DNA from: Maribellus sp. YY47
GTDB lineage: Bacteria; Bacteroidota; Bacteroidia; Bacteroidales; Prolixibacteraceae
Reading direction: 5' to 3'
NCBI RefSeq assembly: GCF_023111095.1
Contig: NZ_JALGYW010000023.1
Coordinates: 1 to 64,000, forward strand
Length of the DNA: 64,000 nt
The notes under the pieces were generated by a model. It saw only the letters and a program-made list of their open reading frames with translations. It did not search any database and had not been told where the DNA came from. Both the position numbers and the translations under genes were made by a program. How positions within the stretch are numbered: position 1 is the stretch's first letter; every line of letters starts with the position of its first letter. Shown here piece after piece: positions 1 through 64,000 of this stretch.

Positions 1-87
1 TATCTCAGTGACAACTTGCAATTTAAAGGACATCGAATAGTCCTTCTGTGTACGCTTAACGTACTGTGAATGATTGATTTCTTTCAT
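1..87 (-). CDS. IS3-family transposase OrfA, N-terminal fragment (cut by window edge)
   Basis: An ATG at 87 opens a 29-codon frame that runs off the left end of the window. The visible residues begin MKEINHSQYVKRT and include SFKLQVV, which resembles the N-terminus of OrfA of Bacteroidota IS3 elements, just before the helix-turn-helix that binds the element ends. In IS3 elements orfA is followed by orfB (the DDE integrase), joined by a programmed -1 frameshift; that part lies outside. Only the first third of the protein is visible, so the call rests on resemblance of this short segment. Confidence 0.6.
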   Translation of the reverse strand, partial: MKEINHSQYVKRTQKDYSMSFKLQVVTEI

Positions 88-126
88 AACGCTACTTTTT
101 GTGTAACGCTATTTCAGGACGAGACA
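1..126 (-). mobile_element. IS3-family element, orfA-side end (partial)
   Basis: The first 87 bases encode, on the minus strand, the start of an IS3-type transposase orfA, and the bases between that start codon and position 126 look like the terminal region. Read on the minus strand from 126 the end begins TGTCTCGTCCTG, which has the 5'-TG that starts most IS3-family terminal repeats. The outer boundary at 126 is inferred from that TG only; the other end and the target duplication lie outside the window. Confidence 0.6.
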
Positions 127-138
127 CTTTATATAAAA

Positions 139-170
139 TAAAAAGGGGATCGAAAGGTTCCCTTTTTTTA
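139..170. terminator. Hairpin terminator, probably bidirectional
   Basis: A GGGGATC / GGTTCCC hairpin is flanked by an A-run on one side and a T-run on the other, so it can act in both directions. It sits between the IS end and the ABC permease gene. It may be the terminator of a plus-strand gene now displaced by the IS insertion, or serve the permease gene on the minus strand. Confidence 0.5.
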
Positions 171-437
171 TGGATTGAATTTAGAAGGACTGATGGATTG
201 ATGGATTGGATTGATGGATTGATGGATTGATCAATGCGCTAATGCATGAATGCTTTAATGCTTAATTTCTCTACAACAAAACGGCAAAACAGCAAAACCG
301 ATACAAGCGACAAGACTCAAGACATAAAACTTAAAGCTAGGAGTCATTGCCATTGTAGCATTCCATAGCGAAAATTAACTCTGAACCCTGAACTTCGAAC
401 TCTGAACTCTGAACTTTGAAATCTGAACTTCTAACTG
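171..437. repeat. Low-complexity intergenic tract (GATGGATT and CTGAACT words)
   Basis: No gene is seen here. Positions 188-231 are imperfect tandem copies of an 8-base word, GATGGATT. Positions 376-436 are a run of near-copies of a CTGAACT-like word. Similar word-like tracts recur at 18850-19060 and 46195-46295. Confidence 0.7.
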
Positions 438-1685
438 CTACTCGTACCGCAGCGCTTCAATCGGATCAAGCTTGGAAGCCTTTTGTGCGGGATAATAACC
501 GGAAATAATTCCGACAAAGAAGCATAAGATCACTCCTAAAATGATCCAGGTCCATGGAATAATAAACGATGAACCGATAAGCGAAGACACCAGGTTCCCG
601 GCAATAATCCCCATAACAATTCCAACATAGCCTCCGATTTGCCCAACAACAATAGCTTCAACCAGAAACTGCTGTTTTACCGTAGAACTTTTGGCACCGA
701 TCGCTTTACGCACACCAATTTCGCGGGTACGTTCAGTAACCGATACCAACATGATATTCATCAGCCCAACTGCTGCGCCAAGCAAGGTAATCAAGCCGAT
801 TATGGTCGCCACAAAAGTGATGTTCCTGATGTTTTCAAGTAGCATGTTCGCGAGGTTATCGCTTTTTTCAATATTGAAATCAGATTCATCCACGGGATCA
901 AGATCACGAACAATACGAAAAGTAGCCTCTGCCTGTCCGATCGCAGCATCCATCAATTCGGGGCGATCGACCATCACCTGCACACCAAAATTCATGTTCG
1001 GACGCGAAAAATAGGTTCGTGCGTTGGTGTACGGTATAAAACAAACCATGTCGCTGTTCATTCCAAGGCCACTGCCCTTCTTTTCCAATACCCCGACAAC
1101 CTTATATTTCCCGCTACCAATACTGATCACTTTACTGACAGGCTCCTCTCCCGACTTAAATAAACGACGCGCCAGTTCACTTCCGAGTAAAACCGCGTTT
1201 CTTCCGGATTCAATATCCTGTTCACCAAAACCTCTTCCTTTCCCTATTTCATATCCCGATGTAGCCAGATAATTTTCATCGATGCCGCGCACCGAGATAT
1301 TCGGATTGGTTTTTTCGGATTCGTATTTTAAAGTCGCAGTTCCGGTACAATTCACGGAGATAGCTGTTTGTGCCGGAAAATCAAAGCTTTCTTTGAATTC
1401 CCTGGCTTGATAATAAGAAATGTACGAATAGTTTTTAGCCCGGTATCGTTTCGCCCCGATTTGCACGTTCATTCCCCGGCTGGAAATCGAGAACGTATTG
1501 GCGCCCATAAAAGCAAACTCCTTGGTTATGGAATTCTTGATGGAATCGATAGCCGTAAGAATACCAACCAGTGCGGTAATCCCCACTGCAATAATGAGTA
1601 CGGTTAAAATAGTACGCAACAAATTGCTTCTGATCGATAACAAGGCAATTCGTAAGTTTTCAGCAAAAAGAGTTGTCTGCCGCAT
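438..1685 (-). CDS. ABC transporter permease, MacB/FtsX type
   Basis: A 415-residue inner-membrane protein of the MacB/LolC-like FtsX permease class. The N-terminal transmembrane helix (about residues 20-45) follows a short basic cytoplasmic start. A large periplasmic MacB_PCD-type domain (about 50-280) comes next, then three C-terminal helices with the family signature [11 protein letters not shown] near residue 325 and the ending [10 protein letters not shown]. Such permeases couple ATP hydrolysis by a partner subunit to export or to mechanical signalling across the envelope. No ATPase gene is adjacent inside the window; the IS end lies just downstream. The substrate cannot be inferred. The start is an ATG that agrees with the family's usual N-terminus. 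Confidence 0.9.
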
Positions 1686-1895
1686 AGTACCAGTTTCAGG
1701 TAAGTAAAAATAGTAATCTTTCGAGTGTTATCGGTGAACACTCTTTCAAATAATAACCAAAGCTGCTGTATCGTATTATCGATGTATTGGTAGGTACTTT
1801 ATGGCAATAATTACGTTTGTACATCAATAATTTTGATAAGTTTTCAAGATTTGAAATTAAAGGAAACCAATCGATTAATTGCAAAAAAATTGCTT

Positions 1896-1903
1896 TATAT
1901 TCG
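1896..1903 (+). promoter_or_regulatory. Candidate -7 promoter element for the first FKBP gene
   Basis: TATATTCG matches the Bacteroidota -7 consensus TAnnTTTG at seven of eight positions and lies 29 nt before the ATG. No well-spaced -33 TTTG/TTG was found, so this is tentative. Confidence 0.35.
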
Positions 1904-1931
1904 CACACTTTAATTAGTATAGAAAAGTATA

Positions 1932-2543
1932 ATGTCAAAAATCAAATTAATCGACGATTTAGAGAAGTTCAGTTATTCATTGGGATTAAGCATTGCTGCA
2001 AACCTTATTCAATCGGGAGTAAATACCATTCATCCTGATGCATTTGGAGCCGCATTAAAAGATGTTTTCACCGGAGAAAAACCGCAAATTTCACCCGAAG
2101 AAGCCAACCATATTCTGGAAGCGTTTGTAGCTCAATCGCAAGAAGGAGACAGCAACAAGAATTTGGAGGAAGGCCAGGCTTTCCTTGCTAAAAATGCCAC
2201 AAAAGCAGGTGTAATTGTTTTGCCAAGTGGATTACAATACGAAGTTATAAACGAGGGAGAAGGAGATATTCCAACTGCAGCAGACCAGGTAAAATGCCAT
2301 TACCACGGTACTTTAATCGACGGTACAGTTTTCGACAGCTCAGTGCAACGCAATCAACCCGCAGTATTTCCGGTTAACGGAGTGATTCAGGGATGGGTGG
2401 AAGCCCTTCAGCTGATGTCGGTCGGGTCGAAATGGAAACTTTACATCCCGTCGGAACTGGCATACGGAACCAGAGGAGCCGGTGGCGCCATCGGACCAAA
2501 TTCCGCACTGGTTTTCGAAGTGGAACTACTCGAAATCGTGTAG
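1932..2543 (+). CDS. FKBP-type peptidyl-prolyl cis-trans isomerase, cytoplasmic (FkpA/FklB-like)
   Basis: A 203-residue protein with an N-terminal helical dimerisation domain (about 1-90, FKBP_N type) and a C-terminal FKBP domain (about 105-203). The FKBP domain carries the recognisable segments [25 protein letters not shown] and IPSELAYG. FKBPs catalyse rotation about Xaa-Pro bonds during protein folding. No signal peptide is present, so this copy should act in the cytoplasm. A paralogue with a lipoprotein signal follows after 51 nt on the same strand. Their catalytic domains are nearly identical over long stretches, pointing to tandem duplication followed by relocation of one product. Confidence 0.93.
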   Translation: MSKIKLIDDLEKFSYSLGLSIAANLIQSGVNTIHPDAFGAALKDVFTGEKPQISPEEANHILEAFVAQSQEGDSNKNLEEGQAFLAKNATKAGVIVLPSGLQYEVINEGEGDIPTAADQVKCHYHGTLIDGTVFDSSVQRNQPAVFPVNGVIQGWVEALQLMSVGSKWKLYIPSELAYGTRGAGGAIGPNSALVFEVELLEIV

Positions 2544-2594
2544 TCAATAATCGTTCGCTTTCTGATATCGATCAAACTAAAAATTTTAGTAAAT

Positions 2595-3308
2595 ATGAAA
2601 AATGCAATTCTTTTTTTAGCGATCGTTGCATTAATGATCGCAGCAACATCTTGCCAACCCGGCGGTGCTCCTGACGTTAAACTTGAAACCCGTGTTGACT
2701 CGGCAAGCTATGCCATTGGTGTACTTGTAGGCGCTAACAACAAAAAACAACTGGAAGGTGCTCCCGGAGGTAAAGAAATGAATCTTGAAGCCATGGCACA
2801 GGCTTTCCGCACTGCTTCTTTGGGTGAAGAAGTGAAAATCTCGGAAGAAGATGCCAACTCAATTATCCAGAAATTCTTCATGGACGAAAACAACCGTGAA
2901 GCTCAGGAAAACCTGGAAGCCGGTAATAAATTCCTCGAAGAAAACGGCAAACGCGAAGGCGTTGTAACTACTGAAAGTGGTTTGCAATACGAAGTGTTGA
3001 CCGAAGGAACAGGCGAAAAACCTGCTGCTACCGACCAGGTACGTGTACACTACCACGGTACTTTGATTGACGGAACTGTTTTCGACAGCTCGGTTGACAA
3101 AGGAGAACCTGTTGTATTTGGTGTGAACCGTGTAATCCCAGGATGGACAGAAGCGCTTCAGCTGATGCCTGCCGGATCAAAATGGAAAGTATATATTCCT
3201 GCTGATCTTGCTTATGGCGAACGCGGTGCCGGTGGCGACATTGGCCCTAACGCTGCGCTTATTTTCGAAGTGGAACTACTCGAAATTGTAAAAGAAGACA
3301 ATAAATAG
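2595..3308 (+). CDS. FKBP-type peptidyl-prolyl isomerase, lipoprotein
   Basis: A 237-residue paralogue of the preceding gene. It starts with a lipoprotein signal ending in the lipobox AATSC (Cys about residue 20), so it is predicted to be lipid-anchored in the periplasm or on the outer membrane. A helical dimerisation region (about 30-120) is followed by the FKBP domain (about 135-235) with [25 protein letters not shown] and [11 protein letters not shown]. It probably assists folding of exported proteins. It shares a transcript with the cytoplasmic copy (51-nt gap) and is closed by a strong terminator at 3338-3375. Confidence 0.94.
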
Positions 3309-3337
3309 GATTCCAATTTCGGAAATCCTGTTGATAA

Positions 3338-3375
3338 AAACCCTTTGCCTCGTTCAGGCAAAGGGTTTCTTTTTT
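3338..3375 (+). terminator. Rho-independent terminator after the FKBP pair
   Basis: A perfect 13-bp stem (AAACCCTTTGCCT / AGGCAAAGGGTTT) with a 5-nt loop is followed by a T-run. It is the clearest terminator in the window. Confidence 0.92.
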
Positions 3376-3376
3376 A

Positions 3377-3384
3377 TACTTTTG
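3377..3384 (+). promoter_or_regulatory. Candidate -7 element for the DUF3127 gene
   Basis: TACTTTTG fits the TAnnTTTG consensus exactly and lies 26 nt before the ATG at 3410, directly behind the upstream terminator. No -33 motif was identified. Confidence 0.45.
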
Positions 3385-3409
3385 ACCTTCATCAACAAGA
3401 AAGGATAAA

Positions 3410-3781
3410 ATGGCATTAAGCGTAAAAGGAAAATTACATCAGATTTTAAAGCCTGAATCGGGAGTGAGCCGTGCAGGAAAAGAGTGGAAGAAACAGGATT
3501 TTGTCCTGGAAACAGAGGAGCAGTACCCCAGAAAAGTGTGTTTTACCTTGTTTGGAGAAAAGGTTGACCTGCTGAACGGAATAAAAGCAGGCGAAAGTGT
3601 GGAGGTTTCCTTTAACCTAGAATCGCGCGAGTTTAACGGACGCTGGTTTACCAATGTAAATGCCTGGAAAATCGACCGTGCTGCGGACGATCAGAATTAT
3701 CCGGAACCACCTCCGGAATTCAGAATGCATGACATTCCGCCGGAACCGGACGAAGATACAGCAGGCGATCTGCCATTCTAA
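3410..3781 (+). CDS. DUF3127 domain protein (OB-fold, ssDNA-binding-like)
   Basis: A 123-residue protein matching the Bacteroidota DUF3127 family. It begins with a beta-rich region (SVKGKLHQILKPESG..) that resembles an OB fold, up to about residue 88. An acidic, proline-rich tail follows (residues about 95-123, ending EPDEDTAGDLPF). This architecture, an OB fold plus a disordered acidic tail ending in DLPF, recalls single-stranded DNA-binding protein, whose tail also ends D(D)IPF. That suggests a nucleic-acid role, but this is inference. It is transcribed alone between two terminators. Confidence 0.8.
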   Translation: MALSVKGKLHQILKPESGVSRAGKEWKKQDFVLETEEQYPRKVCFTLFGEKVDLLNGIKAGESVEVSFNLESREFNGRWFTNVNAWKIDRAADDQNYPEPPPEFRMHDIPPEPDEDTAGDLPF

Positions 3782-3806
3782 AAGGAAAGTAATGTATACT
3801 ACAATA

Positions 3807-3842
3807 AAAGCCGGAAGTGTGTTGAATGCTTCCGGCTTTCTT
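3807..3842 (+). terminator. Terminator after the DUF3127 gene
   Basis: An 11-bp perfect stem AAAGCCGGAAG / CTTCCGGCTTT with an 11-nt loop and trailing T residues begins 25 nt after the stop codon. Confidence 0.88.
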
Positions 3843-3859
3843 ATGCGAAAATCTTTGGG

Positions 3860-4092
3860 TTTAAGTTTTGTTTATACCCATCCTCTTGTCCTTCCCTGCA
3901 AGCACTACCCTCTATAAACATCTTCTTCCTGGGATTTGAAGAAAATACGAAAGATTCATAATAAGAAACATGGAATAAAGAATAAGAAATCAGAAAATAT
4001 TGGCTCAAATCATTCGTTCCCGCCCCTTTTTTTATTCGTTGTTCCTTATTATTTATTTCTTATTTTCTAACTTTTTCAACGTGTAGAAAGGG
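3860..4092. repeat. Dispersed intergenic repeat, copy A (imperfect long hairpin)
   Basis: The tract contains GGAATAAAGAATAAGAAATCAG near 3970 and the near-complement of it near 4040-4070, so it can fold as a long imperfect hairpin. Related sequence occurs at 9170-9285 and 25735-25870. No coding potential is apparent. The stretch 4093-4250 that follows contains no supported gene. Confidence 0.6.
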
Positions 4093-4254
4093 TAGCTGCA
4101 AGGAAGCCTGCCTGCGGAGGCTGGGACGATTGACTGTCGCTAAAAACAAAGTAAAATCGATACCTTGCAAGCCTTCATATTTCTGGAAGCAAATCATCTT
4201 TCCCTTCCTGGAAGGGAAAGACAGGAGTGAGGGGAAATAAGCCTTTAAACCACG

Positions 4255-4284
4255 AACTTTCATTTCTGTTGATTCGCCTGAATC
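4255..4284 (-). repeat. Short 3'-flank element with GATTC/GAATC hairpin, copy 1
   Basis: The 17-mer AACTTTCATTTCTGTTG is followed by GATTC-GCCT-GAATC. It lies just downstream of the yaaA stop on the minus strand. The same 17-mer and a like hairpin sit at 35209-35241, downstream of hydE. Confidence 0.5.
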
Positions 4285-4309
4285 ATGCTTGTTTCACTCA
4301 TTGAAGAAC

Positions 4310-5080
4310 CTAATTATCGCGGGTAAAAACCGGCTTTCCGGGTTTCGACAGACGCGGATTAAAAAGGTATCCCTCCGAATCAAATGCCTGCAGATCTTCC
4401 ACTTTCTCCACCTTGTTTTCAAGGATAAAACGGGTCATCAATCCCCGTGCTTTTTTGGCATAAAACGAGATCATTTTGTACTGCCCGTTTTTCAGGTCCT
4501 TAAATTCCGGAGTAATGATTTCTGCCCCCAGTTTTTTTGGATCGATGCTTTTGTAGTACTCGTTCGATGCCAGGTTGATCAGCACATTGCTTCCCGATTC
4601 CGCAATCGCTTCCTTCACTTTGGGCGTAATCTTGCTTTTCCAGAAAGCATATAAATCGGCCGAGCGCTGATATTTCAGCTTGGTTCCCATTTCCAAACGG
4701 TAAGGCTGAATCAAATCGAGCGGACGCAGCACTCCGTACAAACCGGAAAGAATACGCAGCTTGTTTTGCAGCAACATTAGCTGGTCTTCGGAAAGAGAGG
4801 CGGCATCCAGTCCCTGGTACACATCGCCGTTAAAAGCCAGCACTGCCTGCTTGGCATTTTCGGGCGTAAAAGGCGGTTGCCAGGTTTGGTAGCGTTCGTA
4901 ATTCAGTTGTCCCAATGCAGCTGAAATGCCCATTAACTCCGAAAGCTGCCGGGGTTTCATCTTGCGCAACGGATGCATTAATTTTTCCGACTCTTCCAGC
5001 ATATCGGGCTGGGTATAAATTGCAGTGGTAGGAGCTGTTTCAAAGTCCAGCGATTTCGCCGGAGATATTACGATTAACAT
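4310..5080 (-). CDS. yaaA: Peroxide stress protein YaaA (DUF328 family)
   Basis: A 256-residue protein matching the YaaA/UPF0246 family over its whole length. It starts with the family hallmark [12 protein letters not shown] and contains [12 protein letters not shown] (about residue 120) and the C-terminal YAKKARGLM. In Escherichia coli, YaaA lowers free iron and so limits DNA and protein damage during hydrogen peroxide stress, and the fold binds DNA. The length is typical and the start is secure. It is the last gene of a minus-strand series, 95 nt after the DUF1905 gene. Confidence 0.95.
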
Positions 5081-5105
5081 GATAGTATTGCTGATTATTT
5101 GTTTT

Positions 5106-5113
5106 CAAAATTA
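5106..5113 (-). promoter_or_regulatory. Candidate -7 element for yaaA
   Basis: On the minus strand TAATTTTG matches TAnnTTTG exactly, 26 nt before the yaaA ATG. No good -33 match was seen, so read-through from upstream remains possible. Confidence 0.35.
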
Positions 5114-5175
5114 ACAGGAAAAACGCCGGAAAGTTTACCTGCTTTTTCTTTTAAAGAGCGAAATGATCAAGTCAG

Positions 5176-5478
5176 CTAAATCCATACCGTAACTTGAATT
5201 TCTTTGCCGGTTGCTATGTTCTCCTTCTTTCTGATTTCAGCCTTTAGCGGCAGGAAATAGGTATTCTGTTTGGTGTCGAACCAAATGGCTGTTTTCCATT
5301 CGCTGTTCCCGATTTTAGCGGTGGCTTTTAATCTGCCCCACCCTTCTTCTTCCGATCTGAACATATTTCGGATTTCTTCGGCCAGATCTGCAGGAAAAGA
5401 AACAAAAAACCATCCTCCCGGCGCCTTGTATTGCCACGGCTCTGCTTTGAATGTGTATTTTACTCCTTTTATCTGCAT
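5176..5478 (-). CDS. DUF1905 domain protein
   Basis: A 100-residue protein that fits the DUF1905 family: a small beta-barrel-like domain with PGGWFFVSFP near residue 21, GWGRLKATAKIG near 46 and KTAIWFDTKQ near 62. The family is widespread in bacteria and has no assigned biochemical function. It follows the beta-propeller gene after 13 nt, so the two are probably cotranscribed. No signal peptide is present, in contrast to the upstream secreted product, so the proximity need not mean a shared function. Confidence 0.85.
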   Translation of the reverse strand: MQIKGVKYTFKAEPWQYKAPGGWFFVSFPADLAEEIRNMFRSEEEGWGRLKATAKIGNSEWKTAIWFDTKQNTYFLPLKAEIRKKENIATGKEIQVTVWI

Positions 5479-5491
5479 CGCTGAACATCCA

Positions 5492-7066
5492 TTATTCGTC
5501 GTAACCGTGGTACAGGTAAAGTGCGCCGTAGGTCCAGTTGGGCCCTTTCAAACCCGGGAAATTATACCGGTCCATCATCAGTGCAACATATTTGAAAGGA
5601 TAACCGTCAGGTAACTGAACCACATTGGGCCACACCCGAGTTCCTGCACTTTCATCCCAGGGTGGCAGATCCATATTCAAAGTTCCCACTTCGCGGAGGT
5701 CGGGATAGGTGTAAATGAAAATCTCCCGTTCGGAGCTGCCCGAAAAACAATAGCGCGTATCGCCGATCTTTTGAATAGATGTACCCGTTGAATTATGGGC
5801 AACCGGTCCGGCAATTCGTTGATAGTTTTTGTTCCATTCATCCGACTCCAGTACCACAGCTTTGTACCCGTCGTTATTTTCGCAGGTGAGTATTCGCCAT
5901 TTTCCGGCGTCCTCATCCCACAAAATATGCGGATCTTCAATATCGCCAACAATGCCAAAAGGTGCGGCTTTCATCACCGAAAATCCAAAGCGCGGATCTC
6001 TTTCACTCTCAACGGCCAGCAGCTGTTTTTTCTCTTTATCCGGAAAAGCATAGGCGCTGAAACCGGTGGTCAGTCCCCGCCATATCTTCTCCTTTCGGTC
6101 GAAAAAAAGATGAGAGGCGACTTCGTTTCGTAACAGATCGTCGCCGCGATCGAATACAATAATACCTTCGAGTTTCACATCAAAAGTGGTCGGATTCATA
6201 CTAAACACTCCCTGCAGATGGTGCGGCAATGCGCGTCCGCGAACCGACATCGTGTACCACAAACGCCCCTGGTCAAGCATCGGATCGCCGTTTTCGTAGG
6301 TAACGGCGCGTATGTCGGCCAGCCCCATTCCGGTAGTTATTGCGGCTTCCACTTTATTGACAGCCACCTGCCCTTTCTGAAGTGCAACATACAAATGCGA
6401 CTGAAAAGCGCGTAAATACTTTTTGTTTCGCAAATCGATGTAGGTATTAAAATCGCTCTGCCCGATTACCTGAGGTATTCCTCCATCGTGCAAATACAGC
6501 GTAAAACCGCTCCCGAGCATTTGCAGAATAATGCGGCCTTTCAAACGGGTGGTTTCTCCGGCATTAACAGCGATCGATTGATCCGCAATGGTCTCTGCCC
6601 CGCTTTTCACCAGTAGCTTCACCGAAGTAAGCAGCGAATCGGTAAAGCCAATCGTTACCCGGAACTGCTCGCTGTCGCGGGCATCCGAACACTGGAAACC
6701 CAATTCGCCGCTGCCCGCGCACGCATTCAGGTCGATAAAATAAGTCGCAAACGGATTAAATCCGCCAAACCAGATCGCGGTTTGTGTTTCATTTTCCGAT
6801 TGAACCACCAGTTTATTGTCGCGGTATGTAACTTCTGAAGTCTGAGCAGAATACTGTTTTACCGGATGCATCGAAGCCGGGCCAATCACATTGCCGGGAT
6901 TAAGACTTGCCAGCGGAATCGACTGGCTGTTGTCGAAAAGCATGCGCTGCACGCCCTGACGCACAAAGTTTATTTTATCGGGCGACGGCTGACAACGCGC
7001 CACACGATGGAAAGCAGTTGTAAGGGCAAAGAATAAGATTAAGCCGGTTGTAAGTTTTAAAGTCAT
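5492..7066 (-). CDS. Secreted five-bladed beta-propeller protein, glycoside hydrolase-like (GH32/GH43 clan type)
   Basis: I prefer the ATG at 7066 to a TTG 13 codons upstream, because it begins a normal signal peptide (MTLKLTTGLILFFALTTA, to about residue 25). The mature part opens with a beta-sandwich-like segment (about 40-210). The second half has propeller-like blades with GDIEDPHILWDEDAGKW (about 380-400) and a conserved ending around GPNWTYGALYLY. Asp in EDPH and the blade spacing recall GH43/GH32 enzymes, which cleave arabinan-, fructan- or galactan-type linkages. I could not assign all three catalytic acids, so the substrate and even activity are uncertain. The neighbours give no polysaccharide-utilisation context. 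Confidence 0.7.
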   Translation of the reverse strand: MTLKLTTGLILFFALTTAFHRVARCQPSPDKINFVRQGVQRMLFDNSQSIPLASLNPGNVIGPASMHPVKQYSAQTSEVTYRDNKLVVQSENETQTAIWFGGFNPFATYFIDLNACAGSGELGFQCSDARDSEQFRVTIGFTDSLLTSVKLLVKSGAETIADQSIAVNAGETTRLKGRIILQMLGSGFTLYLHDGGIPQVIGQSDFNTYIDLRNKKYLRAFQSHLYVALQKGQVAVNKVEAAITTGMGLADIRAVTYENGDPMLDQGRLWYTMSVRGRALPHHLQGVFSMNPTTFDVKLEGIIVFDRGDDLLRNEVASHLFFDRKEKIWRGLTTGFSAYAFPDKEKKQLLAVESERDPRFGFSVMKAAPFGIVGDIEDPHILWDEDAGKWRILTCENNDGYKAVVLESDEWNKNYQRIAGPVAHNSTGTSIQKIGDTRYCFSGSSEREIFIYTYPDLREVGTLNMDLPPWDESAGTRVWPNVVQLPDGYPFKYVALMMDRYNFPGLKGPNWTYGALYLYHGYDE

Positions 7067-7125
7067 TTTCTTCTTAAATGTATTATTATCTGCTAAGCTC
7101 GCCAATTGTTTCGTTTGGCAGCGGT

Positions 7126-7701
7126 TTAATGCATCAAATATTTCAGCAATAATGAAAGCCCCTGAATGACAGTTGCAGGAATAATTGCCGTAAGGAAAGC
7201 ATACACCAGTGAATATTTATTAAAATACGACAGCCCAATTACGAAGATTCGAAAAGCAAAAAACCAAAGCACATAAATCGTCACAGGATGCCGGTAACCA
7301 ATCAACTCTGAATTGTCGAAAATAATGGCAGGAACAAGTAACACCAGGGCAATTACCAGGTGCACCAAATTGGGGATTAAAGAATAAGCAAGCGCTAATC
7401 TTATTTCTTCGATGCTTGCTTTCCCCTGAAAGATTTTTCCTACCCCCCAAACGATATAGGCGAAAACAAATTTCCACATCAATATTCCCATAAGCCCTGA
7501 AACGATGAAAGCAAACGGGAGCACTAAATAATAGTTGATTTCCGACGTTTTTGTGACGCTAAACGCCAATGAAAATCCGGCAAACATCGAGGCCAGGAAA
7601 AACAAAATGTTTATCATCCTTTCGTTTTCTTTTTCGTCCCGCTCTTCCAGAAACTGAAAGGTCTGCCGGGTTTTGGTCCAGATGGAAAAAATTGGTTTCA
7701 T
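7126..7701 (-). CDS. Yip1 family integral membrane protein
   Basis: A 191-residue protein with about five hydrophobic helices and a basic cytoplasmic start. The layout matches the Yip1 domain: an N-terminal helix pair, then GKASIEEIRLALAYSLIPN near residue 95 and three C-terminal helices. Bacterial Yip1 proteins have no settled function. The gene precedes the beta-propeller gene by about 60 nt on the same strand. Its upstream side borders the AT-rich accessory patch. Confidence 0.8.
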   Translation of the reverse strand: MKPIFSIWTKTRQTFQFLEERDEKENERMINILFFLASMFAGFSLAFSVTKTSEINYYLVLPFAFIVSGLMGILMWKFVFAYIVWGVGKIFQGKASIEEIRLALAYSLIPNLVHLVIALVLLVPAIIFDNSELIGYRHPVTIYVLWFFAFRIFVIGLSYFNKYSLVYAFLTAIIPATVIQGLSLLLKYLMH

Positions 7702-7749
7702 TGATCTTTTTTAGTTGTTTAGTTATTTATATGTCTGTGATTAACGGTT

Positions 7750-7830
7750 GGTAAATGTTATCGTTGCGGACTCCCGTTTCGTAGTTGGCGAACCACCGAC
7801 CTGCAATATGTACTGTGTTAGCAACTGGGT
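7750..7830. other. Structured GC-richer spacer flanking the AT-rich orphan gene
   Basis: A GC-richer spacer bounded by GTTGCGGA near 7763 and GTTAGCAAC near 7817 lies downstream of the orphan gene. GTTAGCAA is mirrored by TTGCTAAC at 8493, on the other side of the gene. The arrangement recalls a mobile cassette, but the integron attC consensus is not met. Confidence 0.35.
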
Positions 7831-7887
7831 TTTAATTTTTTATTCTTCAATTGTTTCATTTTTTGTAGTTTTCCCCTTAGCATAAAC

Positions 7888-8472
7888 TTAGAACAGAGTG
7901 ACTTTTACTATTTTATAAATTGATATTAAGAAATAGATACTAATAGCAAATATTACAAATACAATTATTGAATGAAGACAAATTGATTTTTCGTTAAGCA
8001 CAAAGTGTGAAATCAAAGACAAAAGAATCAAAGTCGCGCCAGTTAAAAAGAAACAAATTGTTTTATTCTTCAGATGATAATATTTGTCTACTAATTTTTC
8101 AATTCGGGATGCACAAGTGAAAATGTCAGGGATAGAAGATCCTTGTAATACTCCTTTGAAAAGCAATTCACATTCCGAGTATAAACAATGAGCTAAATTT
8201 TTAATGTTTTTGGGTTCAAAGTCAGTCATTGCTGTAGAAAACTGTGAAACAATCAGGTCAGTCTCACTGAGAGCACTTTTGTAATAATCTGGATTTATGG
8301 TTTTTCCAATATTTACATTTTCGACCACAAATAATGACCACTTCTCAATTGAATTTATTAAAAATTGAAATTGAAAAATTATAAACACTACTGCAAAACC
8401 AACAAGAGTAGCGGCTATTTGAGTCACTGTACTATAAAAGTAAATAAAGATTGTAAATTGTTCTGTATCCAT
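7888..8472 (-). CDS. Hypothetical membrane protein, AT-rich (probably acquired)
   Basis: A 194-residue protein that I do not recognise. It has one N-terminal hydrophobic segment (about 13-38) and two adjacent ones near the C-terminus (about 140-190). The central soluble part (about 45-135) contains Cys residues but no clear motif. Base composition and codon use are visibly more AT-rich than in the neighbours. It stands alone between two non-coding, structured flanks, which suggests horizontal acquisition. Two C-terminal helices plus one N-terminal helix would put the middle part on one side of the membrane. Confidence 0.6.
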   Translation of the reverse strand: MDTEQFTIFIYFYSTVTQIAATLVGFAVVFIIFQFQFLINSIEKWSLFVVENVNIGKTINPDYYKSALSETDLIVSQFSTAMTDFEPKNIKNLAHCLYSECELLFKGVLQGSSIPDIFTCASRIEKLVDKYYHLKNKTICFFLTGATLILLSLISHFVLNEKSICLHSIIVFVIFAISIYFLISIYKIVKVTLF

Positions 8473-8951
8473 AATTGCTTGTTTTTAACCTTATTGCTAA
8501 CGTACTTGCAAGCGCATGCTACACTTACACCCTATTCGCTATCTCTTGTGTAACTTATTGTTATTTTCAGAAATACTGTTTAAAGGACTTTGAGCTTTGT
8601 TCAGCGTAGTTTTCAATGTATTTGGTTTATATCGATTTATAGTTTTCTAAAAATAAACATAATTTCTAATTTCTGTCCGAAGTGGATGAAATAGATTTCA
8701 CCAAAAGCTTACCCGGTCAGACGTTGAGAATCCGATTATTTCGTCAGGAATAACGATCCATCACAAAACAACTTTCTCGGCCGGACGAAATATATACGTT
8801 TACTAACCGGCGCTTTGCACCGGGTTATTGATATTCGACACCTTCAGTGTCGGTTTATATCATCACTCAGGGAAAGGGAAACATCATAAGCGCGGGTAAA
8901 CGATCCGTCCGACAGCTAATGAACGGAGAGGGCAAAGAATCGCTTTTCTGA
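8473..8951. other. Gene-free stretch with small hairpins
   Basis: No coding region is supported. The stretch contains short hairpins such as CCGG..CCGG near 8809 and GACAC-CTTCA-GTGTC near 8838, and leads into the 41-bp repeats. TTGCTAAC at 8493 mirrors GTTAGCAA at 7817 across the orphan gene. Confidence 0.5.
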
Positions 8952-9156
8952 TTGTTGTCATGGGCAACGGCTTGTCCGACGATTTTTTCATCTCATTGAC
9001 ACGGTCAACGGCATACCTGACAAATTTTTCGAGTCATTGACACGGTCAATGGCATGCTGGACGATTTTTTCATGTCATTGACACGGTCAAAAGCACCACC
9101 GAACAATTTTTCATCTCATTGACACGGTCAACGGCTTGTCCGATGATTTTATCGGG
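8952..9156. repeat. Five 41-bp tandem repeats with TTGAC-ACG-GTCAA palindrome
   Basis: Copies start at 8952, 8993, 9034, 9075 and 9116, an exact 41-bp period. The last four carry TCATTGACACGGTCAA, a perfect inverted repeat TTGAC-ACG-GTCAA, followed by a variable part and then ATTTTTTCA-like sequence. The first copy is degenerate. As 41 is not a multiple of three, the array is not protein-coding. Confidence 0.9.
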
Positions 9157-9169
9157 TCAGTTCATCCGA

Positions 9170-9285
9170 AAGATGAAATAAGGAATAAGATATCAGAAAA
9201 TATTGGCTCCAATTATTCAGTTCCCCGACACTTTTTATCGCCATTTCTTATTCTCCAGCTTTTTCAAATTTGTGCTTAGAGGGTA
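9170..9285. repeat. Dispersed intergenic repeat, copy C
   Basis: The segment holds AGGAATAAGATATCAGAAAATATTGGCTC and CCATTTCTTATTCTCC, matching copy A at 3860-4092 in order and spacing. It ends just before the DUF3124 lipoprotein gene. Confidence 0.6.
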
Positions 9286-9305
9286 GCTTTTTAACGGGCT
9301 CCTGG

Positions 9306-9815
9306 CTACTCGTAAATTCTCACACCCCGCGACGAAAACGAAACGCCCTGTTCGCCGTAGGTAGAAATCATTACTGCCTCGATCAAAGGCGGATTTTTCT
9401 TGTCCTGTGCGGCCCAGTCGAACACAAAATTGGCGCCCGAGCCCCCTTCGCGGTCGGCTTCGGCAATCACAATCTCAACGGTTTCCATGGGTAAAACATA
9501 AATCGGCGCTTTAATGTATTCCCTGATTTTGTCGCCTTTGGTATTGTAGTAATCACCCCGCAGAATAAAAACAGTATCGGCCGGCGAAACATTGCGGATG
9601 CTGACGGTAACTGTCAGGTCGTAAGTGCGGCGTTCGTGCACGTGGTAAATGTGCGAGTAAATGGGCAGGTAGGTTTTGCCGTGTTCCAGGCTGTCGGGAA
9701 TGGGCAAGGCAGCTTCCCGTCCCGAGATTTTGTATTCTTTCGGAATGGCTGCTTTTTCCCGGTTACAGGAAACAAGCGCCAACACCAGCGCGAAACAGGC
9801 AAGCAGTTGTCTCAT
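9306..9815 (-). CDS. DUF3124 family lipoprotein
   Basis: A 169-residue protein with a lipoprotein signal (MRQLLACFALVLALVSC, lipobox LVSC). The mature part fits DUF3124, an immunoglobulin-like beta domain: YLPIYSHIYHVHERRTYDLTVTVSIRN near residue 50 and GANFVFDW near 130. The function of this family is unknown. It is probably attached to the inner face of the outer membrane. It follows the ZIP transporter gene on the same strand, with a possible weak terminator between them. Confidence 0.83.
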   Translation of the reverse strand: MRQLLACFALVLALVSCNREKAAIPKEYKISGREAALPIPDSLEHGKTYLPIYSHIYHVHERRTYDLTVTVSIRNVSPADTVFILRGDYYNTKGDKIREYIKAPIYVLPMETVEIVIAEADREGGSGANFVFDWAAQDKKNPPLIEAVMISTYGEQGVSFSSRGVRIYE

Positions 9816-9892
9816 ACGATCACTTTTTAGTGTAAAACGATGCGTTTCCTACAAATCTACTAAATCCGGAAATGAAAAGGATCAAAACCGAT

Positions 9893-9930
9893 CAGAAAAA
9901 GAATGGCTGCAGCGCACATACAATAGCCAT
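9893..9930 (-). terminator. Possible terminator after the ZIP gene
   Basis: On the minus strand a short stem ATGGCT / AGCCAT with a large loop is followed by TTCTTTTT. It is weak. Confidence 0.4.
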
Positions 9931-9937
9931 CGGCTTG

Positions 9938-10753
9938 CTATCCCAGGGCCACATCGAGCAGCATCATGGTGGCAAAGCCGATAATGGCGCCCACGGTGGA
10001 AAGGTCGGTTTCGTTGCCCGATTGCGACTCGGGGATCAGTTCTTCGACCACCACAAAAATCATGGCTCCGGCAGCAAACGAAAGCGCGTAGGGCAGCAAA
10101 GGCTCGATGCTTAAAACCAGGTAAGCTCCCAGCACGCCGGCAATGGGTTCCACCACGCCCGACATCTGACCGTAATTAAAGGCTTTCAGACGCGAGAATC
10201 CTTCGCGCCGCAAAGGAATCGACACCGCCGCGCCTTCGGGAAAGTTTTGCAAACCGATACCAATGGCCAGCGCAATAGCTCCGGCCAGCATTCCGGCATC
10301 GGGGTTATTGGCCAGCGCACCAAACGCCACACCCACCGCCAGTCCTTCGGGAATATTATGCAAGGTGATGGCCAGCACGAGCAACACACTTCTTTTCCAC
10401 GAAGTTTCAATTCCTTCCGCTTTTTCGCGCGGTAATCCCAGGTGAAGGTGAGGCAGAATTTTATCGACCGCCAAAAGAAAGGCACCTCCTGCCAAAAAGC
10501 CAACTACGGCAGGTACCCAGGGCGTTGTTCCGCTTTCTTCTGCCATTTTAATGGCCGGATTCAGCAGCGACCAGAAACTGGCTGCGATCATTACCCCCGA
10601 GGCAAAACCCAGCATCGAGTTGAGTATTTTTTTCCTGATGGTTTTAAAGAAAAACACCATTCCCGCTCCCAGTGCGGTTAAAAACCAGGTGAACAAGGTT
10701 GCTCCGAGAGCCAGTAAAATCGGATTATAATCCAGGAGTTTTTCGATCCACAT
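9938..10753 (-). CDS. ZIP family divalent metal transporter (ZupT-like)
   Basis: A 271-residue integral membrane protein with about eight hydrophobic helices. The ZIP metal-binding signature HNIPEGLAVGVAFG (about residue 137) and the helix V motif FPEGAAVSIP (about 171) are both intact. A His-containing variable loop (LPHLHLG) lies between helices 3 and 4. ZIP proteins move zinc, and often iron, manganese or cobalt, into the cytoplasm. The start is a standard ATG. The upstream neighbour is the alpha-galactosidase gene, separated by a terminator, so it is likely transcribed independently. Confidence 0.92.
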   Translation of the reverse strand: MWIEKLLDYNPILLALGATLFTWFLTALGAGMVFFFKTIRKKILNSMLGFASGVMIAASFWSLLNPAIKMAEESGTTPWVPAVVGFLAGGAFLLAVDKILPHLHLGLPREKAEGIETSWKRSVLLVLAITLHNIPEGLAVGVAFGALANNPDAGMLAGAIALAIGIGLQNFPEGAAVSIPLRREGFSRLKAFNYGQMSGVVEPIAGVLGAYLVLSIEPLLPYALSFAAGAMIFVVVEELIPESQSGNETDLSTVGAIIGFATMMLLDVALG

Positions 10754-10783
10754 CGTTTCGTCTCTTAAAAATTAATAGCACAC

Positions 10784-10820
10784 AAAAATAGCGGAGATCT
10801 TCTTTGCTCCGATCTCCGCA
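10784..10820 (-). terminator. Terminator after the alpha-galactosidase gene
   Basis: A 9-bp perfect inverted repeat GCGGAGATC / GATCTCCGC is followed on the minus strand by TATTTTTG. Confidence 0.8.
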
Positions 10821-10841
10821 TCAGGTTCTTCCGGCATTCTT

Positions 10842-13037
10842 TTATTTAACTTCATTTACCTCCAGAATAACACTCGCATTTCGCTGGCTCATGTTCGGAT
10901 TAACACCTACTTTCATGAGGAAATCACCCGAATAGGTTTTCGTTGAATCAATCCGCGATCTTGCACCCGGATACACATTCAACTCTTTTACGGTGTATTT
11001 TTTATTTCCGTCGAGACCGGCAAATTTAACCGGCAACCTCGAAGCGGTTTCCATGTAGCGGAAATTCACCAGGTAGTTGAACACCACTGCACGACTTTTA
11101 TCCTTGCTGACATACATCAGCGCAGCAAAATTGTTTTCGTACGGATTTACCAAACGATAGAGATCGCCGTGCCAAACCACGTCTTTAAACGAGTTGTAAT
11201 TCTGAACGGCTTCCTGCGCAAACTGCAAGTCTTTTTCGTTGAGCTCATGCGCCACAATATCAAAACCAAGCTTGCCCATGCTGGCAACATCCACGCGGTA
11301 TTTTAGCGGAAGCTTGCTCCAGTCGGTAACGTGGCAATCGGTAACAATCGACGGAAAGAAATACGAGTAATTCCACTGCATGAACACGCGTTCCAGCGGA
11401 TCGGTATCGTCGCTTGGCCAGAATTCAGTAAAGTATTTGAACAGCTCGTAATCGCCACGGCCGCCGCCGCCCGAACACATCATGATCGGGACTTCTGGGT
11501 ATTTCTCACGAACGCGTTCCATTACTTTGTATAAGCCTTTGGTATATTCGATGTAAAGGTGCGTTTGCGGAATGTTTTTCTTTTCGAGATAAGCAGAATG
11601 CGCGTTGTAGATCACCGAGTTGCAATCCCACTTAATAAACGCCAGTTCCGGACTGTCGGTAAACAACTTGTCGACAATGCCAAATACAAAATCCTGTACT
11701 TCGGGATTGGACAGATCGAGCACCAGCTGGTTTCTGAAATATTTTTCGGGGCGCTCGGGTTGCCGAATCACCCAATCCAGATGATTCTCGTACAATTCAC
11801 TTTTGGGATTCACCATTTCCGGCTCAATCCAGATACCGAATTTGATGCCTTCTTTGGTGGCTTCCGATACCAAATGACCGATTCCGTTCGGAAGCTTAGC
11901 TTTGTTTTCCTGCCAGTCGCCCAACCCGGCATTGTCGCTATTTCGTGGGTATTTGTTGGCAAACCAGCCGTCGTCGAGCAAAAACAGATCAACACCCAAA
12001 CTCTTTGCATCTTTAAAAAGCGCGGTGATTTTGTTTTCATCAAAATCGAAATACGTGGCTTCCCAGTTGTTCAGCAAAGTCAAACGCTCGCCGTTTCCAT
12101 CCAGCACGCGGTAATCTCTTGCCCAACTGTGCAGGTTGCGGCTTGCTTCGCCCGTTCCCTTGTGCGAAACCACGTACACCAGCGAAGGTGTTTTAAAGGT
12201 TTCTCCGGGCTGCAAAGTATATTCCGAGGCAAAAGGATTTATTCCTGCAATAAAACGCAGGTTATCGTGCGAATCGATCTCGAAATCGTAGCGAAAATTC
12301 GAACTCCAGGCCAACTGTCCCAAAACAACAGTACCGGTATTCTCAGCTGCTTCGTTATCCAACGAAAGAATAAAATTGGGCGACTGCAACAAATAGGCGC
12401 GTGTGCCGAGTTTGCTATCGATCGATTTGATTCCGCGGGTAAGTTTCTCCTCGTTCCGCTGCATTTCCTTCGCCCACTCGTTTCCGTAAGTGGTCAGGTA
12501 AAAATCGTTTCCGGTAAAAAACAGGTTGGCAGAGGCAAACTTTTTCAGCACAACTGCCTTTTTCTGGTTGTGCTCAATTTCAGTCCACTGTTCAATCACA
12601 TTCTCATCGGTCCAGGCTTTGTAAAAAAGCTTTACCTCGAACTGATACAGCGCATCTTCCAGGTTGATCACCGTAAGCATTGCATTGTCATCAGTCTTTT
12701 CCTGCGTATGACTAACATATTTCAACTCCAACGACGTATTCCCGTCGGATTGCACCACCTCAATGGCCGGTTCCACCAGGTTCCAGGTTCCGGCGCTTGT
12801 GTAAGCAGCATTGTAAATTCCGGCGTTGTTATCCCGCAAATTAAACTGGGAGGCCACGTCCTTGTATTCAGCTTCGTTCTGAAGAGGTTCGCCAAAATAC
12901 ACGGTATTCAGACGCCCTTCCCGCGAAGGGTGCAACAACATCAGGTTACTTTTTGTGGAGATGGGGACAATTACATCCTGCGCTTGCAGACCCACTGCAA
13001 ATAAAGCACAGAACATGATAAGCAGTATTCTGTTCAT
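10842..13037 (-). CDS. Alpha-galactosidase, glycoside hydrolase family 36
   Basis: A 731-residue secreted enzyme: signal peptide MNRILLIMFCALFAVGLQAQ, an N-terminal beta-sandwich (about 25-310), a (beta/alpha)8 barrel and a C-terminal beta domain. The barrel carries the GH36 nucleophile motif KWDCNS (Asp near residue 470) and the acid/base region WPSDDTDP (near 541). The CSGGGGRGDYELF segment before it is also family-typical. It hydrolyses terminal alpha-1,6-galactosides such as melibiose, raffinose or galactomannan side chains. No SusC/SusD or regulator gene is near, so it is not part of a classical utilisation locus here. Confidence 0.95.
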   Translation of the reverse strand: MNRILLIMFCALFAVGLQAQDVIVPISTKSNLMLLHPSREGRLNTVYFGEPLQNEAEYKDVASQFNLRDNNAGIYNAAYTSAGTWNLVEPAIEVVQSDGNTSLELKYVSHTQEKTDDNAMLTVINLEDALYQFEVKLFYKAWTDENVIEQWTEIEHNQKKAVVLKKFASANLFFTGNDFYLTTYGNEWAKEMQRNEEKLTRGIKSIDSKLGTRAYLLQSPNFILSLDNEAAENTGTVVLGQLAWSSNFRYDFEIDSHDNLRFIAGINPFASEYTLQPGETFKTPSLVYVVSHKGTGEASRNLHSWARDYRVLDGNGERLTLLNNWEATYFDFDENKITALFKDAKSLGVDLFLLDDGWFANKYPRNSDNAGLGDWQENKAKLPNGIGHLVSEATKEGIKFGIWIEPEMVNPKSELYENHLDWVIRQPERPEKYFRNQLVLDLSNPEVQDFVFGIVDKLFTDSPELAFIKWDCNSVIYNAHSAYLEKKNIPQTHLYIEYTKGLYKVMERVREKYPEVPIMMCSGGGGRGDYELFKYFTEFWPSDDTDPLERVFMQWNYSYFFPSIVTDCHVTDWSKLPLKYRVDVASMGKLGFDIVAHELNEKDLQFAQEAVQNYNSFKDVVWHGDLYRLVNPYENNFAALMYVSKDKSRAVVFNYLVNFRYMETASRLPVKFAGLDGNKKYTVKELNVYPGARSRIDSTKTYSGDFLMKVGVNPNMSQRNASVILEVNEVK

Positions 13038-13107
13038 AGTATTAGATTTGATCGTTTATGACACACGAAGATAGAAAAGAAAGCAGCGATTAAAAAGATT
13101 CGCGCCG

Positions 13108-13137
13108 GATAAAAGAAGGATTGATTGAGCAATCCTC
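13108..13137 (-). terminator. Terminator after the TPR cytochrome gene
   Basis: On the minus strand GGATTG-CTCAAT-CAATCC is followed by TTCTTTTAT, just past the stop codon at 13159. Confidence 0.6.
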
Positions 13138-13158
13138 TTAACCCGGGATCATACCGTT

Positions 13159-15516
13159 TTACATGCTTTGCTGAAGCGCCGAAATTGCCTGCTGCAAAGC
13201 GGTTTTATCCTGCTCCGAAAGTCTGTCAGTTTTTAGCGCGTCGGCATACAACTTTATTGCGCCGTCTTTGTTCCCGTCTTTCAAATAAATATCGGACAGA
13301 AACTGAACGTTCCTCAAATCACCGGGATTCAGTGCAAGTGCTTTTTTCAGGTTGCTTATAGCAGCTGCCTTTTGTCCGTTCTGCAGCTGGTAGAACGCCA
13401 GCGTGTAAACGATGCTGCCATCCTCCGGTCTTATTTTATAGGCGTTTTCGGCATATTCGATGGCCTGTTTCAGATCGCCGCGCTGTGCTACAATTACACT
13501 CAGGTTTTTGGCAGCCACGGCCTGCTCTTTCGGGTTGGCTTCATACGCGGTTTTCAATGCTTTTTCAGCTTCGTCCATTTTTCCCTGCTCGGCCATTAAA
13601 AGCCCCAGGTTGAGGTTGGCCGCTTCGTTGCGGGGATCGAACTTAATGACGTTGCGCAGGTTCTCTTCTGCTTTCGCCGGGTTGCCAATGTAAGAATACA
13701 GTACACTGCTGTTGATTAAAGGCAAAATGGATTCGGGATACAAACGGATGGCCGTTTCGTAAGCCCCCAGTGCCGCCTGTACATCTCCCTTATTTTGATG
13801 ATAAAGCCCGAGGTTGTAATGATTGCTCCAGTTGTCGAGCCGCGAAGTCATCGACGTTACATATTCTTTCTCGGCAGCAGCAATTATGTTTTTCTGATCG
13901 GCGCTAAACAGGTCTTCCGGAAAAGTTAAAATGGCATTTGCCGCCTGTATGCGCACCAAACGAATATCATCCTGACAAGCTTTTAACAGTGCAGCTTTTG
14001 TCTTGTCGTTCACCATTCCGCCCAGGCCATAAGCTGCCGACGAACGTACCAGTTCCGATGGGTTGTTCAGCGCATCCATCAATACCGCTGCCTTTGATTC
14101 ATCGGGGTAATTATTCAATAGTCGAATCAGAGAGTTGGCTACCACATCGTCGGTTTCGGGATTCCGAATCAGCGCGAACATCTTGTCCACATTCTTCCAT
14201 TCCAGTTCGCGGGCTTCCTTTATCAACTGTGCCCATTTCAATGTTTCTTCCTGGTAATTTCCGTTTTTACGCGCTTTTACAATTTTATTGGCCCACTCGG
14301 GCGATTTATCTTTATGACACTGGTTGCAGGCGTTGGGCGATCCAAAGCGGATGGTAGCCTCGGGCATGGGTGGCCTGAACGAGTGATCGCTGCGCAGGAA
14401 ATGCCCCACAAATTCGCGCTTGGGCATGTGGCAACTCAAACAAGTCAATCCTGCTGATGCCGGATGCCCGGTGTGTTCGGCCAAATCATCATTACGTTTA
14501 CCATGGCATTTCAAACAGGCTTGATTTGGATCATCCTTAAAGCGGTTACGACCACTGGAGGTGTGGCAGGAAACACAGTGTAATTCACTTTTTTCGGTAC
14601 AAGAATTCATCATCCAGCCCGTGAGCGTATAGTTTTCACCCAAATCGCGCCCGTCGGGATAAAAATCACGGTCTTCGAGCGTGGTCACGTTGTAATTATC
14701 AAAAAACTTGTCGCCCGGCATATAACTGGGTGTAATGGGTTGCATTTTGGAATGACAGGTAGCACAGGCATCGTTGTTCTGTTCTTTTGTAAACACCGAT
14801 GTACTTATGAGGCCCAGCTTTTTAGCCTTTTCGCCTTCTTTCAGGTTCTTGAAAATACGAACATGTTCGCCTGCCGGTCCGTGACAGGTCTCGCAGTTAA
14901 TCCCCGGTTCTTTCCAGGTGGTATGGTAAGTGTCGGTTTCCAAATCGAAATTGGTACTTAGCTGACTGATATGACAACTGTAACACCCGGTATTAAACGC
15001 AAACTGATCGTCTTTCCAGGGCAAGGCCTCATCTGCGGGAGAATTGTCGTTAAAATGACGAACACCCGACTCAGGGTAGTTAAACCATTTTTTTGCATTG
15101 GCATCGTACGCCAGGGGAATATTCTGAAGTTTACCTTTTTCAAACGGTGTCAGAAAACAGTACACATTATGTCCGCCCATGGCCCAGATTACATCGTACG
15201 TGGCAACCAATTCATTACCCTTGCGCTCGTACATGACCATGGTTGAATCTTTAAACTCCACCTGAAACAGGTTCCCTTCCATGTCAATCGGCTGGCTGTC
15301 GGGCAACTGATGCTTTGCAATAAATTCGGCATTTACGGGCATCATCGCCTGCGCATGGTACGACGGCGACCACAGCTCATAAAACTTCTCGTGGCATTCT
15401 TTACAACTCTGCGAGCCCATAAATTCCTCATCGGAATTGGGTTGCGCACCTCTTTGTGTGCATGAGAACAGGGTAAATACAGTGATTACGCCCACTATCC
15501 AATTTTGCCGGTTCAT
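13159..15516 (-). CDS. Eight-heme cytochrome c with HEAT and TPR repeats, lipoprotein
   Basis: I prefer the ATG at 15516, preceded by AGAGAAG, to a GTG eight codons upstream. It gives a 785-residue protein with a lipoprotein signal ending in LFSC. Eight CxxCH heme motifs lie in the N-terminal half: SCKECH, CYSCH, CETCH, CATCH, CVSCH, CLKCH, CLSCH and CNQCH. A HEAT-like helical section follows (about 430-560), then five or more TPR units up to the C-terminus. This cytochrome-plus-scaffold design is found in envelope proteins of Bacteroidota and Planctomycetota. A role in periplasmic electron transfer with a protein-docking scaffold is likely, but its partners are unknown. Its upstream neighbour is a sulfatase gene. 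Confidence 0.88.
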   Translation of the reverse strand: MNRQNWIVGVITVFTLFSCTQRGAQPNSDEEFMGSQSCKECHEKFYELWSPSYHAQAMMPVNAEFIAKHQLPDSQPIDMEGNLFQVEFKDSTMVMYERKGNELVATYDVIWAMGGHNVYCFLTPFEKGKLQNIPLAYDANAKKWFNYPESGVRHFNDNSPADEALPWKDDQFAFNTGCYSCHISQLSTNFDLETDTYHTTWKEPGINCETCHGPAGEHVRIFKNLKEGEKAKKLGLISTSVFTKEQNNDACATCHSKMQPITPSYMPGDKFFDNYNVTTLEDRDFYPDGRDLGENYTLTGWMMNSCTEKSELHCVSCHTSSGRNRFKDDPNQACLKCHGKRNDDLAEHTGHPASAGLTCLSCHMPKREFVGHFLRSDHSFRPPMPEATIRFGSPNACNQCHKDKSPEWANKIVKARKNGNYQEETLKWAQLIKEARELEWKNVDKMFALIRNPETDDVVANSLIRLLNNYPDESKAAVLMDALNNPSELVRSSAAYGLGGMVNDKTKAALLKACQDDIRLVRIQAANAILTFPEDLFSADQKNIIAAAEKEYVTSMTSRLDNWSNHYNLGLYHQNKGDVQAALGAYETAIRLYPESILPLINSSVLYSYIGNPAKAEENLRNVIKFDPRNEAANLNLGLLMAEQGKMDEAEKALKTAYEANPKEQAVAAKNLSVIVAQRGDLKQAIEYAENAYKIRPEDGSIVYTLAFYQLQNGQKAAAISNLKKALALNPGDLRNVQFLSDIYLKDGNKDGAIKLYADALKTDRLSEQDKTALQQAISALQQSM

Positions 15517-15613
15517 TCTTCTCTTTTTGGTTTCTGACACAGCAAATATTGCATTTTCTGGTGAAAGAATGAATTTAATTTAGCTGCCGCACTGTCGCTT
15601 AGCCGATTCCTTT

Positions 15614-17533
15614 TTATTCGGCAGGAACGTCCAGCATCCCCCATTTCGTGAGTAAAGTCCGGCAGGCTCTTGTATCGTATCCGCTTTCTCCAGCTGTTGC
15701 TCCGGTGGTATTGGATTGATAACGTGCCTGTACCAATTGCTGCAGTTTGGGTGACGATGCCTCCATCGCGCTCACACTGTTCAATGCAAATGTCCGGTCG
15801 ACTGATGTATAGCTGACAGTATCCGCCATAATGCGTTCATAGGTCGACAGCGCTGTCTCTTTGTCGCCTGAACGGTATAATGTTTCAGCCGCCAGCGTGG
15901 CAACCGCACCCGATTTATCCTGAGTGGCTACCCTGATCGCCTCCAGGTAGGGTTCCACCTCATCGCGATGAATCAGTAATCCAAGCACTCCCCAGTAACG
16001 TATGGCGCTGTTGTCGCTTTTCAGGTTTTCGAGATAAGCTGCCAGAAAATCATCGCCTGCGGTGGTGGCCAGTTGTGCCGCCTCCAACAGCTGTTCAAAC
16101 GGACAGGCATCAGAACGCATGTAATCGTACAAAGCTCCGTCGCCGGCAAATTCGGCATATTCCGGTTCCGGGATCAATCCCACATCTTTTACCTCGCGCA
16201 TCCAGCGGGTAAGCTCCTTTCGCATTCGGTTCAGCACATCGGCATAGGCAGGCTCATTGGCCAGATTATTGATTTCCCAGGGATCATTTTCGGTATCATA
16301 AAGTTCTTCCAAGGGTTTTTCAAGAAAAAAGCGGCTTTGAACTTCGTTGGTTTCACCTGCTTTAAAAGCATCTTCCCAAGCCTGAGCGGATGGCGCTTTA
16401 AAAAGATAGTCGATGTGTTGCATCGAAATCCGGAAGGGCATAAAATTGCGGATGTACCGATATTTCTGATCGCGCACGGCACGCACCATGTCGTAGCACT
16501 CATCCATCCGCTGACGTGTCATATAGGCATATTCGGGATCTTCTGTTTTTTGATCGCCCAGAAAAGCATCTCCCTGTAAATATTCAGGGACTTCAACTCC
16601 TGCAATACTCAAAAATGTGGGTATCAAATCGACAAAACTAACGATACGATCAACAGCTTCGCCGGGCCGGGCAGGCCAGAGCTTTTTATACTTTTCAGGA
16701 ATTCGGATGATAAAAGGAACACGCGTTCCCGTTTCATAAACATAACGCTTGCTGCGTGCCAAAACACCGCCATGGTCGCCGTAATAAATCACAATGGTAT
16801 TTTCAGCTTCACCACTTTTTTCCAGTTCCTTTAGTAGCTCACCAATCTCAGCATCCATTTGCTCGTTACGGTCGTAATATTGCGCCCAATCGTGGCGGAT
16901 AGCCGGCAAATCGGGATGATAGGGAGCAATTTCCACTTTCGCGGGATCGTGCTTTAATTCGCTTGCCGGAATTTGATTGTGAATCATACTTTCATGCGTT
17001 GTGGTATTGCTGAAAACTGCGAAAAACGGCTGCCCGGGAGCCCGGTTTTTATACGTTGCTTTTCGGCTGCGATCGTCCCAGATCGCATTCCAGTCGCCCG
17101 AATAATTGTAATCGGTTTTTACGTTGTTGGTACAGTAATACCCGGCTTCCCTGAAATATTCAGGATAGGTTTTCACAATTTCCGACTTGGCATATTTACT
17201 ACGCATGTGCTCGTTGCCGTTAGAAGCTGCATAAACTCCCGTAAGAATTGTATTTCTGGCGGGAGCACAAACCGGACAATTGGCGAAGGCATGTGTATAC
17301 ATGAAGCCTTCGGAAGCCAGCTTGTCGAGATTAGGAGTAGTGGCCATCTCGTTACCGTAACAACCCAGGAAATAAGCGCTGTTATCTTCCGAAGTAATCA
17401 TTAAAATATTAGGAGGTGGAAGCTCCGCTTTTTGATCTGCGCTGCACGAAACAAGATACAGTGTCATTAAGAACAATAATTGCAGAAGTAGAAAGTTTGG
17501 AGCAAAACAGCAGGTTGTTGGTTTACGTTTCAT
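15614..17533 (-). CDS. S1-type sulfatase, lipoprotein
   Basis: The ATG at 17533 is chosen because it starts a lipoprotein signal (lipobox LVSC, Cys about residue 30). Longer frames upstream run into the divergent gene. The sulfatase domain begins with NILMITSEDNS and carries the activation motif C-A-P-A-R (Cys about 89), the Cys-type site converted to formylglycine by an anaerobic or aerobic maturase. GDHGGVLARSKRYVYETGTRVPF, split around residues 250-275, is the second metal and substrate region. A C-terminal helical, HEAT-like segment (about 520-610) is extra. It removes sulfate esters from polysaccharides or other exported substrates. No maturase gene is in the window. Confidence 0.92.
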   Translation of the reverse strand: MKRKPTTCCFAPNFLLLQLLFLMTLYLVSCSADQKAELPPPNILMITSEDNSAYFLGCYGNEMATTPNLDKLASEGFMYTHAFANCPVCAPARNTILTGVYAASNGNEHMRSKYAKSEIVKTYPEYFREAGYYCTNNVKTDYNYSGDWNAIWDDRSRKATYKNRAPGQPFFAVFSNTTTHESMIHNQIPASELKHDPAKVEIAPYHPDLPAIRHDWAQYYDRNEQMDAEIGELLKELEKSGEAENTIVIYYGDHGGVLARSKRYVYETGTRVPFIIRIPEKYKKLWPARPGEAVDRIVSFVDLIPTFLSIAGVEVPEYLQGDAFLGDQKTEDPEYAYMTRQRMDECYDMVRAVRDQKYRYIRNFMPFRISMQHIDYLFKAPSAQAWEDAFKAGETNEVQSRFFLEKPLEELYDTENDPWEINNLANEPAYADVLNRMRKELTRWMREVKDVGLIPEPEYAEFAGDGALYDYMRSDACPFEQLLEAAQLATTAGDDFLAAYLENLKSDNSAIRYWGVLGLLIHRDEVEPYLEAIRVATQDKSGAVATLAAETLYRSGDKETALSTYERIMADTVSYTSVDRTFALNSVSAMEASSPKLQQLVQARYQSNTTGATAGESGYDTRACRTLLTKWGMLDVPAE

Positions 17534-17636
17534 TTCAAATAAAATATTGGATATTAATAGCTTTGAACGAACAATAACAAATGTAACCAGAAATACAATA
17601 CAGATTTTATGTAAATTAGCTGAAATTTGCAGCACT

Positions 17637-18845
17637 ATGAAAGTAGGAATTTTAAGAGAAGGAAAAACACCGCCCGATAAAAGAGTACCGCTAACACCGG
17701 AACAATGTGTGGAAGTGATGGAGAAATTTCCAACGGTTAAAGTGGTGGTTCAACCCAGTCCAATCCGAAGTTTTAAGGATGAAGAATACACGCAATTGGG
17801 GATTGAACTGCAGGAGGATTTGAGTGACTGCAATGTTTTACTGGGTGTAAAAGAAGTCCGTATCACAGATTTTATTCCGGGAAAAATTTACCTGTTTTTC
17901 TCTCATACGATCAAGAAACAAGCCTACAACCGGAAGTTGCTGCAAACCGTTTTGGAGAAGAATATTCAGTTAGTGGATTATGAGGTCTTGACCAACAAGG
18001 AAGGTTTCCGTATAATCGGTTTTGGGCGTTTTGCCGGACTGGTGGGTGCTTACAACGGACTGCGTGCTTTTGGGTTACGAAACCAATTATTTGATTTAAA
18101 ACCGGCACATCAGTGTAACGACCTGGCTGAAATGCTGCAGATACTTGATGGGATTCAACTGCCCCCGGTTAAAATCGCGGTAACAGGAGACGGAAGAGTG
18201 GCAGGAGGAGTACTGGAGATATTGAATCATATGAAGATTGTTCGGGTTAGTCCTGCCAGTTTTCTGAATGAAACAGCACCCAAAGAAGCGATTTACACAC
18301 AACTGCTACCCAACAATTATGCTCGCAGAAAAGACGGTGAAGCCTTTGAACTGATGCACTTTTTCAACCATCCCGAAATGTATGAAAATGCGTTTGAGCC
18401 TTTTACAAAAGCTACCGATCTGCTGATTGCAGCGGCTTACTGGGATCCAAAAGCACCTGTACTCTTTACGGTTGAAGATGCCCGAATGGAAGATTTCCGT
18501 ATCAGCGTAATTTCCGATATTACCTGTGATATTGAAGGATCCGTTCCAACAACAAAACGGGCCTCGACTATCGACGATCCGTTCTACGATTACAATCCGG
18601 AAACCGGTGAACTGGAAGCTGCTTTTTCAAGTCAGTCAAACATTTCGGTGCAGGCGGTCGACAACCTTCCGTGTGAATTACCCAAAGATGCCTCGCTTGA
18701 CTTTGGCCGAAACCTCATCGATAAAGTTTTTCCAAGTTTATTTGGCGAAGATACCGACGGTATTATTCAGCGGGCTTCGATTACGAAAGACGGGCAACTT
18801 ACCGGGCGCTTTGTTTATTTACAGGATTTTGCGGAGGGGAAGTGA
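17637..18845 (+). CDS. NAD(P)-dependent oxidoreductase of the alanine/saccharopine dehydrogenase type
   Basis: The product has 402 residues when started at the ATG at 17637; a longer frame from 17547 overlaps the divergent sulfatase leader and lacks homologous character. The N-terminus MKVGILREGKTPPDKRVPLTP is cut by family-typical blocks SHTIKKQ (near residue 86) and FGRFAGLVGAYNG (near 130), the AlaDh/PNT N-terminal fold. The nucleotide-binding part includes AVTGDGRVAGG near 182. The family includes alanine dehydrogenase and lysine-forming saccharopine dehydrogenase. The overall length and the C-terminal ending fit the latter better. The substrate is not certain. Confidence 0.8.
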   Translation: MKVGILREGKTPPDKRVPLTPEQCVEVMEKFPTVKVVVQPSPIRSFKDEEYTQLGIELQEDLSDCNVLLGVKEVRITDFIPGKIYLFFSHTIKKQAYNRKLLQTVLEKNIQLVDYEVLTNKEGFRIIGFGRFAGLVGAYNGLRAFGLRNQLFDLKPAHQCNDLAEMLQILDGIQLPPVKIAVTGDGRVAGGVLEILNHMKIVRVSPASFLNETAPKEAIYTQLLPNNYARRKDGEAFELMHFFNHPEMYENAFEPFTKATDLLIAAAYWDPKAPVLFTVEDARMEDFRISVISDITCDIEGSVPTTKRASTIDDPFYDYNPETGELEAAFSSQSNISVQAVDNLPCELPKDASLDFGRNLIDKVFPSLFGEDTDGIIQRASITKDGQLTGRFVYLQDFAEGK

Positions 18846-19072
18846 GCCACAGTAATTTGTAGAGATTGATAGTGAATTATTGTAATTGGTTGTTGACTGA
18901 TGATTCGTCACAGTTGGCAGTCGCAGTCTCAGAGCACAGTCCTCTTTTGGGGTAGTTGCAATTTGGCAATTCCACAATTTTGCAGTTTCTCGGTTTGCGA
19001 TTAAAGCATTTATTCATTACTCAATCCGTTAACAAGCCAGTCCTTCAAACCTTCTCCCCTTCAGTCCTTCAT
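18846..19072. repeat. Low-complexity intergenic tract (CAGTC / GCAATTT words)
   Basis: No gene is seen. The tract consists of near-repeats of words such as GGCAGTCGCAGTCTCAGAGCACAGTC and TTGCAATTTGGCAATTCC. It is of the same type as the tracts at 171-437 and 46195-46295. Confidence 0.6.
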
Positions 19073-19114
19073 AAAAAAACGCCGATCATTCCGTCTGTTG
19101 ACGGATGACCGACG
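19073..19114 (-). terminator. Terminator of htpG
   Basis: On the minus strand CGTCGGTCATCCGTC-AACA-GACGGAATGATCGGCG, a 15-bp stem with small mismatches, is followed by seven T residues. Confidence 0.9.
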
Positions 19115-19153
19115 CTGTTTTACTAATCCTTGACCAGATTTTGCTGAACAATT

Positions 19154-21214
19154 TTATTTAATCAATTCAACACTTCGTTTTACAAATTTGTCGAGGTCGG
19201 CTCCTTTCAACAAACCGTTGGCCAGCAACGCCAGGTCAACCATTTGTTTGGCCAGTTTATTGCTTTTGCCAAATTCAGTCAGCTTTCCTCTTTTTTCTTC
19301 TTCCAGTTTGACCAACTCGCTGTTCAGAGTATCCAGCTTTTCTTTGTCGGCTTGCGGAACTTCTTCGTCCTTTTTGCCTTCTTTGGCTTTTTCCAGACCA
19401 GCGATTTCCTCCTTTTTCACTTTAACAGAAGCTGTCAATTCTTCGAGGTTTTTACCCAGTTTTTTATCCTTGGCATCCAACACTTTCTTCACCAATGGAT
19501 GCGAAGTATTCACCACCAAACTCAGGTTTTCGGGCATATCGCCATAGAAGCTCATTCCGCCCTGCATCGCACTCATGTCCTTCATCCGGCGCATAAACTC
19601 GTTACGCGTAATTACCATTGGCGATCCGCTTTCACCCAAATCCTTGAAGTCAACGATAAAAGAATAATCTGTGGCTTCCGGACAAACTGCCTGAAAGATC
19701 GGTGACAATTCCTGTTTCTGTTCCCACGACAACTCTTCTTTCGCTGAATCTTCTTTTCTGATCAGGTGCTCCACCACATCCGAGTCAACACGCACAAAAC
19801 GTTTGTCTGTATACTGTTGCTCAAATTTATTGATCAGGTGAGGAGTCAGTACATCATCCAGTACCAGCACATCGTACCCTTTATTTTTGGCTTCTTCCAC
19901 AAAAGTATACTGTTCGGTTACGTTGGTGGTGTACAGATAAATGGTGTTATTGTCTTTGTCGGTCTGGTTCTCTTTTACCAGCTTTTCGTATTCTTCCCAG
20001 GTAAAATATTTATTCTCCGCATTTTTCAGCAGAAAGAAATTCATGGCCCTATCGTGGAATTTTTCTTCCGTCAGCATTCCGTATTCGATGAAAATCTTCA
20101 GATCGTCCCATTTCTTTTCGAACTCCTCGCGATTATCTTTAAACAACTGGTGCAAACGATCGGCTACTTTTTTATTGATGTGACTGCTGATCTTTTTCAC
20201 GTTTGAATCGCTCTGCAAATACGAACGCGAAACGTTCAACGGAATGTCGGGCGAATCGATCACACCGTGCAAAAGTGTCAGGAATTCGGGAACGATGCCT
20301 TCCACCGAGTCGGTAACAAAAACCTGGTTGCAATACAACTGGATTTTATTTTTCTGAACCTCAAAATTGCTTTTGATTTTCGGGAAATAAAGGACACCGG
20401 TGAGGTTAAACGGATAATCCACGTTCAGGTGAATGTTAAACAGCGGCTCTTCGCCAAACGGGTACAACTGACGGTAGAAGTTCTTGTAATCTTCGTCTTT
20501 CAGGTCTGCCGGAGCTTTTGTCCACGCCGGTGTTGTATCATTTATCTGGTTGTCCTCCTCAGTATCTACCTGCTTTCCGTCTTTCCAGTCTTTTTTCTTT
20601 CCGAAAACCACCGGAATCGGCAGGAACTTACAGTATTTATTCAGGATTTCTGAAATCTTCTGGTCATCGAGGAAACCTTTTTCCTCTTCGCTGATGTGCA
20701 TTACAATGTCAGTTCCAACACTGCCTTTTTCCACATCTTCGAGTGTATACTCCGGACTTCCGGTACAACTCCATTTCACTGCCTTTGCCCCGTCTTTGTA
20801 CGATTTGGTGATGACATCCACCTTTTCAGAAACCATGAACGAGCTGTAAAAACCCAATCCAAAATGACCGATAATGGCATGGGCATCTTCTTTGTATTTA
20901 TCCAAAAACTCGTTGGCGCCCGAAAAAGCGATCTGGTTAATGTATTTTTCCACCTCTTCGGCTGTCATACCGATACCGTTGTCAGAAACAGTAATGGTTT
21001 TGGCTTCTTTGTCGAGTTTTACAACCACTTTTGCTTCGCTCAAATCGCCGCTGTACTCACCTTTCGAGGCCAGTGTTTTTAGCTTTTGAGTCGCATCAAC
21101 GGCGTTCGAGACAATCTCGCGTAAAAAAATGTCGTGGTCAGAATAAAGAAATTTCTTGATTACCGGAAACAGATTTTCGCTGGTAACTCCAATTTTTCCT
21201 GTCTGCATATTCAT
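19154..21214 (-). CDS. htpG: Molecular chaperone HtpG (Hsp90)
   Basis: A 686-residue Hsp90. The N-terminal GHKL ATPase domain shows EIVSNAVDATQK (near residue 34), DNGIGMT (near 79) and GHFGLGFYSSFMVS (near 120). The middle domain and C-terminal dimerisation domain follow. The C-terminal third contains a Lys/Glu-rich segment (about 575-645), longer than in E. coli HtpG, as in other Bacteroidota. It remodels client proteins in an ATP cycle, working with DnaK. A sigma-54-like element lies 40-56 nt upstream and a strong terminator closes the gene, so it is monocistronic. Confidence 0.97.
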   Translation of the reverse strand: MNMQTGKIGVTSENLFPVIKKFLYSDHDIFLREIVSNAVDATQKLKTLASKGEYSGDLSEAKVVVKLDKEAKTITVSDNGIGMTAEEVEKYINQIAFSGANEFLDKYKEDAHAIIGHFGLGFYSSFMVSEKVDVITKSYKDGAKAVKWSCTGSPEYTLEDVEKGSVGTDIVMHISEEEKGFLDDQKISEILNKYCKFLPIPVVFGKKKDWKDGKQVDTEEDNQINDTTPAWTKAPADLKDEDYKNFYRQLYPFGEEPLFNIHLNVDYPFNLTGVLYFPKIKSNFEVQKNKIQLYCNQVFVTDSVEGIVPEFLTLLHGVIDSPDIPLNVSRSYLQSDSNVKKISSHINKKVADRLHQLFKDNREEFEKKWDDLKIFIEYGMLTEEKFHDRAMNFFLLKNAENKYFTWEEYEKLVKENQTDKDNNTIYLYTTNVTEQYTFVEEAKNKGYDVLVLDDVLTPHLINKFEQQYTDKRFVRVDSDVVEHLIRKEDSAKEELSWEQKQELSPIFQAVCPEATDYSFIVDFKDLGESGSPMVITRNEFMRRMKDMSAMQGGMSFYGDMPENLSLVVNTSHPLVKKVLDAKDKKLGKNLEELTASVKVKKEEIAGLEKAKEGKKDEEVPQADKEKLDTLNSELVKLEEEKRGKLTEFGKSNKLAKQMVDLALLANGLLKGADLDKFVKRSVELIK

Positions 21215-21253
21215 TATCGTTTTATGTTATTTTTCGTTTACGACGGGCAAAAA

Positions 21254-21270
21254 GTCAAACCTTGTGCCAA
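21254..21270 (-). promoter_or_regulatory. Sigma-54-like promoter element upstream of htpG
   Basis: On the minus strand the sequence is TTGGCAC-AAGG-TTTGAC. It has TGGCAC in the -24 position and TTGA at the -12 position with GG-N10-GA spacing, one base from the consensus TGGCAC-N5-TTGC. Transcription would begin near 21243, leaving a leader of about 30 nt before the ATG at 21214. Confidence 0.45.
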
Positions 21271-21360
21271 CCGGTATTTTTGTGACGAATTGACAGCCGC
21301 ATATGTAACAAATCAGACAGAATGGTAAAGAATTGATTTTATGTATTCAGCTTTTTGTTT

Positions 21361-21368
21361 TAATTTTG
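21361..21368 (+). promoter_or_regulatory. Candidate -7 element of the toxin-antitoxin operon
   Basis: TAATTTTG fits TAnnTTTG exactly and lies 19 nt before the antitoxin ATG at 21387. The nearest TTG upstream (21333) is spaced too far for a standard -33 element. Confidence 0.4.
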
Positions 21369-21386
21369 AGCTATTCACTTCATCAA

Positions 21387-21617
21387 ATGGAACTGGTTTT
21401 AAAATTAAATAAGAAACAGTTGAAGGTCTTTACTGATCTGGCGGATAAACTGAACATCAAACACTTTGTCGTGAATGATGAAGAGGAAGATGCTGCGTTG
21501 TACCGTGCTATGCAGGACGGTGATCAGAATATTTTGGAGGACCCCGATTTAAGCAACTTTGAGAACTGGCTCAAAGAATTAAAACTGAATACACAAGACA
21601 ATTCGAAAAAGATGTGA
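21387..21617 (+). CDS. Type II antitoxin, RelB-like (Bacteroidota type)
   Basis: A 76-residue acidic protein starting MELVLKLNKKQ, with a helical segment to about residue 40 and the acidic tail EDPDLSNFENWLKELK. The length, charge and position immediately before a RelE-like toxin mark it as the antitoxin of a type II module. The ATG at 21387 is preferred over a start 18 codons upstream because of the conserved N-terminal strand. It overlaps the toxin frame by about 40 nt, which suggests translational coupling. Confidence 0.75.
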   Translation: MELVLKLNKKQLKVFTDLADKLNIKHFVVNDEEEDAALYRAMQDGDQNILEDPDLSNFENWLKELKLNTQDNSKKM

Positions 21618-21838
21618 GGAAATACCCTGAGTTTAAGGGCCAGGTATTCGAAGTCGTCACACGTTTTAAAAACGCATCTTCCCTTGATGAAATTTCAAAT
21701 ATTAAAAAACTACAATCAAAAGAAAACGACTTTCGGATTAGACTCGGAAACTTTCGCCTTGGTTTTTCAGTCGTTGATGAAACCATCTTTTTTAAACGAT
21801 TTCTTCATCGAAAAGATATCTACAAATATTTCCCATAA
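21578..21838 (+). CDS. RelE/ParE-like toxin with non-canonical ATT start
   Basis: The frame stays open from the TGA at 21560 to the stop at 21838. Conserved RelE-type N-terminal residues KTEYTRQFEKDVRKYPEF are encoded before the first ordinary start codon (GTG at 21614). The codon standing where the family has its initiator Met is ATT at 21578; a CTG lies at 21566. Started at ATT the protein has 86 residues, ending KRFLHRKDIYKYFP, which fits the usual RelE-fold length. Such toxins usually cleave mRNA on the ribosome or act on gyrase. A GTG start would delete the first strand and helix 1, so I favour the rare start or an inactivating ATG-to-ATT change. Confidence 0.65.
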   Translation: MKTEYTRQFEKDVRKYPEFKGQVFEVVTRFKNASSLDEISNIKKLQSKENDFRIRLGNFRLGFSVVDETIFFKRFLHRKDIYKYFP

Positions 21839-21939
21839 AAGATAAATGCTTGCTTCATTTGAGGTTTCATGATATTTTCCCTGTTTTTTATTCCTTCAAA
21901 GTCATTTATTTTGTGTCGGTTAAGAATAATGAAAAAAGC

Positions 21940-23403
21940 ATGCTGGAGAAGTATTTCGAAAAGTTCAGGAAAAATATTGTTGGAATCGACCAGGAATTTG
22001 AGTCGCCTTATGGTAAAAAGAAGATTATTTACGGCGACTGGATTGCCAGCGGCAGGTTGTATCAACCGATTGAAGATCGCATCACCAACGATTTAGGCCC
22101 TTTTGTAGGAAATACGCACACCGAAACCAGCGAAACCGGCATTCGGATGACACATGCCTACCATCTTTCTCACAAACTAATTAAGCAACATGTAAACGCA
22201 GGTCCCAATGATGTGATCCTTACGGCAGGCTTTGGAATGACAGCCGTCATCAATAAATTTCAGCGTATTCTCGGGCTGAAATACTGTGGCAAAGTAAGCG
22301 GGAAAAGCTGTATAGCTGAACGCGAGCGCCCGGTGGTATTTATCACCCACATGGAACATCATTCGAATCAAACTTCGTGGTACGAAACCAGTGCCGATGT
22401 GGTGGTGATTGAGCCTGGAGAAGGCCTGCTGATTGATACCAATAACCTTCGGAAAGCTTTGGAGCAATACAAAAACAGAACATTCAAAATCGGATCGTTC
22501 ACGGCCTGTTCCAACGTAACCGGAGTTCGCACGCCCTACCACGAAATGGCCAAAATAATGCACGAATACGGGGGTGTGTGTTTTATCGATTTTGCAGCGT
22601 CGGCACCCTACGACGAGATCAATATGCATCCTGAAGATCCGATGGAGAAACTGGATGCCGTTATGTTTTCGCCCCATAAATTTTTGGGCGGACCGGGATC
22701 GTCAGGCGTTATTGTTTTTGATGCTTCGATGTACAAAAACGAAGTGCCCGATCAACCGGGCGGAGGAACTGTAGACTGGACCAATCCGTGGGGAAAATAT
22801 AAATATGTTGACGATATTGAAGTTCGTGAAGATGGCGGAACTCCGGGATTTCTTCAGTCGATTCGAACTGCTTTGTGTTTCGAACTGAAAGACAAAATGG
22901 GTGTGGAGAATATCCGCAAACGTGAAGAAGAGTTGCTGGAAAGAGCCTTTACCGGACTGGATAAAATACCAGGTTTAAATATTCTGGCCAACAATGTTCG
23001 CGACCGGCTGGGTGTGATTTCCTTTTATGTAGAAGGAATCCACTACAACCTGCTGGTTCGCTTGCTAAACGACCTGTACGGAATCCAAACCCGGGGCGGC
23101 TGTGCCTGTGCCGGAACCTACGGACATTTTTTACTGGAGGTTTCTTACGAAAAATCGGAGGAGATTACCGATAAGATCAGCCACGGCGACCTTTCTGAAA
23201 AACCGGGCTGGGTGCGCTGGTCGTTACACCCGACAATGACCGATGCAGAAGTGGATATTACAGTTGAAGCTCTAAGCGACATTGTTTCAAACATTGAAGA
23301 ATACCGGAAAGATTATCAATATATAAACCGGCAAAATGTATTTCAGCATAAAAACGACCGCAGCGATGATGAGTTGATGCAAAAATGGTTTACGCTGGAA
23401 TAA
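21940..23403 (+). CDS. Class V aminotransferase, cysteine desulfurase-like
   Basis: The product has 487 residues from the ATG at 21940; the longer TTG frame from 21850 adds residues unlike the family. The PLP-fold blocks are present: THTETSETG (near residue 55), HMEHHSNQTSW (near 140), DFAASAPYDEIN (near 218), and SPHKFLGGPGSSG with the PLP Lys near 245. A C-terminal RGGCACAGTYG holds Cys residues reminiscent of the active-site loop of desulfurases. Unlike IscS/SufS it is about 80 residues longer. It may desulfurate or transaminate an unknown amino acid. No Suf or Isc gene is near. Confidence 0.85.
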   Translation: MLEKYFEKFRKNIVGIDQEFESPYGKKKIIYGDWIASGRLYQPIEDRITNDLGPFVGNTHTETSETGIRMTHAYHLSHKLIKQHVNAGPNDVILTAGFGMTAVINKFQRILGLKYCGKVSGKSCIAERERPVVFITHMEHHSNQTSWYETSADVVVIEPGEGLLIDTNNLRKALEQYKNRTFKIGSFTACSNVTGVRTPYHEMAKIMHEYGGVCFIDFAASAPYDEINMHPEDPMEKLDAVMFSPHKFLGGPGSSGVIVFDASMYKNEVPDQPGGGTVDWTNPWGKYKYVDDIEVREDGGTPGFLQSIRTALCFELKDKMGVENIRKREEELLERAFTGLDKIPGLNILANNVRDRLGVISFYVEGIHYNLLVRLLNDLYGIQTRGGCACAGTYGHFLLEVSYEKSEEITDKISHGDLSEKPGWVRWSLHPTMTDAEVDITVEALSDIVSNIEEYRKDYQYINRQNVFQHKNDRSDDELMQKWFTLE

Positions 23404-23517
23404 GAAATACCTGGTTTTAGGGAATTGTTCTGTAGGGCGCGAAATCGCGGTCACAGACATTCAATAATTTACATAATCCTATTCTTGCTAAGCTTTGCTT
23501 TTTGTATCTTTATCGGG

Positions 23518-24267
23518 ATGGCAAAAAAATACAAAACCGGACTGGTACTAAGTGGCGGAGGGACAAGAGGATTCGCACATCTGGGAGTAATTGCAGCGCT
23601 TATCGAAATGGATATTAAACCCGATGTGATATCGGGGGTGAGCGCCGGAGCAATTGCCGGCGCTTTTATTGCTGCCGGAAAATCGCCCGAACAAATCATG
23701 GAAATCTTCAAGAAAGGCTGGTTTTTTCAATACACCAAAATTCATATTCCGGTGGATGGTTTGCTAAAACTCGACGGTATCAGGGAAATCATAGAAAAAG
23801 AGATCGAGGCAAAAAAAATCGAGGAGCTCGACATTCCTTTTTTTGTGGGTGTATCGAACCTTAACAAGGGAATTGTGGAGTACCGCAACAAAGGGCCGCT
23901 GGGAAAAACAGTACTGGCATCATCGTCGATACCCGTTTTGTTTGCCCCGGTTACACTGGGCCGCGACCTGTATGTAGACGGAGGACTGATCGACAATTTC
24001 CCGATTGAACCGATAAAAAACGACTGTGAGCAACTTATCGTTTCCAACATCAGCCCAATTAACCCCAAAGCGAAGCTGAAAAACCTGGTTCAGATTGCCA
24101 CGCGAACGGTTTACATGAGTGTGAACGCCAAAATCGATGAAGTAAAAAAACAGGCCACGCATTATATTGAACCCCGTGGCATTGATGAATACGACATCTT
24201 CCTGCGAAAACATGCCGACGAGCTGTACGAAATGGGTTACAAGGCCACGAAAAAAGCTTTTCAATAA
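23518..24267 (+). CDS. Patatin-like phospholipase (RssA/YchK type)
   Basis: The product has 249 residues from the ATG at 23518. Upstream in-frame codons give a pseudo-hydrophobic stretch, but the family starts at MAKKYKTGLVLSGGG. The catalytic dyad is visible: oxyanion loop SGGGTRGFAH (about residues 11-20), nucleophile elbow GVSAGA (Ser near 42) and DGGLIDNFP with Asp near 158. These are hydrolases of acyl esters acting on membrane lipids from the cytoplasmic side. The downstream hairpin at 24265-24297 faces the convergent GroES-like gene. Confidence 0.92.
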   Translation: MAKKYKTGLVLSGGGTRGFAHLGVIAALIEMDIKPDVISGVSAGAIAGAFIAAGKSPEQIMEIFKKGWFFQYTKIHIPVDGLLKLDGIREIIEKEIEAKKIEELDIPFFVGVSNLNKGIVEYRNKGPLGKTVLASSSIPVLFAPVTLGRDLYVDGGLIDNFPIEPIKNDCEQLIVSNISPINPKAKLKNLVQIATRTVYMSVNAKIDEVKKQATHYIEPRGIDEYDIFLRKHADELYEMGYKATKKAFQ

Positions 24268-24297
24268 AAAAGCCATCTCAATACAAATTGAAATGGC
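24265..24297 (-). terminator. Terminator between convergent patatin and GroES-like genes
   Basis: A GCCAT-C-TCAAT / ATTGA-A-ATGGC stem is followed on the minus strand by six T residues. It overlaps the patatin stop codon. Confidence 0.75.
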
Positions 24298-24327
24298 CCG
24301 ACTATTCTGATAAGTAATCTACTCTTT

Positions 24328-24711
24328 CTATTTAAAAAGGTTTTCGTCCCGAATAATCATCAAAATGGCAGAATGCGGAAGAATTATGTATTTCTCATTA
24401 TTAAACTCAATCTCGTGCCCGCTTTTATTCAGATAAACCGCCAGATCGCCAATGTGCGTTTGAAGCGGTACATATTTTACCGTTTCCTTGCTTTCTTTCC
24501 ATACCTCGTCTTCTTCATTAACCGCAGGAATCGGATAACCAGGGCCCACTTTTACAATGTAGCCACTTTGTATTTGTTCCTTTTCCTGAACGGTTGGCGG
24601 CAGGTAGAGTCCTGATTTGGTTTTACCTGCCGGGTTTTTGGGTTTTACCAGCACACGGTCGCCCACCATGATAAATTTTTCGAGGTCTTTTTCTTCTATT
24701 ACTAACGACAT
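24328..24711 (-). CDS. GroES-like 10-kDa co-chaperonin family protein
   Basis: The ATG at 24711 is chosen because a strong ribosome-binding site, AAGGAGAG, ends 7 nt before it. The product then has 127 residues, about 30 more than GroES. The chaperonin-10 fold is recognisable from VGDRVLVKPK near residue 17, SGLYLPPTVQEKEQIQSG (near 32) and AVYLNKSGHEIEF (near 92). The N-terminal extension, the changed mobile loop and the lack of an adjacent groEL suggest a divergent paralogue rather than the main GroES. A GroEL partner elsewhere in the genome is likely. Confidence 0.82.
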   Translation of the reverse strand: MSLVIEEKDLEKFIMVGDRVLVKPKNPAGKTKSGLYLPPTVQEKEQIQSGYIVKVGPGYPIPAVNEEDEVWKESKETVKYVPLQTHIGDLAVYLNKSGHEIEFNNEKYIILPHSAILMIIRDENLFK

Positions 24712-25120
24712 ACTCTCTCCTTTTTCAATCCAATAAATAAAATTATTCCGGTTTCGAAATAAAAAATTTGTTCTGCAAACCAATTTGCCGGAGGTAAAAA
24801 TAGCAAAGAATCAAGAAATACAATGTTTCACTTCCAAATACAAAAAAAATATTCAAAATAAACATTTTCATATATAGCTGATTTAATGCATATTAAAAAC
24901 TTAAGTTGAGAATATTCTAATTTTTGACGCTACTATGTATTGCATGGTATTAGTTTTTATTCATATATTTGTAATGCAATGTTCAATGTTTTATAAAGTA
25001 CATTTTAAAAAAAAGTTCTAAAAAACTGTAACGAAACAAAAACTTGATCGTCTTAATAGCAGAAAACAAAAAAACAAGCAAAGCAAGAAACAAGAAAACA
25101 AGAAGCAGGAGGAAAAAGTC
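24712..25120. promoter_or_regulatory. AT-rich divergent intergenic region
   Basis: The region separates the GroES-like gene from the W-M repeat protein. It carries a TATATTTG box at 24964-24971, with a TTG 21 nt before it at 24940-24942, as a candidate promoter. A long purine-rich leader follows, ending in AGGAGG just before the ATG at 25121. No gene is seen in it. Confidence 0.5.
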
Positions 25121-25654
25121 ATGAAAACAAGAAACAATGTTCAGAAAGCAATCACCAAAACAATGGCAGTCATTATGAGCTTGGTTTTAATCAGCATAAC
25201 CGTAAATGCTCAGGAGTTCTGGAAAACAGTTTTGAAAAACAACAGCTTTAGTCAAATTGCTTACGCCATGAGCGAACAAAGAACAGGAGCTGCAGCAACC
25301 ACAGAAACATTAGTTGCCGATTACACCGAACTGGGTTCCCTTTTTGTTGCCGAAGCAGAACCTTCACTGCAGTTGGAAGACTGGATGACGGATGCAAGCC
25401 GCTTCACACCCATGATGGCAATAGTACCGGAAACAGAAAATGCATTGGAACTGGAAGACTGGATGATGAATGAAAGTCTGTTCAGCAGCACTGCCGGCAT
25501 GCTAACAGTTGAAGCAGAACCCGCATTGCAAGTAGAAAGCTGGATGACCGATGCATCAAGATTCGACGTAAGAAATTTGAAAGTAGAAACCGAAGTTGAA
25601 CCCAAACTGAAAGTAGAAAACTGGATGACAAACAACTTGGCCTGGAAATTTTAA
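25121..25654 (+). CDS. Secreted protein with four LxxExWM repeats, unknown function
   Basis: A 177-residue protein with a signal peptide (about 1-30, ending TVNAQ) and an unusually strong ribosome-binding site (AGGAGG, 9 nt before the ATG). The mature part holds four copies of an acidic motif, E-x2-L-x-[LV]-E-x-W-M-x4-[SA]: near residues 80-95, 106-121, 133-148 and 160-175. Trp and Met are invariant in all four. Copies 1 and 3 both read WMTDASRF. I do not recognise a named family. The long AT-rich leader and strong terminator suggest an abundant, independently regulated product. Confidence 0.75.
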   Translation: MKTRNNVQKAITKTMAVIMSLVLISITVNAQEFWKTVLKNNSFSQIAYAMSEQRTGAAATTETLVADYTELGSLFVAEAEPSLQLEDWMTDASRFTPMMAIVPETENALELEDWMMNESLFSSTAGMLTVEAEPALQVESWMTDASRFDVRNLKVETEVEPKLKVENWMTNNLAWKF

Positions 25655-25674
25655 ACAGCGAATACCTCATTTTT

Positions 25675-25711
25675 AAACCGTTATCTTTCGAAAGAAGATA
25701 GCGGTTTTTTT
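25675..25711 (+). terminator. Terminator after the W-M repeat gene
   Basis: The stem AACCGTTATCTT / AAGATAGCGGTT with small mismatches is followed by seven T residues. Confidence 0.88.
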
Positions 25712-25734
25712 ATGGCAAAATTTTACTGATTATA

Positions 25735-25870
25735 TTTTATACTCATCTTCTTATCCTTCCGTCTTAATGCCTAACCGTTTACTTATCTTTTCGCTATTTG
25801 AATTCGAAGAAAATACAAATGATTTCAATAAGAAACATCGAATAAGGAATAAGAAATCAGGAAATAAAAC
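25735..25870. repeat. Dispersed intergenic repeat, copy B
   Basis: It shares with copy A (3860-4092) the segments GAAGAAAATAC, AATAAGAAACAT and GAATAAGAAATCAG in the same order, and a preceding CATCTTCTTATCCTTCC-type segment. It lies just 3' of a terminator, as copy A does. Confidence 0.6.
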
Positions 25871-25947
25871 TGATCATCTCTCCATTGCTTAAGCAAGAAC
25901 CAGGACAGTGGGTTAATAAAACAGAATTAAAAATATTTTATGGACGA

Positions 25948-26727
25948 TTAGGTAATCGGATAATCATTGTGAATGTCAGTCAATACTTCGCAGCCGGTTG
26001 CTGTTACCAAAACGGTGTGTTCAAACTGCGCCGAAAGCTTATTGTCGATCGTTCGCGCTGTCCAGCCATCGTTCTTGTCGACGCTTGCCTTGGGTTTTCC
26101 TTCGTTAATCATCGGCTCGATGGTAAAGATCATTCCCGGCCGCATTTCCGGTCCCGAATTCCGACGTGAAGCATGATCAACCTGGGGCTCTTCGTGAAAT
26201 TCGACCCCTACCCCATGACCACAAAACTCATAAACCACACTAAATCCCTGGGCTTTTGCGTAACGGCTGATCACAAAGCCAATGTTACCAAAACGGTTTC
26301 CGGGTTTTACCTGTTCAATACCCAAATCGAGGCAATGCAAAGCCACATCGATCAGCTCGTCGGCCACCGAACTGATTTTGCCCACGGTATACATTCTGGA
26401 AGTATCGCCATAATAACCGTCGAGAATGGTTGTAACATCAATATTCAAAATATCGCCTGATTTGAGGATGGTCTGTTTCGATGGTATTCCATGACAGATC
26501 ACGTCGTTTAAAGAGATACAGCTTGATTTGGGATAACCATTGTATCCCTTGGTGGCAGGAATAGCTCCATGGGAACGAATAAATTCGTCGATTTTATCAT
26601 CGATGTATTCCGTATTTACACCTTCTTTTACAAATTGCCCTGCGTAATCCAGAGCCTGAGCAGCCAGTTTGGCACTTTTTCGGATGCCTTCAATCTGCTC
26701 CGGTGTTTTAATCAAAATCTTTCCCAT
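25948..26727 (-). CDS. map: Methionine aminopeptidase, type I
   Basis: The product has 259 residues from the ATG at 26727 (MGKILIKTPEQIEGIRKSAK). A 23-codon upstream extension lacks family character. The five metal ligands fall in their usual motifs: NIDVTTILDGYYGD (two Asp), GHGVGVEFHE (His), FTIEPMI (Glu) and QFEHTVLVT (Glu). HGIPS holds the substrate His. The enzyme removes the initiator Met from nascent proteins and is essential. It has no N-terminal zinc finger. In this genome it stands alone rather than in the ribosomal operon, diverging from the thioesterase gene. Confidence 0.96.
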   Translation of the reverse strand: MGKILIKTPEQIEGIRKSAKLAAQALDYAGQFVKEGVNTEYIDDKIDEFIRSHGAIPATKGYNGYPKSSCISLNDVICHGIPSKQTILKSGDILNIDVTTILDGYYGDTSRMYTVGKISSVADELIDVALHCLDLGIEQVKPGNRFGNIGFVISRYAKAQGFSVVYEFCGHGVGVEFHEEPQVDHASRRNSGPEMRPGMIFTIEPMINEGKPKASVDKNDGWTARTIDNKLSAQFEHTVLVTATGCEVLTDIHNDYPIT

Positions 26728-26856
26728 AAACCTTAAATATGCACGCAAAATTGAACATTTGTTGCCGATTTTCAAAACCGAACAATAAATTTGCAAAAAA
26801 GTTTACCCGTCCGTTAAGCAATTTTTATAAGATCGCACGACAATTAATACAAAACC

Positions 26857-27600
26857 ATGGAAACCATTGTTAATATTCACCGACAGGAACTTTCGACCAA
26901 ATCGTATTTTGTAAACCGGTTCGCGGAGCTGTCTACTTCTTATTTATTCTGGCAAATCCAGGACATTGCCTGGGAACATGCCGAAATGCTGGGAGTAGGG
27001 TTTGACAACCTGCAGCAAGACGAGCAGTTTTGGGTGTTGTCGCGCCTGCTGGTGAAAATTGACCGCCGACCGCGATGGGGAGAAAAATTCAGGTTGGAAA
27101 CATGGCCGGCCGGAACCGACGGCTTTCTGGCGCACCGCGATATACGTTTTATAGATGAAAGTGGACAAACCATTATTTCTGCAACAACCAGCTGGCTGAT
27201 GCTGGATATTAAAACCAAACGCATTCTTCGCTTCGACACCTTCAATAATTTCCCGTACCACGACGAGCGCGTTTTCGAAGGCTTTGCAGGCAAGGTACCC
27301 GCTCCCAGATCGGACCAGGAGTTATTGTTTACGCCGGTACTACTGAATGAAATCGATGTCAATCAGCATTTCAACAGCGGACGTTACCTGGAACGAATCA
27401 TCGACAGCTACGACTTTGATTTTCACGACCGAAACCGGTTGATTGAGTTTGAGATCAATTTTGCAAAAGAAGGTATTCCGGGAGATTTTCTGTCGGTGAA
27501 AAAGCAAATTTTAGACGAAAACAACCATCTGTGCAGCGTCGTTCGTCAAAACGACGGCGCCGAATTGATTAAAGCCCGTTTGGTTTGGGTGCCACGTTAA
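26857..27600 (+). CDS. Acyl-ACP thioesterase (FatA/FatB family)
   Basis: A 247-residue cytoplasmic protein with two hotdog domains. The first half (about 1-125) shows FAELSTSYLFWQIQDIAWEH and FWVLSRLLVKIDRRPRWGE. The second half carries NEIDVNQHFNSGRYLE with the Asn-His pair (near residue 168) used for catalysis in plant-type enzymes. It hydrolyses acyl-ACP to release free fatty acids. Its stop overlaps the convergent miaA stop in a shared TTAA. Confidence 0.9.
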   Translation: METIVNIHRQELSTKSYFVNRFAELSTSYLFWQIQDIAWEHAEMLGVGFDNLQQDEQFWVLSRLLVKIDRRPRWGEKFRLETWPAGTDGFLAHRDIRFIDESGQTIISATTSWLMLDIKTKRILRFDTFNNFPYHDERVFEGFAGKVPAPRSDQELLFTPVLLNEIDVNQHFNSGRYLERIIDSYDFDFHDRNRLIEFEINFAKEGIPGDFLSVKKQILDENNHLCSVVRQNDGAELIKARLVWVPR

Positions 27601-28514
27601 TGGTTTAACAAGCGTATCACTTCCGCCACTTTCTCTTCCATGGGCAGGTGTCCGTTTATCCAGTGAATTTTGGTGCCGCGTTTTTCCATGCCGCGAAACC
27701 AGGTCATCTGGCGTTTGGCAAACTGGTGGATGGCGATTTCCAATTGGCGAAACATTTCATCGTAGCTCAATTCTCCAATCAGGTGAAGCGTCAGAAATTT
27801 GTACTCTAAGCCGTAATATATGAGTTGGTCAGGAGTCAGGCCCGAATCTAGCAGTTTTTGCACTTCATCGAGCATTCCTTCTTCCAATCGCTGTTTCAAC
27901 CGCAAAGTAATTCGGTCGCGCCGCATCTCCCGGTCGAAATCGATCCCTACGTTCAGGCTGTTGATTTCGGGCATTTCCGACGCTTCCTGCGGATGCTCCG
28001 AATAGTACTTTTCTATTTCAATGGCCCGGATAGCGCGCCGATCGGTTTCCACATCGGTATCGTTGTGAAGCCGGTTTTTCATACTTTTCAGGATTTCGGT
28101 AAGCTCGGCCAGTGATTTACCTTCCAGCTCTTTTCGAAGTTCTTTGTTCGGCGGTACTTCAATCAGTCGGTAATTTTTCAAAACAGCTTCCAAATACAAA
28201 CCACTTCCACCACACAAAACCGGAAACTTCGAACGTTCCTGAATTTCATTAAAAACACGAATAAAATCAGTTTGAAAACGATATACATTGTAATGCACTC
28301 CAGCGTTTTCGATATCTACCAAATGCGAAGGAACTTCCACTCCGTTCACAAAATAATCGGCCAAATCTTTTCCGGTTCCAAGGTCCATTCCCCGATACAC
28401 CTGGCGCGAATCCGCCGAGATTATTTCTCCGTTAAGGCGGGCAGCGACATGTGCAGCCAATCCTGTTTTCCCGGTGGCTGTTGGTCCTAATATGGTAAGC
28501 AGATTGTATTTCAA
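27597..28514 (-). CDS. miaA: tRNA dimethylallyltransferase MiaA
   Basis: The enzyme transfers a dimethylallyl group to A37 of tRNAs reading UNN codons. The Walker A motif GPTATGKT, DSRQVYRGMD (near residue 38) and GGSGLY (near 98) are present. The C-terminal insert region contains KRQMTWFR near residue 280. No ATG precedes the P-loop. TTG at 28514 gives MKYNLLTILGPTATGKT and a length (305 residues) that fits the family; another TTG at 28544 would add ten residues. Neither has a clear ribosome-binding site. The gene converges on, and slightly overlaps, the thioesterase gene. Confidence 0.93.
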   Translation of the reverse strand: MKYNLLTILGPTATGKTGLAAHVAARLNGEIISADSRQVYRGMDLGTGKDLADYFVNGVEVPSHLVDIENAGVHYNVYRFQTDFIRVFNEIQERSKFPVLCGGSGLYLEAVLKNYRLIEVPPNKELRKELEGKSLAELTEILKSMKNRLHNDTDVETDRRAIRAIEIEKYYSEHPQEASEMPEINSLNVGIDFDREMRRDRITLRLKQRLEEGMLDEVQKLLDSGLTPDQLIYYGLEYKFLTLHLIGELSYDEMFRQLEIAIHQFAKRQMTWFRGMEKRGTKIHWINGHLPMEEKVAEVIRLLNH

Positions 28515-28647
28515 GTTGAATCGATTTTGAAGACAAAGAAACAAATAATTAAGATTTTTGCCCGAACAATCCAGCGTTAAAACCCCAAAGACTTTTTAAA
28601 ATTTTTCGATTATTCCGGAAAGTAAAAAAAGCAAGCAGCTAAATATT

Positions 28648-28655
28648 TATATTTG
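28648..28655 (+). promoter_or_regulatory. Candidate -7 element for cutC
   Basis: TATATTTG matches TAnnTTTG exactly, 26 nt before the ATG. No standard -33 box was found at the right spacing. Confidence 0.45.
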
Positions 28656-28681
28656 AGCCAGTACCAAAATTCAAATGTTTT

Positions 28682-29305
28682 ATGATAAAGGAAGCGTGTG
28701 TTGAGTCGTTCGAGGAAGCCAAACTGGCCGAAGAAAGAGGAGCCAATCGCATTGAGTTGTGTTCCGATTTGGCAAACGACGGACTTACCCCCTCGTTCGC
28801 GTTGATGCAAAAAGCTTGCTCCGGATTGCAAATTCCGGTGATGGTGATGGCACGCCCCCGCGCGGGAAATTTTGTTCACACAGAAGATGAAATCGAAAAA
28901 ATGAAAATCGCCATCGACCAGGCAAAAGAAGCCGGTGCTGCCGGGGTAGTATTTGGACTGCTGACTCCCGACAACAAAATTGATGAGAAAAACACCCGTA
29001 TCCTGGCGGAATACGCACAGCCCTTGCCTGTAACCTTTCATAAAGCCATCGACGAACTGGAGGATCCGGTAGAAGGTGTGCGTGTTTTAAAAACCATCCC
29101 CGGAATAAAACGTATCCTTACCTCAGGTGGAAAAGCCACGGCCGTGGAAGGGCAAGAAATGATACGCAAAATGATTAAGGAAGCCGAAGATCAAATCATT
29201 ATCCTGGTAGCCGGAAAAGTACTGGATTCAAATGTGGAAGAGATTAGCCGGATTACAGGTGCAGACGAACTACACGGAAGAAGAATTGTAGGACAACTTG
29301 TGTAA
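28682..29305 (+). CDS. cutC: CutC family protein (copper homeostasis-like)
   Basis: A 207-residue TIM-barrel protein. It starts MIKEACVESFEEAKLAEERGANRIELC, with the family's conserved ELCSDLANDGLTPS near residue 26. Later blocks are VMARPRAGNF (near 57), FHKAIDELEDP (near 120) and RILTSGGKATA (near 140). It is about 40 residues shorter than E. coli CutC at the C-terminus, as in many Bacteroidota. CutC was named for a copper-tolerance phenotype, but its biochemical role is unsettled. The downstream fucosidase gene follows after 54 nt on the same strand. Confidence 0.93.
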   Translation: MIKEACVESFEEAKLAEERGANRIELCSDLANDGLTPSFALMQKACSGLQIPVMVMARPRAGNFVHTEDEIEKMKIAIDQAKEAGAAGVVFGLLTPDNKIDEKNTRILAEYAQPLPVTFHKAIDELEDPVEGVRVLKTIPGIKRILTSGGKATAVEGQEMIRKMIKEAEDQIIILVAGKVLDSNVEEISRITGADELHGRRIVGQLV

Positions 29306-29359
29306 CTGTCGAAGTTCTCAGTCTAACGTAAAAATCAGAAACTTATAAAAATACCGTTC

Positions 29360-30838
29360 ATGAAAAAACTAACTTTTATTATTCCCCTCCTGTTTGCATT
29401 TTTTGCACAGGCGCAAATGGAGCACGAAATAACCGATTATGTATGGCCTACCGACGAAAAGGTGTTGCAAAAACTCGAAGACTGGCAAGACCTGAAATTC
29501 GGATTATTGATGCACTGGGGAGCATACAGCCAGTGGGGAATTGTTGAATCGTGGTCGATTTGCCCCGAAGATTACGGCTGGTGCGAACGCAAAAAAGGAA
29601 GTAATCCCGACGATTATTTCACGTACAAAAAGGAATACGAAAACCTGAAACTGTCGTTTAATCCTGTAAATTTTGACCCCGGGAAATGGGCGGAAGCAGC
29701 CAAAAACGCAGGAATGAAATACGTGGTTTTCACCACCAAACATCACGACGGTTTTTGTATGTTCGACTCAAAATACACCGACTATAAAATTACCGACAAA
29801 GAATGCCCCTTTAGTGTAAATCCAAAGGCAAATGTTGCCAAAGAGGTTTTTGATGCTTTTCGTGCCGAAGGTTTGTGGGCAGGAGCTTACTTCTCAAAAC
29901 CCGACTGGCACAGTCCGTACTACTGGGATCCGAAATTCCCGCCACTCGACCGAAATGTAAATTATGATCCGGCCGAACATCCGGAGAAATGGGAAAAGTT
30001 TGTGGAATTCACGCAAAACCAAATCATGGAGCTGCTGACCGACTATGGGAAAATTGATATTCTGTGGCTCGATGGTGGCTGGGTTGCCCAGAAATCGGAG
30101 GAAGAAATGACCCGCTATTACGAACGTATTGCCCAAAATCCGGGATCTGGATTTCCAAAAACAAGGGAAGTAAACCAGGACATCCGCATGGACGAACTGG
30201 CTGCCAAAGCACGCGAAAAGCAACCCGGACTTATTGTGGTTGACCGTGCCGTGAAAGGCCCCAACCAAAACTACCTGACCCCTGAAAACAAAGTGCCCGA
30301 AACACAGCTTCCTTATCCGTGGGAATCGTGCATTATTGCAGGCGGCGGCTGGGCGTGGGTTCCCAATCCGCAGTACATGAGCCCGAAACAGGCGATTCAT
30401 ATGCTGATAGACATTGTAGCCAAAGGTGGAAATCTTCTGTACAACATTGGCCCGGCACCCGACGGAACCTGGCCCGAAGATGCCTATAAACTGCTGGATG
30501 CCATGGGCAAATGGATTGATGTAAACGGAGAAGCGATTTACTCAACCCGTGCGATTGCCCCCTACAAAAGCGACAATATTTGTCTTACTCAGCAAAAAGA
30601 CAGCAAAGCCGTTTATGCACTTTACCTCGAACAGGAAGACGGTGCAGGATTGCCCGCATCGTTTACCGTTAAAGGAATAAAAGCTGCCAAAGGTGCCAAA
30701 CTTAGCATGCTCGGTGCCGGCGGAACACTGAAATGGGAAAACACAACTAACGGGGTGAAAGTGTACATTCCTGCGATTTTAAGAACCAACCTGCCGTGCG
30801 ACCTGGCGTGGGCAGTAAAAATATCGGCCGTGGAATAA
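29360..30838 (+). CDS. Secreted alpha-L-fucosidase, glycoside hydrolase family 29
   Basis: A 492-residue enzyme with a signal peptide (MKKLTFIIPLLFAFFAQAQ). The GH29 barrel shows LMHWGAYSQWG (near residue 50), KYVVFTTKHHDGFCMFDS (near 120) and the nucleophile segment IDILWLDGGW (Asp near 240). The C-terminal beta domain follows from about 390. It removes terminal alpha-L-fucose. A second, different GH29 gene lies at 54643-56391. Sulfatase, alpha-galactosidase and two fucosidases in 45 kb suggest use of sulfated, fucose-containing glycans, though they are not in one operon. Confidence 0.95.
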   Translation: MKKLTFIIPLLFAFFAQAQMEHEITDYVWPTDEKVLQKLEDWQDLKFGLLMHWGAYSQWGIVESWSICPEDYGWCERKKGSNPDDYFTYKKEYENLKLSFNPVNFDPGKWAEAAKNAGMKYVVFTTKHHDGFCMFDSKYTDYKITDKECPFSVNPKANVAKEVFDAFRAEGLWAGAYFSKPDWHSPYYWDPKFPPLDRNVNYDPAEHPEKWEKFVEFTQNQIMELLTDYGKIDILWLDGGWVAQKSEEEMTRYYERIAQNPGSGFPKTREVNQDIRMDELAAKAREKQPGLIVVDRAVKGPNQNYLTPENKVPETQLPYPWESCIIAGGGWAWVPNPQYMSPKQAIHMLIDIVAKGGNLLYNIGPAPDGTWPEDAYKLLDAMGKWIDVNGEAIYSTRAIAPYKSDNICLTQQKDSKAVYALYLEQEDGAGLPASFTVKGIKAAKGAKLSMLGAGGTLKWENTTNGVKVYIPAILRTNLPCDLAWAVKISAVE

Positions 30839-30862
30839 GCATTTTCTCACGCTGCCTGAAAG

Positions 30863-30898
30863 AGCCGTTCTTCTTTGTTGAGGAACGGCTTTTTTTTT
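30863..30898 (+). terminator. Terminator after the first fucosidase gene
   Basis: The stem AGCCGTTC / GAACGGCT is followed by nine T residues. Confidence 0.9.
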
Positions 30899-30983
30899 TA
30901 AGACAAGTGTTTTGATCAAAGATGAAGTCTTCTGATTCATATTTATGTTAATTTTAAAAGACTAAAATTAGAATCCCGGATTT

Positions 30984-31829
30984 ATGAAAACTCTTGAATT
31001 ACACGACTCAATGACTTTTAAAAACAATTTCATTAAAACCAGAATATATCGACTGGTAGAAAAAGGATCACATGGCAATCGAATGAATAAATACTTCGAC
31101 TATTTTATAATGTCACTGATTATCCTCAGTGTGATTTCAATAATTCTCGAGTCAATCCCCGAGATCAACAATGAATATCGCCGCTTACTTAGAGGGTTCA
31201 ATGTATTTTCAATTGTTGTATTCACCATTGAATACGTGCTGCGTTTGTATGTTTCCGATTTAACTCACCCAGCCAAGACCAGGACAAAATCAGCATTTAA
31301 ATTTATTTTTTCGGGCTATGGCTTAATCGACCTGTTGGCCATTCTACCGTTCTATTTGCCAATGCTTATAAAAATGGATTTGAGATTTTTACGGGCGTTA
31401 CGCTTAACACGATTTCTCAGAATACTGAAAGTCAACAGATATAATGATTCCTTGAACTTAATCTGGACTGTTGTAAAGGAAAAGAAGTCAGAATTAGCGG
31501 TCACAGGATTTGTAACCTTCCTAATTCTTCTGATTGCGTCGTTCACAATGTACTATGTTGAAGGAGAAAAACAACCTGAACAATTCCCCAATATAATGGC
31601 TTCCTTTTGGTGGGCCATTGCAACACTGACGACGGTTGGCTATGGCGATGTTTATCCGGTCACCGGTTTGGGAAAATGCATAAGCGGAATAATCGCCTTA
31701 CTTGGAATAGGTATTATTGCACTGCCAACAGGATTAATCAGTGCAGGATTTATGGGAAAAATTGAAAAACGAAAGCATGTTTCTCAAGAAAAAGCTTGCC
31801 CGCATTGTGGTCATCCAATTAATGAATAA
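30984..31829 (+). CDS. Voltage-gated-type potassium channel, six helices
   Basis: A 281-residue membrane protein with six transmembrane helices. S4 is recognisable as LRFLRALRLTRFLRILK (about 133-150), with Arg at every third or fourth position. The pore loop carries the selectivity filter TTVGYGD (about 216-222). It conducts potassium ions across the inner membrane with voltage-dependent gating. The C-terminal tail ends with ACPHCGHPI, a single CxxC half-site that could form a shared zinc site between subunits; I regard that as speculation. The first 30 residues are a soluble leader. Confidence 0.92.
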   Translation: MKTLELHDSMTFKNNFIKTRIYRLVEKGSHGNRMNKYFDYFIMSLIILSVISIILESIPEINNEYRRLLRGFNVFSIVVFTIEYVLRLYVSDLTHPAKTRTKSAFKFIFSGYGLIDLLAILPFYLPMLIKMDLRFLRALRLTRFLRILKVNRYNDSLNLIWTVVKEKKSELAVTGFVTFLILLIASFTMYYVEGEKQPEQFPNIMASFWWAIATLTTVGYGDVYPVTGLGKCISGIIALLGIGIIALPTGLISAGFMGKIEKRKHVSQEKACPHCGHPINE

Positions 31830-32205
31830 TTTGACACTAAGAGGCGAATAAAATACTGCAACAGAATCCTATCCGACATTCTACAAAAGTTGATTCGGTG
31901 TATATTCCCTGATATCAACAAATTGTTCCCCAATTATCATTTCGAAAGAGTTGAACGACAATTAGAGCCTTAGTGCTTCGAAAAGATATTTCGTTCCGTT
32001 AACTTTTACAGACACACCAGCAGTTTACCTCAACATTAACAATCTGACAAAAAGGACACAACGTCACGTATCTTTCAGATTAAGAACTATTTTCGCGCGC
32101 TGATCTTACGGCAACATTTTAAAATTATTCAGGGAACGGTCAAACACATCGCTTGCAAGCAAACCATTTTCAGACAAAGAAAAAACGTTCCACAAAACAA
32201 TCACC
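31830..32205. other. Gene-free intergenic region between the channel and SulP genes
   Basis: No gene, repeat or terminator is supported in this 376-bp region. It presumably contains the promoter of the SulP gene, but no consensus element stands out. Confidence 0.5.
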
Positions 32206-33780
32206 ATGAAGTTTCAATTTCAGTTTATCGATAAAAAACAAGGCAGTATTAAAGACGATCTGCTTTCGGGATTAACCGTTTCGCTGGCCTTGGTGCCCGA
32301 GGCTGTGGCTTTTGCTTTTGTAGCCGGAGTCTCTCCCATTGTTGGCTTGTACGGCGCTTTTATGATGGGGCTGGTTACCTCGCTCATTGGCGGCCGACCG
32401 GGAATGATTTCGGGCGCTACCGGGGCCATGGCGGTGGTGATGGTAAGCCTGGTGCAAAAAGGAAATACCATGGGCGAAATGCAGGGCCTGCAATACCTGT
32501 TTGCCACCCTTATCCTGACCGGGATTATCCAAAACCTTTTTGGCATTTTCAAGCTCGGAAAGTTTATTCGCCTGGTACCGCATTCGGTCATGATGGGCTT
32601 TGTAAACGGTCTCGCCATTGTGATCTTTCTTTCGCAGCTGAACATGTTCAAAGCGGGCAGCGAGTGGCTCAGCGGCGCGCCCCTTTTCACCATGCTCGGG
32701 CTGGTGGCGCTCACCATGGCGATTATGATTGTGCTGCCCAAAATCAGCAAAGCCATACCGGCCGCGCTGGCGGGTATACTGGTGGTTTCGGCCCTTGTTA
32801 TTTTTGGAAACATCGAAACCGAAACCGTAAAATCCTTTATCCAGTCGGGCGGCGGCGAAGGCATCAAAGCCGGGCTACCCACGTTTAATGTCCCCCTGAT
32901 TCCCTTTAGCCTCGAAACCCTGAAACTGATTTTACCTTACTCGCTGATCCTGGCAGGCGTGGGTTTAATTGAATCGCTGATGACGCTGAACCTGGTCGAC
33001 GAACTCACCGAAACACGCGGCAGCGGCAACCGCGAGTGCGTGGCACAGGGAACCGCCAACATCATCAACGGATTTTTTGGAGGAATGGGTGGTTGTGCCA
33101 TGATCGGGCAAAGCATCATCAACATAAAATCGGGCGGGCGCGGTCGTCTCTCCGGAATTGTTGCGGCCATTATGCTGCTGATGTTCATTCTTTTTGCGTC
33201 GGGGTATATTGAAATGATACCGATTGCTGCCCTGGTGGGTGTAATGTTTATGGTGGTGATCGGCACCTTCGCTTGGAGCACCTTTAAGATCATCAATAAA
33301 ATCCCGGTGTCTGATTTAATTGTGATTGTGCTGGTGACCGGATTGACCGTTGTTTTCGACCTCGCGGTGGCGGTTTTATCGGGCGTAATTGTTTCGGCGC
33401 TTGTTTTCTCGTGGGAAAATGCCAAGCGCATCCGGGCACGCAAAAGCGTCGATGAACACGGAATCAAACACTACGAGATTTTTGGCCCCCTGTTTTTTGG
33501 ATCGACGACCCTTTTTCAAACCAAGTTCGATGTTCAAAACGATCCGGATGAAGTGATTGTTGATTTCAAGGAATCGCGCATCATGGACCAGTCGGCCATT
33601 GAAGCCATCAACAAGCTGGCCGAGCGCTACCAGAAAGTGGGGAAAAACATTCACCTGCGCCACCTGAGCAAGGACTGCATCAAACTGGTGAAAAAAGCCG
33701 AAAAGATCTGCGATGTAAATGTGCTGGAAGACCCCAATTATTTTGTGGCCATCGACCATTACAATCGCCTGTCGAAATAA
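32206..33780 (+). CDS. SulP (SLC26) family anion transporter with STAS domain
   Basis: A 524-residue protein with an N-terminal hydrophobic core (about 15-400, ten or more helices) and a C-terminal STAS domain (about 425-520). The SulP start is clear: GSIKDDLLSGLTVSLALVPEAVAFAF and GLYGAFMMGLV. Later motifs include NIINGFFGGMGGCAMIGQSIIN near residue 285. It moves sulfate, bicarbonate or other anions, coupled to sodium or protons. Codon use is more GC-rich than in the flanks. Neither a sulfate-assimilation gene nor a carbonic anhydrase gene is close by, so the substrate is open. Confidence 0.93.
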   Translation: MKFQFQFIDKKQGSIKDDLLSGLTVSLALVPEAVAFAFVAGVSPIVGLYGAFMMGLVTSLIGGRPGMISGATGAMAVVMVSLVQKGNTMGEMQGLQYLFATLILTGIIQNLFGIFKLGKFIRLVPHSVMMGFVNGLAIVIFLSQLNMFKAGSEWLSGAPLFTMLGLVALTMAIMIVLPKISKAIPAALAGILVVSALVIFGNIETETVKSFIQSGGGEGIKAGLPTFNVPLIPFSLETLKLILPYSLILAGVGLIESLMTLNLVDELTETRGSGNRECVAQGTANIINGFFGGMGGCAMIGQSIINIKSGGRGRLSGIVAAIMLLMFILFASGYIEMIPIAALVGVMFMVVIGTFAWSTFKIINKIPVSDLIVIVLVTGLTVVFDLAVAVLSGVIVSALVFSWENAKRIRARKSVDEHGIKHYEIFGPLFFGSTTLFQTKFDVQNDPDEVIVDFKESRIMDQSAIEAINKLAERYQKVGKNIHLRHLSKDCIKLVKKAEKICDVNVLEDPNYFVAIDHYNRLSK

Positions 33781-34176
33781 GATCATTTAATAATCATTCC
33801 GTTCTACAGCATTTTCGAACGAAGGAGCAGGCTTAGCACGTATTCTTTTGACTTTTTTTGAATCATCGAACAAGTTCAGGATTTGCAACCAGAGGCAATC
33901 AAAAAACGGATGGCCTATTTTTATCGATCCCGGAATCGAAATACTGACTTAGAGAGAGCGGGAAGCTCCGAGGAACCGAGGAGATCACCCGTCCGAACTT
34001 AGTCAGGATGAAGATAATGGGTGAAGATAAAAATCAGCCTTGACTTTTCTGCTTCGTCTTTGCGTCAAGGCAAAGATGAAGGCCTCCGGCAGGAAAACAT
34101 TTGTATCGAATCATACTTTTTAATTGAATAATCAGGAAAATGGTATAATTTTCCACCTCAGAAAAACAGGACAACA
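33781..34176. other. Gene-free region with interleaved inverted repeats
   Basis: No gene is supported. At 34038-34081 two inverted repeats interleave: CCTTGAC (34038) with GTCAAGG (34064), and CTTCGTCTTTG (34052) with CAAAGATGAAG (34071). This order allows either hairpin or a pseudoknot. Confidence 0.5.
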
Positions 34177-34899
34177 TTGACAGCAGAAAAACGCACGAAA
34201 CGTAAAAAACGCCGACTCAAAAAGAAATACAAGATTCGCTTAATCGTGCTGGCAGTAATTGCACTTGCGGGGCTTGTTCTTTATTTTCCGGCCAAGAAGA
34301 AGGTAAACGCGATGCTTCACCCGGCTCCCATCGGCACGGTAAAAGTGGACTGGTACACAGACCTGAATTTAAAACACCTGAAATACGCCCAAAAGAACGG
34401 GATCGCACCTTTCAAAACCAACGAGCAACTAGAAATCGGTGTTCCTGAGTTATTGAAAACCGGGAAACTGGAACACATTTCCGACAACGGCTATTACCGC
34501 ATTTGTCCGCTTACGCATTCGCATCCCTACCTCACACCTTCTGCCAAAAATTTCCTGGAAGAACTGGGCAAGCGGTTCTCGCAAAAACTGGACGAGCACG
34601 ATCTGCCACACTATTATTACCAGATAAGTTCGCTGCTGCGCACCACCGAAAACCAGAAAAAGCTAAGCCGCAGCAACGGAAACGCTTCTCCCAATACCTC
34701 GCATTTGTATGCCACAACTTTCGATATTCCGTATTTCACGGTGATGAAGCGAACGCTGTTTTGGAACGAAGCCGAAGTGACCGATGGCCGCGCCAGCAAA
34801 TTACTTTCCGAAGCCATTGGCGAATTGCGGAAAGAAGGCCGCTGCGTGGTGGTTACCGAACGTAACGAACGCTGTTTTCACATCACGGTCACAGATTAA
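34177..34899 (+). CDS. DUF5715 family membrane-anchored protein (M15 peptidase-like)
   Basis: A 240-residue protein with a very basic N-terminus (KRTKRKKRRLKKKYK), one transmembrane helix (about 22-42) and a periplasmic domain matching DUF5715. Within it, SHLYATTFDIPY (His near residue 176, Asp near 183) and CFHITV (His near 235) have the order S-H-x6-D ... H. This recalls the zinc site of LAS/M15 peptidases, which cut peptidoglycan stem peptides. Activity is inferred only. The start is TTG at 34177, with AGGA a few bases before. The next in-frame ATG lies after the transmembrane helix and would remove it. Confidence 0.75.
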   Translation: MTAEKRTKRKKRRLKKKYKIRLIVLAVIALAGLVLYFPAKKKVNAMLHPAPIGTVKVDWYTDLNLKHLKYAQKNGIAPFKTNEQLEIGVPELLKTGKLEHISDNGYYRICPLTHSHPYLTPSAKNFLEELGKRFSQKLDEHDLPHYYYQISSLLRTTENQKKLSRSNGNASPNTSHLYATTFDIPYFTVMKRTLFWNEAEVTDGRASKLLSEAIGELRKEGRCVVVTERNERCFHITVTD

Positions 34900-35208
34900 A
34901 CTGCAACTCATCCTGACTCATAAAAAGGTTCACGCAAAGCAAATAAGAAAACGCAAAGACCGCAAAACAGTAATTACAGGATACCTTTTTAGGCATCAAA
35001 AAAAACAAACAGCAAGCGATGTTTTTGCTGATAGTTAAGTGTCTATCCGCTTTAATATTTTTCTGAAAGTCAATGTTAAAAAATATCCAATTCTCAATTT
35101 TGAATGTAAAATATCCAACAAAATGCAGGAAATTGGATATTGAGAATTCTACATTGGATATCCTGCATTAAAAATCAAAAACAAATCCCGGACAGGAGTA
35201 TACATTTT
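34900..35208. other. Gene-free region with a 9-bp inverted repeat
   Basis: No gene is supported. AATGCAGGA near 35122 and TCCTGCATT near 35160 pair perfectly and enclose short ATTGGATAT repeats. The rest is AT-rich low-complexity sequence. Confidence 0.45.
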
Positions 35209-35241
35209 AACTTTCATTTCTGTTGGTGATTCCTCAGAATC
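35209..35241 (-). repeat. Short 3'-flank element with GATTC/GAATC hairpin, copy 2
   Basis: The same 17-mer as at 4255 (AACTTTCATTTCTGTTG) is followed after two bases by GATTC-CTCA-GAATC. It overlaps the end of hydE on the minus strand. Confidence 0.5.
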
Positions 35242-36292
35242 AGTTTGTTTTATTCCGCTGATGAAAATGTTTGGAATCGCCCCACTCGCTGTAACCAATT
35301 TCGGCACCGGCTAAACTGATACGCGCTTCGAGGCAGTTCCGGCAAAGCTCGGCATCTTCGTCAAGGCAAGGTTTGTTCTCGTACAGTTGGTATTCCTCGC
35401 GGTATTCGCAGGGAGTAAGGTTGGGCATGATCACATTGGCCCCCACTGCCAACGCTTTTTCACGCCCTGCCGGATCGATGGCCTGCAAAGCCGTAGCTGC
35501 CGCAATATTGATATCGGGCATCAGCAAACGCAGAACCGCCACCATGTTCAGTGCCAGGTCAAAACGTTCCTGTTTGCTCATCAGCACGTGCCGGTGTTCG
35601 TAAAGCGGAGTGTCGGCATGTTCGATGTAAGGCCCCATTCCGCACATATCGATGTCGAGTTTTTTGAAAAACAGCAGATCGTCGGCCAGGTGTTCGTAGG
35701 TTTGAAACGGCAGTCCGATCATGACACCCGTTCCCACCTGGTAACCGGCCTCTTTGAGAGCAGCCAATGCTTCCAGTCTCTTTTCAAATAAATGATGATC
35801 GTTTTCGGGATGGATCTTGTAGTACAATTCCTGGGTTGATGATTCGATCCGTAGCAAATACCGATGTGCACCGCTTTCGAACCAGCGGCGGTAAGTTTCC
35901 AGCGACTGTTCCCCGCAACTCAGGGTAATTCCCAGTTCGTTGTTCGAAACTTGCTTGATCTTTTTCAGCAGATCGTCCACGCGTTTCACAAAAGCAGGCG
36001 ACGACAATTCGCCCGATTGCAACACCACCGAACCAAAACGGTTCTCCCACGCAAACCGACAGGCATCCAAGATTTCTTCGTCTTTGGCATCGTAGCGCAA
36101 CACTTTTTCGTTGCCTTTCCGAATGCCGCAGTACAAACAATCTTTCGAACACACATTCGAGAATTCGATCAAACCCCGAAAGTAAACCTTGTTGCCTACT
36201 TCACGGATCTTTACTTCGCGGGCACGTTGCAGAAGCTCGGTGCGTTCTGTTCCTTTTACTTTCAATAAGCGTATGATCTCTTCTCTATCCAA
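35240..36292 (-). CDS. hydE: [FeFe]-hydrogenase maturase HydE (radical SAM)
   Basis: A 350-residue radical SAM protein. The cluster motif CSKDCLYC (Cys 48, 52 and 55) is preceded by VYFRGLIEFSN, as in HydE. Further blocks are VVLQSGELSS (near residue 90), the Glu/Ser-rich HRYLLRIESS (near 143) and GTGVMIGLPFQTYEHL (near 188). HydE acts on the HydG product (an Fe-CO-CN-Cys complex) to build the diiron precursor of the H-cluster. The second FeS cluster of some HydE proteins, near the C-terminus, may be represented by the Cys residues at about 315-333. It diverges from the regulator-hydG genes. Confidence 0.95.
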   Translation of the reverse strand: MDREEIIRLLKVKGTERTELLQRAREVKIREVGNKVYFRGLIEFSNVCSKDCLYCGIRKGNEKVLRYDAKDEEILDACRFAWENRFGSVVLQSGELSSPAFVKRVDDLLKKIKQVSNNELGITLSCGEQSLETYRRWFESGAHRYLLRIESSTQELYYKIHPENDHHLFEKRLEALAALKEAGYQVGTGVMIGLPFQTYEHLADDLLFFKKLDIDMCGMGPYIEHADTPLYEHRHVLMSKQERFDLALNMVAVLRLLMPDINIAAATALQAIDPAGREKALAVGANVIMPNLTPCEYREEYQLYENKPCLDEDAELCRNCLEARISLAGAEIGYSEWGDSKHFHQRNKTN

Positions 36293-36344
36293 TGCTCGTA
36301 AATTTGTGCCTGCAAAAATAGTATTTTTAGTCGTTTTGCTAAGC

Positions 36345-36412
36345 TGAAATTAAGTTTGCCCTGGAAATGCCGATTCAGACTTTTCTCATGGTAATCTATT
36401 GAAATTAAGTTT
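36345..36412. promoter_or_regulatory. Divergent hydE/hydG control region: direct repeats and -7 box
   Basis: The 13-mer TGAAATTAAGTTT occurs at 36345-36357 and 36400-36412, 55 bp apart. The second copy ends at the first T of TACTTTTG (36412-36419), an exact -7 box for rightward transcription. These repeats are candidate operator sites. Confidence 0.4.
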
Positions 36413-36429
36413 ACTTTTGCTTCGAATTC

Positions 36430-36522
36430 CTGCGGGAAGGCTGCGGCTGACTTTAGGGAAACCATAAATCGATTGATCTTTAGCTATTATTGATTGATCT
36501 GCTTTCCTTATTATTCCCGCAG
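36430..36522 (+). promoter_or_regulatory. Leader of the regulator-hydG genes with long-range 9-bp stem
   Basis: CTGCGGGAA (36430-36438) and TTCCCGCAG (36514-36522) are perfect complements 75 bp apart. They would close a large loop in the leader of the transcript starting near 36426. Confidence 0.35.
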
Positions 36523-36585
36523 TATTTATTTGTTTAATCCGTTTTAGTCTGATGACTCAGTTCTAAATTCTAAGTATTCAATAAA

Positions 36586-36831
36586 ATGAAACGTTTGGGT
36601 TTTGTTGGCATTATCATTGACGACCGTGAAAAATGTGCGACTCAGGTCAATGCAGTATTAAGCGATTTCTCAGAGTTGATTCTCGCACGCACGGGCTTGC
36701 CGAAAGTAAAAGAAAATGCTTCGGTGATTACACTTGTGATTGATGCCACTACCGACGAGCTGGGCCGCTTAACCGGAAAACTGGGAAGTATTCCGGGTGT
36801 TTCGGTGAAATCGGGACTTGCCAAACAATAA
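36586..36831 (+). CDS. TM1266-type [FeFe]-hydrogenase system regulator
   Basis: An 81-residue ACT-like protein of the TM1266 family. The visible fold is GFVGIIIDDRE at the start, the middle strand ASVITLVIDATTDELG (near residue 45) and LGSIPGVSVKSG at the end. The family is found next to [FeFe]-hydrogenase maturase genes and is believed to regulate them, but no mechanism is established. It lies 25 nt before hydG, which it presumably precedes on one transcript. Confidence 0.9.
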   Translation: MKRLGFVGIIIDDREKCATQVNAVLSDFSELILARTGLPKVKENASVITLVIDATTDELGRLTGKLGSIPGVSVKSGLAKQ

Positions 36832-36856
36832 CATCCACTAAAAAAATTTAACCGCT

Positions 36857-38248
36857 ATGTATAACGTACCTGCCGATTTTATCAACGAACAAAAAGTTTG
36901 GGATGCACTGGAAAACAACCAGAATCCGGATGTATCCAGAATACGAGAAGTTCTGGCCCGCGCAAATGAGATGAAGGGCCTTACACTCGACGAAGTGGCC
37001 GTTCTCACCTGCATTCAGGAGCCGGAAATGCTGGAAGAACTTTACAATACCGCCAACAAAGTAAAAGATACCATTTACGGGAAACGACTTGTTATGTTTG
37101 CCCCGCTTTACATTTCAAATCTTTGTGCCAACGAATGTTTGTATTGTGCATTCCGTGCTTCAAATAAAGGGATCAATCGACATGCCTTGTCACAGGAGCA
37201 CATTGCCCGCGAGGTGGAAGTACTGATCAAACAGGGACACAAACGAGTTCTGCTTGTTGCCGGAGAATCGTATCCCAAAGAAGGTTTGCAATATGTACTC
37301 GATTCCGTAAAAACCATCTACAGTGTAAAATCGGAACATGGCGAGATTCGGCGTGTAAACGTAAATGTGGCACCACTAACTGTGGATGAGTTCAAGGCGC
37401 TTAAAAATACCGGGATCGGAACTTATCAGATTTTCCAGGAAACTTACCACCGCGAAACTTACGCCAAAGTGCACAAAGGCGGAAAAAAGAAAGACTACAA
37501 CTGGCGGGTTTGGGCTTTGCACCGTGCCATGGAAGCAGGTATCGACGATGTGGGAATTGGTGTTTTATTCGGGCTTTTTGATTACCGTTTTGAAATTCTG
37601 GCGATGATTCAGCACATCAACGAACTGGAAGATAAATTTGGAGTCGGGCCACACACGATCAGTGTGCCACGGATGGAACCAGCAACCAACAGCGATATGG
37701 CGTCCAATCCTCCTTATCCGGTTTCGGATGCCGATTTCAAAAAAATCGTTGCCATTCTTCGCCTGGCAGTGCCTTACACCGGAATCATCATGTCGACACG
37801 CGAAACGGCCAAAATGCGCCGCGAAACCTTTGCCATGGGTGTTAGCCAGATTTCTGCGGGAAGTAAAACCAATCCGGGCGGATACGAGGAGGAAGACGAT
37901 ATTTCCGGACAATTCAGTTTAGGCGATCACCGCTCGCTTGACGAGGTGATCCGCGATGTCGCTGCAATGGGTTACATTCCATCGTTCTGCACCGCTTGTT
38001 ACCGGCTTGGACGCACCGGGCAGGATTTTATGGACCTGGCCAAACCGGGAGATATTAAGCTGCATTGCGGGCCAAATGCTTTAAGTTCGTTCAAAGAATA
38101 CCTGCAGAATTTTGGATCTCCCGAAACGGTTGAAGCAGGAAATCAGCTTATTCAGCAAACCATTGAAAACATGTCGGGTGTGGCTCGCCAGCGTGCTGAA
38201 AAACTGGTGAAACGGGTAGAATCAGGCAGAGACGATGTTTATTGCTAA
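36857..38248 (+). CDS. hydG: [FeFe]-hydrogenase maturase HydG (radical SAM tyrosine lyase)
   Basis: A 463-residue protein. The radical SAM motif CANECLYC (Cys 90, 94 and 97) and the C-terminal CxxCx22C motif (Cys 378, 381 and 404), which binds the auxiliary 5-iron cluster, are complete. HydG splits tyrosine into p-cresol and the CO and CN ligands of the H-cluster. The length is typical. The next genes in the same direction are a frameshifted GxxExxY gene and aspA. Confidence 0.97.
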   Translation: MYNVPADFINEQKVWDALENNQNPDVSRIREVLARANEMKGLTLDEVAVLTCIQEPEMLEELYNTANKVKDTIYGKRLVMFAPLYISNLCANECLYCAFRASNKGINRHALSQEHIAREVEVLIKQGHKRVLLVAGESYPKEGLQYVLDSVKTIYSVKSEHGEIRRVNVNVAPLTVDEFKALKNTGIGTYQIFQETYHRETYAKVHKGGKKKDYNWRVWALHRAMEAGIDDVGIGVLFGLFDYRFEILAMIQHINELEDKFGVGPHTISVPRMEPATNSDMASNPPYPVSDADFKKIVAILRLAVPYTGIIMSTRETAKMRRETFAMGVSQISAGSKTNPGGYEEEDDISGQFSLGDHRSLDEVIRDVAAMGYIPSFCTACYRLGRTGQDFMDLAKPGDIKLHCGPNALSSFKEYLQNFGSPETVEAGNQLIQQTIENMSGVARQRAEKLVKRVESGRDDVYC

Positions 38249-38325
38249 CAAAAGTCTGAACCCTGATTTCAAGGACTTTCCTGATTGCCTGATTAATTCT
38301 AACTTTATGGGAAATCAGGCAAAAT

Positions 38326-38701
38326 ATGGAACACGAAGAACTTACCCATAAAATAATAGGTTGTGCCATGCAAGTTCACCGGGCTCTTGGAAATGGCTTT
38401 CAGGAAGTAATTTACCAAAGAGCTTTGGCCATCGAATTCGATCATCAGAATATAAATTTCGAAAGAGAAAAAGTAACGCCTGTTTTTTATCGTGATTTGG
38501 AAATAGGCACAAGACGGGTTGATTTTTTTTGTTGAAAATAAAATAATGGTTGAAATAAAAGCCAGAAGCGAATTGGATGACTCTCATTTGAATCAAGCCA
38601 TGAATTATCTGGAAGCTTATCAGATGAAAATTGGTTTGCTTATTAATTTTGGCGCTAATAGTCTCCAATTTAAAAGAGTTCATAACAACAAACTCATGTA
38701 A
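38326..38701 (+). pseudogene. GxxExxY protein, frameshifted at a T8 run
   Basis: The first frame (38326-38535) gives the family start MEHEELTHKIIGCAMQVHRALGNGFQEVIYQRAL, broken after RVDFFC. A second frame (through 38701) continues VENKIMVEIKARSELDDSHLNQAMNYLEAYQM without loss. Dropping one T from the eight-T run at 38521-38529 would join them into about 125 residues. GxxExxY proteins have the GxxExxY motif (here GNGFQEVIY, near residue 22) and a nuclease-like fold. Their function is unknown. The gene lies inside the hydrogenase maturation locus. It is either a pseudogene, a slippage-controlled gene or a sequencing error. Confidence 0.8.
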
Positions 38702-38719
38702 TCCAAAATCAAGAAAATC

Positions 38720-40114
38720 ATGGTACAGACAAGGAAGGAATACGATCTGCTTGGCACCAAACAAATTCCTGCCGATGCTCTGAGGGGCATCCACACCGCC
38801 AGGGCGATGGAGAATTTCCCGCTCTCAGGAAGACCGGTTCACGCTGAACTGATAAAAGCTTACGGCGAAGTAAAACTGGCCTGTGCGCAGATTAATCATC
38901 AATTAGGTTATTGGAAAGATGAAGCCAAAGCCGATGCCATTGAAAAGGCCTGCGCCGAATTGTCTGCAGGATTGTTAAACGAACATATTTTGGTAGATGC
39001 CTTGCAGGGAGGTGCAGGAACTTCGACCAATATGAACGTGAATGAAGTGATCGCCAACCGGGCCCTGCAGATCATGGACAAAATCCCTGGCGATTACGAA
39101 GCCATCTCTCCTCTCGACGATATTAACCTCCACCAAAGTACCAACGACACTTATCCAACAGCCCTAAAAATAGCTGCAATTCGTCTGCTTCGTATTCTGG
39201 AGCAAAACATTTTGGCTTTGCAGGAAGCTTTTCAACAAAAGGAAAAGGAATTTGCCGATGTGGTTAAAATCGGGCGCACACAAATGCAGGATGCGGTGCT
39301 TACCACTTTAGGCAGGGAAATGAGCGCTTACGCGGAAGCATTTAACCGCGACCGCTGGCGAATTTACAAATGCGAAGAGCGTTTGCGGGTGATTAACCTG
39401 GGAGGAACGGCAATTGGTACCGGTCTGGGAGCACCCCGACAGTTTATTTTCAGGGTAACCGATAAACTACGCGAAAATACCAATACCGGACTTGCACGCA
39501 GCGAAAACCTGATTGATGGAACGCAGAACACCGATGTTTTTGTAGAAGTATCGGGCATTTTGAAAGCTTGTGCCACCAATCTCTTAAAAATAAGTAACGA
39601 TCTGCGTCTGCTTGCCAGCGGCCCACATGCTGGATTAGGTGAAATAAATCTTCCTGCACTGCAGGCGGGGTCTTCCATCATGCCCGGAAAAGTCAATCCT
39701 GTTATTCCGGAGGCAGTGGCTCAAGCCGCGATAAAAGTTATGGGGAATGACCAGATAATTGCACAAGCCAGCAGTTCCGGCAATCTGGAGTTAAATCAGT
39801 TCATGCCCTTAATCGCAGATACATTGCTGAATTCGTTGGATTTATTGTCGAATGCTGCATTGATTTTCACCCAAAAGTGTGTTTCGGGCATTACTGTAAA
39901 CCGTTTGATCTGCAAAAGAAATATCGAAAATTCTACAGCTACGATCACAGCACTTGTGCCGGCAATCGGCTATGAAAAAGCCAGTAAAATTGCCCAATTT
40001 ATCAAAGAGAAGGAAATAACAGTGAAAGCAGCAGCCACTGATTTGGGGTATTTAACAGAAAAGGAATTTGAAGAACTTATCAGTCCCGAGGCTGTCTGTA
40101 AACTTGGCAACTAA
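38720..40114 (+). CDS. aspA: Aspartate ammonia-lyase in the hydrogenase maturation locus
   Basis: A 464-residue aspartase/fumarase family enzyme. The signature GSSIMPGKVNP (near residue 318) and the aspartase-like DALQGGAGTSTNMN (near 92) and HQSTNDTYPT (near 138) are intact. It releases ammonia and fumarate from aspartate. It is known that aspA homologues recur beside hydE, hydF and hydG; a link to ammonia supply for the H-cluster azadithiolate bridge is an inference. Only 18 nt separate it from the broken GxxExxY gene. Confidence 0.93.
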   Translation: MVQTRKEYDLLGTKQIPADALRGIHTARAMENFPLSGRPVHAELIKAYGEVKLACAQINHQLGYWKDEAKADAIEKACAELSAGLLNEHILVDALQGGAGTSTNMNVNEVIANRALQIMDKIPGDYEAISPLDDINLHQSTNDTYPTALKIAAIRLLRILEQNILALQEAFQQKEKEFADVVKIGRTQMQDAVLTTLGREMSAYAEAFNRDRWRIYKCEERLRVINLGGTAIGTGLGAPRQFIFRVTDKLRENTNTGLARSENLIDGTQNTDVFVEVSGILKACATNLLKISNDLRLLASGPHAGLGEINLPALQAGSSIMPGKVNPVIPEAVAQAAIKVMGNDQIIAQASSSGNLELNQFMPLIADTLLNSLDLLSNAALIFTQKCVSGITVNRLICKRNIENSTATITALVPAIGYEKASKIAQFIKEKEITVKAAATDLGYLTEKEFEELISPEAVCKLGN

Positions 40115-40296
40115 CTGAGCAACTGACATTAACAGCTCGTTAACAAATTGCAACATGCTGAATTTCAGCCCAAAACACGCTCGACCTAATTTAATATAAA
40201 AATATCTTAATATTCACTTGGATTTTTATCTGAATATTGTTAATATTGAGTCTAAATTAGAATAAAAGAGAATTTTATTTTATAACTTAAAAATTA

Positions 40297-40623
40297 ATGA
40301 TCATGAAAAAAGTATTATTTGCTCTTGCATTTGTAGCCGTATACGGTTTATCGATGGCGATGACTTCAGCGCCTGTTGTTACACAGAACGACAATGTAAC
40401 AGTTACCGTTGAAGTAAAAGACAACGTTGAAAAAGAAAAAGAGAAAAAAGCTACAAAATCAGAAGCAAAATCAGAAACGAAAGCTGCGGCTAAATCGGAA
40501 GGATGCGCTGGAAAATCAGAAGCAAAATCAGAAGGTTGTGCAGGAAAATCAGAAGCTAAATCGGAAGGTTGTGCAGCTAAAAAATCGGACTGCAGCAAAT
40601 CTTGCGACGGAGAAAAGAAATAA
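40297..40623 (+). CDS. Small secreted Lys/Ala/Cys-rich repeat protein (1)
   Basis: A 108-residue protein with a signal peptide (MKKVLFALAFVAVYGLSMA) and an acidic-then-basic mature part. It contains a KEKEKKATKSEAK stretch and then 11-residue repeats GKSEAKSEGCA (33-bp units, 40483-40575), ending SDCSKSCDGEKK. Five Cys are present. I do not recognise a family. Low-complexity Lys/Glu/Ala sequence and repeated Cys suggest an unfolded or metal-binding envelope protein. It lies with its own terminator between aspA and hydF. A second protein of the same design follows. Confidence 0.78.
   Translation: MIMKKVLFALAFVAVYGLSMAMTSAPVVTQNDNVTVTVEVKDNVEKEKEKKATKSEAKSETKAAAKSEGCAGKSEAKSEGCAGKSEAKSEGCAAKKSDCSKSCDGEKK
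40483..40575 (+). repeat. 33-bp tandem repeats in the secreted Lys/Cys-rich gene
   Basis: Two full units (40510-40542 and 40543-40575) differ at only two bases, and a partial one precedes them (from 40483). The unit keeps the reading frame. Confidence 0.88.
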
Positions 40624-40649
40624 CTACAGAATTTTTCCTTATATCGAAA

Positions 40650-40681
40650 GACCATCTGTCTATCTGGCAGGTGGTTTTTTT
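40650..40681 (+). terminator. Terminator after secreted Lys/Cys-rich gene 1
   Basis: The stem ACCATCTG / CAGGTGGT (one G-T pair) is followed by seven T residues. Confidence 0.85.
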
Positions 40682-40810
40682 ATGTAGCGCAATGACCAAT
40701 CATTTATTTTCAGCGAAAAATGCTATATTTCCAAGCAGAAAAAACAGATAAATCACGCATTACGAACAAATGTAATTTTCAAAGATCATTAACCTTTAAT
40801 TAAATTCACA

Positions 40811-41125
40811 ATGAAGAAAACTTTATTAATTCTGGCTCTGGTTGTTGCTTACGGTGTATCGTTTGCCAACACTTCTGCAAAAATGGCTTCTGTAAAAAAG
40901 AATACTGTTACCATAGAGGCTAACGACAACAACAATATTGCGGCTCAGGAAGAAGAAAAAGACAAAAAGAAAACGGAGAAGCAAAAAACTCAAGCTAAAG
41001 AAACCAAGAAAGCAACCGGGTGTACTGAGACACAAAAGAAAAGTTGTGCAGCTTCGGGGAAAACCTGTGGTGCACAAAAATCGGAATCAACAGCAAAGAA
41101 AAGCTGTTGCGGAGAAAAGAAATAA
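40811..41125 (+). CDS. Small secreted Lys/Cys-rich protein (2)
   Basis: A 104-residue paralogue-like partner of the preceding gene: a similar signal peptide (MKKTLLILALVVAYGVSFA), an acidic segment NDNNNIAAQEEEKDKKK and a Lys/Thr-rich tail with five Cys, ending SCCGEKK. The shared architecture, similar length, matching C-terminal CGEKK/CDGEKK and the same position in a monocistronic unit suggest duplication. No catalytic residue or known domain is seen. It has its own terminator before hydF. Confidence 0.78.
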   Translation: MKKTLLILALVVAYGVSFANTSAKMASVKKNTVTIEANDNNNIAAQEEEKDKKKTEKQKTQAKETKKATGCTETQKKSCAASGKTCGAQKSESTAKKSCCGEKK

Positions 41126-41147
41126 CCATCTACGGCTTATAATTCAG

Positions 41148-41173
41148 AAGGGTGCCCAAAGCACCCTTTTTTT
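41148..41173 (+). terminator. Terminator after secreted Lys/Cys-rich gene 2
   Basis: AAGGGTGC-CCAAA-GCACCCTT is followed by a T-run. Confidence 0.9.
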
Positions 41174-41226
41174 GGCTAATTTTGCAGCCTATTCAAGTGA
41201 ATCATTAAATAAAAGCAACAGACAAA

Positions 41227-42453
41227 ATGAGGGCACCAAAAACATTCCGTTTACACATTGGTATTTTTGGAAGAAGAAATGCGGGTAAGTCCAGCATATT
41301 AAATGCTCTCACGAATCAGGATGTTTCCATTGTTTCAGACGTAGCCGGCACCACCACCGATCCGGTAGAAAAACCAATGGAATTGCTTCCGCTGGGCCCG
41401 GTGCTATTTATCGACACAGCGGGAATTGACGACGTAGGCGACCTGGGCAAAAAACGAATTGCCAAAACACTGGCAGTTTTCGACCGCACCGACTTGGGAC
41501 TGATCGTCACCAACTTCGGGGATTTTGGCGAATACGAACAAAAACTCATGGACGAGCTGAAAGACCGCGACATTCCCTTTATCATTGTTTTCAATAAATG
41601 CGACCTGCATACCGAGAATTTATCGTTAACCGCAGATTTTGATTCGGTAAAAGTCAACTATGTACAGACTTCGGTTGCAACCGGTGCCGGCATTCCAGAA
41701 TTAAGGCAAAAGCTTTTACGCTCGGCTCCCGACGATTATATCAACCGCCCAAGTATTCTGGCCGACCTGGTAGGACCGGGTGAAGCTGCAGTACTGGTGG
41801 TACCGATCGACAAAGAAGCTCCCAAAGGAAGGCTGATTCTTCCGCAGGTACAGAGTATTCGCGATTTGCTCGACAACGATTGTTTTTCGGTGGTGGTAAA
41901 AGAGCGGGAACTTCGGGAAGCCTTATCCCGCTTCAACAAACCACCCAAGCTGGTAGTAACCGATTCTCAGGCCTTTTTAAAAGTGGCTGCCGACACTCCG
42001 CCGGAAATACCGCTGACTTCGTTTTCCATTCTTTTTGCGCGTTTTCAGGGCGACCTCACCGAAATGGTTAAAGGCGCCATGGCCATCGACCAGTTAAAAA
42101 CAGGAGATAAAGTGTTGATTGCCGAGGCCTGCTCGCATCATCCGATTGGAGAAGATATTGGCACCGTAAAAATTCCCCGCTGGCTGACACAGTGCGTGGG
42201 AGGGAAACTGCAAATCGACAATATGCGCGGACACGATTTCCCGAAAAACGTCGGAGAATACAAACTGATTATTCATTGCGGGGCGTGCATGTGGAACAGA
42301 AGAGAAATGCTGAGTCGCATTATGAAAGCACGTCAGGCTGGAGTCCCTATCACCAATTACGGATTGACAATTGCCTATTCTCTGGGGATTTTCGAACGGG
42401 CGCTTCAACCTTTCCCTGCTGCTCTCGAATTATATAAAAGTAAATCCCGTTAA
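41227..42453 (+). CDS. hydF: [FeFe]-hydrogenase maturase HydF (GTPase, FeS scaffold)
   Basis: A 408-residue protein with an N-terminal GTPase domain: Walker A GRRNAGKSS (about residues 15-23), DTAGIDDVG (near 64) and NKCD (near 126). A C-terminal scaffold domain carries the FeS motif CSH ... HCGAC (Cys-x-His followed by HCxxC, near residues 302 and 352). HydF carries the diiron precursor and hands it to the apo-hydrogenase. The length is standard. Its stop codon overlaps the stop of the convergent gene at 42450. Confidence 0.96.
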   Translation: MRAPKTFRLHIGIFGRRNAGKSSILNALTNQDVSIVSDVAGTTTDPVEKPMELLPLGPVLFIDTAGIDDVGDLGKKRIAKTLAVFDRTDLGLIVTNFGDFGEYEQKLMDELKDRDIPFIIVFNKCDLHTENLSLTADFDSVKVNYVQTSVATGAGIPELRQKLLRSAPDDYINRPSILADLVGPGEAAVLVVPIDKEAPKGRLILPQVQSIRDLLDNDCFSVVVKERELREALSRFNKPPKLVVTDSQAFLKVAADTPPEIPLTSFSILFARFQGDLTEMVKGAMAIDQLKTGDKVLIAEACSHHPIGEDIGTVKIPRWLTQCVGGKLQIDNMRGHDFPKNVGEYKLIIHCGACMWNRREMLSRIMKARQAGVPITNYGLTIAYSLGIFERALQPFPAALELYKSKSR

Positions 42454-42893
42454 GAATTTTTGATTGATTGCTGACTCCCGTCAATCGGTTTAAAGAATCC
42501 AAAGAACTCAATCATTCCTCTTTCGTCCTTTTTTAGAAGTTTGAGATTTCCTTTTTCGAAGGCAAACTGAAATTCGATATTGTTGCGAAAGTTTGCAGAA
42601 TCGACAAAGGTGATGAAATTTTTGGCCACGCTCCATGCCCCGCTTTTTAAATTCTGAATCAACGATACAGGGAGTTGAGCTTTGACCACAAAATTGTCTT
42701 CAGAAAAAATCAGCTGCATCATTTGATTTTCGCATTTCAAATCTTCCGGCAGAAAATGAAGGAGCCCCTCTTTTTCATCAACGTAATATTCATAAAGGCG
42801 CCATTCTCCCGGAAAATTTTTGGAGATACTTCCAAAAACCGCGGGCGATACCAACCACGAAGTAAATCTTGACAGCAATGTGTTTTGTTTCAT
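42450..42893 (-). CDS. Hypothetical protein, Bacteroidota-type
   Basis: A 147-residue cytoplasmic protein I cannot place in a named family. It starts MKQNTLLSRFTSWLVSP and carries WRLYEYYVDEKEGLLHFLPEDLK (around residues 31-52), with a predicted beta-sheet-rich rest. No signal peptide, transmembrane helix or metal motif is visible. It converges on hydF, so it is not part of that operon. Codon use resembles its neighbours, so it is probably a real lineage-specific gene. Confidence 0.65.
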   Translation of the reverse strand: MKQNTLLSRFTSWLVSPAVFGSISKNFPGEWRLYEYYVDEKEGLLHFLPEDLKCENQMMQLIFSEDNFVVKAQLPVSLIQNLKSGAWSVAKNFITFVDSANFRNNIEFQFAFEKGNLKLLKKDERGMIEFFGFFKPIDGSQQSIKNS

Positions 42894-43275
42894 AGCGATT
42901 AATCTGACGATTGGACAACAAATACATCCAAAAGTTTAATTTTCAAATCAATAAAACGCAGAAATCAAAGCTTGGGTTAAGCCTTCAAATAAATTATCAG
43001 AAAGATTCAGTGAAATAAAAATGGAAGATGTTTCGAGGGAAAAAAGGGCAGCTCACCAGCCACCCCTAACTCCAATTAATGATAAAAAATAAGGGTATTA
43101 CAATACTACTAACTTCGTCCGATAAAAAAGAACATTTACACATGTACTTATTAACATATTTCGGTGAATATCCTCGCTTTCAATCACTAACAATAACTCC
43201 AATCTGTTTTTCATTGCCAACAACAGACCTTTTTCCTGCTAATGCAAAAACCCAATATAATCGCACAATTATCTG
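42894..43275. other. Gene-free region between the hypothetical gene and rpsO
   Basis: This AT-rich stretch holds no supported gene; a 67-codon frame at 43079 lacks coding character. The rpsO promoter begins at its right edge. Confidence 0.5.
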
Positions 43276-43307
43276 TTTGTAAATCAAAAACTTTTTACCT
43301 ACTTTTG
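43276..43307 (+). promoter_or_regulatory. Promoter of rpsO (Bacteroidota consensus)
   Basis: TTTG at 43276-43279 and TACTTTTG at 43300-43307, separated by 20 nt, match the -33 and -7 consensus of the Bacteroidota housekeeping sigma factor. Transcription should begin near 43314. Confidence 0.8.
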
Positions 43308-43319
43308 CGCCGAAATAAT

Positions 43320-43358
43320 TTTAAGTCGTTGTTATTGACTGCGATGCTGCGACTTAAA
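43320..43358 (+). promoter_or_regulatory. rpsO leader hairpin, candidate S15 autoregulatory site
   Basis: TTTAAGTCG (43320-43328) and CGACTTAAA (43350-43358) form a perfect 9-bp stem around a 21-nt loop in the 75-nt rpsO leader, 30 nt before the ATG. S15 represses its own translation by binding leader RNA in several phyla, with unrelated structures. Confidence 0.5.
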
Positions 43359-43388
43359 CATTGTATAACAAATAGTTCTTTTAAAAAC

Positions 43389-43658
43389 ATGTATTTAACA
43401 AGCGAAAAAAAACAAGAGTTTTTTGCCCAGCATGGCAAAGACGCTAAAGACACAGGAAGTGCAGAAGGTCAGATTGCATTGTTCTCTTACCGGATCAATC
43501 ACCTTACTGAACACCTGAAAAAAAACAAAAAAGACCACAGCACTCGTCGTGCATTGATTAAATTAGTAGGAAAGCGCAGAAGCTTGCTTGACTACCTGAT
43601 CAAAAAAGATATCGAACGCTACCGTGCGATTATCAAAGAATTGAACTTACGTAAGTAA
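43389..43658 (+). CDS. rpsO: 30S ribosomal protein S15
   Basis: An 89-residue S15 from the ATG at 43389 (MYLTSEKKQEFFAQHG). The frame extends upstream to 43242, but that part lies in the promoter and leader. The fold's diagnostic blocks are TGSAEGQIALFSYRINHLTEHL, split at about residue 32, and HSTRRALIKLVGKRRSLLDYL near 56. S15 binds 16S rRNA early in assembly of the small subunit. It is followed by a terminator and pnp, an order conserved in many bacteria. Confidence 0.97.
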   Translation: MYLTSEKKQEFFAQHGKDAKDTGSAEGQIALFSYRINHLTEHLKKNKKDHSTRRALIKLVGKRRSLLDYLIKKDIERYRAIIKELNLRK

Positions 43659-43667
43659 ATTATAATG

Positions 43668-43700
43668 AAAGGCAATGCATTGGTGTTGCCTTTCTTTTTT
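43668..43700 (+). terminator. Terminator between rpsO and pnp
   Basis: AAAGGCAA / TTGCCTTT with a 10-nt loop is followed by a T-run. As PNPase acts on rpsO mRNA in other bacteria, some read-through into pnp is likely. Confidence 0.85.
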
Positions 43701-43760
43701 GTAAATTGCAAAACCTCACCACCCATTGTAATTTAAAATTTAAAGATTTATTGTAAAATT

Positions 43761-46052
43761 ATGGTAAACGCAACAGTTAAAACAATCGAATTTGCCGACG
43801 GCAGGACGATTACCATTGAAACCGGGAAGTTAGCCAAGCAGGCTGATGGCTCGGTAGTGGTTCGAATGGGTGACACCATGTTGCTGGCTACGGTTGTATC
43901 AGCCAAAGAAGCCAAAGAAGATGTTGATTTCATGCCGGTATCAGTTGATTACCGCGAAAAATTTTCGGCTGCAGGCCGTTTCCCCGGCGGATTTCTAAAA
44001 AGAGAATCGCGCCCGAGTGATGAGGAAATTTTGGTAGCACGTTTAGTAGACCGTGCACTTCGTCCGCTTTTCCCGGAAGACTATCACGCAGAAACTGCCG
44101 TGATGATCTCATTAATTTCTGCTGGAAAAGATGAAATGCCAGACCAGCTGGCAGGCTTAGCAGCTTCGGCCGCTATTTCTGTTTCAGATGTTCCATTTAC
44201 TACTCCAATTTCTGAAGTTCGTGTGATTCGTGTAAATGGTGAATTCATCATTAACCCGACTTACTCGCAACTGGCAGAAGCTGACCTTGACATCATGGTA
44301 GGTGCTTCGCACGACAACATCATGATGGTGGAAGGCGAAATGAAAGAGGTAACAGAAGATGTTATGCTCGAAGCCATCAAAGTAGCTCACGATGAAATTA
44401 AAAAGCACTGTAAAGTTCAGGAAGAACTTGCTGCTGAACTGGGAGTTGTAAAACGTGAATACTGCCACGAAAACAACGACGAGGAACTTCGCACCCGTGT
44501 AAAAGCTGAGCTTTACGAACAGTGTTATGCGATTGCAACACAGCAGATCACTAACAAAAGCGAACGTTACGGAGCTTTCGAAGCCCTTCGCGATGAGTGG
44601 ATCGAAAAGTTTAAAGCTGAAAATGCTGAAGACGAAGAGCTGGACAAAAAAGTTAGTCTGATCAAGAGATACTACCACGACGTGGAAAAAGAAGCGATGC
44701 GTCGCATGATCCTTGATGAAGGTAAACGTCTGGATGGCAGAAAAACCAACGAAATCCGCCCAATCTGGGGAGAGGTGGACTACCTGCCGGGAGCACACGG
44801 TTCTTCTATTTTCACCCGTGGAGAAACTCAGGCGCTGACATCAGTGACCATGGGTACCAAAATGGATGAAAAAATCATTGACGGTGTGACCGTTCAGGGA
44901 AAAGAAAAATTCCTGCTGCACTACAACTTCCCTCCTTTCAGTGTTGGCGAAGCAAAAGTTCCGCGCGGACTGGGACGCCGTGAAATTGGTCACGGAAACC
45001 TGGCACTTCGTGCGTTGAAAAATATGGTTCCAAATGAATTCCCATATGTAGTTCGTATTGTTACCGATATCCTGGAGTCAAACGGTTCTTCATCGATGGC
45101 AACAGTTTGCTCGGGCACAATGGCCATGATGGATTCAGGTATCAAAATGAAAAAACCGGTATCTGGTATCGCAATGGGATTGATCACAGATAAAGGTTCC
45201 AATAAATTTGCGGTTCTTTCTGACATCCTTGGCGACGAAGACCACCTGGGTGACATGGACTTCAAAGTAACCGGTTCTGCCGATGGTATCACTGCTACGC
45301 AGATGGATATTAAAGTGGACGGTCTTTCGTACGAAGTACTGGCGCAGGCATTACAGCAAGCCAAAGAAGGACGTTTGCACATTTTGGGCAAAATGATGGA
45401 AGTTATTTCTGAACCACGCGAAGATTACAAACCAAATGTACCACGTATCGAAACCGTTCAGATACCGAAAGACATGATTGGTGCGGTGATCGGACCTGGT
45501 GGAAAAGTGATTCAGGCTATCCAGGAAGAAACCCAGACTGTTATCGTTATTGAAGAAGTTGGCGATGTTGGTAAAGTACAAATCTCGGGAGCAGGACTTG
45601 AACCCATTGAAGCAGCTAAAGCAAGAATCAAAGCCATCACAGCTATTCCTGAAGTTGGCGAAGTTTATACCGGAAAGGTAAAATCAGTTGTTGCATTTGG
45701 TGCTTTCATCGAAATCCTTCCAGGAAAAGAAGCGTTGCTTCACGTTTCTGAAATGGACTGGAACCGTGTGGAAAAAGCTGAAGACTTCTGCAAGGAAGGC
45801 GAGATGATGGAAGTAAAACTGATCGGTGTTGATGAAAAAACCGGCAAGCTGAAACTTTCACGTAAAGTACTTCTTCCAAAACCGGAAGGCTATGTGGAAC
45901 GTCCTCCGAGAGAAGATCGCGGTGATCGTGGTGGCGACCGCCGTGGTGGCGACCGTCGCGATTTCCGTGGTGGCGACCGCAGAGGAGGTGATCGCAGAGA
46001 CGATCGCAGAGGTGGCGACCGCAGGGATTTCCGCCCGCGTCGTGAAGAATAG
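43761..46052 (+). CDS. pnp: Polyribonucleotide nucleotidyltransferase (PNPase)
   Basis: A 763-residue phosphorolytic 3'-5' exoribonuclease. Two RNase PH domains (about 5-230 and 325-555) flank an alpha-helical linker. The second carries GTMAMMDSG near residue 455 and the catalytic [15 protein letters not shown] near 490. KH ([12 protein letters not shown], near 575) and S1 ([17 protein letters not shown], near 633) RNA-binding domains follow. The final 50 residues are an Arg/Asp/Gly-rich tail of [12 protein letters not shown] units, encoded by imperfect DNA repeats around 45905-46040. The tail is likely an RNA- or RNase-binding extension. Confidence 0.97.
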
Positions 46053-46078
46053 TTGAATTCCGATTCAAAAAGCATATT

Positions 46079-46111
46079 TAAAACGCTCTGCCTGTTGGTG
46101 GGGCGTTTTTT
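46079..46111 (+). terminator. Terminator after pnp
   Basis: AAACGCT / GGCGTTT flanks a loop and is followed by a T-run. Confidence 0.75.
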
Positions 46112-46194
46112 ATGGGCTGAAGGATTGAAGAATTCAGGGATTGAATGGAAGAAACGCAACAATACATGACTGTTAAAGTGTAAAATTGCAAACG

Positions 46195-46295
46195 ATCAAT
46201 TAGAGCTATCTCATTAAAACTGCAACCTGAAACTGAGAACTGAGAACTGAGACTGCATACCACTCTGAACATTGAACACTGAACTCTAAACTAAT
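46195..46295. repeat. Low-complexity intergenic tract (AACTGAGAACTG words)
   Basis: The tract holds near-repeats of AACTGAGA and TGAACTCTGAAC-like words. It is the same type as the tracts at 171-437 and 18846-19072. Confidence 0.65.
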
Positions 46296-46336
46296 TTCCA
46301 TTCCTTTTCCTAACTTCGCTCTCTAAATTTAAAGGC

Positions 46337-46819
46337 ATGGAATCCTGGTCATCTGAAATCATAAAATTAATTGATTCGAAACTCGAGAATGTAAAAGACC
46401 GCGATATTCGCTTCTTTCGAATCGCGGAGTTTAAACGCAATATCGAGCGCGTCGAACAGTTCTCACAAACCTGCCCGCACTGTCAGAAAGAACAGATCAA
46501 CATTAAAGAAGCAGTTGAGTCTGTTGACGAGGCCATCGGAGTACCCGGAAAAGCACGACGTAACTACGACCGACTGATTAGTCGTCTTTCAAAACACATC
46601 CAAAACGAACATGGATTTTATCCTCCTTTTCACTTTAGTTACCTGCATGCCCTTTACGGGTTGGTGGCCGGATTCGTATTGGGATTTGGACTAATGAAAC
46701 TGATCCCTGAGTTTGGCATCGAGCTGCTTTTCGGCGCAATCAGCGTTGGGTTGGTAGCCTCCTACATTACAGGAAGTATCAAAGATCGCCGAATCAGAGA
46801 GCAAAAAAGAATCATGTAG
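46337..46819 (+). CDS. Hypothetical membrane protein with CPHC site
   Basis: A 160-residue protein. The soluble N-terminal part (about 1-105) contains TCPHCQKEQ (near residue 44) and later His residues (KHIQNEHG, near 92), which could form one zinc site. Two C-terminal transmembrane helices follow (about 107-127 and 130-150), with a basic end. I do not recognise a family. The gene stands alone between pnp and the nucleoside kinase gene, in the same orientation. Confidence 0.72.
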   Translation: MESWSSEIIKLIDSKLENVKDRDIRFFRIAEFKRNIERVEQFSQTCPHCQKEQINIKEAVESVDEAIGVPGKARRNYDRLISRLSKHIQNEHGFYPPFHFSYLHALYGLVAGFVLGFGLMKLIPEFGIELLFGAISVGLVASYITGSIKDRRIREQKRIM

Positions 46820-46895
46820 TTTTCAACAAAAAAAGAGCAAATCGTAAAAAGCTTCTAATTTTAGGAGCTATTTGAAAATCACGAGTACAAATCAG

Positions 46896-47525
46896 ATGCA
46901 GTTTCTTGTTATAGAAGGAAATATCGGTGCCGGAAAAACTACCCTCTCCAAAATGATTGCCGAGGAATACAACGCCAAACTGGTGTTGGAACAATTTGCT
47001 GACAATCCGTTTCTTCCCAAATTTTATGAGGACCAGGAGCGTTATTCGTTTCCACTTGAACTCTCGTTTTTAGCCGATCGCTACACTCAAATTAAAAATG
47101 AAGTACTGAACCTCGATTTGTTTCATTCTTTTATGGTGGCCGATTACTATTTCGCCAAAACAGCCATTTTTGCGCAGAACACCCTTAAATCGGATGAATA
47201 CCGGCTGTTTCGCCAGATTTTCGACATCATTTTTGAATCGATGCCCAAACCCGATCTCTACGTTTACCTGCATGCCAATGTCGATCGGCTGATGAGCAAT
47301 ATTGCGCACCGCGGCCGCGATTACGAAAAACACATCACCCCTGCCTACCTCGATAATATCGCTAAAGGCTATTTTAGTTTTTTTAAACAAATAAATTCGT
47401 TTCCGCTGCTGATTATCGACACAAATGGCATCGATTTTGTAAAGAATCCGGCGCATTATGAGGCGCTAAAATCAGCTGTATTTGACAATAAATATAAATC
47501 GGGAATTAACCGTATAATATTGTGA
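46896..47525 (+). CDS. Deoxynucleoside kinase (dGK/dCK/TK2-like)
   Basis: The product has 209 residues from the ATG at 46896, which gives the usual start MQFLVIEGNIGAGKTTLS with Walker A (near residue 8). A TTG at 46872 has AGGAG four bases before it and would add eight residues; the choice is uncertain. The ERYSFPLELSFLADRYTQI region (near 48) and the Arg-rich lid around RGRDYEKH (near 146) are family-typical. It phosphorylates deoxynucleosides in salvage. Neighbours suggest no operon. Confidence 0.92.
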   Translation: MQFLVIEGNIGAGKTTLSKMIAEEYNAKLVLEQFADNPFLPKFYEDQERYSFPLELSFLADRYTQIKNEVLNLDLFHSFMVADYYFAKTAIFAQNTLKSDEYRLFRQIFDIIFESMPKPDLYVYLHANVDRLMSNIAHRGRDYEKHITPAYLDNIAKGYFSFFKQINSFPLLIIDTNGIDFVKNPAHYEALKSAVFDNKYKSGINRIIL

Positions 47526-47566
47526 GAAAAAAAACTTTAGCGAGTTCCAAATACTAAAAAGCTTAT

Positions 47567-47574
47567 TAATTTTG
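47567..47574 (+). promoter_or_regulatory. Candidate -7 element for the TPR lipoprotein gene
   Basis: TAATTTTG matches TAnnTTTG exactly, 43 nt before the ATG. No standard -33 box at the right spacing was found. Confidence 0.4.
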
Positions 47575-47616
47575 TCGCCTTACTAATAATTTTTATTCAC
47601 TGAAATATTATCTGTT

Positions 47617-49368
47617 ATGAAGAGGATCAACTTTAAACCTTCTGTTCTGATCGTTGCGACTGCTGTGGTTTTGTCGGGCTGTTCAGGACTCAATAAAATG
47701 AAAAAAAATGCCGACCAGATTGACTTCAAGGTTACTCCAGAGGTTTTGGAATCTCACGCCAGCGAAGTTGATGTGGCTATCAACGGCCGTTTCCCCGCCA
47801 AATACTTCAACAAAAAAGTTACTTTAACCGCTACTCCTGTTCTGAAATACGAAGGTGGCGAAACCGAATACCAGCCGGTTACCGTACAGGGAGAAAGCGT
47901 TCAGGCAAACAACAAGGTTATTGCTTACAACGGTGGTAGCGTATCGTACAAAGACGCTGTTGCGTTTACAAAAGCAATGTCGAAATCAGAATTGTATGTG
48001 AACATCACTGCATCGCAAGGCGCGAAATCGGTTGATTTTACACCGATCAAAATTGCCGATGGTGTAATTGCTACCAGCGAAAGAGTAGCGAGTATTCCAA
48101 AACCTATTATCGGTATCGTTCGCGAAGCCAACACTTCGGGCAAATACGATCCGAACATCGACGCTTTCCAGAGAATTGTTCCGGATGAGATGGTGGCTGA
48201 CATCAAATACCTCATCAACCGCTCGAACCTGAGAAGAGAAGAAACGGAAAAAAGCGAAGTAAAAGCATTGGAAGATTTCACAAAAAAAGCCAACGAAGAC
48301 GAACGCATCGATCTGAAAGATGTTGAAGTTTCGGCTTATGCATCTCCCGACGGAAGCATCGATTTGAACACTGATCTGGCTGCTGAAAGAAAAAATACTT
48401 CTTCAGCTTTCCTGGCGAAAAAATTAAAAGAAGCCGGTGTTGCAGTCGAGTTGAAAACAAAATATACTCCGGAAGACTGGGAAGGATTCAAAGAACTGAT
48501 GGAAAAATCAAACATCCAGGATAAAGAACTGATCCTTCGCGTACTTTCAATGTACAACGATCCTGAAGTTCGTGAACGTGAAATCCGTAACCTGAGTGAA
48601 ACATTCACTGATGTTGCTGCCGACATTCTTCCGCAACTGCGTCGTGCCAAAATGATTACTTCGGTTGACCTGATCGGAAAAACCGACGAAGAATTAAAAG
48701 CTGCTGCAAAAGCTGACCCAGCTTCGTTAACTCCTGCTGAGTTGATTTATGCCGCTACTTTGTTTACCGACTTAAACGAGCAACTGGAAATCTTCGAATC
48801 GTTTGTAAAAGTTTATCCAAACGACTGGAGAGGTCCCAACAACGTAGGTTACGTATTGGCCAAACAAATGAAATATGCCGATGCAAAACCTTATTTCGAA
48901 AAAGCTGAACAGCTGAAAGACAGCGAGCCTGTTGTTAAAAACAATGTTGGCGCCATTGCACTGGTTGAAGGCGATGTGGCCAAAGCTGAATCTATGTTTG
49001 GCGCAGCTTCGGGTGCCGGCGAAGAAGTAAACTACAACCTGGGTATTGTAAGCGTTAAAAAAGCAGAATACGACCGCGCAGTTCGTTACTTCAGCAAATT
49101 CCAGGATCCAAACACCGGTTTGGCAAAAATTCTGGCAGGCGACAACAACGGTGCTATAAAAGATTTGGATGCTTGTGAAATTCCAAATTGCTGGATGACT
49201 GAATACCTGAAAGCAGTTATCGGCGCACGCACAGCAAAAGAAAGCTTGTTATTCGACAGTTTGAAGGCTGCTTGCGACATCAATCCTAAATTGAAAGCCG
49301 AAGCAAAAGTGGATATGGAATTCGCTAAATATTTCAGCGATCCTAAGTTCAAAGCAATTGTAGACTAA
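47617..49368 (+). CDS. OmpA-like and TPR lipoprotein
   Basis: A 583-residue lipoprotein (lipobox VLSGC, Cys 22). An N-terminal beta-rich region (about 35-175) is followed by an OmpA-like segment (about 200-340) with VSAYASPDGSIDLNTDLAAERK, which resembles the peptidoglycan-binding OmpA motif. TPR-like helices (about 370-530) follow. Very similar TPR-plus-OmpA lipoproteins are abundant outer-membrane proteins in Bacteroidota. It probably links the outer membrane to the cell wall. Its own promoter and strong terminator support high expression. Confidence 0.85.
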   Translation: MKRINFKPSVLIVATAVVLSGCSGLNKMKKNADQIDFKVTPEVLESHASEVDVAINGRFPAKYFNKKVTLTATPVLKYEGGETEYQPVTVQGESVQANNKVIAYNGGSVSYKDAVAFTKAMSKSELYVNITASQGAKSVDFTPIKIADGVIATSERVASIPKPIIGIVREANTSGKYDPNIDAFQRIVPDEMVADIKYLINRSNLRREETEKSEVKALEDFTKKANEDERIDLKDVEVSAYASPDGSIDLNTDLAAERKNTSSAFLAKKLKEAGVAVELKTKYTPEDWEGFKELMEKSNIQDKELILRVLSMYNDPEVREREIRNLSETFTDVAADILPQLRRAKMITSVDLIGKTDEELKAAAKADPASLTPAELIYAATLFTDLNEQLEIFESFVKVYPNDWRGPNNVGYVLAKQMKYADAKPYFEKAEQLKDSEPVVKNNVGAIALVEGDVAKAESMFGAASGAGEEVNYNLGIVSVKKAEYDRAVRYFSKFQDPNTGLAKILAGDNNGAIKDLDACEIPNCWMTEYLKAVIGARTAKESLLFDSLKAACDINPKLKAEAKVDMEFAKYFSDPKFKAIVD

Positions 49369-49387
49369 TTAGAAGTCATCACGATAT

Positions 49388-49418
49388 AAAGGGCAGCCGA
49401 TTGGTTGCCCTTTTTTTT
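49388..49418 (+). terminator. Terminator after the TPR lipoprotein gene
   Basis: AAAGGGCA / TGCCCTTT is followed by eight T residues. Confidence 0.9.
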
Positions 49419-49471
49419 GCGGTTTTGTAAAAGCTCCGCAACCTTTTTCATTGTAAATCCATCTAACGAAC

Positions 49472-51904
49472 ATGACAACAATTCGCTGGATTTGTCTTTT
49501 GTGTGCAACTGTTTTTTCCTTCCTTCTGACGAAGCCATCAGCAGCGCAATATTCCTATTATGGAAGGACCAGCGATTTAGCAACTGAACACCCTATCGGG
49601 AACGTAACTGTTCTCCACAAACAACTTTCACAAATCATAACTTCCGACATTAACGGGGCTTTTAACTGGGATTTCAATTTAACGGAACAACCTCAAAAGT
49701 TTCGGATTGTCTACAATATGTTTTTTGCTCCAAAAGATGAAAAAGTATCTCTTCAGATTTATACAGTTGACGGAAAGCAAATTCTTCATTCGGGTGAGAT
49801 CGGCAAAGCTGGAAGTTACCTTCTTCCCCGATTAAAAACCGGAGTGTATATTTTAAGGGTAACTTCCGAAAGCCAAAACGAGACGCTCAAAATATTTTCG
49901 AGCGGGAAGGACATTACTCTGCTGCAACCGCAAAATTTCAACAAGAAAGCCACTTCTCCCGATACCTTGGTTTTCTCAAAAGAGGGGTATTACTGCCGCG
50001 AAATCGCTTTTCCCAGAAAAGACACCATTGTTCACGTAAAACTACTGGCAAAATCAGGTAACGACTTAAATTACTTAAATGGCCTGCCCGACTACGACGC
50101 CTATTCTCTTCTTCACAGCAGCCCCTTTGTTACCAATCAGGGAGATGTGGAGTCAGTAAAATTCATTTACAATCAGCGTTCGAACCTGGTTTATTACATG
50201 AACAGCAAACGATATAAAATACACTACTACTTTGCCGAGCAATTTCTCGGTTATTCCAAAGGACATTATCATTTCAACATGACTCAATACACCGACTCCA
50301 ACGAGCGGTATCTTTTTCCGGGCGAGATCAACTATTACAAAGCGCTGAATAAATACGTGCTTCGTTTTTATGCGGGCGACAAGATGGGTTGCTCTGAGAT
50401 AACAGAGGTCATGGAAAAAATTTACGCCACATCGTATATGGAAGGGAAACTATACCTGTATCCGAATAATCAGGAATGGGAGAACTGTGGTAATCTGCCG
50501 GTAATCACTTCGGAGGAGTTATACGAAGGTCAGAACTACCAGGCTCTAAATCTTGCAGAAGGGTATGGTTATTTACGAAAAGTCGAAATCAATCATCTAA
50601 ATGAAACCTATCTCGGGAAACATGACATTATTTTACTAAACGGAATTCCCAACGATGTTTCGGTGGTTGCAGGCATCATCACCACTGAATTTCAAACGCC
50701 ACTTAGTCACATAAACGTGCTTAGTCATAACCGCGAAACTCCGAACATGGCTTTGCGAGACGGCTGGGTTAATACCCGGCTCGATTCACTTATGGGACAA
50801 CTGGTTTATCTCCATGTACAGGCCGATTCGTTTGTCATTCGGCAGGCGACATTGGAGGAGGCAACGCTGTTCTGGAATCAAAAAGAGCCAAAAACTGCTG
50901 TCGTTCTCGAAAAAGACGAACACACTCAGGGTTTGATTGATCTTACGACTGCCGGCTTTGCCAATGTTAAGCTAATCGGAGGAAAAGCAGCCAATTTTGC
51001 TGAAATGCTCAAGATTGAAAATCCGGAAATTCCAACTCCGGAAAATCCTTTTGCACTGCCATTTTGCTATTACGTTCAGCACGTAAAAAATAACCAGATT
51101 CAGCCATTTATTGAACAGTTGCTTTCTGACGAAACATTTAAAACAAACCAGGAATACCGGAGGATAAAACTGGAAGAAGTCCGTAAAAAAATCATTGACG
51201 CTCCCATAGATCCACAACTGGTTGAGATGGTAAAAAACAAAATTTCAAATTTTAAAGATTTTGAGGCTTATCGTTTTCGCTCTTCAACCAATGCCGAAGA
51301 CCTCGAAGGTTTTTCGGGTGCGGGGTTGTACGATTCTTATTCGGCAAAGAAAGATGACGAAACCAAGACCATTGAAAACGCGATTAAGAAAGTGTGGGCA
51401 AGTTTATGGAACTTCCGGGCATTTGAAGAACGGGAATATTATAAAATAGATCAGCGTTCTGCGGCCATGGGAATTCTGGTTCACCGGTCGTTTCCCAACG
51501 AGGATGCGAACGGTGTGGTCATTACCAAAAACCTGTACAACATTAATCCCGGGTTTATTGTAAATGCGCAGTTCAACGAAAACAGCATTGTATTTCCGGA
51601 ACCGGGAGTCCTGCACGACCAGGTAATTTTATACACCTACTCGCTGGATTACTCGCGCGACTTTACCATTGAATATTTGTCTCACTCCAATTTAGTGGAA
51701 TTTCGGGGTCAGAATGTATTAAGCGATAAAGAATTGTACCAGTTGGGAACTTACTGCCTGGAAATAAAAAAACACTTTTTCAGTAAGGTACCGCACTCCT
51801 GTAACTGTTTGTTTGACGATTTCGGACTGGATATCGAATTTAAAATTGATTCGCCTGAAGGAAAAAGAAAATTGTATATCAAGCAGGTACGACTGTATAA
51901 TTAA
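49472..51904 (+). CDS. Secreted phosphohistidine/ATP-grasp protein with glucan water dikinase-like order
   Basis: An 810-residue exported protein. A signal peptide (1-26) is followed by a beta-sandwich (about 27-80) and a segment (about 85-142, ending LKTGVYILRV) that looks like a type IX secretion C-terminal domain but sits near the N-terminus. A region of unknown fold (about 145-390) comes next. A phosphohistidine swivelling domain has TPLSHINVLSHNRETPNMAL with the presumed phospho-His at 413. The C-terminal ATP-grasp domain (about 500-810) holds GGKAANF and RSSTNAEDLEG (near 603). PPDK and PEP synthase have the ATP-grasp domain first; plant glucan water dikinase has this order. An extracytoplasmic ATP-dependent phosphorylase is unusual, and the activity is inferred only. 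Confidence 0.8.
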   Translation: MTTIRWICLLCATVFSFLLTKPSAAQYSYYGRTSDLATEHPIGNVTVLHKQLSQIITSDINGAFNWDFNLTEQPQKFRIVYNMFFAPKDEKVSLQIYTVDGKQILHSGEIGKAGSYLLPRLKTGVYILRVTSESQNETLKIFSSGKDITLLQPQNFNKKATSPDTLVFSKEGYYCREIAFPRKDTIVHVKLLAKSGNDLNYLNGLPDYDAYSLLHSSPFVTNQGDVESVKFIYNQRSNLVYYMNSKRYKIHYYFAEQFLGYSKGHYHFNMTQYTDSNERYLFPGEINYYKALNKYVLRFYAGDKMGCSEITEVMEKIYATSYMEGKLYLYPNNQEWENCGNLPVITSEELYEGQNYQALNLAEGYGYLRKVEINHLNETYLGKHDIILLNGIPNDVSVVAGIITTEFQTPLSHINVLSHNRETPNMALRDGWVNTRLDSLMGQLVYLHVQADSFVIRQATLEEATLFWNQKEPKTAVVLEKDEHTQGLIDLTTAGFANVKLIGGKAANFAEMLKIENPEIPTPENPFALPFCYYVQHVKNNQIQPFIEQLLSDETFKTNQEYRRIKLEEVRKKIIDAPIDPQLVEMVKNKISNFKDFEAYRFRSSTNAEDLEGFSGAGLYDSYSAKKDDETKTIENAIKKVWASLWNFRAFEEREYYKIDQRSAAMGILVHRSFPNEDANGVVITKNLYNINPGFIVNAQFNENSIVFPEPGVLHDQVILYTYSLDYSRDFTIEYLSHSNLVEFRGQNVLSDKELYQLGTYCLEIKKHFFSKVPHSCNCLFDDFGLDIEFKIDSPEGKRKLYIKQVRLYN

Positions 51905-52237
51905 TGCTCGATTCAAAAGCTCTCAAAATCAACTAAACAAATCAATCTTATCAACTCCATTAAATAGTTAACACTTAACAATCTCAAAACATGCTATTTA
52001 ACACTCTCTGATATTTGTCATATAATTTCGGGGGGGGGAATAGTACCTTTCAATGGAGTATTCTTCCTGAACATAGACTTTACTCTACCATTCCAGGCAT
52101 TCTACTCAAAGAAAAAACATAAGTTATTAACCCAAAATTCAACCCAAATGAAAAATTTTGTTATTCTATTCCCTCCCTTTTACTATTAATAATGAGCGTT
52201 ATAAACAACAGTTAATCATTCAATAAATATTACTACC
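51905..52237. promoter_or_regulatory. AT-rich upstream region of the barrel gene with a G9 tract
   Basis: The region contains nine G residues at 52030-52038 and no supported gene. A 13-codon frame starting near 52148 (beginning MKNFVILFPPF) has the look of a truncated signal peptide and ends at a stop. The G9 tract could alter promoter spacing by slippage. Confidence 0.5.
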
Positions 52238-52810
52238 ATGAAAACACAAATTATCTTGTTGCTTGTTTTTTGCACTCTGTCTTTTAGTTCATTTGCCCAA
52301 CCTCGCAAAGGTTCAACCGAATTGAGTGGATTTGGAAATTTTACAAAAGGGAAAAGTGAATCAGGTGATAAAACCGCCACTTTCGAACTGAATACGTCTG
52401 CCAGTTACTTTGTTCTGAGAAATTTATCCGCTGGTCTCAAAATTTATTACAGAGGATATAAAGAATACGAATTTCAATCAAATCCAATTTTGGATGAATT
52501 CGTTATCGGGCCAACTATTGAAGCATTTATAATGAATCAGGAAAAAATAGGCATCTCATTAAAAACGAGTTTAAACTTTACGCTGGGCAGTGATTTTGCT
52601 GCTCAGGATAATGGTTATTCGTCTTTTATTATCGGGCCAAAGGTTGCATGGAATATAACTCCTAATTTGAGTACCTTTCTTTGGTTTGCATACCGGGATA
52701 CTAAAAACTCAGACGACTACACTCAGAATGGCTCAATCATTCCGAGTGACAATTTCGATATTCGATGGGGATTTAGCTACTATTTGCACAGCAAAAAACA
52801 AAAAGAATAA
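52238..52810 (+). CDS. Outer-membrane beta-barrel protein (OmpW/OmpX-like size)
   Basis: A 190-residue protein with a signal peptide (MKTQIILLLVFCTLSFSSFAQ) and alternating amphipathic strands throughout (for example SASYFVLRNLSAGLKIYYRGY, split near residue 55). It ends in WGFSYYLHSKKQKE, where the last aromatic strand is followed by a basic tail. The size fits an eight-stranded barrel. The function is not deducible. The upstream region carries a G9 tract and the gene has its own terminator. Confidence 0.8.
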   Translation: MKTQIILLLVFCTLSFSSFAQPRKGSTELSGFGNFTKGKSESGDKTATFELNTSASYFVLRNLSAGLKIYYRGYKEYEFQSNPILDEFVIGPTIEAFIMNQEKIGISLKTSLNFTLGSDFAAQDNGYSSFIIGPKVAWNITPNLSTFLWFAYRDTKNSDDYTQNGSIIPSDNFDIRWGFSYYLHSKKQKE

Positions 52811-52833
52811 AAGCACGTAAATCGATACAATAC

Positions 52834-52870
52834 CAAAAGGCAATTCGGATTTCCGGGTTGCCTTTTGTTT
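52834..52870 (+). terminator. Terminator after the barrel gene
   Basis: AAAAGGCAA / TTGCCTTTT with a 14-nt loop is followed by GTTTG. Confidence 0.75.
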
Positions 52871-53148
52871 GTTATTTCAAATGTCCTGAAAGATTGCCAA
52901 ACTGTTTCGGAAGAATCTGTCTCAACAATGAAACATATCTATTCTTACATTCCAGGTAAAATTGGAAAACGGAACACGGATGACACTGATCCTGACAGAC
53001 AATCACGGTTAAAGCAGCGTTAATCATTGGCTTCTGAGTTATCAGCGTTCTGATTAATTACAACAGCAAGTTTTGCCAGAAGCTCATTTGCGCCCCAACC
53101 TCAGCCTTAGCCTCAACCTTTTTTATACTTCTTTTATGACAAAATCAC
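52871..53148. other. Gene-free intergenic region
   Basis: No gene is supported. It includes word-like repeats of CCTCAGCC type near 53098 and leads into the peptidase promoter. Confidence 0.5.
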
Positions 53149-53179
53149 TTTGTTACCCCGCCGAAAAATCCTATTTTCC
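53149..53179 (+). promoter_or_regulatory. Candidate promoter of the M20 peptidase gene
   Basis: TTTG at 53149-53152 and TATTTTCC at 53172-53179 are separated by 19 nt. The -7 box has two mismatches to TAnnTTTG. Confidence 0.4.
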
Positions 53180-53205
53180 ACGTTCATTAAAAAACTTGCA
53201 CAGTT

Positions 53206-54576
53206 ATGGAATACATTAATCAATACGTTGAAGAAAACAAAGATCGTTTTCTGGAGGAACTTTTCGGCCTGATCCGGATCCCGTCGATCAGTTCAGAAAA
53301 AAGCCACAAAGAAGACATGTACAAGGCCGCCGAATACTGGAAACAAACCTTGCTTTCGGCCGGTGCCGATAAAGCCGAAGTTTATGAAACCAAAGGCAAT
53401 CCGGTTACTTATGGCGAAAAAATAATTGATCCGGCGTTACCAACTGTTTTGGTGTATGCCCACATGGATGTTATGCCGGTCGATCCGATTAATTTATGGA
53501 AATCGCCTCCGTTTGAACCGGAAATCAGGGAAGGGAAAATATGGGCGCGCGGTGCCGACGACGATAAAGGGCAGAGTATGATGCACGCCAAGGCATTTGA
53601 GTTGATGGTAAAAACCGGAACACTGCCTTGCAACGTAAAATTTATGATTGAAGGGGAAGAAGAAATCGGATCGCCCAACTTACCCGCCTGGTGCGAGGAG
53701 AACAAAGAAATGCTGAAAGCCGATGTAATTTTGGTTTCCGACACTTCGCTGCTTGCGGCCGACATTCCGTCGATAACCACCGGACTACGCGGACTTGCTT
53801 ACTGGCAGGTGGAAGTAACCGGGCCAAACCGCGACCTGCACTCCGGCTTATTTGGTGGCGCTGTTACCAATCCAATCAACGTACTTTCGAAAATGATCGC
53901 ACAAATGACCGACGAAAACGGGCATATCACCATCCCCGGTTTTTACGATGACGTAATGGAAGTTTCGGCTGAAGAACGCGAACTTTTGGGACGTGCCCCG
54001 TTTAATGTGGAAGAATACAAAAAAGCCATCGACGTAGAAGAACTGGGTGGCGAAAAAGGATATACAACAATGGAGCACACCGGAATCCGTCCTTCGTTTG
54101 ACGTTTGCGGAATTTGGGGTGGTTACACCGGCGAAGGGGCAAAAACTGTACTGCCATCGCAGGCCTTTGCAAAAATATCTACCCGTTTGGTGCCCAACCA
54201 GGACCACGAGAAGATTGCCGTTCTTTTCAAGGAACATTTTGAAAGCATTGCTCCAAAATCGGTAAAAGTGGAAGTGACTTCGTTGCACGGTGGCCCTGCC
54301 TATGTTTGTCCTATCGATATTCCGGCCTACCAGGCGGCTGAAAAAGCATACACGGACACTTACGGTAAACGTCCGGTACCGGTACGTTCAGGCGGCAGTA
54401 TTCCTATTATTTCTTCGTTTGAAAAAATACTGGGCATCAAATCGGTGTTAATGGGATTCGGACTGGAATCGGATGCCATTCATTCACCCAATGAAAACTT
54501 CCCCTTGGAACAGTTTTACAACGGCATTAAAACCATTCCGTTGTTCTACAAGTATTTTGCTGAGATGAATAAATAG
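53206..54576 (+). CDS. M20 family dipeptidase
   Basis: A 456-residue M20 zinc peptidase without a signal peptide. The metal site reads VYAHMDVMPVD (near residue 83), RGADDDKGQ (near 114) and EGEEEIGSPN (near 147). A dimerisation lid domain (about 185-350) interrupts the catalytic domain. It cleaves dipeptides such as carnosine-like or beta-Ala peptides. The length is typical. It is monocistronic: the next gene is on the opposite strand and a terminator lies between. Confidence 0.94.
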   Translation: MEYINQYVEENKDRFLEELFGLIRIPSISSEKSHKEDMYKAAEYWKQTLLSAGADKAEVYETKGNPVTYGEKIIDPALPTVLVYAHMDVMPVDPINLWKSPPFEPEIREGKIWARGADDDKGQSMMHAKAFELMVKTGTLPCNVKFMIEGEEEIGSPNLPAWCEENKEMLKADVILVSDTSLLAADIPSITTGLRGLAYWQVEVTGPNRDLHSGLFGGAVTNPINVLSKMIAQMTDENGHITIPGFYDDVMEVSAEERELLGRAPFNVEEYKKAIDVEELGGEKGYTTMEHTGIRPSFDVCGIWGGYTGEGAKTVLPSQAFAKISTRLVPNQDHEKIAVLFKEHFESIAPKSVKVEVTSLHGGPAYVCPIDIPAYQAAEKAYTDTYGKRPVPVRSGGSIPIISSFEKILGIKSVLMGFGLESDAIHSPNENFPLEQFYNGIKTIPLFYKYFAEMNK

Positions 54577-54601
54577 TTCGAGGCATTAAGATATATTTTA
54601 G

Positions 54602-54638
54602 GGAGCCGTTCTTTTTCCAGAGAGCGGCTCCTTATTTT
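54602..54638 (+). terminator. Terminator between M20 and second fucosidase genes
   Basis: GGAGCCG / CGGCTCC with a 16-nt loop is followed by TTATTTTC on the plus strand; the minus-strand side is only moderately U-rich. Confidence 0.75.
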
Positions 54639-54642
54639 CAGA

Positions 54643-56391
54643 TTATTGCTTAATCAATTCCAGGTACATCAACTCCATCCCGTTCCAGTTTGAGGATTCC
54701 GGGCTAAGGGCAACGGTTAAATCACCTGCTTCTCCAATGGTAACAGAGCCCAGATCGACCACCTCGAAGCGCTCGCCGGTTGCCCGAATATTTGCCTGAA
54801 GCTTGTTATCACCCAATGTAACGTTTAGGGTATTGTCCTGCTCACATTTCACCAAAGCCTCCAATTTATAAGTTCCGGCTTCGCTGGTAGTAAACATCCA
54901 CTCTAACCGGGCGTTTTTATCCACCCAGTTGGTAATAACCGATTCGGTTCCTTTCCCTTCCAATACGGCGTGTATCCCATAACCGGGATTGTAAATATCG
55001 GCAAAGTCAGCAGGTAACAGTACCGATCCTTCTTTTATAGAGGGCTTATTGCTCGTCACTTCTATTCGCCCTTTGGTTTTCACCACTACTACCGTATTAA
55101 TTTCATCAAAAATAACGGAAGGAGCATGAATCTGAAGGTCTCCATTTTCAAATTTCCAGGCAAAAGACTGTTTCGGATTGGCCAGCAAATAAACATCGCT
55201 CACCCTTGTATCGAGTCCGGGAACGGTTAACAGACCATCCTTCGGCCAGTCGAAAACGTGCAGGTAAAGATTGGTTCCGCCTTTGGTTTCTTTCATTGTA
55301 CATCTTCCCCAGGGAAGTTTAAAGAACGGGCTCGCTGATGTACCATAAATCGACTCCCCGTTTAGCTGCATCCAGTTTCCGATTTCCTTTAGCCGCTCAA
55401 CGCTTGGTTCCGGAAATTCACCTTCAGCTGTCGGGCCAACGTTAAGTAAAAGATTACCTCCCTTGCTGGCGATATCCACCAACATTTTTATTAGCTCTTC
55501 GCTTGATTTCCAATTATCGTCGTACCACTTGTAGCCCCAACTGGTGTTCATGGTCATACAAACTTCCCAGTCGTAATCGAGCCCGGTTGGCGGTACATGT
55601 TGTTCCGGGGTGGAGAAATCGCCGGGCCACGGACGATACAAACGGTTATTGGTAATGAGGTTCGGATACTTGTCAACCTCATTCTGAAGTTTCTGTGCAG
55701 CTTCTTCGGTCATCCCTATTGGTGTATCCCACCACAAAATATCGAGACCGCCATAGTTTTCGAGAATCTCTTTCACTTGCGGAAGCGCCTTCGAATTAAT
55801 ATACTCCATTAACGGAGCCTTTGGCAAATCAGGATCCCAGTGAGGCTCCTTGCCGTAGTTCCGATAGGTTCCCCCGGGTTCGTGCCAATCCTGTGCTTCG
55901 GAATAGTAAAATCCCAATCGGATTCCATATTTTTTGCAGGCATCGGCCAGTTCTTTTAACGGATCGCGATCGAAAGGCGTGGCATCTACAATATTATATT
56001 TATTCGCTTTTGAATGAAACATCGCAAATCCATCGTGGTGTTTCGATGTAATAACGATGTATTTCATTCCTGCGTATTTGGCAAGTTTCACCCATTCTTC
56101 CGCATTGTATTTTACCGGGTTAAACGTCTCGGCAAGCTTTTCATAATCTTTCACCGGAATTTTTGCATTGCACATGATCCACTCACTGATTCCGGGAATG
56201 CGTTCACCTTTCCACTCTCCGGCCGGTTCGGCATAAAGCCCCCAATGGATGAACATTCCAAAACGGGCGTCGCGCCACCATTCCATTTTCTGATTGTGTT
56301 TTAAAGTAGCTTCGTCTTTGGGCGGTTCTTTTTTCTGAGGTGTGCAGGCCATCAGAACAAAAAGTAAAGCAAATACAACAGATAATTTCAT
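54643..56391 (-). CDS. Secreted alpha-L-fucosidase, glycoside hydrolase family 29 (lipoprotein, with C-terminal domain)
   Basis: A 582-residue enzyme: lipoprotein signal (FVLMAC), then a GH29 barrel with MFIHWGLYAEPAGEW (near residue 46), KYIVITSKHHDGFAMF (near 111) and GGLDILWWDTP (nucleophile Asp near 220). After the barrel come a beta domain and an extra C-terminal domain (about 480-580) with a carbohydrate-binding look (AGTYKLEALVKCEQ). It is not a close duplicate of the fucosidase at 29360-30838: lengths, C-termini and barrel loops differ. It is alone on its strand. Confidence 0.94.
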   Translation of the reverse strand: MKLSVVFALLFVLMACTPQKKEPPKDEATLKHNQKMEWWRDARFGMFIHWGLYAEPAGEWKGERIPGISEWIMCNAKIPVKDYEKLAETFNPVKYNAEEWVKLAKYAGMKYIVITSKHHDGFAMFHSKANKYNIVDATPFDRDPLKELADACKKYGIRLGFYYSEAQDWHEPGGTYRNYGKEPHWDPDLPKAPLMEYINSKALPQVKEILENYGGLDILWWDTPIGMTEEAAQKLQNEVDKYPNLITNNRLYRPWPGDFSTPEQHVPPTGLDYDWEVCMTMNTSWGYKWYDDNWKSSEELIKMLVDIASKGGNLLLNVGPTAEGEFPEPSVERLKEIGNWMQLNGESIYGTSASPFFKLPWGRCTMKETKGGTNLYLHVFDWPKDGLLTVPGLDTRVSDVYLLANPKQSFAWKFENGDLQIHAPSVIFDEINTVVVVKTKGRIEVTSNKPSIKEGSVLLPADFADIYNPGYGIHAVLEGKGTESVITNWVDKNARLEWMFTTSEAGTYKLEALVKCEQDNTLNVTLGDNKLQANIRATGERFEVVDLGSVTIGEAGDLTVALSPESSNWNGMELMYLELIKQ

Positions 56392-56480
56392 GCGGAAGTA
56401 GTTTAGTTTATAAATTAATAGTATTGATTTTCTCCTAAAATTACAAAATCAATTGATCTGATTATCAGCATTCACCGACT

Positions 56481-56518
56481 TAAAATAAACGAGCCGGACA
56501 AATGACTATCCGGCTCGT
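56481..56518 (-). terminator. Terminator after the small membrane protein gene
   Basis: ACGAGCCGGA / TCCGGCTCGT is a perfect 10-bp stem followed on the minus strand by TTTATTTTA. Confidence 0.8.
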
Positions 56519-56550
56519 TCTATGTAAAAGAAATATTTTAAGTCCCGAAA

Positions 56551-56805
56551 TCAACACCGCCCCCTGGCACAAGGACTGTTGGTCAGAAAAAATCCGAGGA
56601 AAGCTCCCACCCCAACACTCTGTACTATCTCGCCTGTTGGCATAACATCCATGCTTCTTCCTTCAGAAACATAATAAAATATGAATCCACCAACGGCACC
56701 AACTGCCATATAAATAAGCGTTTTCCGAAAATGCGGATTCTTCAGTTTTCGCTGAAACCAGTTTCCTTCTTCTTTTATTTCGAGCTTCTTGAATTCCATA
56801 TTCAT
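56551..56805 (-). CDS. Small membrane protein with two helices, unknown
   Basis: An 84-residue protein. A charged start (EFKKLEIKEEGNWFQRKLKNPHFRK) precedes two hydrophobic segments (about 29-46 and 62-76). It ends in CARGRC with two Cys. I recognise no family. It has its own consensus promoter at 56823-56852 and a perfect terminator, so it is a separate unit just downstream of the cytochrome operon. Confidence 0.72.
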   Translation of the reverse strand: MNMEFKKLEIKEEGNWFQRKLKNPHFRKTLIYMAVGAVGGFIFYYVSEGRSMDVMPTGEIVQSVGVGAFLGFFLTNSPCARGRC

Positions 56806-56822
56806 ATCTAATTATTTAGATA

Positions 56823-56852
56823 CAAAGATATTTGTTTTAAAACAGGAAGCAA
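56823..56852 (-). promoter_or_regulatory. Promoter of the small membrane protein gene
   Basis: On the minus strand TTG (56852-56850) and TATCTTTG (56830-56823) are separated by 19 nt, an exact fit to the Bacteroidota -33/-7 spacing and -7 consensus. Confidence 0.7.
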
Positions 56853-56885
56853 GAATTCTACGGTTTTAAACTGAGTTATTGATGT

Positions 56886-57620
56886 TTACGAAACCTTTTT
56901 TGTTACCAGGGTTCCGTCTTCCATAATTACATCGTAAAAATAGCCGGCACCAAAGTCTTTCTCGAGCGTAAGTTTTCCTTTAAATGTAACTTCATCACCA
57001 ACTTCCACTTCGGCCTGTGTAGTAATGGTTAAATCAAATTTACCCTCGCTCGAAGTTCCATCCTGGATGTGTACCCAGTTTTTGCCCATAACCTGCTCGT
57101 TCACTTTTACCACTACCCCGCGAATTTCAAATTCCTGGTTGCTAAATTCAGCGCGTTTGGCAAAAACTTCAGATACCGTAAGTTCCCCTTCAGCTTTTTC
57201 CAGTTCAACCTCGGCACTTTTTGCAGCTACTTTACCGCTATGTCCGGCAGGCATTTCAGCTGCCATCGGTTGCTGCTGGCTTAAAGGAGTTTTGCTGATC
57301 TGGTTTACGAAATAAATTACATCGAACGTACGATCGATCTCCTTGCTGTGGAAATTGGTCATCTGAAGCGCTTCATCGTAATAAAATACATCACCCGGTT
57401 TTGCTTCCTGATGACTAACAGCTACCCAGCGATCTGCCATGTTTTCCTTTACGTTCAGATAGGTATAGGTACTTCCCTGAACCACTTCGGTTACTTCAAA
57501 AACATTTTGATTGGCCTGCGCCACACTTTGCGCCTGCTGCGGATTTTTATTTTGAACGCATGAACTCGCAACAAAAGTTGCCAATACGATAAACGCGATT
57601 AGTCTTAGTTTGTGCATCAT
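56886..57620 (-). CDS. OB-fold lipoprotein at the end of the cytochrome operon
   Basis: A 244-residue lipoprotein (signal ending in VASSC). The C-terminal half (about 145-240) is an OB-fold-like domain with EFEIRGVVVKVNEQVMGKNWVHIQDG, split near residue 170, and GDEVTFKGKLTLEKDFGAGYFYDV. This resembles the tRNA_anti-like / DUF4920-type periplasmic proteins often found with cytochrome genes. The first half (about 25-115) is beta-rich and of unknown fold. It follows the barrel gene after 32 nt. It could help assemble or dock the cytochromes; this is inference. Confidence 0.78.
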   Translation of the reverse strand: MMHKLRLIAFIVLATFVASSCVQNKNPQQAQSVAQANQNVFEVTEVVQGSTYTYLNVKENMADRWVAVSHQEAKPGDVFYYDEALQMTNFHSKEIDRTFDVIYFVNQISKTPLSQQQPMAAEMPAGHSGKVAAKSAEVELEKAEGELTVSEVFAKRAEFSNQEFEIRGVVVKVNEQVMGKNWVHIQDGTSSEGKFDLTITTQAEVEVGDEVTFKGKLTLEKDFGAGYFYDVIMEDGTLVTKKVS

Positions 57621-57652
57621 TTTTTTAATTTATTCTGTTTACAATAATTGAT

Positions 57653-59272
57653 TCAAAACTTTTTTCTCAGGCTTAAATATAAGCGATTATAAATATCTTC
57701 TTTCTGAACTGTTGCTTCAAAATTAACAGACAAAGAGATTTTTTTGTTGAAACGACAGGTAAAATCCAGTTCACTAATATTTTGGGTAAGCGAAGACAGG
57801 GAATTTACATAGTCAAATTTCGCGTGGCGGTAATGCAGCATTACACTCATATTTTGCAGGAAATCTTTGGTCAGGCGGGCTCCGTAAACCTGTCCGTCGA
57901 GGTAGGCCGTTTGCATCAGATTTGAAGAAACGTTCAGCGATGCACCCAACGCTGGAATACGCGACCACGTTGCAAAAGCGTTGTAGGTATTGGTATTCCG
58001 CGGATCTTCTTTTGAAAACCGTGTTCCAGCCGAAGCTCCCACCATAAGATAATCCAAGGGCCGGTAATTGATCCGTCCTCTAATCCCCTGGCGGCTGGCC
58101 TGTGTTAAAACCTCATCGGCATAATTCCGGAAAGTTTCGTAGTAGATCACATTTTTCCGGTTATCGTAAGAACCCGACAGCGATACTTTTCGCGAAAATC
58201 GGTAATTCAACGAAAAATAAAAACCGGTAAGACTCAATGAATTCGAGGGTTGATCATTTTCCAGTTTGTACAGATCGAGCTCGACCGATGTAAACACATT
58301 CAGGTTTTTCGCCAACGAACTGGTGTGTTGAAAGTACAGGAAACGCCGATCAATGTTTCCCGAATTTCGCTGCTCGAAAAAGGCCAGCGACGACTGCACA
58401 TAGCCATTGCTTGTTTTTTGACTGTGCCCCAGGTAAGCGCCGTATTCAAAAAGATCAGTGTTAAATCCGTAATCCAGGTAATCGGGTCGTGAGCCAGCAA
58501 CTACTCCAACAAACAGACTTTTAAAAGCATATTCCAACTGAACTCCGTCAATCGCACCAACATTGGCAATCCGGGGATTGATCTTTCGCCCCAACCAAAC
58601 CGAAGTCTGCTTATTTACATCGTATTTTACAGCCAGTGCGTAGATTTTCAATGCATCGTTCAGATTATCCCTCACAACCTGCCACTCGTGCAATTTATGC
58701 GTAAACGAAACATAGCTTTCAAAGGATATTTTTGAATAACCGATGTTGGAATAATTCGACGAAAAAGTATAGCGAAACCGATGCGAATCGTTTCCCTGCT
58801 TACTAAAATTGGAATACGATGAAAGCATTAACCTGCCTGAAAAATTGGGAGTATTCATCGTTTCCCGACTGATTTGTGGCGCAGTAAGTACTTCTTCGTT
58901 TACGTCTTTTTCAGGAACCGCCACTTCGGAAATCGTTTTTTGAGGAACGGTCATGATTTCTTTTAATCGGGCAAAAACGGGATCGGAAACCTTTATGGCT
59001 GTTTCAGCAATTGCCTTACACAAACAAGATATGGAGGATTTATGCTGAACCAGAAGTGCCGGGGAAAGACCTTCTGCATTTCGGATAAAAAGCGTATCTC
59101 CGTTTTCAATGCCTTCCGTGCTTTCAAATCTCACATAAATATTCTCTCCCGAAAGGTAGGATACACGCCCTTCTGTCAAATCCCTTGATTCCTGGGCTTC
59201 GACTGCGAATGTCCCTGAAATTAAAACGAACAGAAACATCAGCCAACTGATATGTTTTCCCTGATCAATCAT
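57653..59272 (-). CDS. Outer-membrane beta-barrel (candidate cytochrome-conduit porin)
   Basis: The product has 539 residues from the ATG at 59272, which starts a signal peptide (MIDQGKHISWLMFLFVLISGTFAVEAQ) and overlaps the upstream cytochrome stop by 8 nt. A small N-terminal domain (about 27-90) contains a CLC pair near residue 82. A long barrel (about 145-539) of alternating strands ends in LYLSLRKKF, with a C-terminal aromatic residue typical of outer-membrane proteins. Its place right after two multiheme cytochromes suggests an MtrB-like role as the porin that lets electrons cross the outer membrane. Sequence similarity to MtrB cannot be judged here. Confidence 0.75.
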   Translation of the reverse strand: MIDQGKHISWLMFLFVLISGTFAVEAQESRDLTEGRVSYLSGENIYVRFESTEGIENGDTLFIRNAEGLSPALLVQHKSSISCLCKAIAETAIKVSDPVFARLKEIMTVPQKTISEVAVPEKDVNEEVLTAPQISRETMNTPNFSGRLMLSSYSNFSKQGNDSHRFRYTFSSNYSNIGYSKISFESYVSFTHKLHEWQVVRDNLNDALKIYALAVKYDVNKQTSVWLGRKINPRIANVGAIDGVQLEYAFKSLFVGVVAGSRPDYLDYGFNTDLFEYGAYLGHSQKTSNGYVQSSLAFFEQRNSGNIDRRFLYFQHTSSLAKNLNVFTSVELDLYKLENDQPSNSLSLTGFYFSLNYRFSRKVSLSGSYDNRKNVIYYETFRNYADEVLTQASRQGIRGRINYRPLDYLMVGASAGTRFSKEDPRNTNTYNAFATWSRIPALGASLNVSSNLMQTAYLDGQVYGARLTKDFLQNMSVMLHYRHAKFDYVNSLSSLTQNISELDFTCRFNKKISLSVNFEATVQKEDIYNRLYLSLRKKF

Positions 59273-60296
59273 CGCCGGCAAATCCATTGGGGTGACAGGT
59301 ATAACAACTGGTAGCCGTGTACGTATAGTCATTCACTCCACCGTGGCGGCTGTCCGTTTCAGCCTGGTTATGTTCGTGACAGTCGGTACAACTGAAAACC
59401 GCGTACGAAGCAGGCTGCGTATGGCAATCTGCACAATTGTTCCACTCTCCGCGGTGCTTGCCCGAATAAATCGGAAAATAGTAATCATCGTGAATATCAA
59501 ATTTAGCCGGCTTCCAATCGGGATCGGTGGTGTGGCAATCGGTACAATGCGTCGTAAATCCTGCGTTGTTGTGGGCTGGATTGGTAGCCGATGCAAAATC
59601 ATTTTGGTGACAGCTGTAACAATCTGTTGACACCGGCTCAAACACTCCGTTTGTATGACAGGCGGCACAATTATTCAGTTCATGCCCTTTTGTAAGCGGA
59701 AAAAAGTCGTGGTTAAATCCCTGCGAAGTCCAGAGAAAAGCGTCGATTCTGTGACATTCCATACAGTCGGTTGATAACCCGGATTGCTGATGATTGGGAT
59801 TGGTGGTAGCCAGGTAATCCTGACGGTGACAATCGATACATTCCACTCCCAGCGGCTGAAACTCCAGGTTCGAAACGGCAGTATGACAATCTGAGCAATC
59901 GACCGTATTATGCGCTCCCAACAGGGGGAATCGACTGCCTTGATGCAACTCCGTGATGTTGGTAACCAGCCACGATTTTGGGGTGTGGCATCTGGCACAA
60001 TCCATCCCAACCGTTGTATTGTGCATATCGGTGTGGCAATCCACACAGTTGGACTTCGCCTGCGAAAAAACCAGCGAAGTATGGCACGATTTGCAGTCAG
60101 TGGTTTGATGCTCCCCTTCAAGCCGGAAAGTAGTTTGATCGTGACTGAATTTTGCCGTTGAGGCGGAGAAGATCCATCCTTCCGTAGAATGGCAATCCAG
60201 GCAATCAAATTTTAGATCATCGCCGTGCGGACTGTCCTGTGCATTTAGGCCGCTAACTGCCAGCAGTATTCCCAGTATTAATGACATCTTGCGCAT
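59265..60296 (-). CDS. Thirteen-heme cytochrome c
   Basis: A 343-residue exported protein (signal MRKMSLILGILLAVSGLNAQ). I count 13 CxxCH motifs: CLDCH, CKSCH, CVDCH, CARCH, CSDCH, CIDCH, CMECH, CAACH, CYSCH, CTDCH, CADCH, CTDCH and CYTCH. Several modules share the pattern FSH-x6-F-x-L-x-G-x-H-x5-CxxCH, whose His residues are candidate distal heme ligands. It overlaps the upstream 20-heme gene by 19 nt and the barrel gene by 8 nt, so translation is coupled. It likely shuttles electrons in the periplasm or across the outer membrane. Confidence 0.9.
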   Translation of the reverse strand: MRKMSLILGILLAVSGLNAQDSPHGDDLKFDCLDCHSTEGWIFSASTAKFSHDQTTFRLEGEHQTTDCKSCHTSLVFSQAKSNCVDCHTDMHNTTVGMDCARCHTPKSWLVTNITELHQGSRFPLLGAHNTVDCSDCHTAVSNLEFQPLGVECIDCHRQDYLATTNPNHQQSGLSTDCMECHRIDAFLWTSQGFNHDFFPLTKGHELNNCAACHTNGVFEPVSTDCYSCHQNDFASATNPAHNNAGFTTHCTDCHTTDPDWKPAKFDIHDDYYFPIYSGKHRGEWNNCADCHTQPASYAVFSCTDCHEHNQAETDSRHGGVNDYTYTATSCYTCHPNGFAGDD

Positions 60297-61873
60297 GATA
60301 TGTCTTCAAATTTGTAAACGATGTAATTCCGGATCAAATCATCGGTCGGTTGGTGGCAGGCTGCACATTGCAGGCCGCTGTGTTTTCCGTCGAGTTTAAA
60401 CCGTGCATTGTCATGATTGAATTTGTCGGGCGACCAGTTATTAAAGGTATGGCACCGCGCACAATCATTTTTTCCCAGAGCTTCAAATTGATTGAAATGA
60501 ATATCCTCGTGGCAGTTCTCGCAGCTTTCAGCCAGGTTCGAGAATTGCTGTTTTACAACTCCGTTATCCTGCCTGAAATGACAATCGCGACAACCAACCG
60601 AAGTATGTTTCCCGCTTAATTTAAACGGCGTTTGATCGTGGTTGAACGTAATCCATTTCCAGCTTTCAACAGAATGACACGAACGGCATTCTGAATCCGG
60701 CATATATTTTTCAGGCAAAGCATTTTTGTGAACGTTTTCGTGGCAATCCACACAGCGTTTAGACGGAAGTTTGAAATTCCACTTTTCACCGGCTTTATGA
60801 CAGGCCAAACAAGGCGTAGCCAGGTGTGCGCCTTCGAGTTTAAATCCAGCCTGATTGTGTTGTTCAATGGAAAAAGAAGCAGGCGAAAACCCATCTACAG
60901 AGTGACATGCCGAACAGTCGGGCGAAACTCCATTTTTCTGAAATTGCTTTTCATGGAAATCGCTGTGGCAATCCGTGCATCGGTTGTATTTCAATGCACG
61001 TGTATAACTTCCGCTCGTGTGGCACTTCTTACAATCCACCGCAACATGTTTTCCTTCCAAAGGAAAGTCAGTCAGGTTGTGATTAAAGCCTTCGGTTGCT
61101 TTGGTTTGTGTGAAGGAAAATTCGTTGTGACATTTCCGGCAATCGTTGCCAAATTTATTCCGATGTATATCCTCGTGGCAGTTGGTACAATTTTCGAACT
61201 TCACTCCTGCAAACTGTTGGAAGTTTTTGCCGTTCCTCAGTTCTGTTAAATGGCATTTGGCGCAATCAACCGTCCGATGTTTTCCAACGAGCTGAAACCT
61301 TGTTTTAGAATGATCAAAACCGGTTGCCGGGCGAAAGGCATCCTGGTTGTGGCACGATGTGCAGTTGGTGGAAAGCGTATTCTGATGCACATCTTCGTGA
61401 CAATCCACACAGCTTGTTCCCAGCCCAAGATAAGTTCCTCCCTGCTTTTTCTGAGATATAAGATTCCGGATCAGCTCCGCCTTGTGGCAATCGTTGCAAT
61501 TGATGGTACCATGTTTTCCTTTCAGCTTAAAACCCGCCAGCTGATGGTCAAACTTCTCAGCGTCAAAGCGAATCAATTTGTAATCTTTGCCAAGGTGTTC
61601 ACCGTGACAGGAAGCACACTTCTGCCCTTTAACTTCGGCTGAGGCATGATAACCTTTCTTTTGATCCATCAGGGTTTTTATTTCTTTGTGGCATTCCAAA
61701 CATTTCGATGTGGTTTCCTTTTCACCCAGAATATGACACTGTGTACATTTCTTCAATCCTTCGAGATGAGCATGAACCTGGCTCAACTCGCCGGGTGAAA
61801 TCTGCGCCAAAAGCATCTGGCCGGTCAGCATTAAACCAGTCAGAAGCAGCACATATTTCAGCAATCTTTTCAT
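60278..61873 (-). CDS. Twenty-heme cytochrome c
   Basis: A 531-residue exported protein (signal MKRLLKYVLLLTGLMLTGQMLLAQ). I count 20 CxxCH sites, from CTQCH near residue 43 to CARCH as the last five residues. At least six repeats follow F-[ND]-H-x4-F-x-L-x-G-K-H-x5-CxxCH. Between them are CVDCHEDVH-type units. The protein has hardly any non-heme part, so it resembles a molecular wire. The gene overlaps the next cytochrome gene by 19 nt and is spaced 4 nt after the FAD oxidoreductase gene. Known MtrA-type cytochromes have about ten hemes, so this is larger. Confidence 0.92.
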   Translation of the reverse strand: MKRLLKYVLLLTGLMLTGQMLLAQISPGELSQVHAHLEGLKKCTQCHILGEKETTSKCLECHKEIKTLMDQKKGYHASAEVKGQKCASCHGEHLGKDYKLIRFDAEKFDHQLAGFKLKGKHGTINCNDCHKAELIRNLISQKKQGGTYLGLGTSCVDCHEDVHQNTLSTNCTSCHNQDAFRPATGFDHSKTRFQLVGKHRTVDCAKCHLTELRNGKNFQQFAGVKFENCTNCHEDIHRNKFGNDCRKCHNEFSFTQTKATEGFNHNLTDFPLEGKHVAVDCKKCHTSGSYTRALKYNRCTDCHSDFHEKQFQKNGVSPDCSACHSVDGFSPASFSIEQHNQAGFKLEGAHLATPCLACHKAGEKWNFKLPSKRCVDCHENVHKNALPEKYMPDSECRSCHSVESWKWITFNHDQTPFKLSGKHTSVGCRDCHFRQDNGVVKQQFSNLAESCENCHEDIHFNQFEALGKNDCARCHTFNNWSPDKFNHDNARFKLDGKHSGLQCAACHQPTDDLIRNYIVYKFEDISCARCH

Positions 61874-61877
61874 ATCA

Positions 61878-63215
61878 TCAGCGTCGTTCGTGTTTCAGAA
61901 TGGCCTCCCCAAACTTCCGGGTGATCTCAATTCCTGCATTTTTCAGAAACTCTGTGGGTAATTCGCCACCTGCAAAAATGTACACCAGGTCGTTCTTCAT
62001 TTCCATCGCTTTACCGTCCTCAAACTGAAGTGAAACATCTGTCTCGCCAATCGATGTAACATTTGAATTCAACAGCACTTCCAGTTTCTTTTCTGAAATA
62101 GCTTTTCCCAACAGCTCATTATTCTTCGATTTCAATCTAGAGAACGTTTCCTTTCTGTAAGATAAAGTGACTCGGTTTTGCGGGGCAAGCAACAGCGCCG
62201 ACTCAACGGCAGAATCGCCACCACCTACTACCAGGATATCTTTGTCGGAAACAAATTCAGGTTCGAGCAAACGATAATATACCTTAGGCAAATCTTCACC
62301 CGGAACATTTAGTTTTCGAGGTGTGCCACGGCGCCCAATCGCCAGCAGCACTTTTTGCGCGGTGTATTCTTCTCCATTGTGGCAAAGCACTTTAAAATGA
62401 CCATTTTGGATTTCGATCTTATCCACCTTTTTATTTTCATGAATGCTGATCCCGTTATCGGCAGTCACTTTTTCCCACAAATCCAGCAACTCGTTTTTAT
62501 CAGTTTCAAATAACTTGACCTTCCCGTGAAGCGGCAGGTCCATGGGTGAAGTCATCACGATTTTTGCGCGGGGAAAGGAAGCAACTGTTCCTCCCAGCGT
62601 ATCCTGTTCCAAAGTCACTGTTTTCAGTTTCAGACGACGGGCTTCAAGCGTGGCAGAAATGCCTGCGGGACCTGCTCCAACCACCACCAGATCGTATTCG
62701 GCTTTGCTTTCATACTGAATTCCCTTTGCTAGGTTATTGACAGCCTGCCTGCCCTGCTCCACCGCATTTCTGATCAGTCCCATTCCGCCCATCTCGCCGG
62801 CGATAAAAATTCCTTTTACATTCGATTCGAAATATTGGTTAACATGCGGCAGGTCGACTCCCCGTTTCTCGGTCCCGAGAAACAGCGAAATCGCCTGTGT
62901 GGGACAGGCATGAAAACAGGCGCCGTGCCCAACACAGCGGCTGGCGTTGATCACCGTTGCCTTTCCATTGCGAATGCCCAAAATATCGTGTTCGGGACAG
63001 GCACGGATACAGGCACCGCTCTGAATACACGAATTTACATCCACCACCGGATGAAGCGAAACGGGCTCGTGCAGCCCCTCTTCTTTTGCCACACGGATCT
63101 TCTCCTCTACCCGCTTTGATTCACGCCTCAGCTTTCGAATGTAGATGTAAAGTACACCGATCAAAAAAAAGGCAACTCCTCCGTAAATCAATATTTTCTC
63201 CCAGAAACTTTCCAT
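61878..63215 (-). CDS. Membrane-anchored ferredoxin-like/FAD oxidoreductase, permuted
   Basis: A 445-residue protein with an N-terminal transmembrane helix (about 9-27) and a ferredoxin-like domain (about 57-110). Each of its two cluster motifs has only three Cys: C63-x5-C69-x3-C73-P and C94-x5-C100-x3-C104-P. Next comes GIFIAGEMGGMGLIRNAVEQGRQAV (about 134-158), the FAD-closing motif normally at the end of thioredoxin reductase-like enzymes. Only then follow VVVGAGPAG (about 177-185) and the NADPH-domain motif VVGGGDSAVES (near 335). The order is thus circularly permuted. It probably moves electrons between NAD(P)H, FeS clusters and the cytochrome-b-like neighbour. Confidence 0.83.
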   Translation of the reverse strand: MESFWEKILIYGGVAFFLIGVLYIYIRKLRRESKRVEEKIRVAKEEGLHEPVSLHPVVDVNSCIQSGACIRACPEHDILGIRNGKATVINASRCVGHGACFHACPTQAISLFLGTEKRGVDLPHVNQYFESNVKGIFIAGEMGGMGLIRNAVEQGRQAVNNLAKGIQYESKAEYDLVVVGAGPAGISATLEARRLKLKTVTLEQDTLGGTVASFPRAKIVMTSPMDLPLHGKVKLFETDKNELLDLWEKVTADNGISIHENKKVDKIEIQNGHFKVLCHNGEEYTAQKVLLAIGRRGTPRKLNVPGEDLPKVYYRLLEPEFVSDKDILVVGGGDSAVESALLLAPQNRVTLSYRKETFSRLKSKNNELLGKAISEKKLEVLLNSNVTSIGETDVSLQFEDGKAMEMKNDLVYIFAGGELPTEFLKNAGIEITRKFGEAILKHERR

Positions 63216-63218
63216 CCT

Positions 63219-64000
63219 TTAAAAAATCCATTTGTAGCCAAACAACACAGCAACCATCACGTGAATGATCATGATCACCAGCATCACCAGCGCAAAGGGA
63301 AGGTGCGCCACGTGCCAGTATCTTAGAAAATTCTGCATCGACGACAACCAAGCAATCCTCCGGTTCAAAATGATCTTTGACTTGAAAATACGAACCGCAC
63401 TCCGAAGGTGTTTCCCTTTAATGTTTTTCGTTTTGAGTTCCTTCCTGAACTGCCTCACCAGTTTTTGTTCAAATACAAATCTCCGGCAAATCCGTACCAG
63501 GTAATTGACTCCCTCCTTTTCTCCTGCTTTGGCCACTGCCGCATTCATTGACGTAATTATGTGAGCGTCAATTTGGTGTTTGTTTTTTAACCCGGAAATA
63601 AGTTCCGATTCCATTGTGTTCAACTCATTCAAACTGAGCTCTCGCCCTTCGATGGTACGTGGTATCTGCAGGTAAATAAACCGTCCGATTACACCACTGA
63701 GAACCACCGCGACCATACTCCAAAAACTAACTGCTACCAGGCCGCCAAACTTAAAGGAAGTATGAAACAGCACCAGGATCGGCCCCAACGTGCACAAAAA
63801 AATATGGAATTCGAGCCAGTTACGAAGTACGCCCAGCCGCGATAATCTGCGGAAACGTTTCCGGGACATGTAGCCAAAAACACCTATGATCATAAAAGCC
63901 GAGCCCACGATACCAATTCCGTGTCCGATCAGGCCGGTCGGTTTCAACCACTCGTGTCGTGGATGAACAGGCCGCTCGTGCAGCGGAGTCAGGTAATAAC
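63219..64000 (-). CDS. Cytochrome-b-like membrane protein (5' part cut by the window)
   Basis: The frame stays open to the right edge. A start at 63947 would be TTG, and the codons upstream read YYLTPLHERPVHPRHEWL, so the true start is outside. The visible 260 residues have about four transmembrane helices: near 20-45, 55-75, 80-105 and a C-terminal pair with HVAHLPFALVMLVIMIIHVMVAVLF. The His residues in the helices (for example HIFLCTLGPILVLFHT and HVMVAV) are candidate ligands for b-type heme. A soluble loop lies between (about 110-200). It precedes the oxidoreductase gene by 3 nt. It is probably the quinone- or membrane-side partner. Confidence 0.78.
   Translation of the reverse strand, partial: YYLTPLHERPVHPRHEWLKPTGLIGHGIGIVGSAFMIIGVFGYMSRKRFRRLSRLGVLRNWLEFHIFLCTLGPILVLFHTSFKFGGLVAVSFWSMVAVVLSGVIGRFIYLQIPRTIEGRELSLNELNTMESELISGLKNKHQIDAHIITSMNAAVAKAGEKEGVNYLVRICRRFVFEQKLVRQFRKELKTKNIKGKHLRSAVRIFKSKIILNRRIAWLSSMQNFLRYWHVAHLPFALVMLVIMIIHVMVAVLFGYKWIF

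Follow-up and report, generated by a model that had tools for sequence, protein, structure and literature searches.

A probable PCC3-type electron conduit with an additional FeS/FAD oxidoreductase in Maribellus sp. YY47 and its relatives

The gene cluster at the end of the analyzed stretch of Maribellus sp. YY47 DNA (64,000 nt, here referred to as the window) probably encodes a PCC3-type conduit which crosses the whole cell envelope and has its own input enzyme. Electrons from NAD(P)H would be exported along two wires, one in the periplasm and an outer one whose length can evolve. PCC3 was described in 2017 from Proteobacteria and is functionally untested (He et al., PMC5566968).

Genetic composition of the locus

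The ORF list of the window contained all six minus-strand ORFs that an earlier note on this DNA had described. The first of them encodes an inner-membrane b-type cytochrome (IMP, gene cytb), which covers 63219..64000 within the window and continues beyond the window end. On the contig the longest ORF extends to 64145 (308 aa). Since five aligned relatives all start at Met20 of this ORF (5/5), the gene probably spans 63219-64088 and encodes 289 aa.

The second gene (61878..63215) encodes a membrane-anchored FeS/FAD oxidoreductase with an N-terminal helix, two ferredoxin motifs and a YpdA/thioredoxin-reductase-like FAD and NAD(P) domain. Two c-type cytochromes follow, each with a signal peptide. 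The first (60278..61873) has 20 hemes, is basic and is proposed to be a periplasm-spanning wire. The second (59265..60296) has 13 hemes, arranged as a ten-heme head and one triheme unit, is T/S/A/G-rich with a lower pI and is proposed to be an extracellular wire. The CXXCH motifs of both (20 + 13) bear out the total of 33 hemes given before.

A putative outer-membrane beta-barrel with an N-terminal beta domain (57653..59272) and an accessory lipoprotein (56886..57620) complete the six. The lipoprotein, which is absent from most relatives, appears GW/SH3-like in its N-terminal and OB-like in its C-terminal part by eye; the term OB-fold is a reading of the sequence, and no Pfam family scored above its cut-off. 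Further downstream a small membrane protein of 84 aa (56551..56805, minus strand) is a possible seventh gene of uncertain association. At the same position an 82-aa ORF was found in two Maribellus relatives.

The ORF coordinates agree with the spacings of 3, 4 and 32 nt reported earlier, and likewise with the overlap of 19 nt. The 8-nt overlap between cytochrome and barrel depends on the start of the latter: it holds if the barrel begins at the third ATG (59272), but amounts to 68 nt with the longest ORF (59332).

Conservation among relatives

Five core genes (cytb, the FeS/FAD gene, both cytochrome genes and the barrel gene) were present together in 17 of the 20 loci fetched by the 20-heme protein alone. 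The three loci short of a core gene were all located at contig ends, and this was also the case for the single locus without a barrel gene (19 of the 20 had one). All five were also present in 17 of 30 loci picked by the FeS/FAD protein, in each of the seven named relatives (7/7) and in 32 of 41 loci of a later set (count of printed rows). In one locus (L079) cytb was not detectable although the stretch reaches upstream.

The conserved synteny that the earlier note had proposed to look for was therefore found among the relatives searched, and together with the types of the components it supports a conserved trans-envelope electron conduit well. This applies to the five core genes, but not to the lipoprotein, which was present in 6/20 (20-heme-picked), 1/30 (FeS/FAD-picked) and 3/7 (named) loci as well as on an Emticicia plasmid.

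Inner-membrane cytochrome and FeS/FAD oxidoreductase

The IMP of the window has five hydrophobic helices, two WX3HX13H motifs at residues 110 and 277 and an SGXXG motif at residue 150 (numbering of the 308-aa ORF). PCC3 and PCC4 are defined by a five-helix IMP with two WX3HX13H motifs and SGXXG in the available text of PMC5566968, and the protein agrees with the PCC3 description, with WX3HX13H in TM3 and TM5 and SGXXG in TM4. Both WX3HX13H motifs were conserved in 41/45 IMPs, two HX13H in 44/45 and SGXXG in 45/45. No match to PDB sequences was obtained with the IMP profile at E <= 1.

All 58 FeS/FAD proteins carried the His of the second ferredoxin motif, CxxHxxCxxxCP, the conservation of which points to an unusual ferredoxin site. 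The GGGD of the second Rossmann motif was likewise invariant (58/58), and the other ferredoxin motif was devoid of its second Cys in 47/58. The fold suggests that the protein uses NAD(P)H. Its gene was located less than 100 nt from cytb in 32 of 45 loci, and in nine of the 45 about 610-623 nt (an ORF of ~200 aa) separated the two.

The same conduit might, however, be connected differently. The IMP could exchange electrons with quinones, with the FeS/FAD protein as a side branch, and electrons could also flow inwards from an extracellular donor. As far as the available parts of the sources go, IMP-quinone exchange and electron uptake were proposed by He et al. for PCC3 in iron oxidisers (PMC5566968), and Mtr-type conduits were called reversible (PMC8258643, PMC10734462). 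Furthermore, FeS/FAD proteins were found apart from any conduit gene in the fetched stretch in 4 of 41 later loci (L181, L182, L183 and L185), with two stretches ending early at contig ends. We nevertheless consider this arrangement unlikely, given the proximity to cytb and the presence of the FeS/FAD gene in 20/20 loci which had been picked by the 20-heme protein, without using the FeS/FAD protein.

Plasmid-borne modules argue in the same direction. In six of six opened plasmid regions besides that of Emticicia, the order was an enzyme with FAD_binding_6, NAD_binding_1 and Fer2 domains, an IMP-like protein and a seven-heme cytochrome; within the regions inspected, no barrel was annotated among or next to the three. 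The IMP-like proteins contained two HX13H each but only a single full WX3HX13H in all six; one (L136) had no SGXXG, and those of L136-L138 were missing among the IMP matches at E <= 0.01. Because the fold of the plasmid flavin enzyme differs from that of the window's enzyme, unrelated NAD(P)H-flavin-FeS enzymes adjoin such membrane proteins. Together with the co-occurrence of the FeS/FAD gene this favours a cytoplasmic NAD(P)H link.

The 20-heme cytochrome and the barrel

In 73 of 85 complete copies the first cytochrome contained 20 CXXCH motifs, so the number is nearly fixed. It corresponds to the large PCC3 cytochrome of about 21 hemes, and a periplasmic placement is predicted. The family profile matched the solved multiheme cytochrome 3ov0 (E 3e-7), which we take to be Geobacter GSU1996. 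An AlphaFold model of the protein was discarded (pLDDT 37). As the ten-heme MtrA is ~104 A long (PMC4245776), 20 hemes would extend over roughly 20 nm.

For the barrel a structure model of middling confidence (mean pLDDT 65) was obtained in which 22 barrel strands were counted. With its gene in the cluster it takes the place of the PCC3 outer-membrane porin. The PDB matches of a Foldseek search were barrels of a generic type, among them ushers and OprD-type porins (query-normalised TM 0.22-0.41), and none of the 50 matches listed bore the name MtrB. The barrel profile gave chance-like matches only to PDB sequences, and no Pfam family was found at E <= 0.1.

Triheme steps in the second cytochrome

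Among the relatives the second cytochrome ranged from 10 to 70 hemes and varied in triheme steps, the window copy with 13 hemes carrying one unit. The number of CX2-4CH motifs was 1 mod 3 in 73 of 76 proteins (45/45 in the first set and 28/31 in the second). This motif definition is used in PMC7399161 and PMC10734462, but was picked here after misses had been seen: plain CX2CH gave 44/45 and 16/31, and by inspection 12 of the 15 second-set misses had a CX3CH or CX4CH at a grid position. The misses left are L150 (Cys of one motif replaced), L168, which ends off the grid, and L169, with ambiguous bases close to its end. The count excludes L101, whose last cytochrome is another protein, as well as loci in which the second cytochrome is truncated or the number of cytochromes is other than two. 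The size threshold for cytochromes was varied between at least 5 hemes (43/44), at least 8 and at least 4 (31/41 loci kept).

Binomial p values for the 1 mod 3 rule ignore kinship, and the count of sister pairs is the fairer test. Thirteen of 22 pairs differed in heme count, in each case (13/13) by a multiple of three. The second cytochrome is thus quantised in triheme steps. In 63/76 proteins a common ten-heme head was found, none of its nine spacings deviating by more than 3 residues. The simpler idea that every copy has the same head does not hold for the six ten-heme forms and seven others, which lack the common head spacing. The quantisation illustrates how natural protein wires gain length, and naturally occurring pairs such as L163 and L088, with 31 and 43 hemes, would allow a direct test of conduction versus length.

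Compared to the first cytochrome, the second had a lower pI in 39/39 loci and a higher T/S/A/G content in 38/39. T/S/A/G-richness is also described for extracellular PCC3 cytochromes (PMC5566968), and by hemes and composition the protein corresponds to their large, repeat-bearing cytochrome; its extracellular placement is predicted. A crude lipobox pattern was found in 0/46 second and 1/47 first cytochromes, so that a lipobox does not account for the proposed surface attachment.

Alternatively, both cytochromes might remain in the periplasm as an electron store or reductase, with the barrel as an unrelated channel. The missing lipobox would fit such an arrangement, as would forms of 10-20 hemes, and threading of the barrel is without structural proof in the two models and the generic Foldseek matches. 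We regard it as quite improbable, since the barrel gene accompanied the 20-heme protein in nearly all loci, the split in composition resembles that between extracellular and periplasmic PCC3 cytochromes, and wires of 40-70 hemes would be longer than the usual width of a periplasm.

Proposed electron path

From the genes, motifs, synteny, heme counts and triheme quantisation observed here we infer the path of the electrons, its direction, the donor, the placement of the cytochromes and the pore. In the cytoplasm NAD(P)H, or perhaps a ferredoxin, would donate electrons to the FAD in the FeS/FAD protein anchored in the membrane. Its FeS clusters would hand them to the five-helix IMP, whose two b hemes would carry them through the inner membrane and on to the 20-heme cytochrome. 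Once this has bridged the periplasm, the barrel would let the electrons reach the second cytochrome, located on the outer membrane or beyond it, and finally an extracellular acceptor (mineral, humics or another cell). The reach of the outer wire would be an evolvable length, set in most relatives by the ten-heme head plus triheme units and short in the genome of the window.

A more specific version is tentative and on the doubtful side. Here, a "split NOX" driven by NAD(P)H and independent of quinones would feed a two-part wire, in which the nearly fixed 20-heme rod is set by the width of the periplasm and the outer wire acts as an evolutionary ratchet that moves by complete triheme units (10 to 70 hemes, or about 10 to 70 nm). 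If so, near relatives with almost identical flanks and different unit numbers would form a length series for the reach and speed of conduction in single wires.

Comparison with known systems

The logic from inner membrane via periplasmic cytochrome and barrel to an outer cytochrome is shared with MtrCAB, MtoAB, PioAB and DmsEF. These, however, have ten-heme cytochromes and a larger barrel of 28 predicted strands (PMC4245776). The resemblance drawn earlier to MtrCAB did not extend to the profile level, as DmsE (TIGR03508) scored 46 bits with the 20-heme and 21 bits with the 13-heme protein (cut-off 192). Membership in MtrCAB, DmsEF or Ext was rejected on such scores and on the barrel without Pfam family; for the Ext selenite/tellurite cluster, ExtN and ExtO reached 35.9 and 35.3 bits against 200. 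That the locus is a characterised pathway (MtrCAB, DmsEF, OmbB-OmaB-OmcB, the Ext selenite cluster or a nitrite/tetrathionate reductase) is hardly credible, since the weak matches to DmsE, ExtN, ExtO and HmcA all lie far under the curated cut-offs, the barrel has no Pfam family in the profile search and an NrfA/NrfH-like pair is located elsewhere in the genome (L144, by eye).

Geobacter triheme-domain (c7) polymers such as 3ov0 are likewise built of tandem triheme units. In contrast to these, the unit number here varies widely among relatives, mostly on a shared ten-heme head and within a conduit operon. NOX and ferric reductases as well as the plasmid modules follow a similar logic, in which a flavin enzyme and a di-b-heme-like membrane protein move electrons across the inner membrane. 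The plasmid modules differ in their FNR-type enzyme, whereas that of the window has a YpdA-like fold with 4Fe-4S-type motifs.

Putative new porin-cytochrome clusters without homology to known types were reported in Bacteroidetes from lake MAGs (PMC6344600) and from the anode MAG Bacteroidetes_1 (PMC8258643). Some of these may be the same system, as compared by description; they differ in that neither a FeS/FAD partner nor a triheme rule is described in the available parts of both papers. Literature searches for a Bacteroidota PCC3 or for length variation in triheme steps did not bring up the present gene set in the accessible text, which included that of PMC11475568, PMC12442390 and PMC12977616 and few subscription papers.

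The view that no named system has this gene set holds in part. Four of the six components correspond to the published PCC3 architecture, but PCC3 was described from Proteobacteria and, in the available text of PMC5566968, without a FeS/FAD enzyme. According to the published descriptions, both share an IMP of ~300 aa with five helices, two WX3HX13H motifs and SGXXG, a large periplasmic cytochrome (median 21 hemes; 21, 24 or 27 in a Gallionellaceae pangenome, PMC10734462), a large variable extracellular cytochrome, a porin and repeats in the cytochromes. The second cytochrome has 10, 13, 16 and more hemes here, compared to 10-18 and 26-35 listed for PCC3, and the barrel has 22 predicted strands compared to up to 42. 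Moreover, the host belongs to the Bacteroidota, a lipoprotein is present in some loci and the locus departs from the published four-gene content by the extra FeS/FAD enzyme. As the gene of this enzyme was present in 20/20 loci, we would rather regard the system as a PCC3 variant than as a plain member. It would extend this conduit type to the Bacteroidota and add a candidate cytoplasmic electron donor, which is absent from the published PCC3 model.

Gene organization of the operon

The earlier note had read the minus strand from 56886 to 64000 as six tightly packed genes with 20 and 13 hemes in the two cytochromes. ORF and motif counts bore out the number of genes, their packing and the 20 and 13 CXXCH motifs. 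The window belongs to contig C16 in a genome of 5.04 Mb. Over the best segments, the FeS/FAD protein of the window had 95% identity with its counterpart in Maribellus sp. CM-23 and 93% with the one in M. luteus. The gene of the inner-membrane b-type cytochrome (cytb, IMP) is cut by the window end. On the whole contig its longest ORF comprised 308 aa, and Met20 of this ORF corresponded to the start in all five aligned relatives. It is probably the first gene of the operon, since the next long ORF on its 5' side runs on the opposite strand. After the lipoprotein gene, a small membrane protein of 84 aa with the C-terminus CARGRC is encoded at 56551-56805; two Maribellus relatives carried an ORF of 82 aa at this place.

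In the b cytochrome, five hydrophobic helices are accompanied by two WX3HX13H motifs, which start at residue numbers 110 and 277, and by one SGXXG (residue 150). The FeS/FAD protein consists of an N-terminal helix, two ferredoxin motifs and a FAD/NAD(P) domain, and its closest solved sequence was YpdA/Bdr (E 5e-25). The second ferredoxin motif reads CxxHxxCxxxCP, with the His present in all 58 sequences including that of the window; at the second position of the first motif Cys was found in 11 and Ser, Thr or Ala in 47 of the 58. Judged from these residues, the FeS ligation is possibly unusual. The barrel matched no Pfam family; in its model (mean pLDDT 65), a beta domain at the N-terminus precedes a barrel in which 22 strands were counted manually. 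For the lipoprotein, a relative in Emticicia carries a GW domain above the cut-off.

Distribution and synteny

Across the phylum, 40 of 395 sampled genomes contained the FeS/FAD protein (E <= 1e-60); in at least one of them, G140, the match was a longer and less similar protein. In the class of genome G035, 72 of 294 genomes had the FeS/FAD protein (E <= 1e-100), and within the window's order the 20-heme protein was present in 24 of 198 (E <= 1e-60). Loci were examined in 30, 40 and 20 of these positive genomes, respectively. Most had the order cytb, FeS/FAD, 20-heme cytochrome, second cytochrome, barrel, and several families had cytb, cytochromes, barrel, FeS/FAD.

Conserved synteny, proposed earlier as a check on the operon, was confirmed: the five core genes occurred together in 17 of 20 loci picked by the 20-heme protein, and all three misses were located at contig ends. 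Among 30 loci picked by the FeS/FAD protein the count was 17 as well. Here the fetched stretch stopped within the first cytochrome in nine of the 13 misses, three lay at contig ends and the remaining locus, L079, had no detectable cytb. All seven named loci and 32 of the 41 loci of a later set (hand count) carried the five genes together. Four FeS/FAD loci of the later set (L181, L182, L183 and L185) had no conduit gene within the fetched stretch, which ends early for L182 and L183. The enzyme is thus not confined to the conduit, and these relatives, mainly L181 and L185, hint at another use.

Where both were found (45 loci), cytb and the FeS/FAD gene were separated by less than 100 nt in 32, by 610-623 nt in nine and by 169 nt in one, and three had the other gene order. 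The 610-623-nt insert occurred at L075, L076, L082 and L084-L089; in those of the nine for which ORFs were listed, it contained an ORF of ~200 aa, a possible extra subunit.

A complete six-gene conduit with cytochromes of 23 and 40 hemes was located at 10899-23483 of Emticicia oligotrophica plasmid pEMTOL02 (L132), immediately downstream of a cytochrome c assembly gene. This plasmid location suggests that the conduit can move between replicons. The window's own genome also carried a second multiheme cluster (L139, C4:103000-121000, at 6998-16491), in which a membrane protein accompanies ORFs with 6, 7, 19, 6 and 4 CXXCH; as far as read, it was not of the window operon's type.

Heme number of the cytochromes

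Cytochrome_C7 matches covered six stretches of the 20-heme and four of the 13-heme cytochrome, and the profile of the former matched 3ov0 (E 3e-7). The first cytochrome had 20 CXXCH in 73 of 85 complete copies and 23 in five, a step of three.

The second cytochrome ranged from 10 to 70 hemes. Its head was shared by 63 of 76 copies, with nine motif spacings of 36, 16, 16, 34, 19, 25, 32, 16 and 25, each within 3 residues; the departing copies were six ten-heme forms and seven others. The common head is followed by units with spacings of about 31-37/15-16/23-28, and the spacings recurred at lag 3, the mean r being 0.93 over the 32 proteins that have 22 hemes or more. In the first set of 45 copies, including that of the window, the heme count was 1 mod 3 in 44 (CX2CH) or 45 (CX2-4CH). 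The second set comprised 31 complete copies, of which one was from Emticicia and 30 came from 40 later regions; here the numbers were 16 and 28, respectively, so that both sets together amounted to 60 of 76 with CX2CH alone and 73 of 76 with CX2-4CH.

On the FeS/FAD protein tree, the heme number differed in 13 of 22 sister pairs, always by a multiple of three (3 to 18). L163 and L088 belong to one genus; their second cytochromes closely resemble each other in the flanks, differ by one lost or gained block of 12 hemes, and represent a natural length pair. Of ten genes examined, seven contained DNA tandem repeats with 69-93% match, their period being 210-219 bp or a two- to fourfold multiple of it; none were detected in L009, L012 and L077.

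Proposed placement of the cytochromes and electron input

The second cytochrome, the proposed extracellular heme wire, had a lower pI than the first in 39 of 39 loci, due to fewer Lys/Arg and not to more Asp/Glu. It was also richer in T/S/A/G in 38 of 39, a published mark of extracellular cytochromes of PCC3, a porin-cytochrome conduit type (PMC5566968). Since ten-heme MtrA is ~104 A long (PMC4245776), the 20-heme cytochrome could be long enough to bridge the periplasm, an idea already in print for PCC3 (PMC10734462).

At the input step, NAD(P)H would feed the conduit via the FeS/FAD enzyme and the membrane protein. Seven records were examined out of 15 from the IMP search and 38 from the 20-heme search, the seventh being Emticicia. 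The other six were plasmid regions with the order FAD/NAD(P)/2Fe-2S enzyme, IMP-like protein with two HX13H, seven-heme cytochrome. By tblastn, L133 (E 2e-8), L134 (E 3e-8) and L135 (E 4e-3) were similar to the IMP; L136-L138, from the 20-heme search, were absent among the IMP matches, and their likeness lies in motif and position only. Feeding by NAD(P)H is suggested because two unrelated flavin-FeS enzymes adjoin such membrane proteins. The hosts of L133-L138 were plasmids of Alteromonas, Methylophaga, Pontibacter, Bradyrhizobium, Sphingomonas and Spirosoma; annotated copper genes were near three modules and hydrogenase genes near one.

Comparison with known conduits

PCC3 was described from Proteobacteria (PMC5566968) and was termed 'functionally unverified' in 2025 (PMC12442390). 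Putative new porin-cytochrome clusters are mentioned for Bacteroidetes MAGs (PMC6344600, PMC8258643), and heme number is reported to vary among homologous large cytochromes of Burkholderiales and Chloroflexi (PMC7399161). To the extent of the literature searched for such length variation, the triheme-step rule of the second cytochrome is new. Within the literature searched, the same applies to the Bacteroidota form with its regular FeS/FAD partner, which we liken to PCC3 by architecture.
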